Below, in pieces: positions 1-33,752 of a DNA stretch of 33,752 nt; within the stretch, counting starts at the first letter, position 1, and the number at the start of each line of letters is the position of its first letter. The notes under the pieces were generated by a model. That model did no database searches and was not told the origin of the DNA. It worked only from the letters and a program-made list of their open reading frames with translations. The position numbers and the translations under genes were made by a program. Location of the stretch: IMG/VR virus record IMGVR_UViG_3300025590_000024, positions 1-33,752 of that record, one strand, 5' to 3'. The DNA is from a virus.

Positions 1-116
1 TCTACCACGAACTGTGGGAGATGCTTGACCAAGCTAAACTGGAAGAATGCGAAGTCGTAGACAAAGCTGCATTCCTAGCACTGCTGCCACAGCCCGAACC
101 AGAAGAGGAAGCATAA
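1..116 (+). CDS. C-terminal part of a 119-residue phage protein (continues from the right end)
   Basis: The frame beginning at base 3 is open and reads YHELWEMLDQ..., ending in an acidic PQPEPEEEA tail at TAA 114-116. If the molecule is circular, the last base of the window plus bases 1-2 make a Phe codon (TTC) and this frame becomes the 3' end of the gene starting at 33509, giving 119 residues. The stop overlaps the next ATG by one base (TAATG), which implies translational coupling. I do not recognise a family. It lies just after the capsid gene in the circular order, so a head or head-completion role is possible but only inferred. Confidence 0.7.
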   Translation, partial: YHELWEMLDQAKLEECEVVDKAAFLALLPQPEPEEEA

Positions 117-280
117 TGCACGACATTCTTTACAAGTCAACCATTGGCACGGGGGGCTTTATCGCTACCATCGAACTGGGGCATATTAACGAACTTCTAG
201 GACTAGTAGTGGGCTTTGCTACTCTAGTCTATATGTCTGCATCCGCAGTCAAGGTAATCAAGGAACTCAAGGACAAATAA
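116..280 (+). CDS. Small one-helix membrane protein, holin-like
   Basis: A 54-residue protein starting MHDILYKST. A longer reading from base 47 is open, but the ATG at 116 is preferred because it overlaps the preceding stop as TAATG and has AGAGGAAG upstream as a ribosome site. One hydrophobic segment (about residues 26-46, LLGLVVGFATLVYM...) is followed by a basic tail ending KELKDK. Short single-helix proteins of this shape are often called holins or holin partners in phages. It is followed after 3 bp by a second membrane protein, so the pair may act together in lysis or in membrane passage of DNA. Function is inferred from topology only. Confidence 0.7.
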   Translation: MHDILYKSTIGTGGFIATIELGHINELLGLVVGFATLVYMSASAVKVIKELKDK

Positions 281-283
281 CCT

Positions 284-679
284 ATGACACCAGAACTATT
301 AGCAATGCTCGGAGGCGGCGTAAGCGGCTTCGTAATGAAGATGATTGCGGCACAGGCCGACAATCAGGCTCGTCTCTTTGAGCGTATGATTGCCCGTCAG
401 ACCGTAGCGGATGAATCAGCAGATAAGGCAGCAGCTCGTGGTGGTGTATATATGCGTCGTGCTATTACTGCAGCAGTTATCTTTGCCATTGTAATAGCCC
501 CATTTGTCTTCGCATTTACGGATATAGGTGTTAGTATTCAAACAGAATCCAAAGGCTTTCTAGGGCTATTCAAGCGCCTAGAATGGTCCACTGTACAGGG
601 TTTTGTGATACTACCAGAGATTCGCCAGACAGCTTTAGCCATTGTTGGCTTCTATTTCGGATCATCTCAAGTTAAATAA
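284..679 (+). CDS. Membrane protein, possible holin or lysis accessory
   Basis: A 131-residue protein. The N-terminal half is helical and charged (residues about 20-58). A strong hydrophobic helix follows at about 59-80 (AAVIFAIVIAPFVFAF), and a second hydrophobic stretch lies near the C-terminus (ILPEIRQTALAIVGFYFG). It sits between the 54-residue membrane protein and the tail fibre. The ending with EIRQT and an aromatic FYFG is familiar to me from small phage proteins next to tail genes, but I cannot name a characterised family. A holin-like role is a guess from size, topology and neighbours. The endolysin candidate is far away at 17914 on the other strand. Confidence 0.65.
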   Translation: MTPELLAMLGGGVSGFVMKMIAAQADNQARLFERMIARQTVADESADKAAARGGVYMRRAITAAVIFAIVIAPFVFAFTDIGVSIQTESKGFLGLFKRLEWSTVQGFVILPEIRQTALAIVGFYFGSSQVK

Positions 680-681
680 TA

Positions 682-3042
682 ATGTCTACAACTACAATTA
701 CAGGTACAATTAACGGGGTTAATAACGCAGCCCTTGCCAACAAATGGATCACTTTTCGCCTAGTTCAGCTCGGCACAGACTCTGGGGCAACGGCAACAGT
801 AGCACAAAGCGTAGACTCGGTTCAGACGGATGCTAACGGCGACTTCTCGATTAACGTATGGAACAACGGCGATAGCGGCAAGACAAGTGTACTTGAGATT
901 ACAATTGATGGCTCAAAGGCTGAGTCCGTCATAATCCCCAATGGAACAGCAACCATTGAGCTTTGGGATCTAATTGAAAATTACCAAGCAGATAATGGAA
1001 CAAGTGAGCAGCTTCCTGTCGTGTCTGAATTGTTTCTTCGCAAATCTAATAATCTTAGTGATATAAGCAATAAACTTATTGCAAGTCAAAACCTTGATCT
1101 TGAAATTGGAGTTGACGTTCAATCCTACAACGCAGTTTTAGACGCAACAACAGCAAGTTTTACAACAGCCAAGGACACGGCAATATCAACAAACACGACT
1201 AACATTGCTACTAATGCAACTAACATTGCTACTAATGCAACTAACATTGCTACTAATGCAACTAACATTGATTTAAAGGCTCCAATTGCAAGTCCAACAT
1301 TTACTGGCACTATCAATACATCCGCAACTGGAATTGATTTTAATCCTGACGGTCTAGGTGGAGAAGTAAGTTGGAACAACACGGAAAAAACTTTAGATAT
1401 AGTTACTGGTTCGGACAATGTTACTGTCCAGCTTGGTCAAGAGGTTTTATTGTATTGCCGAAACAAAACAGCAACTGATCTAGTTGAGGGGCAAATAGTC
1501 AAGATTGTTGGGGCAACAGCAAATACTCCAAACATTGAGTTAGCGATTGCATCTACCGCCGATGAAGCACACAAGACATTTGGTGTAGTTACGCAAACAA
1601 TCACGGCAAATAATGGAGAGGGATTTATTACCCTAATGGGCAAGGTTCGTGATCTTAGCCTTAGAACGCAGGATGGATTTGTTGAAGGTGAATTAGTGTA
1701 TCTTAGCTCAACAGTGGCTGGTGCATTAACCCCAACAAAACCGTTAATTGAAGTTGAGATTGGGCGTGTGCTCAGGACTGGAACTGCAAATGGCACACTT
1801 GGTGTTTCCATTAATAATGAAGCATCTGTTTATGAGCTTCAGCAAGAGTTGCTACCCTTAATTGCAATAAACACAGCTAAGATTCCCAATGATCTTACGA
1901 CGGGAACAGCAGACGGCACAACTTTTTTACGTGGTGACAACGAATGGGCAATACCTCTTGGAGGCGGCGGCGGCGACATGACTGCCGCAGTCTATGACTC
2001 TGGAGGGTTGGCATTAAACGTCTATAATAGAACAAACCACACAGGCACACAGACCGCTTCTACTATTTCAGACTTCGATGTGGAGGTGAGTAATAATACA
2101 TCAGTTGTAGATAATTCAGCCAAGATCACAAACGCCACCCACACTGGCGACGTTACGGGGGATACTGCGCTAACAATTGCCACAGGTGCAGTAGACATCT
2201 CGATGCTTTCAGCGAGTGGAACACCCGACGCAACCAGCTTTCTTCGCGGAGACAACACGTGGTCGGTTCCAGCAAGCGGTAATACTACGGTTGAATATCC
2301 ATATACCACAGACTTTCAAAGCGGTGTATCGCAGACTAGAGATTTAAGTGGTATTCTTTCTGTTGCCTCTGGTGGGTATCAAGTAAATGCCAACCTTACG
2401 TCACTCTACATCGGAAGTAAGATCACGGAGATTGGCGGTGATAGTGTGCAGAGTTGCGCAAATCTACTTGATGTTACAATTCCAAATAGTGTAACTGTTA
2501 TTGGAGATAGCTCATTTTTGCTTTGCACGGGACTAACAGGCATTATCATTCCCGACAGTGTTCTTGATATTCAGGCTTCCGCATTTGCAGGTTGCACTGG
2601 GTTGACCAGCGTTACTATTGGTGAAAACGTTTCTCAAATTTTATATGGAGCATTTAGCGGCTGCAACAATGTTGGTTTTACCGAAATTGTCATTCCAAAT
2701 AGCGTCAATACCCTAGGACCCACTGTCTTTGACGGTTGTACAGCACTAACAAGTGTCACCCTCCCAGTTAATCCCAGCTTTACCCTGATTGACGCACAGA
2801 CATTTTTTGGTTGCACTGGACTAGCATCTATTATTATACCCGAAAGTGTTGCCACTATCGGCGCTGAGGCACTCAAAAACTGCACAGCCCTTAGCTCCAT
2901 TTCCTGCCTAAACACAGTTGCGCCAACTCTTGTTGGTAGTGATGTTTTTCTTAATGTATTGGCTACAACAATTGATGTCCCGATTGGGGCAGCTGGCTAC
3001 GGAACTACATACGGCGGTCTTACTGTTAATTACGTTTTATAA
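682..3042 (+). CDS. Tail fibre / receptor-binding protein with C-terminal BspA-type leucine-rich repeats
   Basis: A 786-residue protein. Residues 1-100 look like a beta-rich attachment domain. Around residues 173-197 there are heptad repeats (TNIATNA), a trimeric coiled-coil stalk. Two copies of the phage fibre signature FLRGDN[ET]W (about residues 416 and 515) and HTGTQTASTISDF mark a phage fibre shaft. From about residue 570 to the end lie LRR_5/BspA-like repeats of the type IPNSVTVIG..SF..CTGLTG, ending in a VPIGAAGYGTTYGG closing segment. BspA-type repeats bind surface ligands in bacteria, so this domain is probably the host-receptor tip. No intramolecular chaperone was recognised. Confidence 0.88.
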   Translation: MSTTTITGTINGVNNAALANKWITFRLVQLGTDSGATATVAQSVDSVQTDANGDFSINVWNNGDSGKTSVLEITIDGSKAESVIIPNGTATIELWDLIENYQADNGTSEQLPVVSELFLRKSNNLSDISNKLIASQNLDLEIGVDVQSYNAVLDATTASFTTAKDTAISTNTTNIATNATNIATNATNIATNATNIDLKAPIASPTFTGTINTSATGIDFNPDGLGGEVSWNNTEKTLDIVTGSDNVTVQLGQEVLLYCRNKTATDLVEGQIVKIVGATANTPNIELAIASTADEAHKTFGVVTQTITANNGEGFITLMGKVRDLSLRTQDGFVEGELVYLSSTVAGALTPTKPLIEVEIGRVLRTGTANGTLGVSINNEASVYELQQELLPLIAINTAKIPNDLTTGTADGTTFLRGDNEWAIPLGGGGGDMTAAVYDSGGLALNVYNRTNHTGTQTASTISDFDVEVSNNTSVVDNSAKITNATHTGDVTGDTALTIATGAVDISMLSASGTPDATSFLRGDNTWSVPASGNTTVEYPYTTDFQSGVSQTRDLSGILSVASGGYQVNANLTSLYIGSKITEIGGDSVQSCANLLDVTIPNSVTVIGDSSFLLCTGLTGIIIPDSVLDIQASAFAGCTGLTSVTIGENVSQILYGAFSGCNNVGFTEIVIPNSVNTLGPTVFDGCTALTSVTLPVNPSFTLIDAQTFFGCTGLASIIIPESVATIGAEALKNCTALSSISCLNTVAPTLVGSDVFLNVLATTIDVPIGAAGYGTTYGGLTVNYVL
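1198..1272 (+). repeat. 21-bp tandem repeat encoding coiled-coil heptads
   Basis: Three identical 21-bp units (1198-1218, 1219-1239, 1240-1260) plus a partial fourth. Each encodes exactly one heptad, TNIATNA. Gain or loss of a unit by slippage would stay in frame and keep the coiled-coil register, changing only stalk length. Confidence 0.95.
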
Positions 3043-3048
3043 TATAAT

Positions 3049-4773
3049 ATGAGTACTCAAGGAACAGTCAGACTAAAAGTTATTAATGGATCACCAGAAG
3101 TTAATAAACTACAGAATGGTCGCTACAGTCTTTCATTTCTATGTGAAAACAATGGTGCTAAAGAAGATTGGTACTATGACAATATTTCAAGTATTCTTCC
3201 AGAATATGGAATTTTGCAGGATGCAGATTTTGGCTCTGGAGTAAGCGAAGATTGGGAAGCAATCCCAGGTTCTGTTTACCCAGATATGCGTCTTGTTGAA
3301 GCTGAGTATGCTTATATTCCTTCAATTGGAGATAAGCGAGTTAAGCTAACTTACGAAACTCTTACAGATCAATTTGTACTCGAAAAAGATAATAACCTAG
3401 ATTACAATCTAAATGGATTACAGAGAATTACAACCTTCTCGGTTGCACTTCCAAATGCACCATATAGTAAAAATATAGGTGGAGATATATTAATAGATGG
3501 TGGAATTCCTTGTAGATTAGCAAGTGTAAAAGTTGAAAAAACAGACGCCAAATGGACAATGGAAAGGGTTTGGATTGAACCTGGAGTATTGTCGGAAACT
3601 GAAGATCGTGTTGGGTCACAGAAGTCTATTGTAATAGAGTGGATTGGGAGAGAAATCAATATCACCCCTGGGATTATAAACCCAGTGCCTCTTCCTGGTG
3701 AGCCGCCTTTTACGCCAGAAGGATATGTAGTAGCTAATGCACGTATAAACGATTTTCAGGGACTGACAACAGAACAATATACATTTTTAAAACCAGGGAT
3801 ACTATCATCTTCTATAAGTGAACAAAACAGCGGTAATTCTACAACTGGAAAAATTAGAACAGAAGTTATTGAATCTTTTGATCAAGTTCCAGAAACAACT
3901 ATTAATGGAATATTAATAGGAAAACAAGTAAGCAATTTTGAGGGCATACCAACCAATAGATATACTTTTGTAAAAGCAGATGGAAGCATAAAGACAAGTT
4001 CAAGGCAAGCTCCATCATCCTTATCTGGCTGCACTTATCTTACGGTAGAATCAGTTGGAACTGAGATTACGCCACCTGGTGTTATTGTTGAATCATCTCA
4101 AATAAACGACAATGGATTTATTAGATGGGTTAAAACAGCATTGCAAGGAAATGTTACTGGAATTAAACAAGAGTACAAAGACGTAATGGAGGTTGATGTT
4201 CCAGGAACCGTAGAGTGTACAATAGTAAGTGTTTCGTCTGGTGGAACAAGTGGATCTTTGGCTGTTACAAAAGTAATTCCACGTAGACGCAAAAAAATAA
4301 TTGCTAATGTTGAAATCAAAGTTTCTACGCAACCAGAGGGTATTACTCAACTAGCATTTGATCTTGGTAAAATATCTTGCTCCGTAATAAGTGCAAATTA
4401 TTCATTACAAAAATCACCAAACGTTACCTTGGTTTATGATAATGGTTCTGGTGGGACGGTTAGTGTAACTGGTGAAAACAAAAATTTTAGTGCTGGTGCA
4501 AGCATACAAAGTTATCCAGGTTGTTATTTAACAAATGCATCTTCATTGGGAAGTGTTTCATATGAAGCATCAAAAACTCCAGTATTAACTGGAACTGGCA
4601 ATTCACATACATTTGATACGGTGACAACAAACAGAACAACCGCTTGTATTGGAGATGGAAGTACTAACGCAGATTCATATTTTGAAACTGGAGTAATTAA
4701 AAGAAACTCTAGGCCCTTGTTTACAGCACTTGATGGCACTATTTACTATGAAGTAATAACTTGGAGTGTATAA
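3049..4773 (+). CDS. Unknown structural protein, probably tail-associated
   Basis: A 574-residue protein with a beta-rich, Gly/Ser/Thr-rich composition and no membrane segment. It follows the fibre gene by 6 bp, with only an AT-rich leader (taatataatATG). Two related segments occur in the middle: NDFQGLTTEQYTFLKPG and SNFEGIPTNRYTFVKADG (about residues 232-248 and 292-309), suggesting an internal repeat. A Cys-containing stretch lies near the C-terminus. I do not recognise a family. In a genome lacking an obvious nozzle or adaptor gene, this is one candidate for a tail component; that is inference from position. Confidence 0.75.
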   Translation: MSTQGTVRLKVINGSPEVNKLQNGRYSLSFLCENNGAKEDWYYDNISSILPEYGILQDADFGSGVSEDWEAIPGSVYPDMRLVEAEYAYIPSIGDKRVKLTYETLTDQFVLEKDNNLDYNLNGLQRITTFSVALPNAPYSKNIGGDILIDGGIPCRLASVKVEKTDAKWTMERVWIEPGVLSETEDRVGSQKSIVIEWIGREINITPGIINPVPLPGEPPFTPEGYVVANARINDFQGLTTEQYTFLKPGILSSSISEQNSGNSTTGKIRTEVIESFDQVPETTINGILIGKQVSNFEGIPTNRYTFVKADGSIKTSSRQAPSSLSGCTYLTVESVGTEITPPGVIVESSQINDNGFIRWVKTALQGNVTGIKQEYKDVMEVDVPGTVECTIVSVSSGGTSGSLAVTKVIPRRRKKIIANVEIKVSTQPEGITQLAFDLGKISCSVISANYSLQKSPNVTLVYDNGSGGTVSVTGENKNFSAGASIQSYPGCYLTNASSLGSVSYEASKTPVLTGTGNSHTFDTVTTNRTTACIGDGSTNADSYFETGVIKRNSRPLFTALDGTIYYEVITWSV

Positions 4774-4780
4774 TAAAACA

Positions 4781-5041
4781 ATGGATAATTCAACAACAAG
4801 AACTGCAGATATTTTATTACCAGATCCTTTCTATGATCCACAGAGTTCTTTAAGCAACCCTGAAGGAAAAAGTGTAGCCCCATCAACTGAAAGCACTTCC
4901 TCTGTTTTATATGAATCATCAAATCATGATGAAGCGTCTAACTCAATAAATGGTGGCAATGGTTTTGTTCAAGAAACATTTAAAGTTTGCAAAGACGGTG
5001 ATATTAGTGAAAAAGTATTTTTAGTAAAACCAGTAATTTAA
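4781..5041 (+). CDS. Small unknown protein of the structural cluster
   Basis: An 86-residue protein. An upstream GTG at 4766 is in frame, but it lies inside the end of the previous gene; the ATG at 4781 lies 8 bp after that stop and is preferred. The sequence is Ser/Asn-rich and acidic (PFYDPQSSLSNPEG...), probably poorly ordered in the first 60 residues, and ends EKVFLVKPVI. Its stop is one base from the next ATG. No family recognised. Position between two beta-rich structural genes suggests a virion or fibre accessory role. Confidence 0.65.
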   Translation: MDNSTTRTADILLPDPFYDPQSSLSNPEGKSVAPSTESTSSVLYESSNHDEASNSINGGNGFVQETFKVCKDGDISEKVFLVKPVI

Positions 5042-5042
5042 A

Positions 5043-5507
5043 ATGGCATTTATAGTTTCACCTATTCAAAATTTAGGATGCCCAACTGTTCTTTTAAACA
5101 AAGGGATTAGAACTGATTATTCCGTAACTGGAGATCCAGATGATCCTATTATATCTGAAAATTCAATGACATTTGCAACAAGTTCAAATGTAAATACTTC
5201 TCAATTAGTTAAATTTGCAATTTGCGGAGTTAGTAATTTATCATTTTCCTATAATGGATTAATTGAAACGAATGACAGCGGATTTGATGTTTTAAAAATT
5301 ACAGTAAAAGGAATAGATGTAAATTTTTTCTATGAAAGGGAAAGTGTTCAGGGAACACCTGGAGGATATGTATCTGTTTCTGGATCGGACAACGTTGATT
5401 TAGATAATGATAATCCCTGTGGATATTTAGTAGATATTTCTTTTGAAACTGGCGACAGCCAGTTTAACGACGGTGTTTTTTATTCTGTAAATTTAAACTA
5501 CATTTAA
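5043..5507 (+). CDS. Unknown beta-rich structural protein
   Basis: A 154-residue protein with alternating beta-type residues (ISENSMTFATSSNVNTSQLVKFAICGVSNLSF...) and conserved-looking GDPDDP and SGSDNVDLDNDNPCGY segments. It has no signal peptide or membrane helix. It starts one base after the stop of the preceding gene, so the two are likely coupled. A perfect hairpin lies in its last 60 bases. Possibly a small fibre-tip or tail decoration protein; the family is unknown to me. Confidence 0.65.
   Translation: MAFIVSPIQNLGCPTVLLNKGIRTDYSVTGDPDDPIISENSMTFATSSNVNTSQLVKFAICGVSNLSFSYNGLIETNDSGFDVLKITVKGIDVNFFYERESVQGTPGGYVSVSGSDNVDLDNDNPCGYLVDISFETGDSQFNDGVFYSVNLNYI
5446..5465 (+). terminator. 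Hairpin near the end of the 5043-5507 gene
   Basis: AAACTGGC (5446-5453) and GCCAGTTT (5458-5465) pair perfectly around a GACA loop, inside the coding region. A run of six T follows about 10 bases later. The T run is too far away for a standard terminator, so this is a weak call; it could attenuate transcription just before the new promoter-like motif at 5526. Confidence 0.3.
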
Positions 5508-5525
5508 TTACATTACGTGCCACAC

Positions 5526-5544
5526 TTGACACGTATGTTACACT
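5526..5544 (+). promoter_or_regulatory. Copy A of the 19-bp promoter/operator-like motif
   Basis: TTGACACGTATGTTACACT. It differs from the copy at 25187-25205 (minus strand) at only three positions, all in the last five bases. It lies 53 bp upstream of the gene starting at 5597, in an otherwise gene-free gap. It may drive the cluster of candidate ejection proteins (5597-12666). The two -10/-35-like halves are only 7 bp apart, so it is not a normal sigma-70 spacing by itself. Confidence 0.5.
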
Positions 5545-5578
5545 AACACAAACACAAACACAAACACAAACACAAACA
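5545..5578 (+). repeat. ACAAAC microsatellite in a leader
   Basis: About five and a half head-to-tail copies of the 6-bp unit ACAAAC between the 19-bp motif and the ATG at 5597. In the mRNA it would be an unstructured C/A-rich leader with no Shine-Dalgarno sequence, resembling the CA-rich leaders of the early genes on the other strand. Confidence 0.9.
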
Positions 5579-5580
5579 TT

Positions 5581-5599
5581 TAAATAAATATATATTATG
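5581..5599 (+). promoter_or_regulatory. AT-rich start module, copy 1
   Basis: TAAATAAATATATATTATG, ending in the start codon of the 5597 gene. The same 19 bases occur at 5993-6011 and 6520-6538, each ending in the ATG of a consecutive gene. It lacks a Shine-Dalgarno sequence. It could be a translation-start enhancer or a late promoter element; the TATAAATA-like core resembles T4-type late promoters, but no matching sigma factor gene is seen here. Confidence 0.6.
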
Positions 5600-5995
5600 T
5601 ACACAGGAGCACGAAATTTAAGCGGAAATAGGAAATATACTGAAGATGCCATCCTTTATCAAGCATATGATGACAAAAAATGGCAAGAAGAGTGGGAAAA
5701 ATTAACTGGTAGCAATTCAACAGCTCCCATACGAATGATGAGTGGACCAGATGGTCAATTACAGACTAATAATATGGGTTTCTTGCAAGAACAAGCTTTC
5801 GATTATAAGCGAAAACAGCAAGCATTGTCCAGACAAAGATTTCAAGAAAACCTTGATGAAGAACAATGGCGTGATCAGTATAGGAGAAACCGCACATATA
5901 CACCCAATGCATCAGCGATGACGGCGCAACCAAATCAATATGGTTCGTCGTCAAGTGGACCTGGCCCCTCAATGCAAAACCCGTTTCAATTTTAA
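5597..5995 (+). CDS. Small disordered virion-cluster protein, paralogue of the next gene
   Basis: A 132-residue hydrophilic protein rich in Q, N, R and K. The central helix-forming part contains WEKLTGSNSTAP, matching WEQRTGSNTKAP in the next gene, and both end in the same eight residues, SMQNPFQF. The tail of about 35 residues is Ser/Gly/Pro/Asn-rich and probably disordered. The start is set by the AT-rich module ending in ATG 5597. Likely a minor virion or ejection-complex protein, inferred from its place before the large 1265-residue protein. No known family recognised. Confidence 0.7.
   Translation: MYTGARNLSGNRKYTEDAILYQAYDDKKWQEEWEKLTGSNSTAPIRMMSGPDGQLQTNNMGFLQEQAFDYKRKQQALSRQRFQENLDEEQWRDQYRRNRTYTPNASAMTAQPNQYGSSSSGPGPSMQNPFQF
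5966..5995 (+). repeat. 30-bp identical 3' end shared with the next gene (copy 1)
   Basis: Bases 5966-5995 are identical to 6486-6515. Each copy encodes the C-terminal SMQNPFQF and ends at the stop codon, directly followed by the AT-rich start module. Identity at the DNA level, including third codon positions, points to recent duplication or gene conversion. Confidence 0.9.
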
Positions 5996-6011
5996 ATAAA
6001 TATATATTATG
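5993..6011 (+). promoter_or_regulatory. AT-rich start module, copy 2
   Basis: The same 19 bases as at 5581-5599. Here the module begins with the TAA stop codon of the 5597 gene and ends in the ATG of the 6009 gene, so stop, leader and start are one compact cassette. Confidence 0.6.
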
Positions 6012-6515
6012 TACGAAGGACAACCCATAAACAACTTTAATAAAAGTTATAAAAACAAAGCACAAGAACGTTTTGATGAGCAAAATAGAATAAAGATAGA
6101 AAAAAATCGGGCCATGTTGGCTGAACGACAGCGAAAAAAAGAAGCAGATTACCAACTAGATTGGGAGCAAAGAACGGGTAGCAATACTAAAGCTCCAGAT
6201 ACTAGCCATTTAACGGGGGCTTTATCATATATAGACAAAGACCTCTACATGATAGGAGAAGCTAAAAGATATAATGACAAAAAAAAAGCTAATAGGCAAT
6301 TTTATGAAGAACAAAGTAGAGTTCCGACCTATAATCCTGTTACTCTACCAAATCCGACGAATAACAAATGGGAACGCAACAAGATCGACGCAAGGGCAGT
6401 TATTACCGCTTGGAAGAATGGCCTTGGATACGCCAGCCCTAATGGGCGGAACAATTCAAACAGTTCAAACGGATCGATTAATTCTCCCTCAATGCAAAAC
6501 CCGTTTCAATTTTAA
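6009..6515 (+). CDS. Virion-cluster protein carrying a copied fragment of an early gene
   Basis: A 168-residue hydrophilic protein. Residues about 20-60 form a charged helix with the same TGSN..AP motif as its neighbour, and the C-terminus is again SMQNPFQF. Residues 118-142 (NKWERN...WKNGLG) are encoded by a 63-bp stretch identical to part of the early gene 23494-24117 on the opposite strand, read in the same frame. The neighbouring paralogue lacks this insert. A tail of repeated Asn/Ser follows (NNSNSSNGSINS). The protein therefore looks like a paralogue that gained a domain fragment by illegitimate recombination. Function unknown; probably a minor virion protein. Confidence 0.75.
   Translation: MYEGQPINNFNKSYKNKAQERFDEQNRIKIEKNRAMLAERQRKKEADYQLDWEQRTGSNTKAPDTSHLTGALSYIDKDLYMIGEAKRYNDKKKANRQFYEEQSRVPTYNPVTLPNPTNNKWERNKIDARAVITAWKNGLGYASPNGRNNSNSSNGSINSPSMQNPFQF
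6366..6428 (+). repeat. 63-bp exact duplicate of 23836-23898 (opposite strand)
   Basis: Starts AAATGGGAACGCAACAAG and ends GGCCTTGGA. It is base-for-base identical to the reverse complement of 23836-23898 and in the same codon phase in both genes. The two codons just before it also both encode Asn-Asn but use swapped AAT/AAC codons, so the similarity extends slightly further at protein level. Confidence 0.97.
6486..6515 (+). repeat. 30-bp identical 3' end shared with the previous gene (copy 2)
   Basis: Identical to 5966-5995; encodes the SMQNPFQF tail and the stop codon. Confidence 0.9.
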
Positions 6516-6519
6516 TATT

Positions 6520-6538
6520 TAAATAAATATATATTATG
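6520..6538 (+). promoter_or_regulatory. AT-rich start module, copy 3
   Basis: Third copy of the 19-base module, ending in the ATG of the 6536 gene. It follows the stop of the previous gene by 4 bp. Confidence 0.6.
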
Positions 6539-7279
6539 GCAAAAAAACAGATGACTAAAGCTGGAGCAACAGCCTCAGTAATGAGGCTAAGTAGTGAAGC
6601 GGCAAATGAAAAAAGATTGAGGCGTGAAAATCCTTTCTATGACTATGATCAAAGCGCAATTGGCATTGAAAGCAACATTAATCGAAAAAACCTTGAAAGA
6701 GAAATAGAAGATGCTAGGCGTGAAGCAGCCCGTTACCCTAGTGGTAGCAAGCAAGATCGTGCAGCAACACGTAGATGGAACGATCTAAGAGATTCAATGC
6801 GTATTTTTGACGCTCAATTGGATGAATCTAGGCAAGCGTTTATGAGCAATCCAAATAACAATCCAAAAATTGGAGCAACTGGTATTGGGCCTGGTGGAGA
6901 ATATACATATAGTAATGAAACGCAGCCACAGATGCAAATGCCACCTCAGTCTGGACAAGCAAGACCACCACAACAAAGACAAGGTCAACCAAAAGGAATG
7001 CCACAAGAAATGGCTCAGAGTCCAGCAATGGCTCAAGCACGTCGACCAAACTATGGACAATTTAATCAAAATATTGTAAATAATTTAAATCAAAGAGAGG
7101 CCTACATAATGGATGAGCTTGGGGGAAGACCTACACAAGATTTAATAAATCGAAATCCATACGTAAATGAACAATGGAACAACCCTTATAGCAGAAGCCA
7201 ACGAGCCACAGAATATAGTATGGCTAATTATCAAGATCCAAACGCAATGTACGATTATTACCAGAATCTGAATTACTAA
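6536..7279 (+). CDS. Q/N/P-rich virion-cluster protein
   Basis: A 247-residue hydrophilic protein. Residues about 20-105 are charged and helical (EREIEDARREAARYPSG...). Residues about 125-175 are a low-complexity Gln/Pro/Met-rich linker (PPQSGQARPPQQRQGQPKG), and the last part is Tyr/Asn-rich (YQDPNAMYDYYQNLNY). It has no signal peptide or membrane segment. The disordered composition is shared with the flanking genes and fits proteins that must unfold to leave the capsid, but that is inference. No family recognised. Confidence 0.7.
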   Translation: MAKKQMTKAGATASVMRLSSEAANEKRLRRENPFYDYDQSAIGIESNINRKNLEREIEDARREAARYPSGSKQDRAATRRWNDLRDSMRIFDAQLDESRQAFMSNPNNNPKIGATGIGPGGEYTYSNETQPQMQMPPQSGQARPPQQRQGQPKGMPQEMAQSPAMAQARRPNYGQFNQNIVNNLNQREAYIMDELGGRPTQDLINRNPYVNEQWNNPYSRSQRATEYSMANYQDPNAMYDYYQNLNY

Positions 7280-7291
7280 ACAAAACTTATT

Positions 7292-8869
7292 ATGCCAAGC
7301 CAAGCCGAATTAGACGCACAAAACAACGCCTCACGAGCCAGACAACAAGCTAGACGTGGAATTGAACAACCAGCACCACAGATGCAACAGCCGTATGTAA
7401 ACCCATACGGAGGACAGTACGGAACCGACTCAATCCAAGACCAAAGTTATTACGATAATTATTATGATACTTCTGGTGATGGTTATTATGATAATAATGG
7501 CTACTATCAGTCTGGTTATAGTTATGAAGACGAGGGGATGACTGACGAGGAATGGGCGGCTTATTTAGCTGGACTAGAAGAAGGCCAAGGGTCTCAAGAA
7601 GAACCTTCTTACTATTCGGACTACGGCTCACGTATGCCCGATGGACCAATTGAGGCTCCATATCCAGAAGAAAGTTCTTGGATGGATAATTTATCATTTG
7701 GTGCAGATAAATTTCGAGGAAAAACTCCATTTCAGCAACCAGATTGGTTTCAAAAACCAATTGATAGGGTTTCAAATGATTTGAATCAATTTAGTAATGC
7801 ACAGCAAGAACCAGAAGCGGAAACTCCATTCCTGCAATACCTCCAAGAAAACACCGAACAATCTCAAGGTGGTGGAGCTAATCAAATGGAGCAAGGTAGT
7901 GCTGGTTCGCCTCAAAGCAATTACTACGACTTTGTTCAAGGTGGCGGTCAAATGAATGATGAGCAACTTCGTCAAGCTAATGAAATGGCAATGTCTATGG
8001 GTACAACGTTTGATCCAGAGACTGGTTACAGCCGTCAGCCATACCAAGATTACCAAGAGCAGGGTCCACAAGTTCAAGCCCCAATGTCAATAAGTGACAC
8101 TCGTGGAATGCTACAAGAACGATTTGGCTCTCCAACCGTATCTGGTCTATCTCAAAGCAATCAAGAAAGTCAAAATTTCTATGATGATGAATCTATGCGT
8201 CGGGATCAACGTATAGAAAACCGACCAGACTTTAATGAAGTTACTCGTGACATTGATAAGTACGATGATCGCAGGACATTTGCTGAAGCTCGTAGATTAG
8301 TGCCAACTGAACGTGATAAGTATGGTAATATTACCAATCAAGCACAGCAACGTGCAGCAATGACATTAACCGAAAAGGAAGTTCAAGACAAAAAGAGGGA
8401 TGAATATAATGAAGAGTATAGGGCAAAAAACTTAGAAAGAATACAACAAACAATTGATAATGGCAATAAACCAGGTGCAAGTAAACTGGAAAAAAAGAAA
8501 GGAGAGGTTGCCGAAGAAATCTTATTAGTGCAGGAAACATATGCAAACTATCAGCCTTGGATGGGTCAAGCTATTGAAGCCGACAGGATGAATATAGTAC
8601 CAGCACCATCTGGATTTGACAGTCATTTGGATTTTGCAGCATATCAAAATAACTTTAATTTAGATGAACTATATGAAACTATGAATCAAGAAAACAATAA
8701 AGAAGGTGGCGCTGCTCCAGTTAAACAAACTCAACCTGCTGCAACAGGCAGCGCAGCGGGTGGATATGATGAAAGAACTAATTTAGCAATACAAAGGTTT
8801 GCGGATGATAATAAATTGTCCTTAGAAGAAGCAATTAAAAAACTTAAATCTTCGGGAAAAATTAAATAA
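7292..8869 (+). CDS. Large Q/Y-rich candidate internal virion protein
   Basis: A 525-residue acidic, low-complexity protein. The first 120 residues are Tyr/Gln/Asp/Gly-rich (QDQSYYDNYYDTSGDGYYDNNGY...), the middle is Gln/Glu-rich, and residues about 310-400 are a highly charged helix (TRDIDKYDDRRTFAEARR...). The C-terminus (NLAIQRFADDNKLSLEEAIKKLK) looks like a small folded helical hairpin. Its stop overlaps the ATG of the 1265-residue gene (TAATG), so they are translationally coupled and probably made in fixed ratio. A role as ejection or inner-core protein is inferred from order and size. Confidence 0.7.
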   Translation: MPSQAELDAQNNASRARQQARRGIEQPAPQMQQPYVNPYGGQYGTDSIQDQSYYDNYYDTSGDGYYDNNGYYQSGYSYEDEGMTDEEWAAYLAGLEEGQGSQEEPSYYSDYGSRMPDGPIEAPYPEESSWMDNLSFGADKFRGKTPFQQPDWFQKPIDRVSNDLNQFSNAQQEPEAETPFLQYLQENTEQSQGGGANQMEQGSAGSPQSNYYDFVQGGGQMNDEQLRQANEMAMSMGTTFDPETGYSRQPYQDYQEQGPQVQAPMSISDTRGMLQERFGSPTVSGLSQSNQESQNFYDDESMRRDQRIENRPDFNEVTRDIDKYDDRRTFAEARRLVPTERDKYGNITNQAQQRAAMTLTEKEVQDKKRDEYNEEYRAKNLERIQQTIDNGNKPGASKLEKKKGEVAEEILLVQETYANYQPWMGQAIEADRMNIVPAPSGFDSHLDFAAYQNNFNLDELYETMNQENNKEGGAAPVKQTQPAATGSAAGGYDERTNLAIQRFADDNKLSLEEAIKKLKSSGKIK

Positions 8870-11800
8870 TGGCAAAAAAATTATCATATGATTTTTCTGG
8901 ATTTGACGAAATTCAAAACCAATATGAAGTCCCAGAAAGTTATGATTTTTCTGGATTTGATGAAATTCAAGATACATATAAATCCCAAGAAAGTTATGAT
9001 TTTTCTGGATTTGATGAAATTCAATCCGAAGACCAGCAGGACTCCCAAGGCAGATGGCCTGGGGATAAAGGCTACAACCTAGAAGAGGAAGAATACGCAG
9101 ACCCATCTACTGGAGACATCGCCAAAGGTGTGGGTGCTGAAGTATTAGCAAGTGGAGCTGGAGCAGTAGCTGGTGGTGCGCTTGGTGCGCTTGGTGGTCC
9201 CCTAGCGCCTATTACCATTCCACTTGGAATAGCAGCAGGTGGTTTTGCTGGAGGTTTCTTTGGATCATTGTGGGCGCAATACATTGAAGGTCAAGAAAAG
9301 AAGAGTTATGGACGTGCAATCTCCGCTGGTACTGTTAGTGCTATTCCTTTTGGTGGTGCTGGAGTTAAGGCAATTACTGGAGCTACCAAGATTACTGGTA
9401 AGATGATTGCTGGCGCAGCAGGACGTGAAGCTGTTAAGGGTGGAGTTCTTGGAGGCACAGAAGCAACTATAGCAAAAGCAATCGACGAAGGCCGTATGCC
9501 TACCAAAGAAGAGTATGCTGCCTATGTTGGTGGTGGTACTCTGTTTGGTGGTGCGCTTGGTGCAGCTTCTCCTAAGATTGGAAAGTCTATGAACAAGTTC
9601 TTTGGCAAAACACCAGAAGAAATTGACGCAGCTATTGGACGAGGTGAAATTCAATTCAATGATTTTGAAGATTTAATTGTTGATGCTACAGAAACTGTTC
9701 CACGTTTGCGTGCAGATTTTGCAGATGCTCGTATTGCTATGGAGTCTAAGTTAGCGGCAGATGAAATTGCTAACAAAGGAACCAGTAAGCTTGGTCAAGC
9801 GTGGGCATCAATTAAACCATCAGCGTATCTTAAACCGAAAGCAAATCAAGCAGCAATTGATTACTCAAGAAATATCAAAAATTCGCAAGACCTAGCCAAT
9901 AAAATTGCACGTAAAATTAAACTTGAGACAGAGAGGAATCCAAACATTGCAGCAGAAATAGATGACATAATTGATGGTGGTAACACACCAATGAGTAAGG
10001 AAGTCTATGATTCTGTAGGTGCTGAAATTCAGAAGTACCAAGACACAAGGCTTGAGTACCAAAAAGAAATGCTGGAGCTTGTTGATAGCGATGCGTATCG
10101 TTCAATGAGCGAAGAAGGCAAGGAAGAGTTCCAAAAAACATTGCAGGATTCTATTGCTGGAAAAACATACAATCGTCAAGACTACAGGATGTTTCTTGAT
10201 AAAGATTTTAAACCAGATCCAAAACTTAAACAGGCAGCTTTAATTGAATTAACTGAAAAAATGGGAAGTCAAGAAGGGGCTATTGCTCATTTAAATAAAC
10301 TTGAAAATTCTAGTGCTAGAACAAAAGCATTTGATCCTAGATCAAAGGGCAGTGGACAGGGAGTTGATTCAGTAATGAAGAGACGTAGCAATCCTGGACC
10401 TGCCGAAAGAGCTTGGTTGGGAGAGGTTAAGGACAGTCCAGAGAAAGTTATCGGAACACTTACTGGAATCAGTAAAAGCGTTTCAAGGGCTAAAGCAGAT
10501 CAAATTATAGGTGAAGAGTTAATTAACTCTGGTGTAGCTTCTCGCACGCGAGGATCTGGCGACATGGTAGAACTTACCTTTCGAGGAACTGGAGAAAAAG
10601 GTAGTGGCATATATGCTATGCCAGAAGTTCAGATGGCCTTGAATCAAGTTTACTTACCAGAAGTAGATAATAAGACCAACAGCATGGTAATAAACGGATT
10701 ACAAGATTTGTATCGTGCTGGTGTTGCTGGATCAAAGGGAGCAAAGGTTTTGCTAAATACCATTGCTTATCCAGTGCAAGCTTACTCAAATGCTATTACT
10801 CTTGCTGGTCAAGGTATCAATCCATTCAAGGGATCTATGCGTGGTATGGAAATTGCCTTATCTGAATTTGGCTACATACAAGATATACGGAAAAACCCAA
10901 AGGCTCGTCGAGCTGTATTGGATGACATTGATGAAATGAATAAATATGGAATCAAGGGAGTCAGTATTAATGATAGTGATATACGAAATACTTTGGACAA
11001 TGGTTTTTTCTCTGAAAAACTGAGCAAATTATCAGATCCACTGGGTAAAGCTTATAGTACCGCAGATACAATGGGCAGGTATGTTGGGTGGAAGTCTACC
11101 CAGAAAACATTAAAAAAGCAATTCCCTAAAGCTGGTGAGGATCTTCCAGCTTACAAAAAAGCAATGGCTGATTCAGAGATTGCAATGTCACAGGGTGATG
11201 AGATCGGTGCGCAAAGATTTATGGCTGAAGCACAGAACGTAAAGGATGATGTTATCAAAGCACAGTCCGCTAAACTAATTAATGATACTTACCAGAATTA
11301 TGATAAGCTTAGTAACTTTGTAAAGACATTGTCTCGTTGGGGAGTCATGCCTCAGTTTGCATCATTTACAGCTGAGTTTGCTAGAAATCAATACCAACAA
11401 GGGAAAGTAATTAAAGAAATGTTAAGCGGAACTTATGGGGCTGCTGACAATCTCGGACCAGCTAATGTTCGACAAATGCAAATTGATGGAGCTAAGAAAC
11501 TTGCATCATTAACCGCAGTATATGGTTCAACATACGGACTTATAGAAGGAGTTAAAGCAGCAAGTGGAATTGATTCAAGTAAAGAAGATGCTTTGCGAAA
11601 CTTAGTTTATCCAGATTATGACAAGAACAAGGACCTAATGGTTTCTTTAGATGAGGATGGAAAGACTGGCTGGACTGCTAACATGAGCTATATTTCTCCG
11701 CACGCTCTTGGTCAATCAGCATTCAAGGCTGGCATGAGTGGTGAAGATGAAGATTCTCTTATTGGTTTATTGAAAGACGAGATGGTTGGCGAAGGAAGCT

Positions 11801-12666
11801 TTGTTGCTGGAGCAGTATTTAGGGCAATTGAAAACAGAGATAAATACGGACGAGAAATTAGCAATGAATTAGATGGTTATAGAAACACTAAGGATAGGAT
11901 TGAATATGCTATTACTGATATATTTAAACCAGGAACTTATCGTGAAGTTGAAAAATTGAAGGGTTCATTGTCTGGTGATAATAATTACACAAAAGCAGAT
12001 CTAGCCATGAGGCAAGCTGGTTGGCGTAAGAACAAGTTTGATGTAGACAAAAGAACAATAAGTACTATTAGGAATAGTGCAAAGGCTGGCAAAGCGGCAA
12101 GCAGTGAGTTTAATTTTCTCAATAAAAAGAACAACAGCCCAGAGCAATTAAATGCTATTTGGGAAGATTCTAATAGGCTTCGTCGTGATTCATTTGATGC
12201 ATTAGTAACTAATGATGAATCTATGATTGCTCTGGGTCGCAATGACGATGATCGTGTGAAGTTAATGAAAGCCGCTGGTGTTTCTGGTGAAACGATATTA
12301 GATATATTTGATCGAAAATATAGAGACCTCTCTAAAACACAGGCACTATCTACATCTGATATATTCAGTACGATTGAAGGTTCTTATGCCCAGAAGCGCA
12401 AGCAGATCATGGAAATGAGGAAGGAAGACAGGGTAATGGGCGATAAGCTATTGGCTAAATTGAGCCGAGAAAAAAGTGCAGATAGACTTAATTTAAGTGC
12501 TATAGATAATGTATTCCTTGGCCTCGATACTGCTGAACGTGCTAGTCGAATTATGAATCACCCAAATCCAAAGGGTTATCTGAATGAACTCCGCCAGAAG
12601 CGAATGGTAAGTACAGATTTAAATAACCTAGTTCGCATGAAACTACGCGCACAAGGGCAGCAGTAG
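8869..12666 (+). CDS. Very large candidate internal virion (DNA-ejection) protein
   Basis: A 1265-residue protein, the largest in the genome. The N-terminus has three copies of an 18-residue repeat with core SYDFSGFDEIQ (starting at residues 6, 24 and 42). Residues about 88-138 are a Gly/Ala-rich hydrophobic stretch that could insert in a membrane, followed by further Ala/Gly-rich segments to about residue 240. The rest is mainly helical and charged. This pattern (size, glycine-rich hydrophobic segments, last gene of the late arm) matches internal core or ejection proteins of podoviruses that form a channel through the envelope. I see no lysozyme or transglycosylase motif. The gene ends 94 bp before the convergent terminator. 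Confidence 0.7.
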   Translation: MAKKLSYDFSGFDEIQNQYEVPESYDFSGFDEIQDTYKSQESYDFSGFDEIQSEDQQDSQGRWPGDKGYNLEEEEYADPSTGDIAKGVGAEVLASGAGAVAGGALGALGGPLAPITIPLGIAAGGFAGGFFGSLWAQYIEGQEKKSYGRAISAGTVSAIPFGGAGVKAITGATKITGKMIAGAAGREAVKGGVLGGTEATIAKAIDEGRMPTKEEYAAYVGGGTLFGGALGAASPKIGKSMNKFFGKTPEEIDAAIGRGEIQFNDFEDLIVDATETVPRLRADFADARIAMESKLAADEIANKGTSKLGQAWASIKPSAYLKPKANQAAIDYSRNIKNSQDLANKIARKIKLETERNPNIAAEIDDIIDGGNTPMSKEVYDSVGAEIQKYQDTRLEYQKEMLELVDSDAYRSMSEEGKEEFQKTLQDSIAGKTYNRQDYRMFLDKDFKPDPKLKQAALIELTEKMGSQEGAIAHLNKLENSSARTKAFDPRSKGSGQGVDSVMKRRSNPGPAERAWLGEVKDSPEKVIGTLTGISKSVSRAKADQIIGEELINSGVASRTRGSGDMVELTFRGTGEKGSGIYAMPEVQMALNQVYLPEVDNKTNSMVINGLQDLYRAGVAGSKGAKVLLNTIAYPVQAYSNAITLAGQGINPFKGSMRGMEIALSEFGYIQDIRKNPKARRAVLDDIDEMNKYGIKGVSINDSDIRNTLDNGFFSEKLSKLSDPLGKAYSTADTMGRYVGWKSTQKTLKKQFPKAGEDLPAYKKAMADSEIAMSQGDEIGAQRFMAEAQNVKDDVIKAQSAKLINDTYQNYDKLSNFVKTLSRWGVMPQFASFTAEFARNQYQQGKVIKEMLSGTYGAADNLGPANVRQMQIDGAKKLASLTAVYGSTYGLIEGVKAASGIDSSKEDALRNLVYPDYDKNKDLMVSLDEDGKTGWTANMSYISPHALGQSAFKAGMSGEDEDSLIGLLKDEMVGEGSFVAGAVFRAIENRDKYGREISNELDGYRNTKDRIEYAITDIFKPGTYREVEKLKGSLSGDNNYTKADLAMRQAGWRKNKFDVDKRTISTIRNSAKAGKAASSEFNFLNKKNNSPEQLNAIWEDSNRLRRDSFDALVTNDESMIALGRNDDDRVKLMKAAGVSGETILDIFDRKYRDLSKTQALSTSDIFSTIEGSYAQKRKQIMEMRKEDRVMGDKLLAKLSREKSADRLNLSAIDNVFLGLDTAERASRIMNHPNPKGYLNELRQKRMVSTDLNNLVRMKLRAQGQQ
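8884..9024 (+). repeat. Three 54-bp repeats encoding SYDFSGFDEIQ motifs
   Basis: Units start at 8884, 8938 and 8992, period 54 bp (18 residues). The 11-residue core is the same in all three. The seven-residue spacers differ (NQYEVPE, DTYKSQE), so the core is kept while the linker drifts, as expected of a short binding motif present in several copies. Confidence 0.93.
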
Positions 12667-12760
12667 CCCTGCTGGGGTGTAGACCCTCGTAGAATATTCA
12701 AAGCCCTCCTAGACCCCTTCAGGGGGCAGGAATGCGTCCATAGCTGACCTTAAACGCAAG

Positions 12761-12791
12761 AAGCCCCTCCTGTTATTAACAAGAGGGGCTT
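12761..12791. terminator. Bidirectional hairpin terminator between convergent arms
   Basis: AAGCCCCTC (12761-12769) pairs with GAGGGGCTT (12783-12791). The loop region can pair further (TGTT/AACA). The stem ends in A/T pairs on both sides, giving a short T tract in either direction. It lies between the ends of the + late arm (12666) and the - early arm (12831), where a two-way terminator is expected. A second small stem, CCCC TTCA GGGG, lies just upstream around 12714-12725. Confidence 0.75.
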
Positions 12792-12830
12792 CAACGTCAC
12801 CACAACGTCTATGAACAACTATGCACAAAT

Positions 12831-13052
12831 TTAAATACTATCAGACATATGCTTGAGGGCTTCCTTAATGTTGACCTCAATGGCAGCTTCTACATCCTCT
12901 TCGCTTGGCATTACCGCTGAAATGCTGTCCTCGTGGTAGCCAATGCCAACTAGGGCTGCTCTAAACATTTCTATGGCTTCTGATACAGTAATACCATCAC
13001 TTTTGTTTTCGATGTTTACTGAGAGATAATCGTCTTCTAGGGTTAGTTTCAT
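12831..13052 (-). CDS. Small acidic unknown protein, last gene of the early arm
   Basis: A 73-residue protein from ATG at 13052 (MKLTLEDDYLSVNIENKSDG). The frame stays open upstream to 13091, but that would overlap the end of the phosphoesterase gene, and the added residues (NQPTN...) are simply the CA-rich leader (accaaccaacaaattatattATG) translated. The sequence reads like a small alpha/beta protein: strands at residues 1-25, then an amphipathic helix ending with EDVEAAIEVNIKEALKHMSDSI. No family recognised. The phrase SEAIEMFRAALVGIGYHEDSI is typical of small phage proteins of unknown role. Confidence 0.65.
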   Translation of the reverse strand: MKLTLEDDYLSVNIENKSDGITVSEAIEMFRAALVGIGYHEDSISAVMPSEEDVEAAIEVNIKEALKHMSDSI

Positions 13053-13071
13053 AATATAATTTGTTGGTTGG

Positions 13072-13755
13072 TTAGAGAAACATTGGTTCAAAAAATGCGA
13101 GCTTGCTGCTGTACACTACGCCGCAACCTACAATAGGTTTGTTAGCGTACACTTTCCCGTACGCCATTGCTTCGTTACTGTGGTCAACTCCGCAACCCAC
13201 TTGCATTCCAAAGATACATTCACCTTGGTTTGCGTGGTAGACAACTCCAGCCTGTGCGTGAAGGTGTCCTTGAACGACTGACTTAAACTCGGAGATAGCA
13301 TTTTTATGTGCAGCCATGTGACCGCCCTTGCCCTTGTCGCCGTGTCGGTAAATAACCCGATCAATCTCTAGGTCTGCGTAGCGAGGGTGAATCGTCCAGC
13401 CATTGACTTGCCACAAGTCCTTGAAGCTTTTCATTACGTCATTGGGCAATCCAATCATGCGAGCCTTGCGTGCTGGCAGGGAGCTGTGGTTGCCAATCAT
13501 GTAGTCAACCTTGGGGAACGCCTTGTAGAGCTTCTGAACCTGCTTGTAGGCACGATTAAACTCTTCTACTGGTGATGGCATCGACGGATCTTTCTCGTGG
13601 AATGAAATACTATTCCAATCCACGAGATCACCGATGTGAACGACACGACCGCAGCCGTGTTTCTTCTGAATCTTTTTAAGAAAAGCAATGTAACCATCTA
13701 GCATTGCTGGTGCATGAGTGTCTCCTATTACTAGAACTGGTTTTGATTTTCCCAT
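13072..13755 (-). CDS. Calcineurin-like metallophosphoesterase
   Basis: A 227-residue protein with all the metal-site motifs of the family: GDTH (D12, H14), GDLVD (D43, D46), GNH (N89, H90), HGD (138-140) and GHLH (H164, H166). These bind a di-metal centre that hydrolyses phosphoesters; substrates vary (nucleic acid ends, cyclic nucleotides, phosphoproteins), and nothing here fixes which. Length is normal for the family. Its start is 5 bp after the stop of the upstream gene, so it is coupled. Phage enzymes of this type are often near replication genes and may trim DNA or RNA ends. Confidence 0.9.
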   Translation of the reverse strand: MGKSKPVLVIGDTHAPAMLDGYIAFLKKIQKKHGCGRVVHIGDLVDWNSISFHEKDPSMPSPVEEFNRAYKQVQKLYKAFPKVDYMIGNHSSLPARKARMIGLPNDVMKSFKDLWQVNGWTIHPRYADLEIDRVIYRHGDKGKGGHMAAHKNAISEFKSVVQGHLHAQAGVVYHANQGECIFGMQVGCGVDHSNEAMAYGKVYANKPIVGCGVVYSSKLAFFEPMFL

Positions 13756-13760
13756 AATAA

Positions 13761-13967
13761 TTATTCAGTTAATTCTGCTCCTTCTGCTAGTAGTCCAGCT
13801 AACTCAATGTCAGTTGTCAAGTATGACTTGTCATCTGGTGTAAGCCAATGGTAAAGCCATTCATCTTCTCCGCAGCTACCCGCCTCTGTTAATAGTTGGG
13901 CATCCCCTAATGTAAGTTTTAGTCCGAGTCCCGTGAGTTTTGTTCCGTCTTTTAAGTTATAGTTCAT
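13761..13967 (-). CDS. Small unknown protein
   Basis: A 68-residue acidic protein (MNYNLKDGTKLTGLGLKLTLGDAQLLTEAG...WLYHWLTPDDKSYLTTDIELAGLLAEGAELTE). It starts after a CA-rich leader without Shine-Dalgarno (ccactaacaccaaccacaataactATG, split as in the other early genes). It probably forms one operon with the phosphoesterase 5 bp downstream. No family recognised. Confidence 0.65.
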   Translation of the reverse strand: MNYNLKDGTKLTGLGLKLTLGDAQLLTEAGSCGEDEWLYHWLTPDDKSYLTTDIELAGLLAEGAELTE

Positions 13968-14026
13968 AGTTATTGTGGTTGGTGTTAGTGGTTATAATGC
14001 TGCTGGTTTATTTGATGTCAAGGGTA

Positions 14027-14266
14027 TTAGTTTTGATTAAGTACGTGGCGTTCTTCTAGCTGGTTATTGCGAGCAATAAGTTCTTCGCATCTCAAATTCA
14101 ATGCCTCCAGTTTTTCTTCGGACATTCTTAAAACCTTCTCATTAGCTTGAAGGCAGTTCTCTAGTTGGCTGATAGCGTTTTGCAATATCTTACGCTCCGA
14201 TGGCTGGAACATTGGTCTGCGATTTGTGTGATGGAATGCTGTGACTGGTTGTTCTGTGTCTGTCAT
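14027..14266 (-). CDS. Small coiled-coil protein
   Basis: A 79-residue protein. Residues about 22-74 form a long charged amphipathic helix (ILQNAISQLENCLQANEKVL..., EEKLEALNLRCEELIARNNQLEE) with leucines at heptad spacing, a likely dimeric coiled coil. The first 20 residues are polar. The leader is CA-rich (caacaacccaaaagcaattATG). Unknown function; possibly a subunit-bridging or regulatory protein. Confidence 0.65.
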   Translation of the reverse strand: MTDTEQPVTAFHHTNRRPMFQPSERKILQNAISQLENCLQANEKVLRMSEEKLEALNLRCEELIARNNQLEERHVLNQN

Positions 14267-14289
14267 AATTGCTTTTGGGTTGTTGATTA

Positions 14290-14466
14290 TTATTTTGATA
14301 GGATTACGGGTGTAGCTGGCGGTTCGCCAACTGGAATATTGGAAGGCTCTTGCTGAGAGTTTACGTCTGTAAGAATGACTTCATCTTTACAGTCGCAACA
14401 GCAGCAGCAATGAGGATGTGCTGACAGGAAACTGGCTGTAAATAGGGTGATTAGTATTGTTTTCAT
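14290..14466 (-). CDS. Secreted cysteine-rich microprotein
   Basis: A 58-residue open frame shorter than the usual cut-off. It starts MKTILITLFTASFLSAHPH, a typical signal peptide, followed at once by five consecutive cysteines and one more (CCCCCDC), then an acidic, proline-rich tail ending PPATPVILSK. The start lies after a CA-rich leader (acaacaaacccacatacattATG) like its neighbours and fits neatly between the 14266 and 15249 genes. It may be a metal-binding or disulphide-linked periplasmic peptide, or a lipoprotein, although a clean lipobox is absent. The family is unknown to me. Confidence 0.6.
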   Translation of the reverse strand: MKTILITLFTASFLSAHPHCCCCCDCKDEVILTDVNSQQEPSNIPVGEPPATPVILSK

Positions 14467-14485
14467 AATGTATGTGGGTTTGTTG

Positions 14486-15244
14486 TTAGATTAGTCCTTC
14501 TGAGAGAATGTTGAATGCTGTTGCAGCCACCGCTGGGTCTTGTCCGTTGCCGATTGCCTGGAGTCGCTTTCCCCAATTTTTGTCCAACCCAGAGGCCAAC
14601 CCATCCGCAACTCGTTCCACTGAGGATTGATCTTTCCTCCGATTTGAGCCGATAGCGTCGGAGTTTTGCGTGTAAACTCTGCTGGATACGCCCCCTCCTT
14701 TGAGTTGTGGCTGGTCGGTGTAGGCAAGTATCCAAATTCGCTTGCGGTGGTGATCGGCTCCAATATCTTTGCTGCCCAGCACACACCATCTTGCATGATA
14801 CCCCAGGTTCCTAATGTCGTTAAGAACTCTAGAGAGTCCCTTTGCTCTAAGATTTGGGGAGTTTTCAATAAACACAAACTTAGGCCGAATTTCTCCAGCG
14901 ACTCTAGCCATCTCTGACCATAGCCCCGACTTCTCTCCGTCAAGTCCTCGCTGCGTTCCGTTGACATTATTGTTTGTCCTGGCTGAACTGAGGTCAGTGC
15001 AGGGGAATCCCCCGCAAAGAACGTCAACTGATCCGCGCCAAGGATTTCCGTCGAGTGTACAGACATCGTCCCAGATGGGGAAGGTGGGTAGGATTCCGTC
15101 ACGCTGTCTTGCGAGCAGGACGTCTCTTGGGTAGGGTTCGATTTCGCAAGCTCCGATTGGATTGTGTCCAAGTAGGAGATCACCGAGAATGCCGCCACCT
15201 GCTCCTGCGAAGAGGTGGAATGTGTTGAGTTTTGTGTGTGCCAT
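14486..15244 (-). CDS. DNA (cytosine-5) methyltransferase
   Basis: A 252-residue protein with the C5-methyltransferase motifs in order: I FAGAGGG (12-18, SAM binding), IV GGFPCTDLS with catalytic C82, VI ENS (127-129), VIII HHRKRIW (165-171) and X GNGQDPAVAA (232-241). The region between VIII and X is short, so the target-recognition domain is small. There is no cognate restriction gene, so it is an orphan, probably protecting phage DNA against host enzymes or altering packaging or expression. The recognition site cannot be read from sequence. The ATG is the second of two (ATGacATGgca); the first opens a different, equally long frame (next entry). Confidence 0.93.
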   Translation of the reverse strand: MAHTKLNTFHLFAGAGGGILGDLLLGHNPIGACEIEPYPRDVLLARQRDGILPTFPIWDDVCTLDGNPWRGSVDVLCGGFPCTDLSSARTNNNVNGTQRGLDGEKSGLWSEMARVAGEIRPKFVFIENSPNLRAKGLSRVLNDIRNLGYHARWCVLGSKDIGADHHRKRIWILAYTDQPQLKGGGVSSRVYTQNSDAIGSNRRKDQSSVERVADGLASGLDKNWGKRLQAIGNGQDPAVAATAFNILSEGLI

Positions 15245-15249
15245 GTCAT
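14491..15249 (-). CDS. Overlapping alternative-frame ORF on the methyltransferase gene
   Basis: An open frame of exactly 252 codons, starting 5 bases before and stopping 5 bases before the methyltransferase. Its ATG is the first one after the CA-rich leader (caaaactcaccacataaaATG), the position used by other early genes. The product has LPTPTSHNSKEG (from residue 175) and NPQWNELRMGWPLGWT (208-223). This matches the LPTPTASD...NPxWVEWLMGxPxGWT pattern that I know from many phage proteins deposited beside or over methyltransferases. It is either truly translated or a conserved shadow of the methyltransferase codons; the sequence alone cannot decide. Confidence 0.35.
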   Translation of the reverse strand: MTWHTQNSTHSTSSQEQVAAFSVISYLDTIQSELAKSNPTQETSCSQDSVTESYPPSPSGTMSVHSTEILGADQLTFFAGDSPALTSVQPGQTIMSTERSEDLTERSRGYGQRWLESLEKFGLSLCLLKTPQILEQRDSLEFLTTLGTWGIMQDGVCWAAKILEPITTASEFGYLPTPTSHNSKEGAYPAEFTRKTPTLSAQIGGKINPQWNELRMGWPLGWTKIGESDSRQSATDKTQRWLQQHSTFSQKD

Positions 15250-15270
15250 TTTATGTGGTGAGTTTTGTGT

Positions 15271-15549
15271 TTATCTGAAATGTTTATTCTCTTCCCACTC
15301 ACGTTCCCGCGATTCATCCGCACGCCATTCAGCTTCTTCCGCTGCGTAAACGTCAGCCAATAATCTTGTGGCTACACAGATTTCTGCTTCGCATTCTGAG
15401 TGAAGTGCAAACTCCTCGGCACTCGTGTCATCGTGAAACTCGTCATTGATTTTTTTCAATGCGGTTTCTAGGTCTTCCAGTTCCTCCGTTCCAAGTACAT
15501 TTTTAATATCTGAAAGGATTACTTTTAGTCGTGATTTTGTATTGTTCAT
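15271..15549 (-). CDS. Small acidic helical protein
   Basis: A 92-residue, strongly acidic protein (many E/D; KIND EFHDDTSAEEF, AAEEAEWRADESREREWEE), predicted all-helical. It starts after a clear CA-rich leader (cgacaaccacaacaacataacattATG, written 5'->3' on this strand). No family recognised. Small acidic early proteins sometimes mimic DNA or bind host factors; this is only a possibility. Confidence 0.65.
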   Translation of the reverse strand: MNNTKSRLKVILSDIKNVLGTEELEDLETALKKINDEFHDDTSAEEFALHSECEAEICVATRLLADVYAAEEAEWRADESREREWEENKHFR

Positions 15550-15584
15550 AATGTTATGTTGTTGTGGTTGTCGTTGATGTCAAA

Positions 15585-16910
15585 TTAAAAATTATCTACC
15601 ATTGTCTGGTGAGTTACTTGGAAGTCAATACCAACTGTGGTAAGGATACCATTGCGGCACTTCTCCTGCTTAACAGTCTGATAGTAAACTGGTTGACCTT
15701 CCTCTTGAATCTGCCCGTTAGAGTCTCGCTCTGGTCGCTCAATCCTCCAGAAGATGGTAGCATCGTTAAAGATTGCCCGTGATTCACGAGCCTTGCCCTC
15801 CTCGTTTAGCTGTGTGCCAGAGAATGCAACGCAGCGTAGTGACTTCTGCAAACGCTGAATGCCTCCACTCATAGCAGCCACTTCCGCCTCCCGATTGCCC
15901 TTGCCAGAGCCATCCATGATTTGAATGTAGTCAACGCAAAGGATATCAATCTTGCCACACTTAGCTGCAATCTCACGGCAGCGAGTTGTCACGCCACTCA
16001 TAGATTCTGGTGAGTCAAACAAGAACAGTCGGCTGTCCGTCTCTTCCTTCAGCATATTCAAGCACTTGACATATAGCTTCTGCTTGTCTCCAGGGACTGT
16101 GTTCAGCGGCTGACGAGTGTCGATCTTAGCGTAGGAACACGCCGTGTTGTGCCACCAATCTTCCTTGGAACTCTCCAGCAAGAATGCTACAACAATCCAG
16201 TCCTTGTGCTTAAACAAGTTGTGAACAATAATTTGACGCTTTAACGCTGACTTGCCACGCGAACTTGGTGCTGCAATGATAATGTTATTATCCTTGCGGC
16301 GACGATCAATGTGTCCCAGCGTCTCCTCTAGGTGCTTCATGCCCGTGTAAACACGATACTCTTCGGGGATTCGATCCTCCTCCCCGCGAAGCTCCTTCAT
16401 CTTCTGGTCAATAAATTCTACGATCTCCTCCTTGGCTGTCTTATCATCGTCGGCTAGAGTGAGCGTAGATATCTCATTCATCGGCTCGGATATGGCAACC
16501 TTGATATCTTCTGCGGATGCTAGTGGCATCTGTAGCTTCTCCAGCATACTGCGAGTTGCGTGAATCATCTTCCTCTGAAGGAACTTGTTGCGAACATTGC
16601 GTAAAGCCGCAACCCACGTGGACGTATAAACAATTGGCAGAGCCATCATAAGTGACATTGCTGTGTCTACTTCCATTCGATCCTTTGCCATATTCGATTG
16701 AAGAACTGGCAGAACTGAAAGCTCGCTGATGTCTTGCCCAGCATCGAAGACTTGGCGAATAGATTCAAACATGACTTGATTCTCAAGCGAGAAAAACCAA
16801 TCCTTGGTTGCTCCCTCTGCAATGATCGAAGCCGCATCGTGCTGTAACATTTGACCGAGGATCGTCTGCTCGGATTGAAGGCTGTGGGGGTAATTTTCTG
16901 CTATGTCCAT
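15585..16910 (-). CDS. DnaB-like replicative helicase
   Basis: A 441-residue protein. An N-terminal helical domain (about 1-110, LQSEQTILGQML) is followed by a RecA-like motor: Walker A APSSRGKS (214-221), Walker B ILCVDYIQIM (323-332) with D327, and SGTQLNEEG (364-372) in the position of the DnaB LSQLNR-type motif. It unwinds DNA at the fork as a hexamer. The length is normal for DnaB. Its ATG lies inside the last codons of the initiator gene (10-bp overlap), so loader/initiator and helicase are coupled. No separate primase gene is seen, so priming probably uses the host enzyme. Confidence 0.9.
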   Translation of the reverse strand: MDIAENYPHSLQSEQTILGQMLQHDAASIIAEGATKDWFFSLENQVMFESIRQVFDAGQDISELSVLPVLQSNMAKDRMEVDTAMSLMMALPIVYTSTWVAALRNVRNKFLQRKMIHATRSMLEKLQMPLASAEDIKVAISEPMNEISTLTLADDDKTAKEEIVEFIDQKMKELRGEEDRIPEEYRVYTGMKHLEETLGHIDRRRKDNNIIIAAPSSRGKSALKRQIIVHNLFKHKDWIVVAFLLESSKEDWWHNTACSYAKIDTRQPLNTVPGDKQKLYVKCLNMLKEETDSRLFLFDSPESMSGVTTRCREIAAKCGKIDILCVDYIQIMDGSGKGNREAEVAAMSGGIQRLQKSLRCVAFSGTQLNEEGKARESRAIFNDATIFWRIERPERDSNGQIQEEGQPVYYQTVKQEKCRNGILTTVGIDFQVTHQTMVDNF

Positions 16911-17779
16911 TGTGGTGGTGTTCCTAGTTTTGGTTGTGGTTGATGATTCTTTCTATGCCAATCGGCAGCCCTGTCAAGCTCTCCCGAAAAATTGTTTAGC
17001 AGAGTCGCGTAGCTTTTGCGAGCGTAAGTTTCTTTTTGTGGTGCTGCGTAGAATGCTTCTATCTGTTGCCACTCCCGTTCGGTTGTTGACTTAACAATCT
17101 TCTCGGCTGACTGCCAAGCGGATAGTTCAGATTTGTCTAGAGTCCTTTCCTCTGGACGATTGAATAATTTCTCGGAACGCAACTGGTGAGCCTCCTTCGT
17201 TGGAACATAAGTAGTTTTATTATCTTCTTTTCTTCTTAACTTCTTATCTTCTTTAGATGTGGTTACTTTGCGGTTAGTTTGCTGGTTAGTTGCTGGTTGA
17301 TCTGTGGTTGATTTGCGGTTAGCTGAGTTTTTCTCGGTGCTGTAAGTGTCGTATTGACAGTCACTTAGTGAAGAATCTTGATGGTTAGTTGCTGGTTGAT
17401 CTGTGGTTGATTTGCGGTTAGTTTGCTGGTTAGTTTGCTGGTTAGCTGCTGGTTGATCTACGCTTTTATCGGGGTTGTAAGTGTCGTAATGACAGACACT
17501 TAGGATAGAAAACTTGCTGGTTACTTGCTGGTTGATTGACTGTGAGTTTACTAGCTTTTTGATGGTTGTTCTGATGGTTTGTTCAGACAGACCTAGCTGC
17601 TCAGATAGTGCCTTTCGACCCGTGACGATTGATCCGCGAGGAATATCGTAACCCTTGTAGGTTGATTCATTCCAGTTAGCCTTGAGCATTAGATGCAAGA
17701 AGACACGGACGCAATTGGTATCGTCATACCATTCCCATTCAGTCATCTTTCGATATAGTTTTATGTAAGTCCCGTTCAT
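16901..17779 (-). CDS. DnaD-like replication initiator / replisome organiser
   Basis: A 292-residue protein. Residues 1-110 match the N-terminal winged-helix domain of phage replisome organisers: YIKLYRKMTEWEWYDD, IPRGSIVTGRKALSEQLGLSEQTIRTTIKKLV, then SVCHYDTYN. Residues about 110-175 are a repeated Gln/Asn/Thr-rich linker (DQPAANQQTNQQTNRKSTT...), including a second DCQYDTYS copy, produced by internal duplication. The C-terminal part (ARKSYATLLNNFSGELDRAADWHR) is probably the helicase-contact region. It overlaps the helicase gene by 10 bp. It starts after the clearest CA-rich leader of the genome (ccacaaccacaacaataaaATG). The repeats may double as the replication origin. Confidence 0.8.
   Translation of the reverse strand: MNGTYIKLYRKMTEWEWYDDTNCVRVFLHLMLKANWNESTYKGYDIPRGSIVTGRKALSEQLGLSEQTIRTTIKKLVNSQSINQQVTSKFSILSVCHYDTYNPDKSVDQPAANQQTNQQTNRKSTTDQPATNHQDSSLSDCQYDTYSTEKNSANRKSTTDQPATNQQTNRKVTTSKEDKKLRRKEDNKTTYVPTKEAHQLRSEKLFNRPEERTLDKSELSAWQSAEKIVKSTTEREWQQIEAFYAAPQKETYARKSYATLLNNFSGELDRAADWHRKNHQPQPKLGTPPQWT
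17283..17421. repeat. Two identical 40-bp direct repeats inside the initiator gene
   Basis: Copies at 17283-17322 and 17382-17421 (start TGGTTAGTTGCTGGTTGATC on the + strand); a degenerate part-copy occurs at about 17438-17458. The core GGTTAG/GGTTGAT recurs many times around them. Such iteron-like arrays inside an initiator gene resemble the lambda O-gene origin arrangement. Confidence 0.9.
17343..17502. repeat. Pair of inverted repeats inside the initiator gene
   Basis: At 17478-17502, TAAGTGTC and GACACTTA form perfect 8-bp arms around 9 bases. At 17343-17367, TAAGTG and CACTTA form a related dyad. They lie 135 bp apart (45 codons) and correspond to the duplicated CxYDTY protein segment. 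They may be hairpins or protein-binding sites at an origin. Confidence 0.75.
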
Positions 17780-17913
17780 TTTATTGTTGTGGTTGTGGTT
17801 ATTTTTACTGCGGAAAGTTAGCGTGCCACTCGGTTAATTTACCCAATTTCCCCGCCTAACTTAAACGTTCTTTCTAGTTTATGTTATGTGTGATGAGTGA
17901 CACGCTGAAATTA

Positions 17914-18258
17914 TTAAAGCATACTCTTTACCTTTTGCCAATACTTTTCTGTAGATTTCTTTTTGTAGCCGTTCGGACCACCATTGTGTATCCTTGCTAT
18001 GTCCTCTAGGGTTGGCTCTCTCCCTAGCCTCTCCTCGGTTGCATAGCGAGCCATGTAAGCCATGAAGATCTGTATAGCTACGACCCGCTGGAATGCATCC
18101 TCATGCACCCAATCCTTCCCAGCATACTCCGCTGCATCTTGAACGTAAGCGGCGTGCATCTGCAAGCATCCGTAAGCCTTCCCGTCGTCTCCGATTTCAA
18201 AGTCGTTCCCGTTGGATTCAACCATTATAAGTGCTAGTATAAGTGTCATGTATGTCAT
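17914..18258 (-). CDS. Endolysin: SLT-type lytic transglycosylase/lysozyme domain
   Basis: A 114-residue protein made of one lysozyme-like domain. The catalytic glutamate is probably E14 in ALIMVESNGND. GKAYGCLQMH (26-35) corresponds to the G.GLxQ substrate-cleft motif, and EDIARIHNGGPNGYKKKSTEKYW (85-107) is the typical C-terminal part of this phage family. It cleaves the glycan strands of peptidoglycan. The N-terminal MTYMTLILALIM is hydrophobic and could act as part of the fold's first helix or as a signal-arrest segment. It is placed in the early arm, far from the holin-like genes. Start taken at the first ATG after a C/A-containing leader. Confidence 0.85.
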   Translation of the reverse strand: MTYMTLILALIMVESNGNDFEIGDDGKAYGCLQMHAAYVQDAAEYAGKDWVHEDAFQRVVAIQIFMAYMARYATEERLGREPTLEDIARIHNGGPNGYKKKSTEKYWQKVKSML

Positions 18259-18339
18259 TTGGTATGTAGGTAATCAAAGTTGAGAATCTAAGCGGTTCAC
18301 TCTATATCTTTTTTTAATGGGTGGGTGTATTCTAGTGGT

Positions 18340-18618
18340 ATGAAGATACTATTATTACTTTTACTCCTACCATTATCATTGAGTGCGTCAAGATCAGCCA
18401 TTGAAGTTTTGTCTGCTAGTGGGTTGGAACATTCCGTTGCTAAGGTTAAAACTATTTATGCTAACAGCGGCGACTATATTTTTTACAAGACTGCCAGTCC
18501 CTCTAATGGTATGTTGTTATTTTCGGATGATAAAGTGGTAGAGTATGATTCGGAGAAGGGAAATAAAGTAGTAGTAGCTGTAGTAAAAAGCTACAGGTCG
18601 GTTGGAAATCTTGAGTAG
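18340..18618 (+). CDS. Signal-peptide protein on the opposite strand to its neighbours
   Basis: A 92-residue protein from ATG 18340 (a GTG at 18325 is also in frame). MKILLLLLLLPLSLSAS is a clear signal peptide; the mature part (SAIEVLSASGLEHSVAKVKTIY..., SDDKVVEYDSEKGNKVVVAVVKSY) reads as a small soluble domain. It is the only + gene in the early block, is divergent from the endolysin (82 bp apart), and its 3' end overlaps the convergent 18591-18863 gene by 28 bp. Its own promoter would have to lie in 18259-18339 (TATATC near 18302 is one possible -10). Possibly an exported morphon-like gene or a periplasmic lysis factor; unknown family. Confidence 0.55.
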   Translation: MKILLLLLLLPLSLSASRSAIEVLSASGLEHSVAKVKTIYANSGDYIFYKTASPSNGMLLFSDDKVVEYDSEKGNKVVVAVVKSYRSVGNLE

Positions 18619-18863
18619 TGGTATTCCAGAGCATCTTCTGCCTGGTTCATTGCTTCTTCGCAGTCCTCGATAGCTTTAATAAGCTCCTTGTTTCCTTCTA
18701 TTGTGTTTCTTGGAGATAAGACTCCGCTTAAAATCAAAACCTCACACTCGTGTTCTAGTATTGTTAGCTCGTCGTTAATTACCTGTGCGGTCATGTCGTG
18801 ATTGTTCATAGCTAATAACTTAGCCGAGCTTGTGATCTTGTAAATGTCTTTAAAATTTTTCAT
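18591..18863 (-). CDS. Small helical unknown protein
   Basis: A 90-residue protein (MKNFKDIYKITSSAKLLAMNN...), mostly helical, with an acidic C-terminal half (ELIKAIEDCEEAMNQAEDALEYHY). Its ATG overlaps the stop of the preceding gene by four bases (ATGA), so translation is coupled. The 3' end overlaps the + gene 18340-18618. No family recognised. Confidence 0.65.
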   Translation of the reverse strand: MKNFKDIYKITSSAKLLAMNNHDMTAQVINDELTILEHECEVLILSGVLSPRNTIEGNKELIKAIEDCEEAMNQAEDALEYHYSRFPTDL

Positions 18864-19045
18864 AATTCAAATTCTTCGTTCAGCGCATCTTCCGTTTCTT
18901 GCTCTGCGCGTGTAAGCTTTCTCTCTGCCTTAAAAATATCTTTTATGCACTTTACTGCAAAGGGTTCGCTGGTCTCTCCAAGCAATATCCTTTCCTGCTC
19001 GTATGGGGCTAGTGTCCTCCACCAATAACGATTGTATTCCTTCAT
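18860..19045 (-). CDS. Small charged unknown protein
   Basis: A 61-residue protein (MKEYNRYWWRTLAPYEQERILLGETSEPF...), rich in aromatic residues at the N-terminus and charged helix at the C-terminus. The start codon directly follows the T6 tract of the hairpin at 19052-19077, so there is no room for a ribosome site downstream of the terminator. It is either read from a transcript that passes through the hairpin or starts with the stem-loop as leader. Coupled to the next gene by ATGA overlap. No family recognised. Confidence 0.6.
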   Translation of the reverse strand: MKEYNRYWWRTLAPYEQERILLGETSEPFAVKCIKDIFKAERKLTRAEQETEDALNEEFEL

Positions 19046-19077
19046 AAAAAACCGCTCTGGTTGTCGTTCCAGAGCGG
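19046..19077 (-). terminator. Intrinsic terminator of the ssDNA-binding gene, touching the next start codon
   Basis: CCGCTCTGG (19052-19060) pairs with CCAGAGCGG (19069-19077) around an 8-base loop. On the minus strand it is followed by six T (19051-19046) and then at once by ATG of the 61-residue gene. The stem and T tract are textbook; the lack of any gap to the next gene is unusual and suggests partial termination (attenuation) that lowers downstream expression. Confidence 0.8.
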
Positions 19078-19097
19078 GCTTAGCGGTTAATGGTTAA

Positions 19098-19400
19098 TTA
19101 AAATGGAACTTCTTCCTCCATAGCTTCGGACGTTTCCGTCGAACGCTTAGGTGTCTCTGAAGAAAAGCCTTCCCAGCCAAACTTCAATGCTCCATTGCCA
19201 ATGTAATTCTTCTTGGGGCGTGGGTTCATGTCTCGCTCCTCCTTGGTATGGGACTCGCTGACAGACACGACCTTCCAGTCCTCGTCTGCCGTCTCGTCGA
19301 TCCATACGTCGCAGTCAAGATACTCGCCTTTCTTGCCCTTGTATAGTCGATCTTCCGTGATCTTAGTTACGTCGATTTTTAGTGTGATTAGCTTACTCAT
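19098..19400 (-). CDS. Single-stranded DNA-binding protein (phage type)
   Basis: A 100-residue protein. The beta-rich core (LITLKIDVTKITEDRLYKGKKGEYLDCDVWID, SVSESHTKEERD, KKNYIGNG) matches small phage ssDNA-binding proteins I know, and it ends in an acidic tail closing EEEVPF, equivalent to the DDDIPF tip with which SSB proteins recruit partners. It would coat single strands during replication and ERF annealing. Unlike most early genes it has a strong Shine-Dalgarno sequence (AAAGGAGTAAAAAATG), fitting a highly made protein, and it is followed by a strong terminator. It is next to the ERF gene. Confidence 0.7.
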   Translation of the reverse strand: MSKLITLKIDVTKITEDRLYKGKKGEYLDCDVWIDETADEDWKVVSVSESHTKEERDMNPRPKKNYIGNGALKFGWEGFSSETPKRSTETSEAMEEEVPF

Positions 19401-19414
19401 TTTTTACTCCTTTG

Positions 19415-19969
19415 TTATTTGGTTTCTGTTAGTTCTCCTTTACGGATATTCTTTAGCGATTCTACGTCTGGATTTTGACGTAGGTTTACTGGAATGCTGC
19501 TCCATGCCTTGCCTAGCGCGTCAACTGTCTTAGCTCCTGCCAACTTAGCTACTGCGTCTTCCTTTGTCATCTGTGGCTTGCGCTTCATAGCTCCTTCGCC
19601 GTCATCATCTTCACTAGGCAATCCTACTGCACTTTGAAGCCCATAGCGACGAGCGTAAGTAACGGCACTACCCATTCCCTGTGGATCTGATTTAACGCAG
19701 TCTAGGAGGAAGTCTCCAGAGACCCACTCGCCACTCTCGTGTAGGATTACAGTCTCTACTCCAGCCGAGCCTTCCCCAGATACTGGAAACTGCATGAATC
19801 CAAGTCCGTGGTTGGCGAATGGTTCTTTAACGCAAGAGATCACCTCTTCCAAGTTGGCGTAGTTGCTCTTGAAGAATGGATTCTTGGCGGATTTCTTAGC
19901 TCCAGACATTTCGGCTTGAGCCTTAACAAATGCTGCTGCTAGGTTTGTGATTGATTCTGATGATTTCAT
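19415..19969 (-). CDS. erf: ERF-family single-strand annealing protein
   Basis: A 184-residue protein with the ERF core: AKNPFFKSNYANLEEVISCVKEP (about 29-50), VETVILHESGEW (71-82) and DPQGMGSAVTYARRYGLQSAVGLPSEDDDGE (95-125). ERF proteins form rings that anneal complementary single strands, used for recombination and circularisation of terminally redundant phage DNA. The C-terminal 60 residues are a charged linker and small helical tail. The SSB-like gene follows after 14 bp, the usual pairing. This supports a circularly permuted or redundant genome. The leader is CA-type (ctacatcaacataataccaatATG). Confidence 0.92.
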   Translation of the reverse strand: MKSSESITNLAAAFVKAQAEMSGAKKSAKNPFFKSNYANLEEVISCVKEPFANHGLGFMQFPVSGEGSAGVETVILHESGEWVSGDFLLDCVKSDPQGMGSAVTYARRYGLQSAVGLPSEDDDGEGAMKRKPQMTKEDAVAKLAGAKTVDALGKAWSSIPVNLRQNPDVESLKNIRKGELTETK

Positions 19970-19992
19970 ATTGGTATTATGTTGATGTAGAG

Positions 19993-20568
19993 TTACTTGT
20001 CAAGCTTATTGTTAGTGTATTGGCAACTCCCCTCAATTAGGCGTTGCAAGTTTTCGAGACCACGCCAAGCAACCCTCTTGGCTTCCTCAAGCTCCTTCTC
20101 ATAGTCGCCATCATTGTTTGCCTTCTCCATGTCAATGACGTGACGCATAAGGGCATCTCTCGAATCGGTGCTTTTTGATTTATCCCAGTGTAGCGGCTCG
20201 TCTGCGTGATGCTGCTGGTTGCCCTTGTAGCTAAGGTTTGCGACCCCCGCAAGTGCATCCGCAAAGTAAGCAATCAGACCACTATAAATCGGGTATGTCT
20301 TTCGCTCCTTGGATTCTACTGGAAGCCCCGTTTCACGTTCCTTGCTTTCTTCCTCGGTAAAGGAATACTCTCCACGGATAAGCTCGTGGCAGATATCGCT
20401 CCAGAAGGTGTATCCCTCTGGGGCTTCGACCCAATCAAAGGCTACTGCAATTGCGCTTCCGATGTCACTCGCGTGTTCGGTCATGCCACTTGGCTTCATG
20501 TTAGTTAGCGCAGCGTCCCTGTGTGCTGGCTTGAGTTTCTTTAGGTGTTGCTGTATCGTTGTGGTCAT
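19993..20568 (-). CDS. dATP/dGTP diphosphohydrolase N-terminal-like protein (DUF5664 type)
   Basis: A 191-residue protein. Residues about 93-180 (YPIYSGLIAYFADALAGVANLSYKGNQQH, then LHWDKSKSTDSRDALMRHVIDM, then AKRVAWRGLENLQ) match the conserved core of the phage family named dGTP_diPhyd_N/DUF5664, whose members include nucleotide-pool enzymes of phages with modified DNA. N-terminally, AFDWVEAPEGYTFWSDICHEL is another common phage motif. It may hydrolyse purine dNTPs to shape the nucleotide pool. No 2-aminoadenine synthase (PurZ) gene is seen in the window, so a Z-genome is not supported. Coupled to the upstream 62-residue gene (4-bp gap). Confidence 0.65.
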   Translation of the reverse strand: MTTTIQQHLKKLKPAHRDAALTNMKPSGMTEHASDIGSAIAVAFDWVEAPEGYTFWSDICHELIRGEYSFTEEESKERETGLPVESKERKTYPIYSGLIAYFADALAGVANLSYKGNQQHHADEPLHWDKSKSTDSRDALMRHVIDMEKANNDGDYEKELEEAKRVAWRGLENLQRLIEGSCQYTNNKLDK

Positions 20569-20572
20569 AGTT

Positions 20573-20761
20573 TTAGATGCTCTCTAGGTTGGTGAAAATG
20601 ATTTCGTAAATGTCATTGAAGACATCCTGTGCCTCTTCTGTGAATCCCTCGCTGCCGTCCTCACGATCTTCCCAGACCATGTGCTTGCCCATCCTGTCCT
20701 CGACTAAAGCTTCTGCTAATTCAGCGGCTAGTTTTTTATTATCCATATGTAATGTTGTCAT
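20573..20761 (-). CDS. Small acidic unknown protein
   Basis: A 62-residue protein (MTTLHMDNKKLAAELAEALVEDRMGKHMVWEDREDGSEGFTEEAQDVFNDIYEIIFTNLESI). The ATG at 20761 is preferred because it stands after a CA-rich leader (aaccaacataataaacATG); an internal ATG lies five codons later. Helical, acidic. Located 4 bp upstream of the DUF5664 gene. No family recognised. Confidence 0.65.
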   Translation of the reverse strand: MTTLHMDNKKLAAELAEALVEDRMGKHMVWEDREDGSEGFTEEAQDVFNDIYEIIFTNLESI

Positions 20762-20782
20762 GTTTATTATGTTGGTTATGGT

Positions 20783-21202
20783 TTACTTGTTTTTCAATCT
20801 TTTTCTTTCATTTCTTTCTGCTTGAGTTACCAACTTGTGGCAATCCTTGCATAAAACTCGGTAGCCCCCTTTTTCGCAGAACATACGTTTCACGACCTCA
20901 GTCCAGTCATAGCCAAGGAAAAGTTCCGCTAGGTAGGGGAAGCCTTCAAGCGGCACAACTGGCTCAATGTGATCCGCTTGCATTTGATTTTGAGGAAATA
21001 GCCCATCACAGTCGGGGCATTTGTGAAGCTTGCACTCCCGACCTGTCGCTGGATTGATTCCCTTGCCAATGCAGACATCGGCTATTGCTGCCGACCTTGG
21101 TCTCCACCTCAGAGACTTGCTGCGTAGACCAGACATTATGAAGCTACGTAGACCCGCCTCGGTCATAGTCCCTTCGCAGTATTCTTTATTTGCTTTCTTC
21201 AT
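20783..21202 (-). CDS. HNH endonuclease-like protein
   Basis: A 139-residue protein. CPDC (62-65) and CKDC (118-121) are the zinc-binding pairs, and QADHIEPVVPLEG (75-87) holds the DH of the beta-beta-alpha metal active site (D77/H78); CHKLVTQAER closes the domain. This is the compact phage HNH type. It could be a homing nuclease, but its place within a coupled gene string and its lack of a DNA-binding repeat domain favour a resident phage nuclease (recombination or packaging related). It overlaps the upstream gene by 17 bp. Confidence 0.8.
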   Translation of the reverse strand: MKKANKEYCEGTMTEAGLRSFIMSGLRSKSLRWRPRSAAIADVCIGKGINPATGRECKLHKCPDCDGLFPQNQMQADHIEPVVPLEGFPYLAELFLGYDWTEVVKRMFCEKGGYRVLCKDCHKLVTQAERNERKRLKNK

Positions 21203-21374
21203 TGTCTAAAATTGTAAGCACGCTCCCCCTTCGGTCAATCACAACGTTTAGTTTCTTGTCGTGCTTGCCTAGGAGGGAGATTGCATCGTTGCGAGTGTTC
21301 GCGTATTTAATTGCTTGCCCGACATATCCTTCGGGCATCCGTGAATGCTTGTATCTTATCTTGTGCGCTCCCAC
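21186..21374 (-). CDS. Small basic unknown protein
   Basis: A 62-residue basic protein starting with GTG at 21374 (MGAHKIRYKHSRMPEGYVGQAIKYANTRNDAIS...). Its GTG overlaps the upstream TAG by one base (TAGTG). Alpha/beta pattern ending VVIDRRGSVLTILDNEESK. No family recognised; possibly a DNA-binding partner of the HNH protein whose gene it overlaps. Confidence 0.6.
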   Translation of the reverse strand: MGAHKIRYKHSRMPEGYVGQAIKYANTRNDAISLLGKHDKKLNVVIDRRGSVLTILDNEESK

Positions 21375-21703
21375 TACTTCGGTCGGTAGGGAACTCTAAG
21401 TTTGTTAGACCAAGTGGAGTATGAGCTGTAAGGCACGCCGACCGCGCCGCACGCATCTCGACCATTCATCCCCTTGTCTCGGTATTGATTCACAAGGTCA
21501 ATGGTTGCTCGTCGCTTGACTGCATCAAACCTTCCCTCGTGTCCAGTTGGCTTTTTCTTCTGGACTGGAAATTTAAGCATATCCCCGAAGGCATTGCTCT
21601 CAATGTCCTGTTTTATCATTGCTGCCAAAACCTCAAACTTGGTTGGAACGATTTCCGATTCTTTTGATGCTAGGTATTCTACTGCCGATGTGTATTTGCT
21701 CAT
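21374..21703 (-). CDS. Helix-turn-helix-like protein
   Basis: A 109-residue protein from ATG 21703 (MSKYTSAVEYLASKESEIVPTKFE...). The frame is open to a TTG at 21778, but that region forms hairpins and lacks a start context. The C-terminal part, ATIDLVNQYRDKGMNGRDACGAVGVPYSSYSTWSNKLRV, reads as a helix-turn-helix (helix, GMNGRDACGAVGVPYSSYSTW). It could be a small transcription regulator or a DNA-binding adaptor. Its stop overlaps the next start. The fold assignment is by eye. Confidence 0.6.
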   Translation of the reverse strand: MSKYTSAVEYLASKESEIVPTKFEVLAAMIKQDIESNAFGDMLKFPVQKKKPTGHEGRFDAVKRRATIDLVNQYRDKGMNGRDACGAVGVPYSSYSTWSNKLRVPYRPK

Positions 21704-21734
21704 GTCTAATTGCCGCTTAGCGGTCTTTATTATG

Positions 21735-21830
21735 GTTAAAAGGGGTAGCCCCCTGCTTTCACCCTTAAAGCCCCTCAACGCGCTGTGAGGCGTGCTGAGA
21801 GGCTAGGGGTGACAACGGCTGGCTTTGTCT
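21735..21830 (-). promoter_or_regulatory. Structured leader upstream of the HTH-like gene
   Basis: On the minus strand, CCTCTCAGC (near 21807) can pair with GTTGAGGGG (near 21775), and further down GGGG-CTA-CCCC followed by TTTT forms a short terminator-like hairpin, 30-50 bases before the ATG at 21703. No CA-rich leader is present here. The structure could regulate the HTH-like gene; the evidence is complementarity only. Confidence 0.3.
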
Positions 21831-21835
21831 AGGGT

Positions 21836-22264
21836 TTAGTTGAATTTAATGCTAGGTGCTTTATTGCCAATATTGATGGTGGCTGTGCTAAACGGGGACT
21901 CCATAATGGTTTGCATAGCCTCCTCAATACTACTCACTCCCCAATATTCTTTTTTGTTATCTTGGTCAGTCACAACAAACGGAGCTAAGTTGAATATAGC
22001 GTGCGCCTGGTTTAGTTCTTCCATTGATTTCTTTAGGTTACTCATATGTTTTTGGGTTGGTTGGTTGGATACTTCTAGGAATTCTCTAGCCAAGCTGTCG
22101 ATCATCTCCCAGATGCCATGTGGCTCCCACTCTTCAAGTGGTTCCCACCTGTGGTCTCGGATGAAGTCCATGATTTCTTGCTCGTCTAACTCGTCGAAGT
22201 TCGATGGCAGTTCATCAGTTAGGTAATGTCTTGACGCTCTTGTGTATGCTTCTGTTTTATTCAT
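21836..22264 (-). CDS. Unknown protein, possibly a fusion of two small ORFs
   Basis: A 142-residue acidic protein. The N-terminal half (SNFDELDEQEIMDFIRDHRWEPLEEWEPHGIWEMI) and C-terminal half (MSNLKKSMEELNQAHAIFNLAPF...) look like separate small domains. The join, VSNQPTQKHM, is encoded by ccaaccaacccaaaaacatATG, i.e. a typical CA-rich leader plus an internal ATG at 22045 (a 69-residue product). The true start at 22264 also has a CA-rich leader (ccaattaaccacacgtaaaaATG). No family recognised. Confidence 0.6.
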   Translation of the reverse strand: MNKTEAYTRASRHYLTDELPSNFDELDEQEIMDFIRDHRWEPLEEWEPHGIWEMIDSLAREFLEVSNQPTQKHMSNLKKSMEELNQAHAIFNLAPFVVTDQDNKKEYWGVSSIEEAMQTIMESPFSTATINIGNKAPSIKFN

Positions 22265-22283
22265 TTTTACGTGTGGTTAATTG

Positions 22284-22314
22284 GCGAGCTGTTTCCATAT
22301 TGGAAATAGCTCGC
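22284..22314 (-). terminator. Strong intergenic hairpin
   Basis: GCGAGCT (22284-22290) pairs with AGCTCGC (22308-22314), extended by a G-T pair and TTTCC/GGAAA to an almost continuous 13-bp stem with a 4-5 base loop. It lies between 22322 (gene end) and 22264 (gene start). There is no T tract on either strand, so it may be an RNA-processing or stability element rather than a terminator. Confidence 0.5.
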
Positions 22315-22321
22315 TTGTGGT

Positions 22322-22600
22322 TTAGATTCTCTCGATTAGGAATGCCATTATTGACAAACCTAGTGCTATGACAAGACCTATTTTGAAGTTTTTTGCTATT
22401 GCAACCTCTTGACTAGTAAGCACTTCCGCGCTCGGCTCTTCTAAAGGCACAAGCAATGCCTCGTAAGACTGGCTTTCAGCGTCACGCATAGTAAGCGTAG
22501 GGTTAGCCCGAATGACTGCTTTGGCTTCCTCAATAGTCAATGCGTTGTCGTTTACCCGCTCTAATCCGAACGGCGTGTTTTTATAGATGTGTAGCTTCAT
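22322..22600 (-). CDS. Small protein with a C-terminal membrane anchor
   Basis: A 92-residue protein. Residues 1-65 look soluble (MKLHIYKNTPFGLERVNDNALTIEEAKAVIRANPTL..., SYEALLVPLEE); residues about 72-89 are a single hydrophobic helix (FKIGLVIALGLSIMAFLI), ending ERI. It is therefore a tail-anchored inner-membrane protein with the N-terminus probably inside. It follows the preceding gene by 4 bp. Unknown family; could act in superinfection exclusion or host takeover. Confidence 0.65.
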   Translation of the reverse strand: MKLHIYKNTPFGLERVNDNALTIEEAKAVIRANPTLTMRDAESQSYEALLVPLEEPSAEVLTSQEVAIAKNFKIGLVIALGLSIMAFLIERI

Positions 22601-22604
22601 GTTA

Positions 22605-22880
22605 TTAATCTTTTGAAGTTAGGGTTTCATTATTAGCCTTTCTTAACCTATCGCAAGCTTTTTCAATCCATTGCGGCTCGCTGTCTTTTTCATCAAATCG
22701 ACTGATCTCATAAACAATTGAGTCGTCAAGGGTTGCAAAGTCTTTAACGCTTAAAGTGCCAGCGTTAAAGTGGCGTTCAATGCGCTTTTCTAGTACGTAC
22801 AGCTCGGATAATCCCGCCTTGCTTACTTGCTCTTCAAAGTGCTTGGCCGTTTCGTTTTGTATTTGTTTTTCTGTTTTCAT
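22605..22880 (-). CDS. Small helical unknown protein
   Basis: A 91-residue charged, helical protein (MKTEKQIQNETAKHFEEQVSKAGLSELYVLEKRIERHFNAGTL...). It starts after a CA-rich leader (aaacagaccactaataaaATG). Coupled to the membrane-anchored protein 4 bp downstream. No family recognised. Confidence 0.65.
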   Translation of the reverse strand: MKTEKQIQNETAKHFEEQVSKAGLSELYVLEKRIERHFNAGTLSVKDFATLDDSIVYEISRFDEKDSEPQWIEKACDRLRKANNETLTSKD

Positions 22881-22967
22881 TTTATTAGTGGTCTGTTTAT
22901 GTTTAATGCCGTTTAATGGGACATAAATGCCCCTTAAAGGCGTTTTTATTGTTTGCTAGGGTATAGA

Positions 22968-23207
22968 CTAGCAAAAGACTTGCAACGCGCTTTTTACGCC
23001 CGATTTATTCGCGCCCGCTTCCATTAGCGCAATAGCGTAAATTTCAGCGTGTTTTCTATTTCCTTTACTGAGTACAGAAAGCAATTGCCCGTATTTTCCG
23101 TAATGGTTTTGCGTAGTTTTAACGCTCTTCTCTATTGCCTTGACTGTTTCTAGGAAGTCATTCGCTAGATCTGTGATTAGTTCTTTTTGTTTTTCGTTTA
23201 GTTTCAT
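22968..23207 (-). CDS. Small helical basic protein
   Basis: A 79-residue protein (MKLNEKQKELITDLANDFLETVKAIEKSVKTTQNHYGKYGQLLSVL...) that is all-helical and ends LMEAGANKSGVKSALQVFC. The leader is the ACCACAA type (gcaaaccacaaaacaaaagaaaaATG). It lies in the GCGC-rich part of the early arm. No family recognised. Confidence 0.65.
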   Translation of the reverse strand: MKLNEKQKELITDLANDFLETVKAIEKSVKTTQNHYGKYGQLLSVLSKGNRKHAEIYAIALMEAGANKSGVKSALQVFC

Positions 23208-23300
23208 TTTTCTTTTGTTTTGTGGTTTGCTTGCGCTTGAATGCGCTTTAAAGGAGTTTTAATCGATTGCAAGGGTTGCCTATGGTCTTGCACCCCGAAA

Positions 23301-23324
23301 CCCCGTAGCGGTTAAACTACGGGG
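23301..23324 (-). terminator. Hairpin after the 50-residue gene
   Basis: CCCCGTAG (23301-23308) pairs perfectly with CTACGGGG (23317-23324) around an 8-base loop. On the minus strand it is followed by TTTC, and it lies 16 bp past the stop at 23340. It is a probable weak intrinsic terminator. Confidence 0.6.
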
Positions 23325-23339
23325 CGAGTGGTTTGAGGG

Positions 23340-23492
23340 TTATTCCTTCCTATAAAAGATCATGTAAAGGTTTGAACGTTCCTTGCGGTTATTTACTTGC
23401 TTAAAGCCTTGCGCCTTTAGGCTTTCGACTTCTTGCGCGTTTTCTTCGCTGAATGTTAGGCCATAAAGTTTAACTTCTTTAAAGGTTTCCAT
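23340..23492 (-). CDS. Small unknown protein, coupled to the glycosylase-like gene
   Basis: A 50-residue protein from ATG 23492 (METFKEVKLYGLTFSEENAQEVESLKAQGFKQVNNRKERSNLYMIFYRKE). The frame extends to 23546, but that would overlap the upstream gene; the chosen ATG comes one base after the upstream TAG. The pattern beta-alpha-beta-beta with a basic middle suggests a small RNA/DNA-binding or antirestriction-type fold. No family recognised. Confidence 0.6.
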   Translation of the reverse strand: METFKEVKLYGLTFSEENAQEVESLKAQGFKQVNNRKERSNLYMIFYRKE

Positions 23493-23493
23493 A

Positions 23494-24117
23494 CTATCGC
23501 CCCCAACTTTCTTTAATCGAAACCCATACAATGGCTTGCAACTCATAACCCTTTAAATCGCTTTCTTTTGCGATTTGCGCGGTGATGGCTTCTATTCTTC
23601 TGTATTGCTTTGCTGTTACTGTTTCGACTGTTTCGGTGATGCCGTCTTTAGGTTTAACTAAACAGGCGCGAATGTGCCATTTATCAATTGTAATATGTTC
23701 GCTTGACAATAAGCCAACATTCATTGCAAAGGCGTGTGTTTTAGGCGCACTTGACGCAATGCGTTCGCCTTCATTCAATGCTCTAAAGGCTTTCAACTTG
23801 TTGGGCGTGTATGTGCAGACCTTTACAGATTCAGCTCCAAGGCCATTCTTCCAAGCGGTAATAACTGCCCTTGCGTCGATCTTGTTGCGTTCCCATTTAT
23901 TGTTAGGCGAAAGCATTGAAATAACGCTTGCGACAATATACGCGGGCAAGTCAAATTCCTTTGCTAGTGACTTGCAAAAGGCTTGCGCTTCTTTATACCA
24001 TTCCAAGCCGATTTGCTTGTTTTCATCGCTTGCGCTTGCTAGCCAAGATTTAAGATTTGCGCGGATTTGCGCGTCTGTTGCGCTTGCTACTGACAGTTTA
24101 TTTCTGTTATTTTTCAT
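23494..24117 (-). CDS. DNA-glycosylase-like (HhH-type) protein, source of the copied fragment
   Basis: A 207-residue helical protein. SVISMLSPNNKWERNK (from about residue 66) and HITIDKWHIRACLVKP (about 142-157) recall the LSP/T..N and VDTHVxR regions of HhH-GPD base-excision glycosylases; the second has D and R at similar spacing. I recognise related uncharacterised proteins in other phages, but activity is not proven and the fold call is by eye. The 63 bases encoding KWERN...NGLG are identical to part of the late gene 6009-6515. The leader is ACCACAA-type (gaaaaccacaaaccaaaagaaaaATG). A short upstream frame (24107-24142, 11 codons, MKTTNQKKNEK) overlaps its start. Confidence 0.6.
   Translation of the reverse strand: MKNNRNKLSVASATDAQIRANLKSWLASASDENKQIGLEWYKEAQAFCKSLAKEFDLPAYIVASVISMLSPNNKWERNKIDARAVITAWKNGLGAESVKVCTYTPNKLKAFRALNEGERIASSAPKTHAFAMNVGLLSSEHITIDKWHIRACLVKPKDGITETVETVTAKQYRRIEAITAQIAKESDLKGYELQAIVWVSIKESWGR
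23836..23898 (-). repeat. 63-bp exact duplicate of 6366-6428 (opposite strand)
   Basis: Reverse complement identical over all 63 bases. Here it forms part of an apparently intact domain, with helices continuing on both sides, so this copy is likely the donor. Confidence 0.97.
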
Positions 24118-24152
24118 TTTTCTTTTGGTTTGTGGTTTTCATTTGCCAGGTG

Positions 24153-24202
24153 TTGGCGCGCCAAAGCCCGCGCAATCAATTAAGAAGGGCGGGCGCAAGG
24201 TT
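24153..24202 (-). terminator. GC hairpin and 12-bp palindrome after the 48-residue gene
   Basis: On the minus strand GCCCGC (near 24198) pairs with GCGGGC (near 24168) and is followed by TTT, a terminator-like structure about 20 bp after the stop at 24218. Immediately after it is the perfect palindrome TTGGCGCGCCAA (24153-24164). Confidence 0.5.
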
Positions 24203-24217
24203 TAGGCTCTTACTTGG

Positions 24218-24364
24218 CTATTCCGATTCGTACCCGTCAAACCAGCCATTTCCACTAGTCTTTTCGTCTTGGCAATGGGCTTGCGCTTGTTCAAGGGTTA
24301 AACCCTTTTTAAGCGTACGGTTTGAACCGTTAAAACGGAAGCGTATAATTTTATAAGTTGTCAT
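24218..24364 (-). CDS. Conserved-looking small protein ending GWFDGYE
   Basis: A 48-residue protein (MTTYKIIRFRFNGSNRTL, then KKGLTLEQAQAHCQDEKTS, then GNGWFDGYESE). The pattern of a short strand, KKGLTLEEAQAHC and a final GWFDGYE is one I recognise from small proteins of many tailed phages; its function is not known. The leader carries two ACCACAA elements (ctaaaccacaaaccacaagaaaacATG). Too short for standard ORF listings. Confidence 0.75.
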   Translation of the reverse strand: MTTYKIIRFRFNGSNRTLKKGLTLEQAQAHCQDEKTSGNGWFDGYESE

Positions 24365-24389
24365 GTTTTCTTGTGGTTTGTGGTTTAGT

Positions 24390-24488
24390 TTATGCGGGTA
24401 TTCCGTAAAAGAACATTAGGCCAAAGGCAGCACCCATTGCAAGCGCAAGTATTAAGTTTTTGAGGGTTTCTTTTATTTTGTTTTTCAT
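24390..24488 (-). CDS. 32-residue single-helix membrane peptide
   Basis: MKNKIKETLKN followed by a hydrophobic helix (LILALAMGAAFGLMFFYGI) and PA. A basic N-terminus and one transmembrane segment suggest a tiny inner-membrane peptide. It has the same CA-rich leader type (aacacaaaccaaacgaataATG) and neat spacing between neighbours, which supports translation. Role unknown. Confidence 0.55.
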   Translation of the reverse strand: MKNKIKETLKNLILALAMGAAFGLMFFYGIPA

Positions 24489-24513
24489 TATTCGTTTGGT
24501 TTGTGTTGGTGGT

Positions 24514-24675
24514 TTAATAGCCTTCCGTGATGGTCACAAGAACCGCGCACCCTTTAGTCAATAGGTCACTTTGTATCTCAATTGGAACGCCCGCCTGATT
24601 AAACGAGGCGACTAGGCGGGCAAATGCTAGGGATTCTGTCTTGTTGGTGAGATCGAATTTTATCGTGTTTTTCAT
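24514..24675 (-). CDS. First gene of the early arm, small unknown protein
   Basis: A 53-residue protein (MKNTIKFDLTNKTESLAFAR, then LVASFNQAGVPIEIQSDLL, then TKGCAVLVTITEGY). Strand-helix-strand pattern, probably a small alpha/beta domain. Its leader contains three tandem copies of CTAAACCACAAA (24689-24724), the strongest form of the CA-rich leader. As the first gene after the control region it is a good candidate for an immediate-early host-takeover protein; this is inference. Confidence 0.6.
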   Translation of the reverse strand: MKNTIKFDLTNKTESLAFARLVASFNQAGVPIEIQSDLLTKGCAVLVTITEGY

Positions 24676-24688
24676 AGTTGGTTTTTAG

Positions 24689-24724
24689 TTTGTGGTTTAG
24701 TTTGTGGTTTAGTTTGTGGTTTAG
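24689..24724 (-). repeat. Three tandem 12-bp CA-rich leader repeats
   Basis: TTTGTGGTTTAG on the + strand (CTAAACCACAAA on the transcribed minus strand) at 24689-24700, 24701-24712 and 24713-24724, exactly head to tail. The unit contains the ACCACAA core found before many other early genes. Confidence 0.95.
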
Positions 24725-24825
24725 TTTTACTTAGGAAAGACAGCAAGCAATCACACTTTCAAAGACCTTGCAAGTTTTATTTTCATTTTCTTTTCCTTTC
24801 CTTTAAATGTCAATGAGTGGCTTTT

Positions 24826-24916
24826 ATTTGTGGACTGAATTTGTGGCTTGAATTTGTGGACTGAATGAATTGTATAAGTGGATTGAATAAGTGGATTGAA
24901 TTTGTGGATTGAATGA
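24826..24916. repeat. 13-bp iteron-like array
   Basis: About six copies of ATTTGTGGAYTGA with small changes: 24826-24838, 24839-24851, 24852-24864, then more spaced copies to 24916 (several reading ATAAGTGGATTGA). On the minus strand the core is CCACAAAT. It could be an origin-type iteron array, regulator-binding sites or an unstructured leader. Confidence 0.8.
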
Positions 24917-24958
24917 ATCGCAAGCAAGCGAAAACAAACGGCAACAACGCAAGACAGA

Positions 24959-25040
24959 TCGCGCGTGCGCCTGGGTGCGCGTGCCAGGGCGCGTGTGTGC
25001 GCGGGTGGGCGCGTAGTAAGTGGGGGGTGGAGGGGGTCAG
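24959..25040. other. GC-rich alternating tract and G-run cluster
   Basis: GCGCGTGTGTGCGCG and neighbours are alternating purine-pyrimidine (Z-DNA prone). Downstream, G runs GGG, GGG, GGGGGG and GGGGG at about 25000-25036 could form a quadruplex. The composition is far from the AT-rich genome average. Confidence 0.7.
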
Positions 25041-25186
25041 CGATTTTTGCCGCCGTCTCGCGTTATAATACATATACGACCCTACAAAAAATAGAAATGA
25101 GATTACCGACATATCAAAGATGCGGAGTGATAGGGTCTTGCCAACGTCGCTTCGCTCCTAAGACCCCCAGACTCACCTATGGTTCG

Positions 25187-25214
25187 ATTATAACATACGT
25201 GTCAAGCTTGTCAA
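25187..25214 (-). promoter_or_regulatory. Early leftward promoter, copy B of the 19-bp motif
   Basis: On the minus strand TTGACA (25214-25209), 16-bp spacer, TATAAT (25192-25187) with TG one base upstream of the -10 (extended -10): a near-perfect sigma-70 promoter. A second TTGACA begins the 19-bp motif TTGACACGTATGTTATAAT (25205-25187). It faces the early arm, about 510 bp before the first gene. Confidence 0.75.
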
Positions 25215-25315
25215 GCCTTTTTTGGGGTGTTTTTAGGGGTGATATTACGTAAGGTGTTGATGTGTAGTGGATAAACTATTTTCAACTATTTTTCACGGGG
25301 TGTTATATTGGGGGG

Positions 25316-25334
25316 TTGACAGGTGTGTTATAAT
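25316..25334 (+). promoter_or_regulatory. Copy C of the 19-bp motif
   Basis: TTGACAGGTGTGTTATAAT on the + strand, preceded by a run of G. It points toward the late arm. TGTTATAAT is a good extended -10; no good -35 lies 16-18 bp upstream, so either the extended -10 suffices or this is an operator. Confidence 0.55.
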
Positions 25335-25410
25335 AATTACTTACCTCTACAGTAATAGTAATATGTGGGTCGTCTTGAGTTCGCTCGGGGCGACCTTCTT
25401 TGTGGGGGGG

Positions 25411-25429
25411 TTGACAGGTATGTTATGAT
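25411..25429 (+). promoter_or_regulatory. Copy D of the 19-bp motif, next to the first late gene
   Basis: TTGACAGGTATGTTATGAT, again preceded by a G run (seven G). The -10-like TATGAT ends at 25429, only 6 bp before the ATG at 25436, so a transcript from it would start at or near the start codon. Confidence 0.55.
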
Positions 25430-25435
25430 GTAGTC

Positions 25436-25609
25436 ATGTCAACTAAGGGATCAGAGCCAAGAACATTAAACAGGGACGCTGCTAAGTATCGTAGCAATTT
25501 TGATGGGATTAAGAAGGACACACGCAAGGCTTCGGACAAGCGTGAGGTTCCTGCTAGTGAGTTGCCTACGGGCATTCGTTCACGGACAATCTACGGGGGT
25601 AATAATTAA
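25436..25609 (+). CDS. Small basic protein, first gene of the late arm
   Basis: A 57-residue basic protein (MSTKGSEPRTLNRDAAKYRS, then NFDGIKKDTRKASDKREVPASE, then LPTGIRSRTIYGGNN). Below the usual length limit. Its stop overlaps the next ATG (TAATG). No Shine-Dalgarno can be placed because the motif copy D ends 6 bp before the ATG, so it may be leaderless. Probably disordered; position before the terminase genes suggests a packaging or DNA-binding role, but the family is unknown to me. Confidence 0.65.
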   Translation: MSTKGSEPRTLNRDAAKYRSNFDGIKKDTRKASDKREVPASELPTGIRSRTIYGGNN

Positions 25610-25833
25610 TGGAGGATAGTGACGATCCAGTTGATAAGCTAAAGGCTTTCATGGCTGAGCATTCTATGAACTATGCCTTTGCCATATTGGACGAGGATGG
25701 TGATTTGCGGTATGATTACAGTAACTGGCGTGTGGGTAAGATGTTGTTTGCTGACAGTCTCATAGATATGGCAGAGGAGATGTTAATGGATAGTGCTATT
25801 TGGAGCGAGGCGGAGGATGAAGACGATGAGTGA
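25609..25833 (+). CDS. Small acidic unknown protein before the terminase genes
   Basis: A 74-residue acidic protein (MEDSDDPVDKLKAFMAEHSM, then NYAFAILDEDGDLRYDYSNWRVGKML, then FADSLIDMAEEML), ending SEAEDEDDE. The middle looks like a small alpha/beta fold (AFAILDEDGDLRYDYSN). GGGGG upstream of the TAATG junction may serve as ribosome site. It overlaps the next gene by 8 bp. No family recognised. Confidence 0.7.
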   Translation: MEDSDDPVDKLKAFMAEHSMNYAFAILDEDGDLRYDYSNWRVGKMLFADSLIDMAEEMLMDSAIWSEAEDEDDE

Positions 25834-26362
25834 AGAATTACAATTAGAAACCAAAGACTTCATCACTAAGAAGCTAAGGGACGCGCAGGAAGCCACTGGG
25901 CAGAATCGTGCGTGGTGCGTGCGTGAGCCTAAGAAGTGGGCGCTTGTGGCACAGCACATCATTCAGAAGCCAAATGGGGTGAGTGAATTTTTGCGCAACA
26001 ATAAGATTACCCGAAACTTCTATTATGATGTACAGACAGAGCTGTTGTCAGACCCAGAGTCTTCGGAGATACGTAATGCATGGGCATCTGAGATATCCTC
26101 TGTGCTGTTCCAAGGGCTAGACACGTACCGAAAAGCTCAAGACAAGTACACGGATAGGGTTGAGAGTGGGGACATTGAGATTGATGGCAATGAGCTATTC
26201 AAGCAGGGCAAGAGCCTGCAGGCGTTCAACGACATTCACTCAAAGCTGACGGGCAACAACATTCAGCGGGTGGTAGTGGAGCACAAGACCACGCTAGACG
26301 AGGCGGAGGAGTATGCTCGTAAGATGCTAGAGGGCATCCAGGAAGTAGAGATTGTAGACTAG
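25826..26362 (+). CDS. Putative terminase small subunit
   Basis: A 178-residue protein. The frame opens earlier (25793, GTG), but ATG 25826 is chosen because GGAGG lies 9 bases upstream; ATG 25817 touches that site. The N-terminal region is helical with a DNA-binding look (FITKKLRDAQEATGQNRAWCVREPKKWALVAQHI), followed by a helical core and an acidic C-terminal helix (TLDEAEEYARKMLEGIQEVEIVD). The call rests on its position one base before the large terminase and on the helical, DNA-binding-like architecture; I see no diagnostic motif. It would recognise the packaging site and regulate TerL. Confidence 0.6.
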   Translation: MSEELQLETKDFITKKLRDAQEATGQNRAWCVREPKKWALVAQHIIQKPNGVSEFLRNNKITRNFYYDVQTELLSDPESSEIRNAWASEISSVLFQGLDTYRKAQDKYTDRVESGDIEIDGNELFKQGKSLQAFNDIHSKLTGNNIQRVVVEHKTTLDEAEEYARKMLEGIQEVEIVD

Positions 26363-26363
26363 C

Positions 26364-28025
26364 ATGAAATTTACTACGCATCCAATTCTCAAGGGTCCGA
26401 CCCCCGAAGAGATCAAGAAGCTGTGCTTCAATGAGGATGGTTCCTCTAAGCAAGAAGGACTGAAGACTCTTGTAGAGATGCACAGGATGCATGAGGATGC
26501 TGTGGCTAATGCTGACGTTGATCCTCTTAATTTCGGTGTATCCCTTAAAGGTTGGGAATATGCAGACGAGATGCTGAATAACTATGATACGCTGATGATA
26601 TTCGGCGGCAATCGTAGCTCAAAGACAGAGTATGGAGCTAGGAGCGTCGTGAAGGCTGCTTTGAAGAATCCAAAGTCTATCATCGTATGCTTTGCTCAAG
26701 ACGCTGATGCGTCTATTAGAACGCAACAGGCGGCGGTCTACAGGTATCTACCCCCAGAGTTTAAGGTAAAGACTAAAGGTGTGTTAGAGTATTTGAACTA
26801 CACAGTAAAGAACGGCTTTACAGGGCAGTCATTCATCCTACCTAATGGCTCACAGGTACTGTTCCATACATACAGCCAGTTCATTGCTAACAGGAGTAAG
26901 TTTGAGGGTCTTGAGCTAGGCTCTAAGACACCAGAATGGCACAACATTGGTCTGTGGCCAGACGAGTACCTTGAGGACGGAGACCTAATTCGCACCATGC
27001 GCTTCCGTTTAGCTACACGGGATGCCAAGATGATGCTGACGTTTACGCCTATTGACGGCTACACGCCATTCGTAGCTGAGTTTTTAAAGGGAGCAGAGAC
27101 AAGGAAGACGCGCAAAGCACCATTGCTAGATGACGAAGAGGTTCCAGTAACACAATACAGCCCAGAGAAAGACGCTGGGATAGTGTATTTCCACTCGGAG
27201 TTCAATCCATTCGGTGGATATGAGCGTATTGCTAAGGAACTGAAGCACAGTACTAGAGACGAGATTCTTACTCGTGCGTATGGTGTTCCAGTCAAGAGCA
27301 TGACATCTCTGTTCCCTCTGTTTAGCCAGAGTGTCCATGTGCTTTCAGATGATGAGTTTCCAGACTTGTCAGACAAGAAGGATTACACGTGCTACCAAGT
27401 GGTTGACCCTGCTGGCGCTCGTAACTACACAAGCCTATGGGCAGGTGTAACAGGCGTAGGATCAGATACAGAGATTTACATCCGCAGGGAGTGGCCAGAT
27501 CGTAAGACCTACGGACCTTGGGCTGAGTTTGGTGACCCATACTGGAAGTTTGGACCAGCATCTAAGAAGCTAGGCTACGATGTTGTCGGATATTGTGAGC
27601 TTTTTTCCGACATTGAGGAGGAGCTTGGCATCCATCCATTCGAGCGCATTGGTGACTCTCGCTTCTTTGCCAATGAGAATGCAGACAATACTGACTTATT
27701 TGACCAGTTTTCTGCCCACGACTTTCACTATGTGCCGTCTATGGGTTCACAGGAGGAGCAGGGACTCACAGCTATTGATGACTGGTTCTACTACAACGTA
27801 AACTTGCCAATCGACGCAGCTAACAAGCCACGAGTATTTATACATGAAGACTGTGGTAATCTAATTTATGCCATTGTAAATTATGGCGCACAAAAAAAGA
27901 AAGACGAAGCATTGAAGGACTTTATTGATTGCCTTCGCTATTTGCGAACAGCAAACTACGGACATGGACCAGAACACTACTCGGGCGGCAAGCTAAAGTG
28001 CTTGGTTAGCTCAGGAGGATACTAA
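26364..28025 (+). CDS. terL: Terminase large subunit
   Basis: A 553-residue packaging motor. ATPase: Walker A GGNRSSKT (81-88), Walker B NIGLWPDEYL with D200/E201, and coupling motif MLTFTP (about 224-229). Nuclease (RNase H fold): acidic residues in YQVVDPAG (D348), IGDSRF (D431) and ALKDFIDCLRY (D519/D522). It pumps DNA into the procapsid and cuts concatemers. The GGNRSSKT form and overall length fit podovirus-type TerL proteins; headful or cohesive-end packaging cannot be told from sequence alone. It starts one base after the stop of the small subunit gene. Confidence 0.95.
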   Translation: MKFTTHPILKGPTPEEIKKLCFNEDGSSKQEGLKTLVEMHRMHEDAVANADVDPLNFGVSLKGWEYADEMLNNYDTLMIFGGNRSSKTEYGARSVVKAALKNPKSIIVCFAQDADASIRTQQAAVYRYLPPEFKVKTKGVLEYLNYTVKNGFTGQSFILPNGSQVLFHTYSQFIANRSKFEGLELGSKTPEWHNIGLWPDEYLEDGDLIRTMRFRLATRDAKMMLTFTPIDGYTPFVAEFLKGAETRKTRKAPLLDDEEVPVTQYSPEKDAGIVYFHSEFNPFGGYERIAKELKHSTRDEILTRAYGVPVKSMTSLFPLFSQSVHVLSDDEFPDLSDKKDYTCYQVVDPAGARNYTSLWAGVTGVGSDTEIYIRREWPDRKTYGPWAEFGDPYWKFGPASKKLGYDVVGYCELFSDIEEELGIHPFERIGDSRFFANENADNTDLFDQFSAHDFHYVPSMGSQEEQGLTAIDDWFYYNVNLPIDAANKPRVFIHEDCGNLIYAIVNYGAQKKKDEALKDFIDCLRYLRTANYGHGPEHYSGGKLKCLVSSGGY

Positions 28026-28027
28026 CT

Positions 28028-28243
28028 ATGAACATATACGAAGAGGCACAGGATAAGTGGCAACTAGCCACTGACCACTGGATCGAGCTAACCCTCGAAA
28101 AGTACAAGGGGTACGATATTGACGACCTAACCCAAGTATTCATGCGTGGACCATTTGCTGGCTGGAGCGAGCGCATGGTTCTGGAATTAGCGATGGGAAT
28201 GGATGACGCAAATACAAAAGTACCAAGACATAAAATCAAATAA
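28028..28243 (+). CDS. Small unknown protein between terminase and portal
   Basis: A 71-residue helical protein (MNIYEEAQDKWQLATDHWIELTLEKYKGYDIDDLTQVFMRGPFAGWSERMVLEL...). It has a strong Shine-Dalgarno (AGGAGG, 9 bases before ATG) located in the end of terL. No family recognised. Confidence 0.7.
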   Translation: MNIYEEAQDKWQLATDHWIELTLEKYKGYDIDDLTQVFMRGPFAGWSERMVLELAMGMDDANTKVPRHKIK

Positions 28244-28254
28244 ACTTACACATT

Positions 28255-28656
28255 ATGACAGAAACAGAAAACGAAACCTGCAAGTCTATAGCAGAGCAAT
28301 TGGGCGGAACATACACAGCAATGCGTATTGGAAAGCTTCGTGCAGCAGTATGTACGGAAGAAGATATGGATGGCAAATACATTCTTCCTAGTGGTGTATT
28401 AAAGATTATGAATCAAATCAAAGGAGAAATTGATGTCATTGAAACAGCATCACCAGCAGTTGTTACTGTTAGAGTGCTACATCAACAGACTGGAAACCCC
28501 AGATTTATATTTGCTGAAGACCTTGAAACTAAAAAGAAGGTTGTAGTTTCAGTACCAAAACGCCACAAAGATATTATTAATCAAAATGGCAAACGATTGA
28601 AAGTAAACAAAGGAGAGTTAGATGGACAAACATTCTACAGATATCCAGTTCGATAA
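28255..28656 (+). CDS. Unknown protein of the packaging/head cluster
   Basis: A 133-residue protein with an alpha/beta pattern: an N-terminal helical part (MTETENETCKSIAEQLGGTY), then beta strands (ETASPAVVTVRVLHQQTG, RFIFAEDLETKKKVVVSVPK) and a basic C-terminus. It overlaps the next gene by 35 bp and carries that gene's ribosome site (AGGAGAG). No family recognised. Confidence 0.7.
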   Translation: MTETENETCKSIAEQLGGTYTAMRIGKLRAAVCTEEDMDGKYILPSGVLKIMNQIKGEIDVIETASPAVVTVRVLHQQTGNPRFIFAEDLETKKKVVVSVPKRHKDIINQNGKRLKVNKGELDGQTFYRYPVR

Positions 28657-28813
28657 ATCATTTCTAACTAATAACGCAGCATATTGGATAGAAATTGATA
28701 GGCGAGTTAATAATCAAGAAATTAGTGACGAAGACCTTGAGGATTCTCTTGGATATGGAGATGAAACAATAATAAGAATACTCAGTGAAGCAAGAAACAA
28801 GACTGGGAGGTAA
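28622..28813 (+). CDS. Small acidic unknown protein upstream of portal
   Basis: A 63-residue acidic protein (MDKHSTDIQFDKSFLTNNAAYWIEIDRRVNNQEISDEDLEDSLGYGDETII...). It starts inside the previous gene with AAAGGAGAG upstream as a good ribosome site, and ends 9 bp before the portal gene. Helical; no family recognised. Confidence 0.65.
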   Translation: MDKHSTDIQFDKSFLTNNAAYWIEIDRRVNNQEISDEDLEDSLGYGDETIIRILSEARNKTGR

Positions 28814-28824
28814 TATGATATAAT
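28803..28824 (+). promoter_or_regulatory. Portal ribosome site with embedded TGATATAAT
   Basis: CTGGGAGG (28803-28810) is the ribosome site of the portal gene; TGATATAAT (28816-28824) overlaps its ATG. A near copy (20 of 22 bases) lies at 31191-31212 upstream of the scaffold gene. In this copy the extended -10 cannot give a transcript including the start codon, so here it acts only as a leader, unless it fires for genes further down. Confidence 0.45.
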
Positions 28825-30970
28825 GACGGCAATGGCTATAAATAGAAATCAAGACAGCGACGAAGCAGAAGTTTATTTTGACGAGTTTGACTACGACCAG
28901 TTCAAGCAGACTTTTGACGAGGACGTTGATAGTCTTGCTGACTTTATTAAACGTTGCAGTGATTCTGCTAATATTCGCCATTGCCAATGGGAAGGCAAAA
29001 CCAGTGACTTAAAGAAGTCTGGTGAAACATCATTTCCATTCCAAAACTCAAGCGATACAGAGGTTCACTTAGCTGAATATCATATTGCTTCTCAAGTAGC
29101 AATCAATGAGAATGCACTTCGCAAATCTTCAATTCGGGCTTATCCTCGTAGTTTTGAAGATGTTGCACGTTCACAAGAAGTTACTTCATTTATGAAGTGG
29201 CTTCGTGACGCTGGCATTAAAGATTTCTGGCAGCAAATGGAGAAGGCAGATAACTACGCACAAGAAAAATCTTTGCGAGTCGCATACTGCGACTATAAAT
29301 CTCCAACTAAGCGTTCATACGAAAAGATCTTTGACCTAGAGGAAATTCAAAAAAGTTTCCCAGAAGAGGCGGCAGATTACATTTCAATACTAGCAGATGA
29401 AGATCGTATTGATGAAGCGCTTGAAGTATTTAATTCAATCCCAGGATGGGAAATTAATCAAAAGCGTGTAAAGAAAGCTTTGGGTGAACTAAGGAAAAAT
29501 GGTACAGCAAAAATACCAGTAACAATTGAAGACCAAGGCGAGCCAGTTTTACAAGTACTTGCTCCAGATGAAGAGTTCTTTGCACCATCTTATACAACAA
29601 ACTTTAAAGACGCAGTTCGTTGCCACATCCGTAAACCAATGACATCCCAAGAAATTCTAAGTCGTGTAAGCGCCGAGGAATGGGACAAAGATTGGGCGGA
29701 TTGGGCAGTAGAGAATGAGCGTGGTACACTTAACGCATTCCGTACAAGCAGCACAATACCAAATCCTCGACAGCCGACTTCCCTAGATGAAGACCGCGAC
29801 TTGATTGATGTTGTCTTTACGTTTGAACGTTTAATTGACCGAGATGATCTAGCTGAAGGTATTTACCTAACAGTATGGAGTCCCGAGTTTGGTGATAGCG
29901 ATGGGCAAGTCCCACCATTCGCCAAGCGCACGCTGCTCAGTGGCTTGCGCCAATTACCCTTTGTCGTGCAGTCTCGTAGTTACGATGCACGTACACTATA
30001 CAGCGCACCAACAGTTCCTGAGCTGCTAAAGGCAAGCCAGAAGAACCAGAAGGTTCTCCGAGACGCAAACATGGATAACTCAGCTTACGAGGTGAGTCCT
30101 TCATTGCTTGCGCCGCCAACGTGGGATCATGGTCGTCCAGGACCTGGTGGCGTATATGCTACCCGAACTGGTCAAGCACCATCATATCTACAACGTAACA
30201 CGAACTTTGGGGCTGTATTTAATTTAGAGAAAGAAATTGTATCTGAAGCAGATCGTCTAATTGGCCATGATCCACAAGATCCTATTTCAATTCAAATGCA
30301 AACTGCATCAATTAATCGTCACCTAAGTTTTGCTCAAGATGTATTGAAGCTTGTATATGAAATGTATAAGCTTAAAGGACCAAACGAATTATTCTTCCGA
30401 ATTACTGGTCGCCCAGAACCAGTTCAGTTTGTAAAAAATGAAGACGAAACTGAAATGGATGTATCTGTAAGTTTTAATACATTGTATGACGATCCAGAAA
30501 AGATGGAAAAAATGGCAAATACAATTATGCAAGCGGCTCAATTAGATACATCTGGTCGAGTAAACAATGAAGCTGTTGTTGACTTTCTGCTAACTATGGC
30601 TGATCCAATGGCTGCTGAAATTATTCTTCTTCCTGCTGAAGTTGGAACAGACAAAGTTAAGAACGAAACTCTTTCTGATATCGCTCAAATGTCTGCTGGC
30701 ATTGCACGCGCACCAGCTCCAAATGCTGCTGAATTACGTATGCAAGTTGTCAGTGAATACGAAGCCGAGCAACAGCAAATCCAACAATCTGGTCAAGTTG
30801 AGTCTGTATTGTTTAGCAATCCTCAGTTTGTATTCCTGCTTGGAGAATATAAGAAGCAACTTGAAATGGTTCTTATGCAAGAAAAGAATGGCACTGAGTT
30901 TGGTATCTACGGAACCGAAGCAGCAAGTGTTGGCAATATGGAAACCCAAAACCTAGAGGGAGGCGTATAA
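28823..30970 (+). CDS. Portal protein (P22-size)
   Basis: A 715-residue protein. The acidic N-terminus (SDEAEVYFDEFDYDQF) is followed by a core with EGKTSDLKKSGETSFPFQNSSDTEVHLAEYH (about 57-87), a form typical of the portal family in which a clip/wing region follows, then VLAPDEEFFAPSYTTNFKDAVRCH (about 244-267), and a long helical C-terminal part. The length is close to P22 gp1 (725 residues). It forms the dodecameric DNA channel at one vertex. Position after terL and before scaffold and capsid supports the call. The C-terminal 60 residues are Gln-rich helix (EYEAEQQQIQQSGQ). Confidence 0.85.
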   Translation: MTAMAINRNQDSDEAEVYFDEFDYDQFKQTFDEDVDSLADFIKRCSDSANIRHCQWEGKTSDLKKSGETSFPFQNSSDTEVHLAEYHIASQVAINENALRKSSIRAYPRSFEDVARSQEVTSFMKWLRDAGIKDFWQQMEKADNYAQEKSLRVAYCDYKSPTKRSYEKIFDLEEIQKSFPEEAADYISILADEDRIDEALEVFNSIPGWEINQKRVKKALGELRKNGTAKIPVTIEDQGEPVLQVLAPDEEFFAPSYTTNFKDAVRCHIRKPMTSQEILSRVSAEEWDKDWADWAVENERGTLNAFRTSSTIPNPRQPTSLDEDRDLIDVVFTFERLIDRDDLAEGIYLTVWSPEFGDSDGQVPPFAKRTLLSGLRQLPFVVQSRSYDARTLYSAPTVPELLKASQKNQKVLRDANMDNSAYEVSPSLLAPPTWDHGRPGPGGVYATRTGQAPSYLQRNTNFGAVFNLEKEIVSEADRLIGHDPQDPISIQMQTASINRHLSFAQDVLKLVYEMYKLKGPNELFFRITGRPEPVQFVKNEDETEMDVSVSFNTLYDDPEKMEKMANTIMQAAQLDTSGRVNNEAVVDFLLTMADPMAAEIILLPAEVGTDKVKNETLSDIAQMSAGIARAPAPNAAELRMQVVSEYEAEQQQIQQSGQVESVLFSNPQFVFLLGEYKKQLEMVLMQEKNGTEFGIYGTEAASVGNMETQNLEGGV

Positions 30971-30972
30971 TC

Positions 30973-31188
30973 GTGAATTTTACTGAATTTAAGAAGCATC
31001 TTAACGATAATCCAGAAATTGGCCGCTGCCTCTATGAGTACTTAGAGGATCGTCGCGATCAAATGCTCTCTCAGCCTTGGTATTCTCCAGACAAATATTT
31101 AGGAAACCGATGCCAGACAGTTGCTCAATTCCTTACAGCAGATTTAATGGAAGAATTTAATTTTAAAAAATACTCCCGCAAAGATTAG
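30973..31188 (+). CDS. Small unknown protein after portal
   Basis: A 71-residue protein starting with GTG 30973, with GAGGGAGG 9 bases upstream. Sequence MNFTEFKKHLNDNPEIGRCLYEYLEDRRDQMLSQPWYSPDKYLGN..., basic/acidic helical. No family recognised. Probably made with the portal. Confidence 0.65.
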   Translation: MNFTEFKKHLNDNPEIGRCLYEYLEDRRDQMLSQPWYSPDKYLGNRCQTVAQFLTADLMEEFNFKKYSRKD

Positions 31189-31190
31189 TG

Positions 31191-31212
31191 CTGGGAGGAC
31201 TTATGATATAAT
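31191..31212 (+). promoter_or_regulatory. Probable promoter for scaffold and capsid
   Basis: CTGGGAGG (31191-31198) then TATGATATAAT (31202-31212): an extended -10 (TGnTATAAT) without a clear -35. It lies 44 bp before the scaffold ATG in a 67-bp gap, followed by a small CAGCC/GGCTG hairpin (about 31222-31239) in the would-be leader. Strong separate transcription of capsid genes would make sense. Confidence 0.5.
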
Positions 31213-31255
31213 TTCACTAACAGCCTCCGCCTTGGCTGATTAACAATAGGTAGAT

Positions 31256-32359
31256 ATGACAGATACACTAGAAGCGGAAATCCCTGATTCCGAAGAAGCA
31301 ATTCAGGAGACTAAAACACCAGAGCAGCGCCGACAAGATCTTTTACAAGATCGAATTGACAAAGCATTAGGTGCAACAGACGAACCAGAGCCAGAAGCTC
31401 CCGAAACCGAAGACGAAGAGGACGACGACGAAGAAGAAGTCGAAGTCCCCGAAGTTGATGAGGATGAAGAGGAAGAAAGCGATGATGAGTCAGACGTTCC
31501 TTCAGATGATGGAGGATTTGACATTGAGGATCTAAACGAAGAAGAACTAGAAGCACTTACACAGCAAGTATCGGCAAAAGCAGGGAAAGCCTTGACTAAA
31601 GCTCGCTTGCAGGAAAAAGAGCGGAAAGAACAGATTGAGTTCTTGGAAGAACAATTGCAGGTATTATCTGCAAATGTTGCTACAAGTGACAATCCGTTTG
31701 GTAGCATTAGATCAACAGAGGAAGCGGATTATGCAATTAAGCAAACTGAGGTCAACATTAAAGGTTGGAATCGAAAGCTAATTACGGATCGTGTTGAACA
31801 ATATAATGAGAAGACTGGTGAAGACGAGTCTGGCGTTATGTTTGGGAAACAGTTTATGTCTGTAGATCAATTACTCAATGCCATTGACAGGGAAGAGGAG
31901 AAACTAGATCCACTACGTTACCGCAGGTTTGAGATTGAAAAAATCTCAGAAAAACTTGGGGATGCTGGTGGAGTCATCGAAGAAGTTCGTGGCAAGCTAG
32001 GGATCGAAGACGAATCAGACGAAGCAAAAGAGTATGAAGCTCTTTTGAAAAATCCAAAGTTTGCATTAGTTCAGAATATCCTCCCAGAGTATGCAAGTGA
32101 GTTAATTGAAATTTTAGGTCGTGCGGCAGTAACTAAATTGCCAGAGACTAAAAAATTAAATAAGAAGCTCAAGCGCAAAGCTCCCAAGTCTAAAACATCG
32201 AACGTTTCATTAAATACAAAAGCTGCTCGTGAACCAAAAAAATCGAACAGTGTTAGTGTAAAAGTTAAAAAACTGCAAAAGATCATCAGTGATCCGAGGC
32301 AAACAATCGCTGCTCGGCGCGACGCTGACCAGCAAATTAGAATCTTAAATAGAAGTTAA
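31256..32359 (+). CDS. Scaffolding protein
   Basis: A 367-residue protein. Residues about 38-105 are almost entirely Glu/Asp, then a long helical region with heptads (about 105-150, LTQQVSAKAGKALTKARLQEKERKEQIEFLEEQLQVL), and a strongly basic C-terminus (KKLNKKLKRKAPKSKTSN...KKLQKIIS). Acidic helical body with a basic C-terminal tail that binds the capsid protein is the standard scaffold design, and the gene lies directly before the capsid gene. The N-terminal acidic domain could also mimic DNA to keep the procapsid interior free. Confidence 0.85.
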   Translation: MTDTLEAEIPDSEEAIQETKTPEQRRQDLLQDRIDKALGATDEPEPEAPETEDEEDDDEEEVEVPEVDEDEEEESDDESDVPSDDGGFDIEDLNEEELEALTQQVSAKAGKALTKARLQEKERKEQIEFLEEQLQVLSANVATSDNPFGSIRSTEEADYAIKQTEVNIKGWNRKLITDRVEQYNEKTGEDESGVMFGKQFMSVDQLLNAIDREEEKLDPLRYRRFEIEKISEKLGDAGGVIEEVRGKLGIEDESDEAKEYEALLKNPKFALVQNILPEYASELIEILGRAAVTKLPETKKLNKKLKRKAPKSKTSNVSLNTKAAREPKKSNSVSVKVKKLQKIISDPRQTIAARRDADQQIRILNRS

Positions 32360-32363
32360 AATT

Positions 32364-33323
32364 ATGGCACAAACATATTCAAGTACAGTCGGTAATCGCG
32401 AGTCTCTGCGTCAAACAGCAGAACTCCTTGCAGCCGATATTACCCCAGTAACAGGCTTGCTGAATCACACAGCAACCAAAAACAAGCGCCCTCGCTGTCT
32501 CATGGACAAGCTGAAGGCTGTAGCAAATACACCGCACGTTGAAGGCACTGACACAAACGTAGGTCGTGACGCATTTTCCGAGGTTCGCGAGTTCCAAGGT
32601 CAAGCACAACGCACAGTTGTTGAGTACGCTGTATCAAAAGAGCAAGAGCAAGAAGACTCGGCTGTTATCTCCAACATGATCAAGGCAGCCGACAAGTCTG
32701 CAATTGAAGTTGCGATTGACAAAGAGTTCGTAATCTGCGGTGACCAAGGCGTAACTCCTGACGTTCCAGGTACAACTGGTGGTGCTACCGCTGGTATCGG
32801 CGCTCTTATCTCAAACACACCAGGCAATGGTGTTGACGCACTGTACGTAACTCCAGCAGCATCTATCTACGGCGGTCTCAAGGCTTCTTATGATGACGCA
32901 GCAATGGGCGCACAAATTGCTTCCATGTGGAGCCAAGACACAACCATGCAGGATCTTTGGTTGGTCGCGGGTCCAGGTCTCCGCGAGCATATTGTTGCTT
33001 CGTTCACACGCACTGCTGGTGCAGCATCTCAAGTTGACTACAACGTGAATGGCACTACTACTATCCCTTGGATGGTTGAGATCATTGACTCTCAGTTCGG
33101 TCAAATCAAGATGAAGAGTGCAAACCCTAATTGTATGCCTTCCACAGATCGTGGTTACTTCATCAATCCTGGTCTTCTTAGCGTTGCTGAGTACCAAGGC
33201 ATTGAGTCTGAAAACTATCCTTTCTTGGGTGGTTCGTACAAGGGCGCGGTTGACACACGTTACGCACTTATGACCACAGGACCTAATGGTCTTGGCAAGG
33301 TCGAGTTTAGCGACGAAGCGTAG
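32364..33323 (+). CDS. Major capsid protein
   Basis: A 319-residue protein placed after the scaffold, with composition and codon use typical of a very highly made protein (frequent C-ending codons, unlike the AT-rich neighbours). Motifs VEGTDTNVGRDAFSEVREFQGQAQ (about 57-82), VEYAVSKEQEQ, AIEVAIDKEFV and the C-terminal GGSYKGAVDTRYALMTTGP resemble the HK97-fold family of SU10-like/DUF5309 capsid proteins. It builds the icosahedral head. No N-terminal prohead cleavage (delta) region is obvious; a separate scaffold is used instead. Followed by a strong terminator. Confidence 0.88.
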   Translation: MAQTYSSTVGNRESLRQTAELLAADITPVTGLLNHTATKNKRPRCLMDKLKAVANTPHVEGTDTNVGRDAFSEVREFQGQAQRTVVEYAVSKEQEQEDSAVISNMIKAADKSAIEVAIDKEFVICGDQGVTPDVPGTTGGATAGIGALISNTPGNGVDALYVTPAASIYGGLKASYDDAAMGAQIASMWSQDTTMQDLWLVAGPGLREHIVASFTRTAGAASQVDYNVNGTTTIPWMVEIIDSQFGQIKMKSANPNCMPSTDRGYFINPGLLSVAEYQGIESENYPFLGGSYKGAVDTRYALMTTGPNGLGKVEFSDEA

Positions 33324-33337
33324 TTAGTTAGTATTTC

Positions 33338-33388
33338 GGGAGCGTGTCAATTAAACTTGACACGATTAAACTTGACGCGCTCCCTTTT
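33338..33388 (+). terminator. Terminator after the capsid gene with an alternative hairpin
   Basis: GGGAGCGTGTCAA (33338-33350) pairs with TTGACGCGCTCCC (33372-33384; one G-T pair), followed by TTTT: a 13-bp intrinsic terminator. The left arm can instead pair with TTGACACG (33357-33364) as an 8-bp hairpin. The region contains a 15-bp tandem repeat, ATTAAACTTGACRCG (33350-33364, 33365-33379). Confidence 0.85.
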
Positions 33389-33421
33389 ACTTATATTTTA
33401 ATTTAAAGGAATAATAAAATT

Positions 33422-33505
33422 ATGTACAAAAACAAAGTAAAGTGCAATCACAAGGGCAGTACGGAAAATAAAGGAACAACAGGTTCAACTAAAAAGAAGT
33501 ATTAG
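33422..33505 (+). CDS. 27-residue basic peptide
   Basis: MYKNKVKCNHKGSTENKGTT plus GSTKKKY. Very basic, with one Cys-His. It begins 99 bp after the capsid stop, beyond the terminator, after an AT-rich leader (AAAGGAATAATAAAATTATG). The frame could be accidental given its size, but it exactly fills the gap to the next gene (3 bp). If real, possibly a DNA-binding or capsid-interior peptide. Confidence 0.35.
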   Translation: MYKNKVKCNHKGSTENKGTTGSTKKKY

Positions 33506-33508
33506 TAT

Positions 33509-33752
33509 ATGCGGAAGATATTAACAGACGATGAATTAACAGCACTAGCGGCAAAGATGGAACTTCGTCGTCAATGGTTAATGTCTCCAGCAGGAAGAGC
33601 GCGTCGCGATGAAGTGATGCGCCAGTACATGAAGAAAACATACAGTGGCAACAAGCAGAGTCAGAACAAGGTTTTGAACTTTGCTGGTTGCTACGATGTT
33701 TTTGAACAGAAGGAGATGGAGTACGAATGTAAAGCCATAGATGGCACAGACT
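33509..33752 (+). CDS. N-terminal part of a 119-residue phage protein (continues at base 1)
   Basis: 81 complete codons from ATG 33509 (MRKILTDDELTALAAKMELRRQWLMSPAGRARRDEV...), ending with one extra base. Joined to base 1 of the window it stays open and reads IDGTD-F-YHELWEML to the TAA at 114-116. Basic, helical N-terminal half and acidic C-terminal tail. No family recognised; first full-size gene after the capsid gene, so a head-completion or adaptor role is possible. Confidence 0.7.
   Translation, partial: MRKILTDDELTALAAKMELRRQWLMSPAGRARRDEVMRQYMKKTYSGNKQSQNKVLNFAGCYDVFEQKEMEYECKAIDGTD

Follow-up and report, generated by a model that had tools for sequence, protein, structure and literature searches.

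A stretch of 63 identical nucleotides is shared, in inverted orientation and in the same reading frame, between a DUF7178 gene and an orphan gene of this phage genome. We consider it quite probable that a short fragment of DUF7178 was copied ectopically into the orphan within the same lineage, by template switching or strand annealing, and that it was tolerated there in a flexible tail of the protein. The window, that is the whole stretch of DNA analysed, is the entire IMG/VR record of 33,752 bases, which is classed as linear. L003, an independent contig assembled from a different metagenome, matches window positions 21642-33752 without a difference and continues for 160 bases beyond the right end into a further gene; the window is therefore incomplete. 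The features directly concerned are:

6009-6515 (+): recipient orphan gene, 168 aa; two long predicted helices, an Asn/Ser-rich tail carrying the insert, then PSMQNPFQF
6366-6428 (+): inserted copy KWERNKIDARAVITAWKNGLG, 21 codons within ORF 6009-6515
6354-6365 (+): CCGACGAATAAC, to which the homology probably extends on the left; other DUF7178 alleles match at 10/12 positions, the resident one at 7/12
23494-24117 (-): DUF7178 gene, 207 aa; PF23802, E 2e-29
23836-23898 (-): source-like copy in the DUF7178 gene, identical 63 nt; residues 73-93 (74-94 when the M at 24117 is counted as 1)

An exact inverted repeat between two genes

Bases 6366-6428 (+) equal the reverse complement of 23836-23898 at 63 of 63 positions, and the exact match ends there on both sides; once mismatches are allowed, the arms grow to 74 nt at 95% identity. 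Both copies, which lie 17.4 kb apart, translate to KWERNKIDARAVITAWKNGLG (21 codons) within their own ORFs in the same codon phase. The perfect identity and the shared phase with the same 21 residues, as reported in the preliminary description, were thus reproduced. Its labels "early" and "late structural" for the two genes are inferences from position and strand.

The chance baseline was taken from 50 fifth-order Markov simulations of the window, in which the longest dispersed inverted repeat measured 13-19 nt. Among 20 related phage records (864 kb, mostly partial, window included), no other dispersed inverted exact repeat of at least 24 nt was present. Setting aside terminal repeats, which are overlaps of circular records, and a block that one record carries twice, 62.6 kb apart, at its end, the longest dispersed direct repeat across these mostly partial records was 34 nt. 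Given the simulated lengths and this rarity among related phages, the 63-nt repeat is real and unusual. A 30-mer from the segment, searched in IMG/VR, matched only the DUF7178 copy of L003.

The 6366 copy is known from a single metagenomic contig; no independent contig was found on that side, and a 97.6% identical contig (L132) happens to stop at window base 5516, all of which would suit an assembly or library artefact. However, a single open frame, which has the recipient's own start and its conserved tail, runs through both junctions of the insert, and this makes an assembly chimaera an unlikely source of the 6366 copy. An assembler would need reads with both junctions to set a copy between two unrelated flanks, the window contains no N, and the second assembly, L003, dealt cleanly with the 23836 copy, which it confirms. 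The probability that the repeat was produced by an artefact is therefore judged to be very slight.

The DUF7178 gene as the origin of the segment

The gene at 23494-24117 is a clear member of DUF7178 (PF23802; phrog_3842): it scored 103 bits against a gathering cut-off of 27 and covered model positions 7-191 of 193. The recipient gave no match to this Pfam model, nor to any family in profile searches, and has just one helix of DUF7178, the common part being 21-25 codons. The family was found in at least 80 IMG/VR loci and in 104 named phage records, including phages of roseobacters, cyanobacteria and actinobacteria; no paper on it was found in the literature searched. In an alignment of 59 DUF7178 sequences, K73, W74, N77 and D80 are invariant and all lie inside the copied stretch, and the conserved L68, S69, N71 and N72 stand just ahead of it. 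The copied piece comprises one predicted helix (74-89) plus its ends or caps, at the most conserved motif of the family.

This wide conservation points to DUF7178 as the ancestral home of the segment, and because the segment bears the family signature and is not known from elsewhere, the piece will have moved from a DUF7178 gene into the orphan. Copying in that direction is well supported. The preliminary description had named the enzyme-like gene as the likely donor; its DUF7178 origin is upheld by the 59 proteins and 32 IMG/VR matches, whereas the resident gene is not required as the immediate donor, in view of the 12 nt to the left of the insert (see below).

The AF2 model of the DUF7178 protein has a pLDDT of 92.9, and its best structural matches are OGG-type HhH-GPD glycosylases (SsOgg, 3fhg; archaeal Ogg, 3knt and 3fhf). 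The Foldseek matches to archaeal Ogg and OGG1 had a probability of 0.99 but E 0.04 and TM 0.44, below the thresholds. In profile comparisons the gene matched PRK01229 (NCBIfam N-glycosylase/DNA lyase) at E 0.0016, far under the cut-off, the Ogg-HhH profile at E 0.066 and, weakly, the archaeal Ogg PDB profile at E 0.3. K125 and D144, candidates for the catalytic Lys and Asp of the HhH-GPD motif, are invariant in the 59 sequences; an alignment with archaeal Ogg placed D144, but not the Lys, at the enzymes' ID-R stretch. Two depositors have annotated DUF7178 relatives as glycosylases. The source protein is thus a probable, unproven distant relative of OGG-type HhH DNA glycosylases, and its activity is a predicted one.

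The recipient gene and its surroundings

The neighbourhood of the recipient contains further exact copies, listed here with the adjacent gene:

5597-5995 (+): neighbouring gene, 132 aa, weak paralogue without the insert
5966-5995 (+): the last 30 bp of the 5597 gene, repeated exactly at 6486-6515
6486-6515 (+): the last 30 bp of the 6009 gene, repeated exactly at 5966-5995
5579-5599 (+): leader TTTAAATAAATATATATTATG, first of three copies
5991-6011 (+): leader TTTAAATAAATATATATTATG, second copy
6518-6538 (+): leader TTTAAATAAATATATATTATG, third copy, ahead of ORF 6536-7279

The products of 5597-5995 and 6009-6515 match at BLASTP E 0.006. They have in common the start MY-G, the motif W-E--TGSN--AP and the C-terminal PSMQNPFQF, which is encoded by the 30 identical bases; the resemblance is weak outside these motifs. 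A neighbouring paralogue that lacks the stretch yet keeps the TGSN--AP motif and the tail, as had been described earlier, is therefore confirmed, and it supports the view that the segment is an insertion. Searches of IMG/VR, of one genome for each of 84,980 species and of named phages found no ortholog of the recipient. All 32 other IMG/VR places resembling it are DUF7178 genes, matched via the insert. Because a recipient with an empty site was likewise not found in those searches, the case for an insertion comes from the weak paralogue alone. In a single-sequence model of the recipient (pLDDT 66, only suggestive), the insert lies in a low-confidence tail after the two long helices.

Orthologs of the genes at 5597, 6536, 7292 and 8869 were not found in IMG/VR either. 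In a relative (L135), identity is about 90% over the head genes and 91% within the large downstream gene, and the genes between them are unrelated; the late regions of other relatives differ again, with different genes at the recipient's place. By this comparison the segment around the recipient is hypervariable and the recipient is fast-evolving. When 5500-8868 was scanned for more copied pieces, nothing came up beyond the leaders, the gene end of 30 bp, one simple repeat and a match of 16 nt that belongs to a promoter-like motif. A short ACAAAC tandem array at 5545-5578 directly follows the promoter-like motif and precedes the first leader; L132 ends just before it (5516). Further downstream, three 54-nt repeats (YDFSGFDEIQ) occupy 8887-9048 at the start of a 1265-aa protein, where relatives have other lineage-specific repeats (FGRIIEDEEPEFTR in L135 and EADRDPVGFIAP in L131).

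Age of the copy and its left border

The two copies in the window differ at 0/63 positions, which by arithmetic gives a 95% upper bound on divergence near 4.6%, whereas the allele of the sister phage L004 differs at 9/63. Copying was thus recent relative to that split, or the copies have been homogenised, in agreement with the earlier statement that they are recent or kept alike by conversion.

The right edge of the insert holds: the right flank showed no similarity to DUF7178 alleles. The left edge had also been placed at the end of the exact match, at 6366, which is probably not correct. The 12 nt before it (CCGACGAATAAC) match the DUF7178 genes of other phages at up to 10/12 positions (TCGCCGAATAAC) and the resident gene at 7/12 (TCGCCTAACAAT). 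Such a score is attained by 0.2-0.5% of the in-frame 12-mers taken from the same late genes (P about 0.002-0.005), and Asn is frequent in the recipient, where it makes up 20 of the 147 residues that lie outside the insert. The homology would thus probably begin before 6366, about 12 bases further left, and the homologous block probably spans about 25 codons (~75 nt). Because the left 12 nt fit other alleles better, the fragment may have come directly from the allele of a sister phage. If a DUF7178 allele with CCGAATAAC directly before the exact 63 nt exists, it would mean a one-step donation from such an allele.

The better fit of the left flank to other alleles also means that a one-step copy from the resident gene leaves something unexplained. 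It could be accounted for by an older, longer insertion in which gene conversion through ERF annealing has kept 63 bp alike. The 12 bp on the left would then have been spared, or recombination with another phage would have replaced the upstream part of the resident gene. The 10/12 against 7/12 matches speak for such a history, and so does a 25-nt exact stretch (GCTTTCGCCTAACAATAAATGGGAA) that the resident gene has in common with the DUF7178 gene of L029 (protein 60% identical) across the left border, which hints at recombination; it is a weak hint that the resident gene may have been overwritten upstream at a later time. However, the 12-nt signal is weak in view of its P value and the abundance of Asn in the recipient, and conversion inside the 63 bp has left no direct sign. 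Homogenisation of an older insertion is accordingly regarded as rather unlikely, while still deserving some weight.

How the fragment may have been copied

In the reading that we favour, a DUF7178 fragment (63 identical nt, probably about 75 nt in all) would have been copied ectopically into the orphan gene through a template switch or the annealing of strands at a microhomology of a few bases, while the DNA was being replicated or recombined. Either the resident DUF7178 gene or, in a co-infection, the allele of a sister phage would have served as donor. The insert would have been retained as its length is a multiple of three, it brings no stop in the recipient frame, and it falls in a flexible tail between the helices and the conserved C-terminal peptide. 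The other exact copies in the same 1-kb stretch (the 30-bp gene end in two copies and the 21-bp leader in three) are counted as recent and support copying. A candidate agent is encoded in the window:

19415-19969 (-): ERF single-strand annealing protein, candidate recombination agent; PF04404, E 3.8e-24; phrog_2324, E 1.2e-44

In a lambda assay, efficient recombination of 78%-identical DNA by the Erf protein of phage D3 has been reported (PMC3945230), and RecET joining is described as possible at 5-13 bp in work cited in PMC2327257. Template switching between inverted copies has been documented in genes with spacers of up to 70 bp (PMC8604942); at the 17.4 kb seen here, an inter-molecular event would be more plausible. 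Both the copying mechanism and the part of ERF in it are what we infer, not what we observe.

The preliminary description had also proposed that the genome may invert between the copies. As these are opposed, exact and in the same frame, recombination between them would flip 17.4 kb and exchange the ends of the two genes, and both inversion products would be in-frame chimaeras. The replication genes, however, would land on the opposite strand relative to the rest, and the independent contig L003 crosses the 23.8-kb copy uninverted, in standard orientation. The proposal found no support, and an inversion switch is considered extremely improbable.

Shared frame and function of the insert

Random 63-bp pieces of the source gene that leave the recipient open fall in their native frame in 186 of 478 cases (39%). 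Phase agreement is thus expected from the need of the recipient to stay open, and same-phase reading is weak evidence of function. It had been suggested that the insert gives a virion protein a nucleic-acid-contact helix. As a selected graft, the helix would equip a protein that enters the virion or the cell together with the genome, by packaging or injection, for nucleic-acid contact or for interaction. In its favour, the segment is one helix with caps, taken from the most conserved motif of a probable glycosylase-like fold, and a very large late protein is encoded downstream of the recipient. Against it stand the low confidence of the recipient model at the insert, the phase agreement expected in 39% of cases given an open frame, and the failure of the searches to find recipient orthologs with which selection could be gauged. 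Moreover, a lone helix out of a globular enzyme core is not expected to work alone. The suggestion is unsupported, with the single-sequence model placing the insert in the low-confidence tail; the virion location and the nucleic-acid-contact role of the recipient are guesses, and we assign a selected graft a small probability. The absence of function is likewise deduced and not observed. Antisense regulation between the copies was considered separately and rejected, since both mRNAs carry the same sense strand and do not pair.

Other features of the genome

A promoter-like motif, TTGACA-N-GTRTGTTAYAAT, occurs at 5526-5544 (+), 25187-25205 (-), 25316-25334 (+) and 25411-25429 (+), upstream of the orphan genes, the early genes and the packaging genes. 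Its TTGACA-to-TATAAT gap is 7 bases only. The four sites compare with 0.24 expected, and three are also present in the sister contig L004. Dense degenerate repeats of the TTGCTGGTTAGTTGCTGGTTGATCTGTGG type fill 17234-17557 inside a DnaD-like helicase loader gene (16901-17779) and are possibly an origin or a repetitive protein segment. Overlapping 13-nt units like GAATTTGTGGATT at 24788-24935, in the divergent region between early and late genes, form a candidate replication origin or control region. The tail-fibre-like protein encoded at 682-3042 has a stretch of BspA-type leucine-rich repeats close to the C-terminus, which varies in relatives.

Relation to known systems

The event is of a known kind, phage protein mosaicism, and what is unusual here is the very small scale and the location within one genome. 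In the (sub)domain mosaicism described for phage proteins (Nat Commun 2023, PMC10684548), unrelated proteins likewise contain a recently exchanged fragment. The present pair, at 100% over 21 aa, lies above the level taken as recent, an identity of 90% or more along a fragment shared by proteins that are otherwise unrelated, and the fragment is shorter than the domains treated in that study. The recent cases there are domains exchanged between proteins of different phages, whereas here 21 codons are shared within one genome at 100% DNA identity. Rad52-like recombinases including Erf are described in PMC3945230 and PMC2327257 as phage annealing proteins that act at short or diverged homology, and an ERF protein is encoded here; the mosaicism treated there is exchange between homologous sequences, whereas the present copy is ectopic and inverted. 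Template-switch mutations at inverted repeats (PMC8604942) are alike in that short inverted copies are made identical in coding sequence and proteins are altered, but in those cases arms of 7-16 bp lie at most 70 bp apart, compared with arms of 63 bp that are 17.4 kb apart here.

A broader possibility, which we regard as unlikely, is that the 5.5-8.9 kb segment is a site of ongoing late-gene birth, where short pieces are repeatedly patched in from the phage's own genome or those of its relatives. If so, gene birth under way would be visible in the 63-bp copy, in the shared 30-bp gene ends and in the three identical leaders. The repeat itself provides a base-level case of a phage gene remodelled by a piece of an unrelated gene, at a 21-codon scale that domain-based surveys of mosaicism would miss. 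It also gives an opening to study whether annealing proteins of the ERF type make coding novelty through short ectopic copying.

Follow-up and report, generated by a model that had tools for sequence, protein, structure and literature searches.

A stretch of 33,752 nucleotides of viral DNA (IMG/VR record IMGVR_UViG_3300025590_000024), referred to here as the window, contains a C5-cytosine DNA methyltransferase gene in which a second reading frame stays open over nearly the whole gene. This locus raises two questions: whether the second frame is a gene, and what its product might contribute. The methyltransferase frame is termed alpha and the second frame beta. Both are 252 codons long and begin with ATG, and beta runs 5 bases ahead of alpha at both ends, exactly as described in the original prediction, which had been made from the DNA letters.

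Overlapping frames and paired start codons

The ORF listing places the overlap of alpha and beta at positions 14491-15244, with beta in the +1 frame. The beta sequence contains the predicted LPTPT and NPQWNELRMGWPLGWT, the latter overlying ADGLASGLD of the methyltransferase. The features of the locus are collected in Table 1, where the numbering of alpha motifs I, IV, VI and VIII follows the usage of the C5-methyltransferase literature. The minus-strand neighbours within window positions 13072-17779 encode a metallophosphoesterase (13072-13755), a DnaB-like helicase (15585-16910) and a DnaD-like loader (16901-17779); the alpha/beta pair sits in a phage replication module. Elsewhere in the window, two 207-residue ORFs on opposite strands overlap almost fully (23494-24117, minus; 23582-24205, plus). 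The minus-strand ORF matches phrog_3842, and the plus-strand ORF is probably spurious.

Table 1 Features of the alpha/beta locus in window coordinates.
Feature	Position	Strand	Remarks
alpha: C5-cytosine DNA methyltransferase, predicted catalytic half (motifs I-VIII and X), 252 aa	14486..15244	-	ATG start
beta: 252-aa product of the +1 frame of alpha, probable motif-IX / target-recognition subunit	14491..15249	-	ATG start
Paired start codons ATGACATG	15242..15249	-	beta ATG 15249-15247, alpha ATG 15244-15242, 5 nt apart
alpha motif I (LFAGAGGG)	15191..15214	-	Position read from sequence
alpha motif IV (GGFPC, catalytic Cys)	14999..15013	-	G79-C82 invariant over 47 alpha sequences
alpha motif VI (...ENSP)	14855..14887	-	E127 and N128 invariant (47 alpha sequences)
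alpha motif VIII (GADHHRKRIW)	14732..14761	-	R167 and R169 invariant (47 alpha sequences)
alpha motif X (RLQAIGNGQDPAV)	14528..14566	-	alpha C-terminal profile aligns with canonical motif X
beta LPTPT module	14713..14727	-	Position read from sequence
beta motif-IX-like segment KINPQWNELRMGWPLGWT	14581..14634	-	Profile match to canonical motif IX, weak

The leader 5' of the beta ATG reads ...ACACAAAACTCACCACATAAA-ATG and holds no Shine-Dalgarno-like sequence, and the same is true of 20 of the 24 members of its start class. This class, with ATGNNATG and the beta ATG located 5 nt upstream of the alpha start, comprises 24 of 141 relatives (window included) that were gathered as described below. 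In a further 98 of the 141 the alpha start is embedded in NTGAATG (49 ATG, 33 GTG and 16 TTG), with the beta ATG 4 nt downstream and the TGA closing the beta frame just before that ATG. The two start codons are therefore 4-5 nt apart in 122 of the 141 relatives, such that one initiation region can serve both proteins. The remaining 19 are arranged otherwise, and in more distant members the beta start lies inside alpha.

Stop codons and selection in the second frame

When the synonymous codons of the window alpha were shuffled 100 times, the +1 frame acquired a mean of 3.8 stops and was open in none of the shuffles, in agreement with the earlier view that an open second frame of 252 codons is unlikely by chance. 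Matched to a second-frame profile of 22 sequences, the window itself among them, the actual +1 translation reached 291.9 bits, whereas the maximum of 10 shuffles was 139.8 bits. The relatives were gathered by the methyltransferase frame only, using a search with the window protein and a search with an alpha alignment (80 loci each). The loci behind the alignment of the second search had themselves been located through beta, although this search was run with alpha peptide patterns. Together with the window, the 158 newly numbered loci yielded the 141 relatives after identical proteins and those shorter than 200 residues were dropped. Stops were counted in ten-residue bins along the window alpha, with the expectation derived gene by gene from synonymous codon shuffles.

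Stops at normal frequency in homologues had been named as an outcome that would speak against a second gene. Between alpha residues 10 and 239, only 2 stops were observed in the +1 frame of the 141 non-redundant relatives versus ~637 expected, a comparison in which the relatives share descent and are not independent. No such depletion is seen before residue 10 (118 observed, 101 expected) or at residues 240-249 (73 observed, 44 expected), and thus the depletion starts and stops with beta. The canonical control consisted of 30 loci that were the top PF00145 matches when 150 genomes of a single phylum were sampled; 29 of them match nearly the full profile and one matches to position 233. These single-chain methyltransferases contain 466 stops in the +1 frame versus 484.7 expected, i.e. 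no depletion, and have no open +1 frame, unlike the window gene. An additional set of 11 distant short methyltransferases was taken from alpha searches of phage and plasmid collections, without knowledge of beta. With the GWP-like motif of beta as the 3' limit, this set contains 0 stops in the +1 frame versus 42.2 expected, and 109 versus 99.7 in the +2 control frame. A twelfth locus, L302, was excluded because one frameshift breaks both of its frames.

A few loci carry a stop in one frame only. The beta frame is broken by a single stop in L038 (3415-3417) and L039 (1877-1879), two contigs that may be the same phage. Seven loci with an in-frame alpha stop (L152, L193, L219, L227, L231, L280 and L292) keep beta open; in L193, L219 and L280 the stop is located directly after motif VIII, and alpha may therefore end there by design. 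In L010/L058, the nearest relative of the window, and in L302, which is Mycobacterium phage Ochi17, a single frameshift swaps both frames together. The broken frames in these few relatives may be sequencing errors or decaying copies.

Selection was examined in 33 disjoint pairs of relatives with 2-25% nucleotide difference, classing each substitution by its effect in both frames. The NN/NS of beta is 0.51 [0.43-0.59] versus 1.22 [1.13-1.33] for the unused +2 control frame, the intervals being derived from resampling of pairs, which does not allow for all relatedness. Free variation at methyltransferase-silent sites was the other adverse outcome that had been named. Instead, the rate of alpha-silent changes is 0.259 per site where beta is altered and 0.684 per site where the change is silent in both frames, whereas the same comparison in the unused +2 frame yields nearly equal values of 0.274 and 0.243. 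Strong purifying selection acts on the beta protein along its entire length. The constraint is opposite in the two parts of the gene. In motifs I-VIII alpha is the tighter frame (NN/NS of 0.18, compared with 0.64 [0.55-0.73] for beta and 1.36 for the control), whereas in the C-terminal third, which spans the TRD (target-recognition), IX and X regions, beta is tighter (0.44 versus 0.69 for alpha). The per-column identity at window residues 211-220 (EWLMGWPIGW in beta) is 0.72 for beta and 0.51 for alpha; at residues 231-240 (motif X of alpha) it is 0.76 for alpha and 0.46 for beta. The codon-position figures are 0.36/0.20/0.44 for the gene versus 0.23/0.17/0.61 for the flanking ORFs, a rough comparison with flanking ORFs of all frames mixed.

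The original prediction had considered that the second-frame motif could be a by-product of codon conservation, the second frame merely reflecting conserved methyltransferase residues and codon use. Much of the raw beta similarity is indeed induced: after synonymous shuffling, real methyltransferase genes retain group-median scores of ~110-131 bits with the second-frame profile. However, the group medians of the real genes are 230-282 bits, although the lowest real scores per group fall below the highest shuffle. Moreover, stops are lost in the relatives, near and distant, but not in the canonical enzymes, and silent sites are constrained only where beta is altered. The by-product explanation is scarcely credible, and the synonymous shuffles together with the substitution classes rule it out. 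Beta is a second gene rather than a by-product, and the proposal of a real dual-coding gene is supported by both the stop depletion and the substitution classes.

Proposed division of the methyltransferase motifs between alpha and beta

The PF00145 match of alpha (4.2e-27) is confined to profile positions 2-182 of 324; alpha also matches phrog_363 (3.6e-52). The AF2 model of alpha, computed with 47 sequences, has a pLDDT of 77.9 and is confident except for residues 183-232 (pLDDT below 50), which is the region where the conserved block of beta is encoded. The best structural match of the model is M.HhaI (2uyc_A), with a Z score of 22.4 and an rmsd of 2.5 over 194 aligned of 327 residues. Alpha residues 1-252 superpose on HhaI chain residues 5-323, such that both HhaI ends are covered and ~130 HhaI residues are unmatched. 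In comparison with canonical enzymes, the C-terminal profile of alpha aligns to motif X (hhalign E 0.0014) and not to motif IX. In C5-methyltransferases, according to PMC3404938, specific contacts with DNA are made by the small domain, in which motif IX and the variable region reside. Judged by the alignments and the model, alpha holds motifs I-VIII and X but lacks this small DNA-recognition domain. Alpha resembles the canonical M.HhaI and M.HaeIII in that it aligns to the large domain of HhaI, but at 252 residues, with a partial PF00145 match and a model devoid of the small domain with its TRD and motif IX, it is not a full-length single-chain enzyme.

Beta has no Pfam or NCBIfam match, and neither HNH nor any other Pfam family is matched at E<=1. 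It matches phrog_1008, a family labelled DNA methyltransferase (7.6e-11). When the C-terminal profile of beta (265 sequences) was compared with the 30 canonical enzymes, the best local match was motif IX (RLTPRECARLQGFPD), weak at E 0.016 and a probability of 2.9%; the beta segment that falls on it is NPxWxEWLMGWPxGWT. The conserved block of beta lies where motif IX should be. A IX-like string was found in 84 of the 141 betas, including that of the window, using loose patterns on which the count depends. Modelled with AF2 as a single chain, beta gave a poor result (mean pLDDT 56.6). Comparison with solved structures gave no match by sequence, apart from one chance-like match (E 0.09), and none by fold; the fold result is uninformative, because a model of this quality cannot be interpreted.

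Six relatives (L129, L134, L139, L189, L235 and L277) divide the enzyme differently. Their alpha ends soon after motif VIII, and their beta frame carries LPTP, the motif-IX-like block and then motif X, which is the canonical order. This order lends independent support to the assignment of motif IX to beta. In these loci, a complete enzyme requires translation of beta, and the TRD of this class can only be in beta. Separately, several W/L/F-PTP modules of ~30-40 residues each occur in the betas of L277 (2745-4260, six modules), L103 and L235. These modules resemble the arrayed target-recognition units of multispecific phage methyltransferases.

In the sample of 150 genomes, beta was matched at 0 of the 30 canonical loci versus 7 of 9 loci chosen for an early-ending PF00145 match (6 of 8 when only new loci are counted, because L344 was already known from the beta search). 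Beta was not matched in two of the early-ending loci: L339 lies close to the end of its contig, and L345 retains most of the family match. Every one of the 294 loci in which both profiles match displays the same +1 overlap, a result that is partly circular for the 136 found through beta, and no stand-alone beta without an overlapping methyltransferase was found among them. Beta is most likely the motif-IX subunit of the same enzyme as alpha, and the target-recognition part is probably in beta, in the LPTPT region.

The proposed two-subunit enzyme and its counterparts

The reading that we favour, and consider highly probable, is that the locus encodes a heterodimeric C5-methyltransferase of the M.EcoHK31I kind in two frames of the same DNA. 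Alpha would provide AdoMet binding and the catalytic site within the large domain, whereas beta would contribute motif IX (NPQWNELRMGWPLGWT) and probably target recognition through its LPTPT part, completing the small domain upon assembly of the two chains as a heterodimer. Ribosomes may initiate at either ATG, 5 nt apart, and a single leader would then yield comparable amounts of both halves. The presumed role of the enzyme is to methylate the phage genome and so guard it against restriction by the host.

Many overprinted viral proteins are novel accessory proteins, and beta could be a real overprinted gene that acts outside the methyltransferase, for example in anti-restriction, in the regulation of alpha or as a DNA-binding accessory. 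The lack of a recognizable domain and the poor stand-alone model are compatible with such a separate role. Nonetheless, none of the 30 canonical enzymes with a small domain has beta; the position and order of the conserved block agree with motif IX; in some relatives motif X, too, is read in the beta frame; and the +1 relation is identical in every locus with both profiles. A role outside the enzyme is therefore unlikely. Alternatively, +1 ribosomal frameshifting from alpha could generate a single-chain enzyme, in which case beta would not be made separately. In L129, L134 and L235, motifs I-VIII of the alpha frame followed by TRD, IX and X of the beta frame do add up to one complete canonical chain. 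However, the N-terminal part of beta, which would be absent from such a product, is also stop-free and under selection relative to the control frame, most relatives place a beta ATG next to the alpha start, and in the window a frameshifted product would lose motif X. We regard frameshifting as very improbable.

The heterodimer reading is best compared with enzymes of known organization. M.EcoHK31I is a two-polypeptide C5-methyltransferase that recognizes YGGCCR; its small polypeptide, of ~176 residues, is read in a different frame within the gene of its larger, 309-residue partner. PMC3404938 assigns motifs I-VIII and X, and also the predicted TRD, to the larger subunit and motif IX to the smaller polypeptide. 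The window pair is organized similarly in that alpha holds I-VIII and X and a second polypeptide is encoded in a different frame. It differs in that beta is as long as alpha, the genes are co-extensive with starts 5 nt apart, and the TRD is probably in beta. M.AquI (CYCGRG) is a split C5-methyltransferase with motif IX in the second polypeptide, according to the same source (PMC3404938). The six relatives with motif X in the beta frame share this division. In the window, by contrast, motif X (RLQAIGNGQDPAV) is in alpha, and beta overlaps all of alpha instead of following it. A third arrangement is the ShiLan type, in which an out-of-frame HNH endonuclease resides in phage methylases as a mobile insertion of sporadic distribution, as outlined in PMC11855218. 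The window gene likewise hides a second protein in the other frame of a phage DNA methylase gene, but there is no insertion, and in close relatives beta spans nearly the whole gene. An out-of-frame HNH insertion was rejected as an explanation of beta, which has no HNH match and spans the gene.

New in the present system are the full-length overlap, the paired starts and the spread over phages, bacteria and an archaeal plasmid. Members selected through alpha include phages of Mycobacterium, Synechococcus, Microcystis, Sulfitobacter, Klebsiella and Stenotrophomonas, and plasmids of Lacticaseibacillus, Bacteroides, two cyanobacteria and the archaeon Methanomethylovorans. Full-text searches of open-licence PMC papers brought up no description of this overlapping pair in phages, which is not proof of absence. 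On balance, we lean towards a broader proposal, in which most short (~220-290 residues) prokaryotic C5-methyltransferases of phages, plasmids, bacteria and archaea would be the catalytic half of an obligate heterodimer whose recognition half has been overlooked in the +1 frame. In the phage branch, starts 4-5 nt apart would then hold the yield of the two proteins from a single leader close to 1:1, and the repeated LPTP modules would act as interchangeable units of target recognition that make the enzymes multispecific. If true, few known pairs of fully overlapping genes would be older or more widespread.

The pair would be a strong natural system for the study of long overlapping genes, with two proteins of one enzyme under mutual constraint over ~750 bp. 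It makes testable the origin of overlapping genes, the sharing of starts 4-5 nt apart and the coupling of subunit amounts by overlap. Gene callers usually allow one frame, and many phage "DNA methyltransferases" may therefore be annotated half enzymes, for which tests of the protein expressed alone would fail or mislead. Databases also carry beta under the name DNA methyltransferase, and phrog_1008 may be a family of beta proteins. In Stenotrophomonas phage SOVA965 (L004, 995-1495), the annotated CDS WWO60469.1, a DNA-cytosine methyltransferase, is the beta frame, and alpha is omitted. In L285 (1143-2643), a methyltransferase N-terminus and the beta frame are united in one ORF by an insertion that contains an HNH-like stretch; this may be an out-of-frame homing insertion like that of ShiLan.
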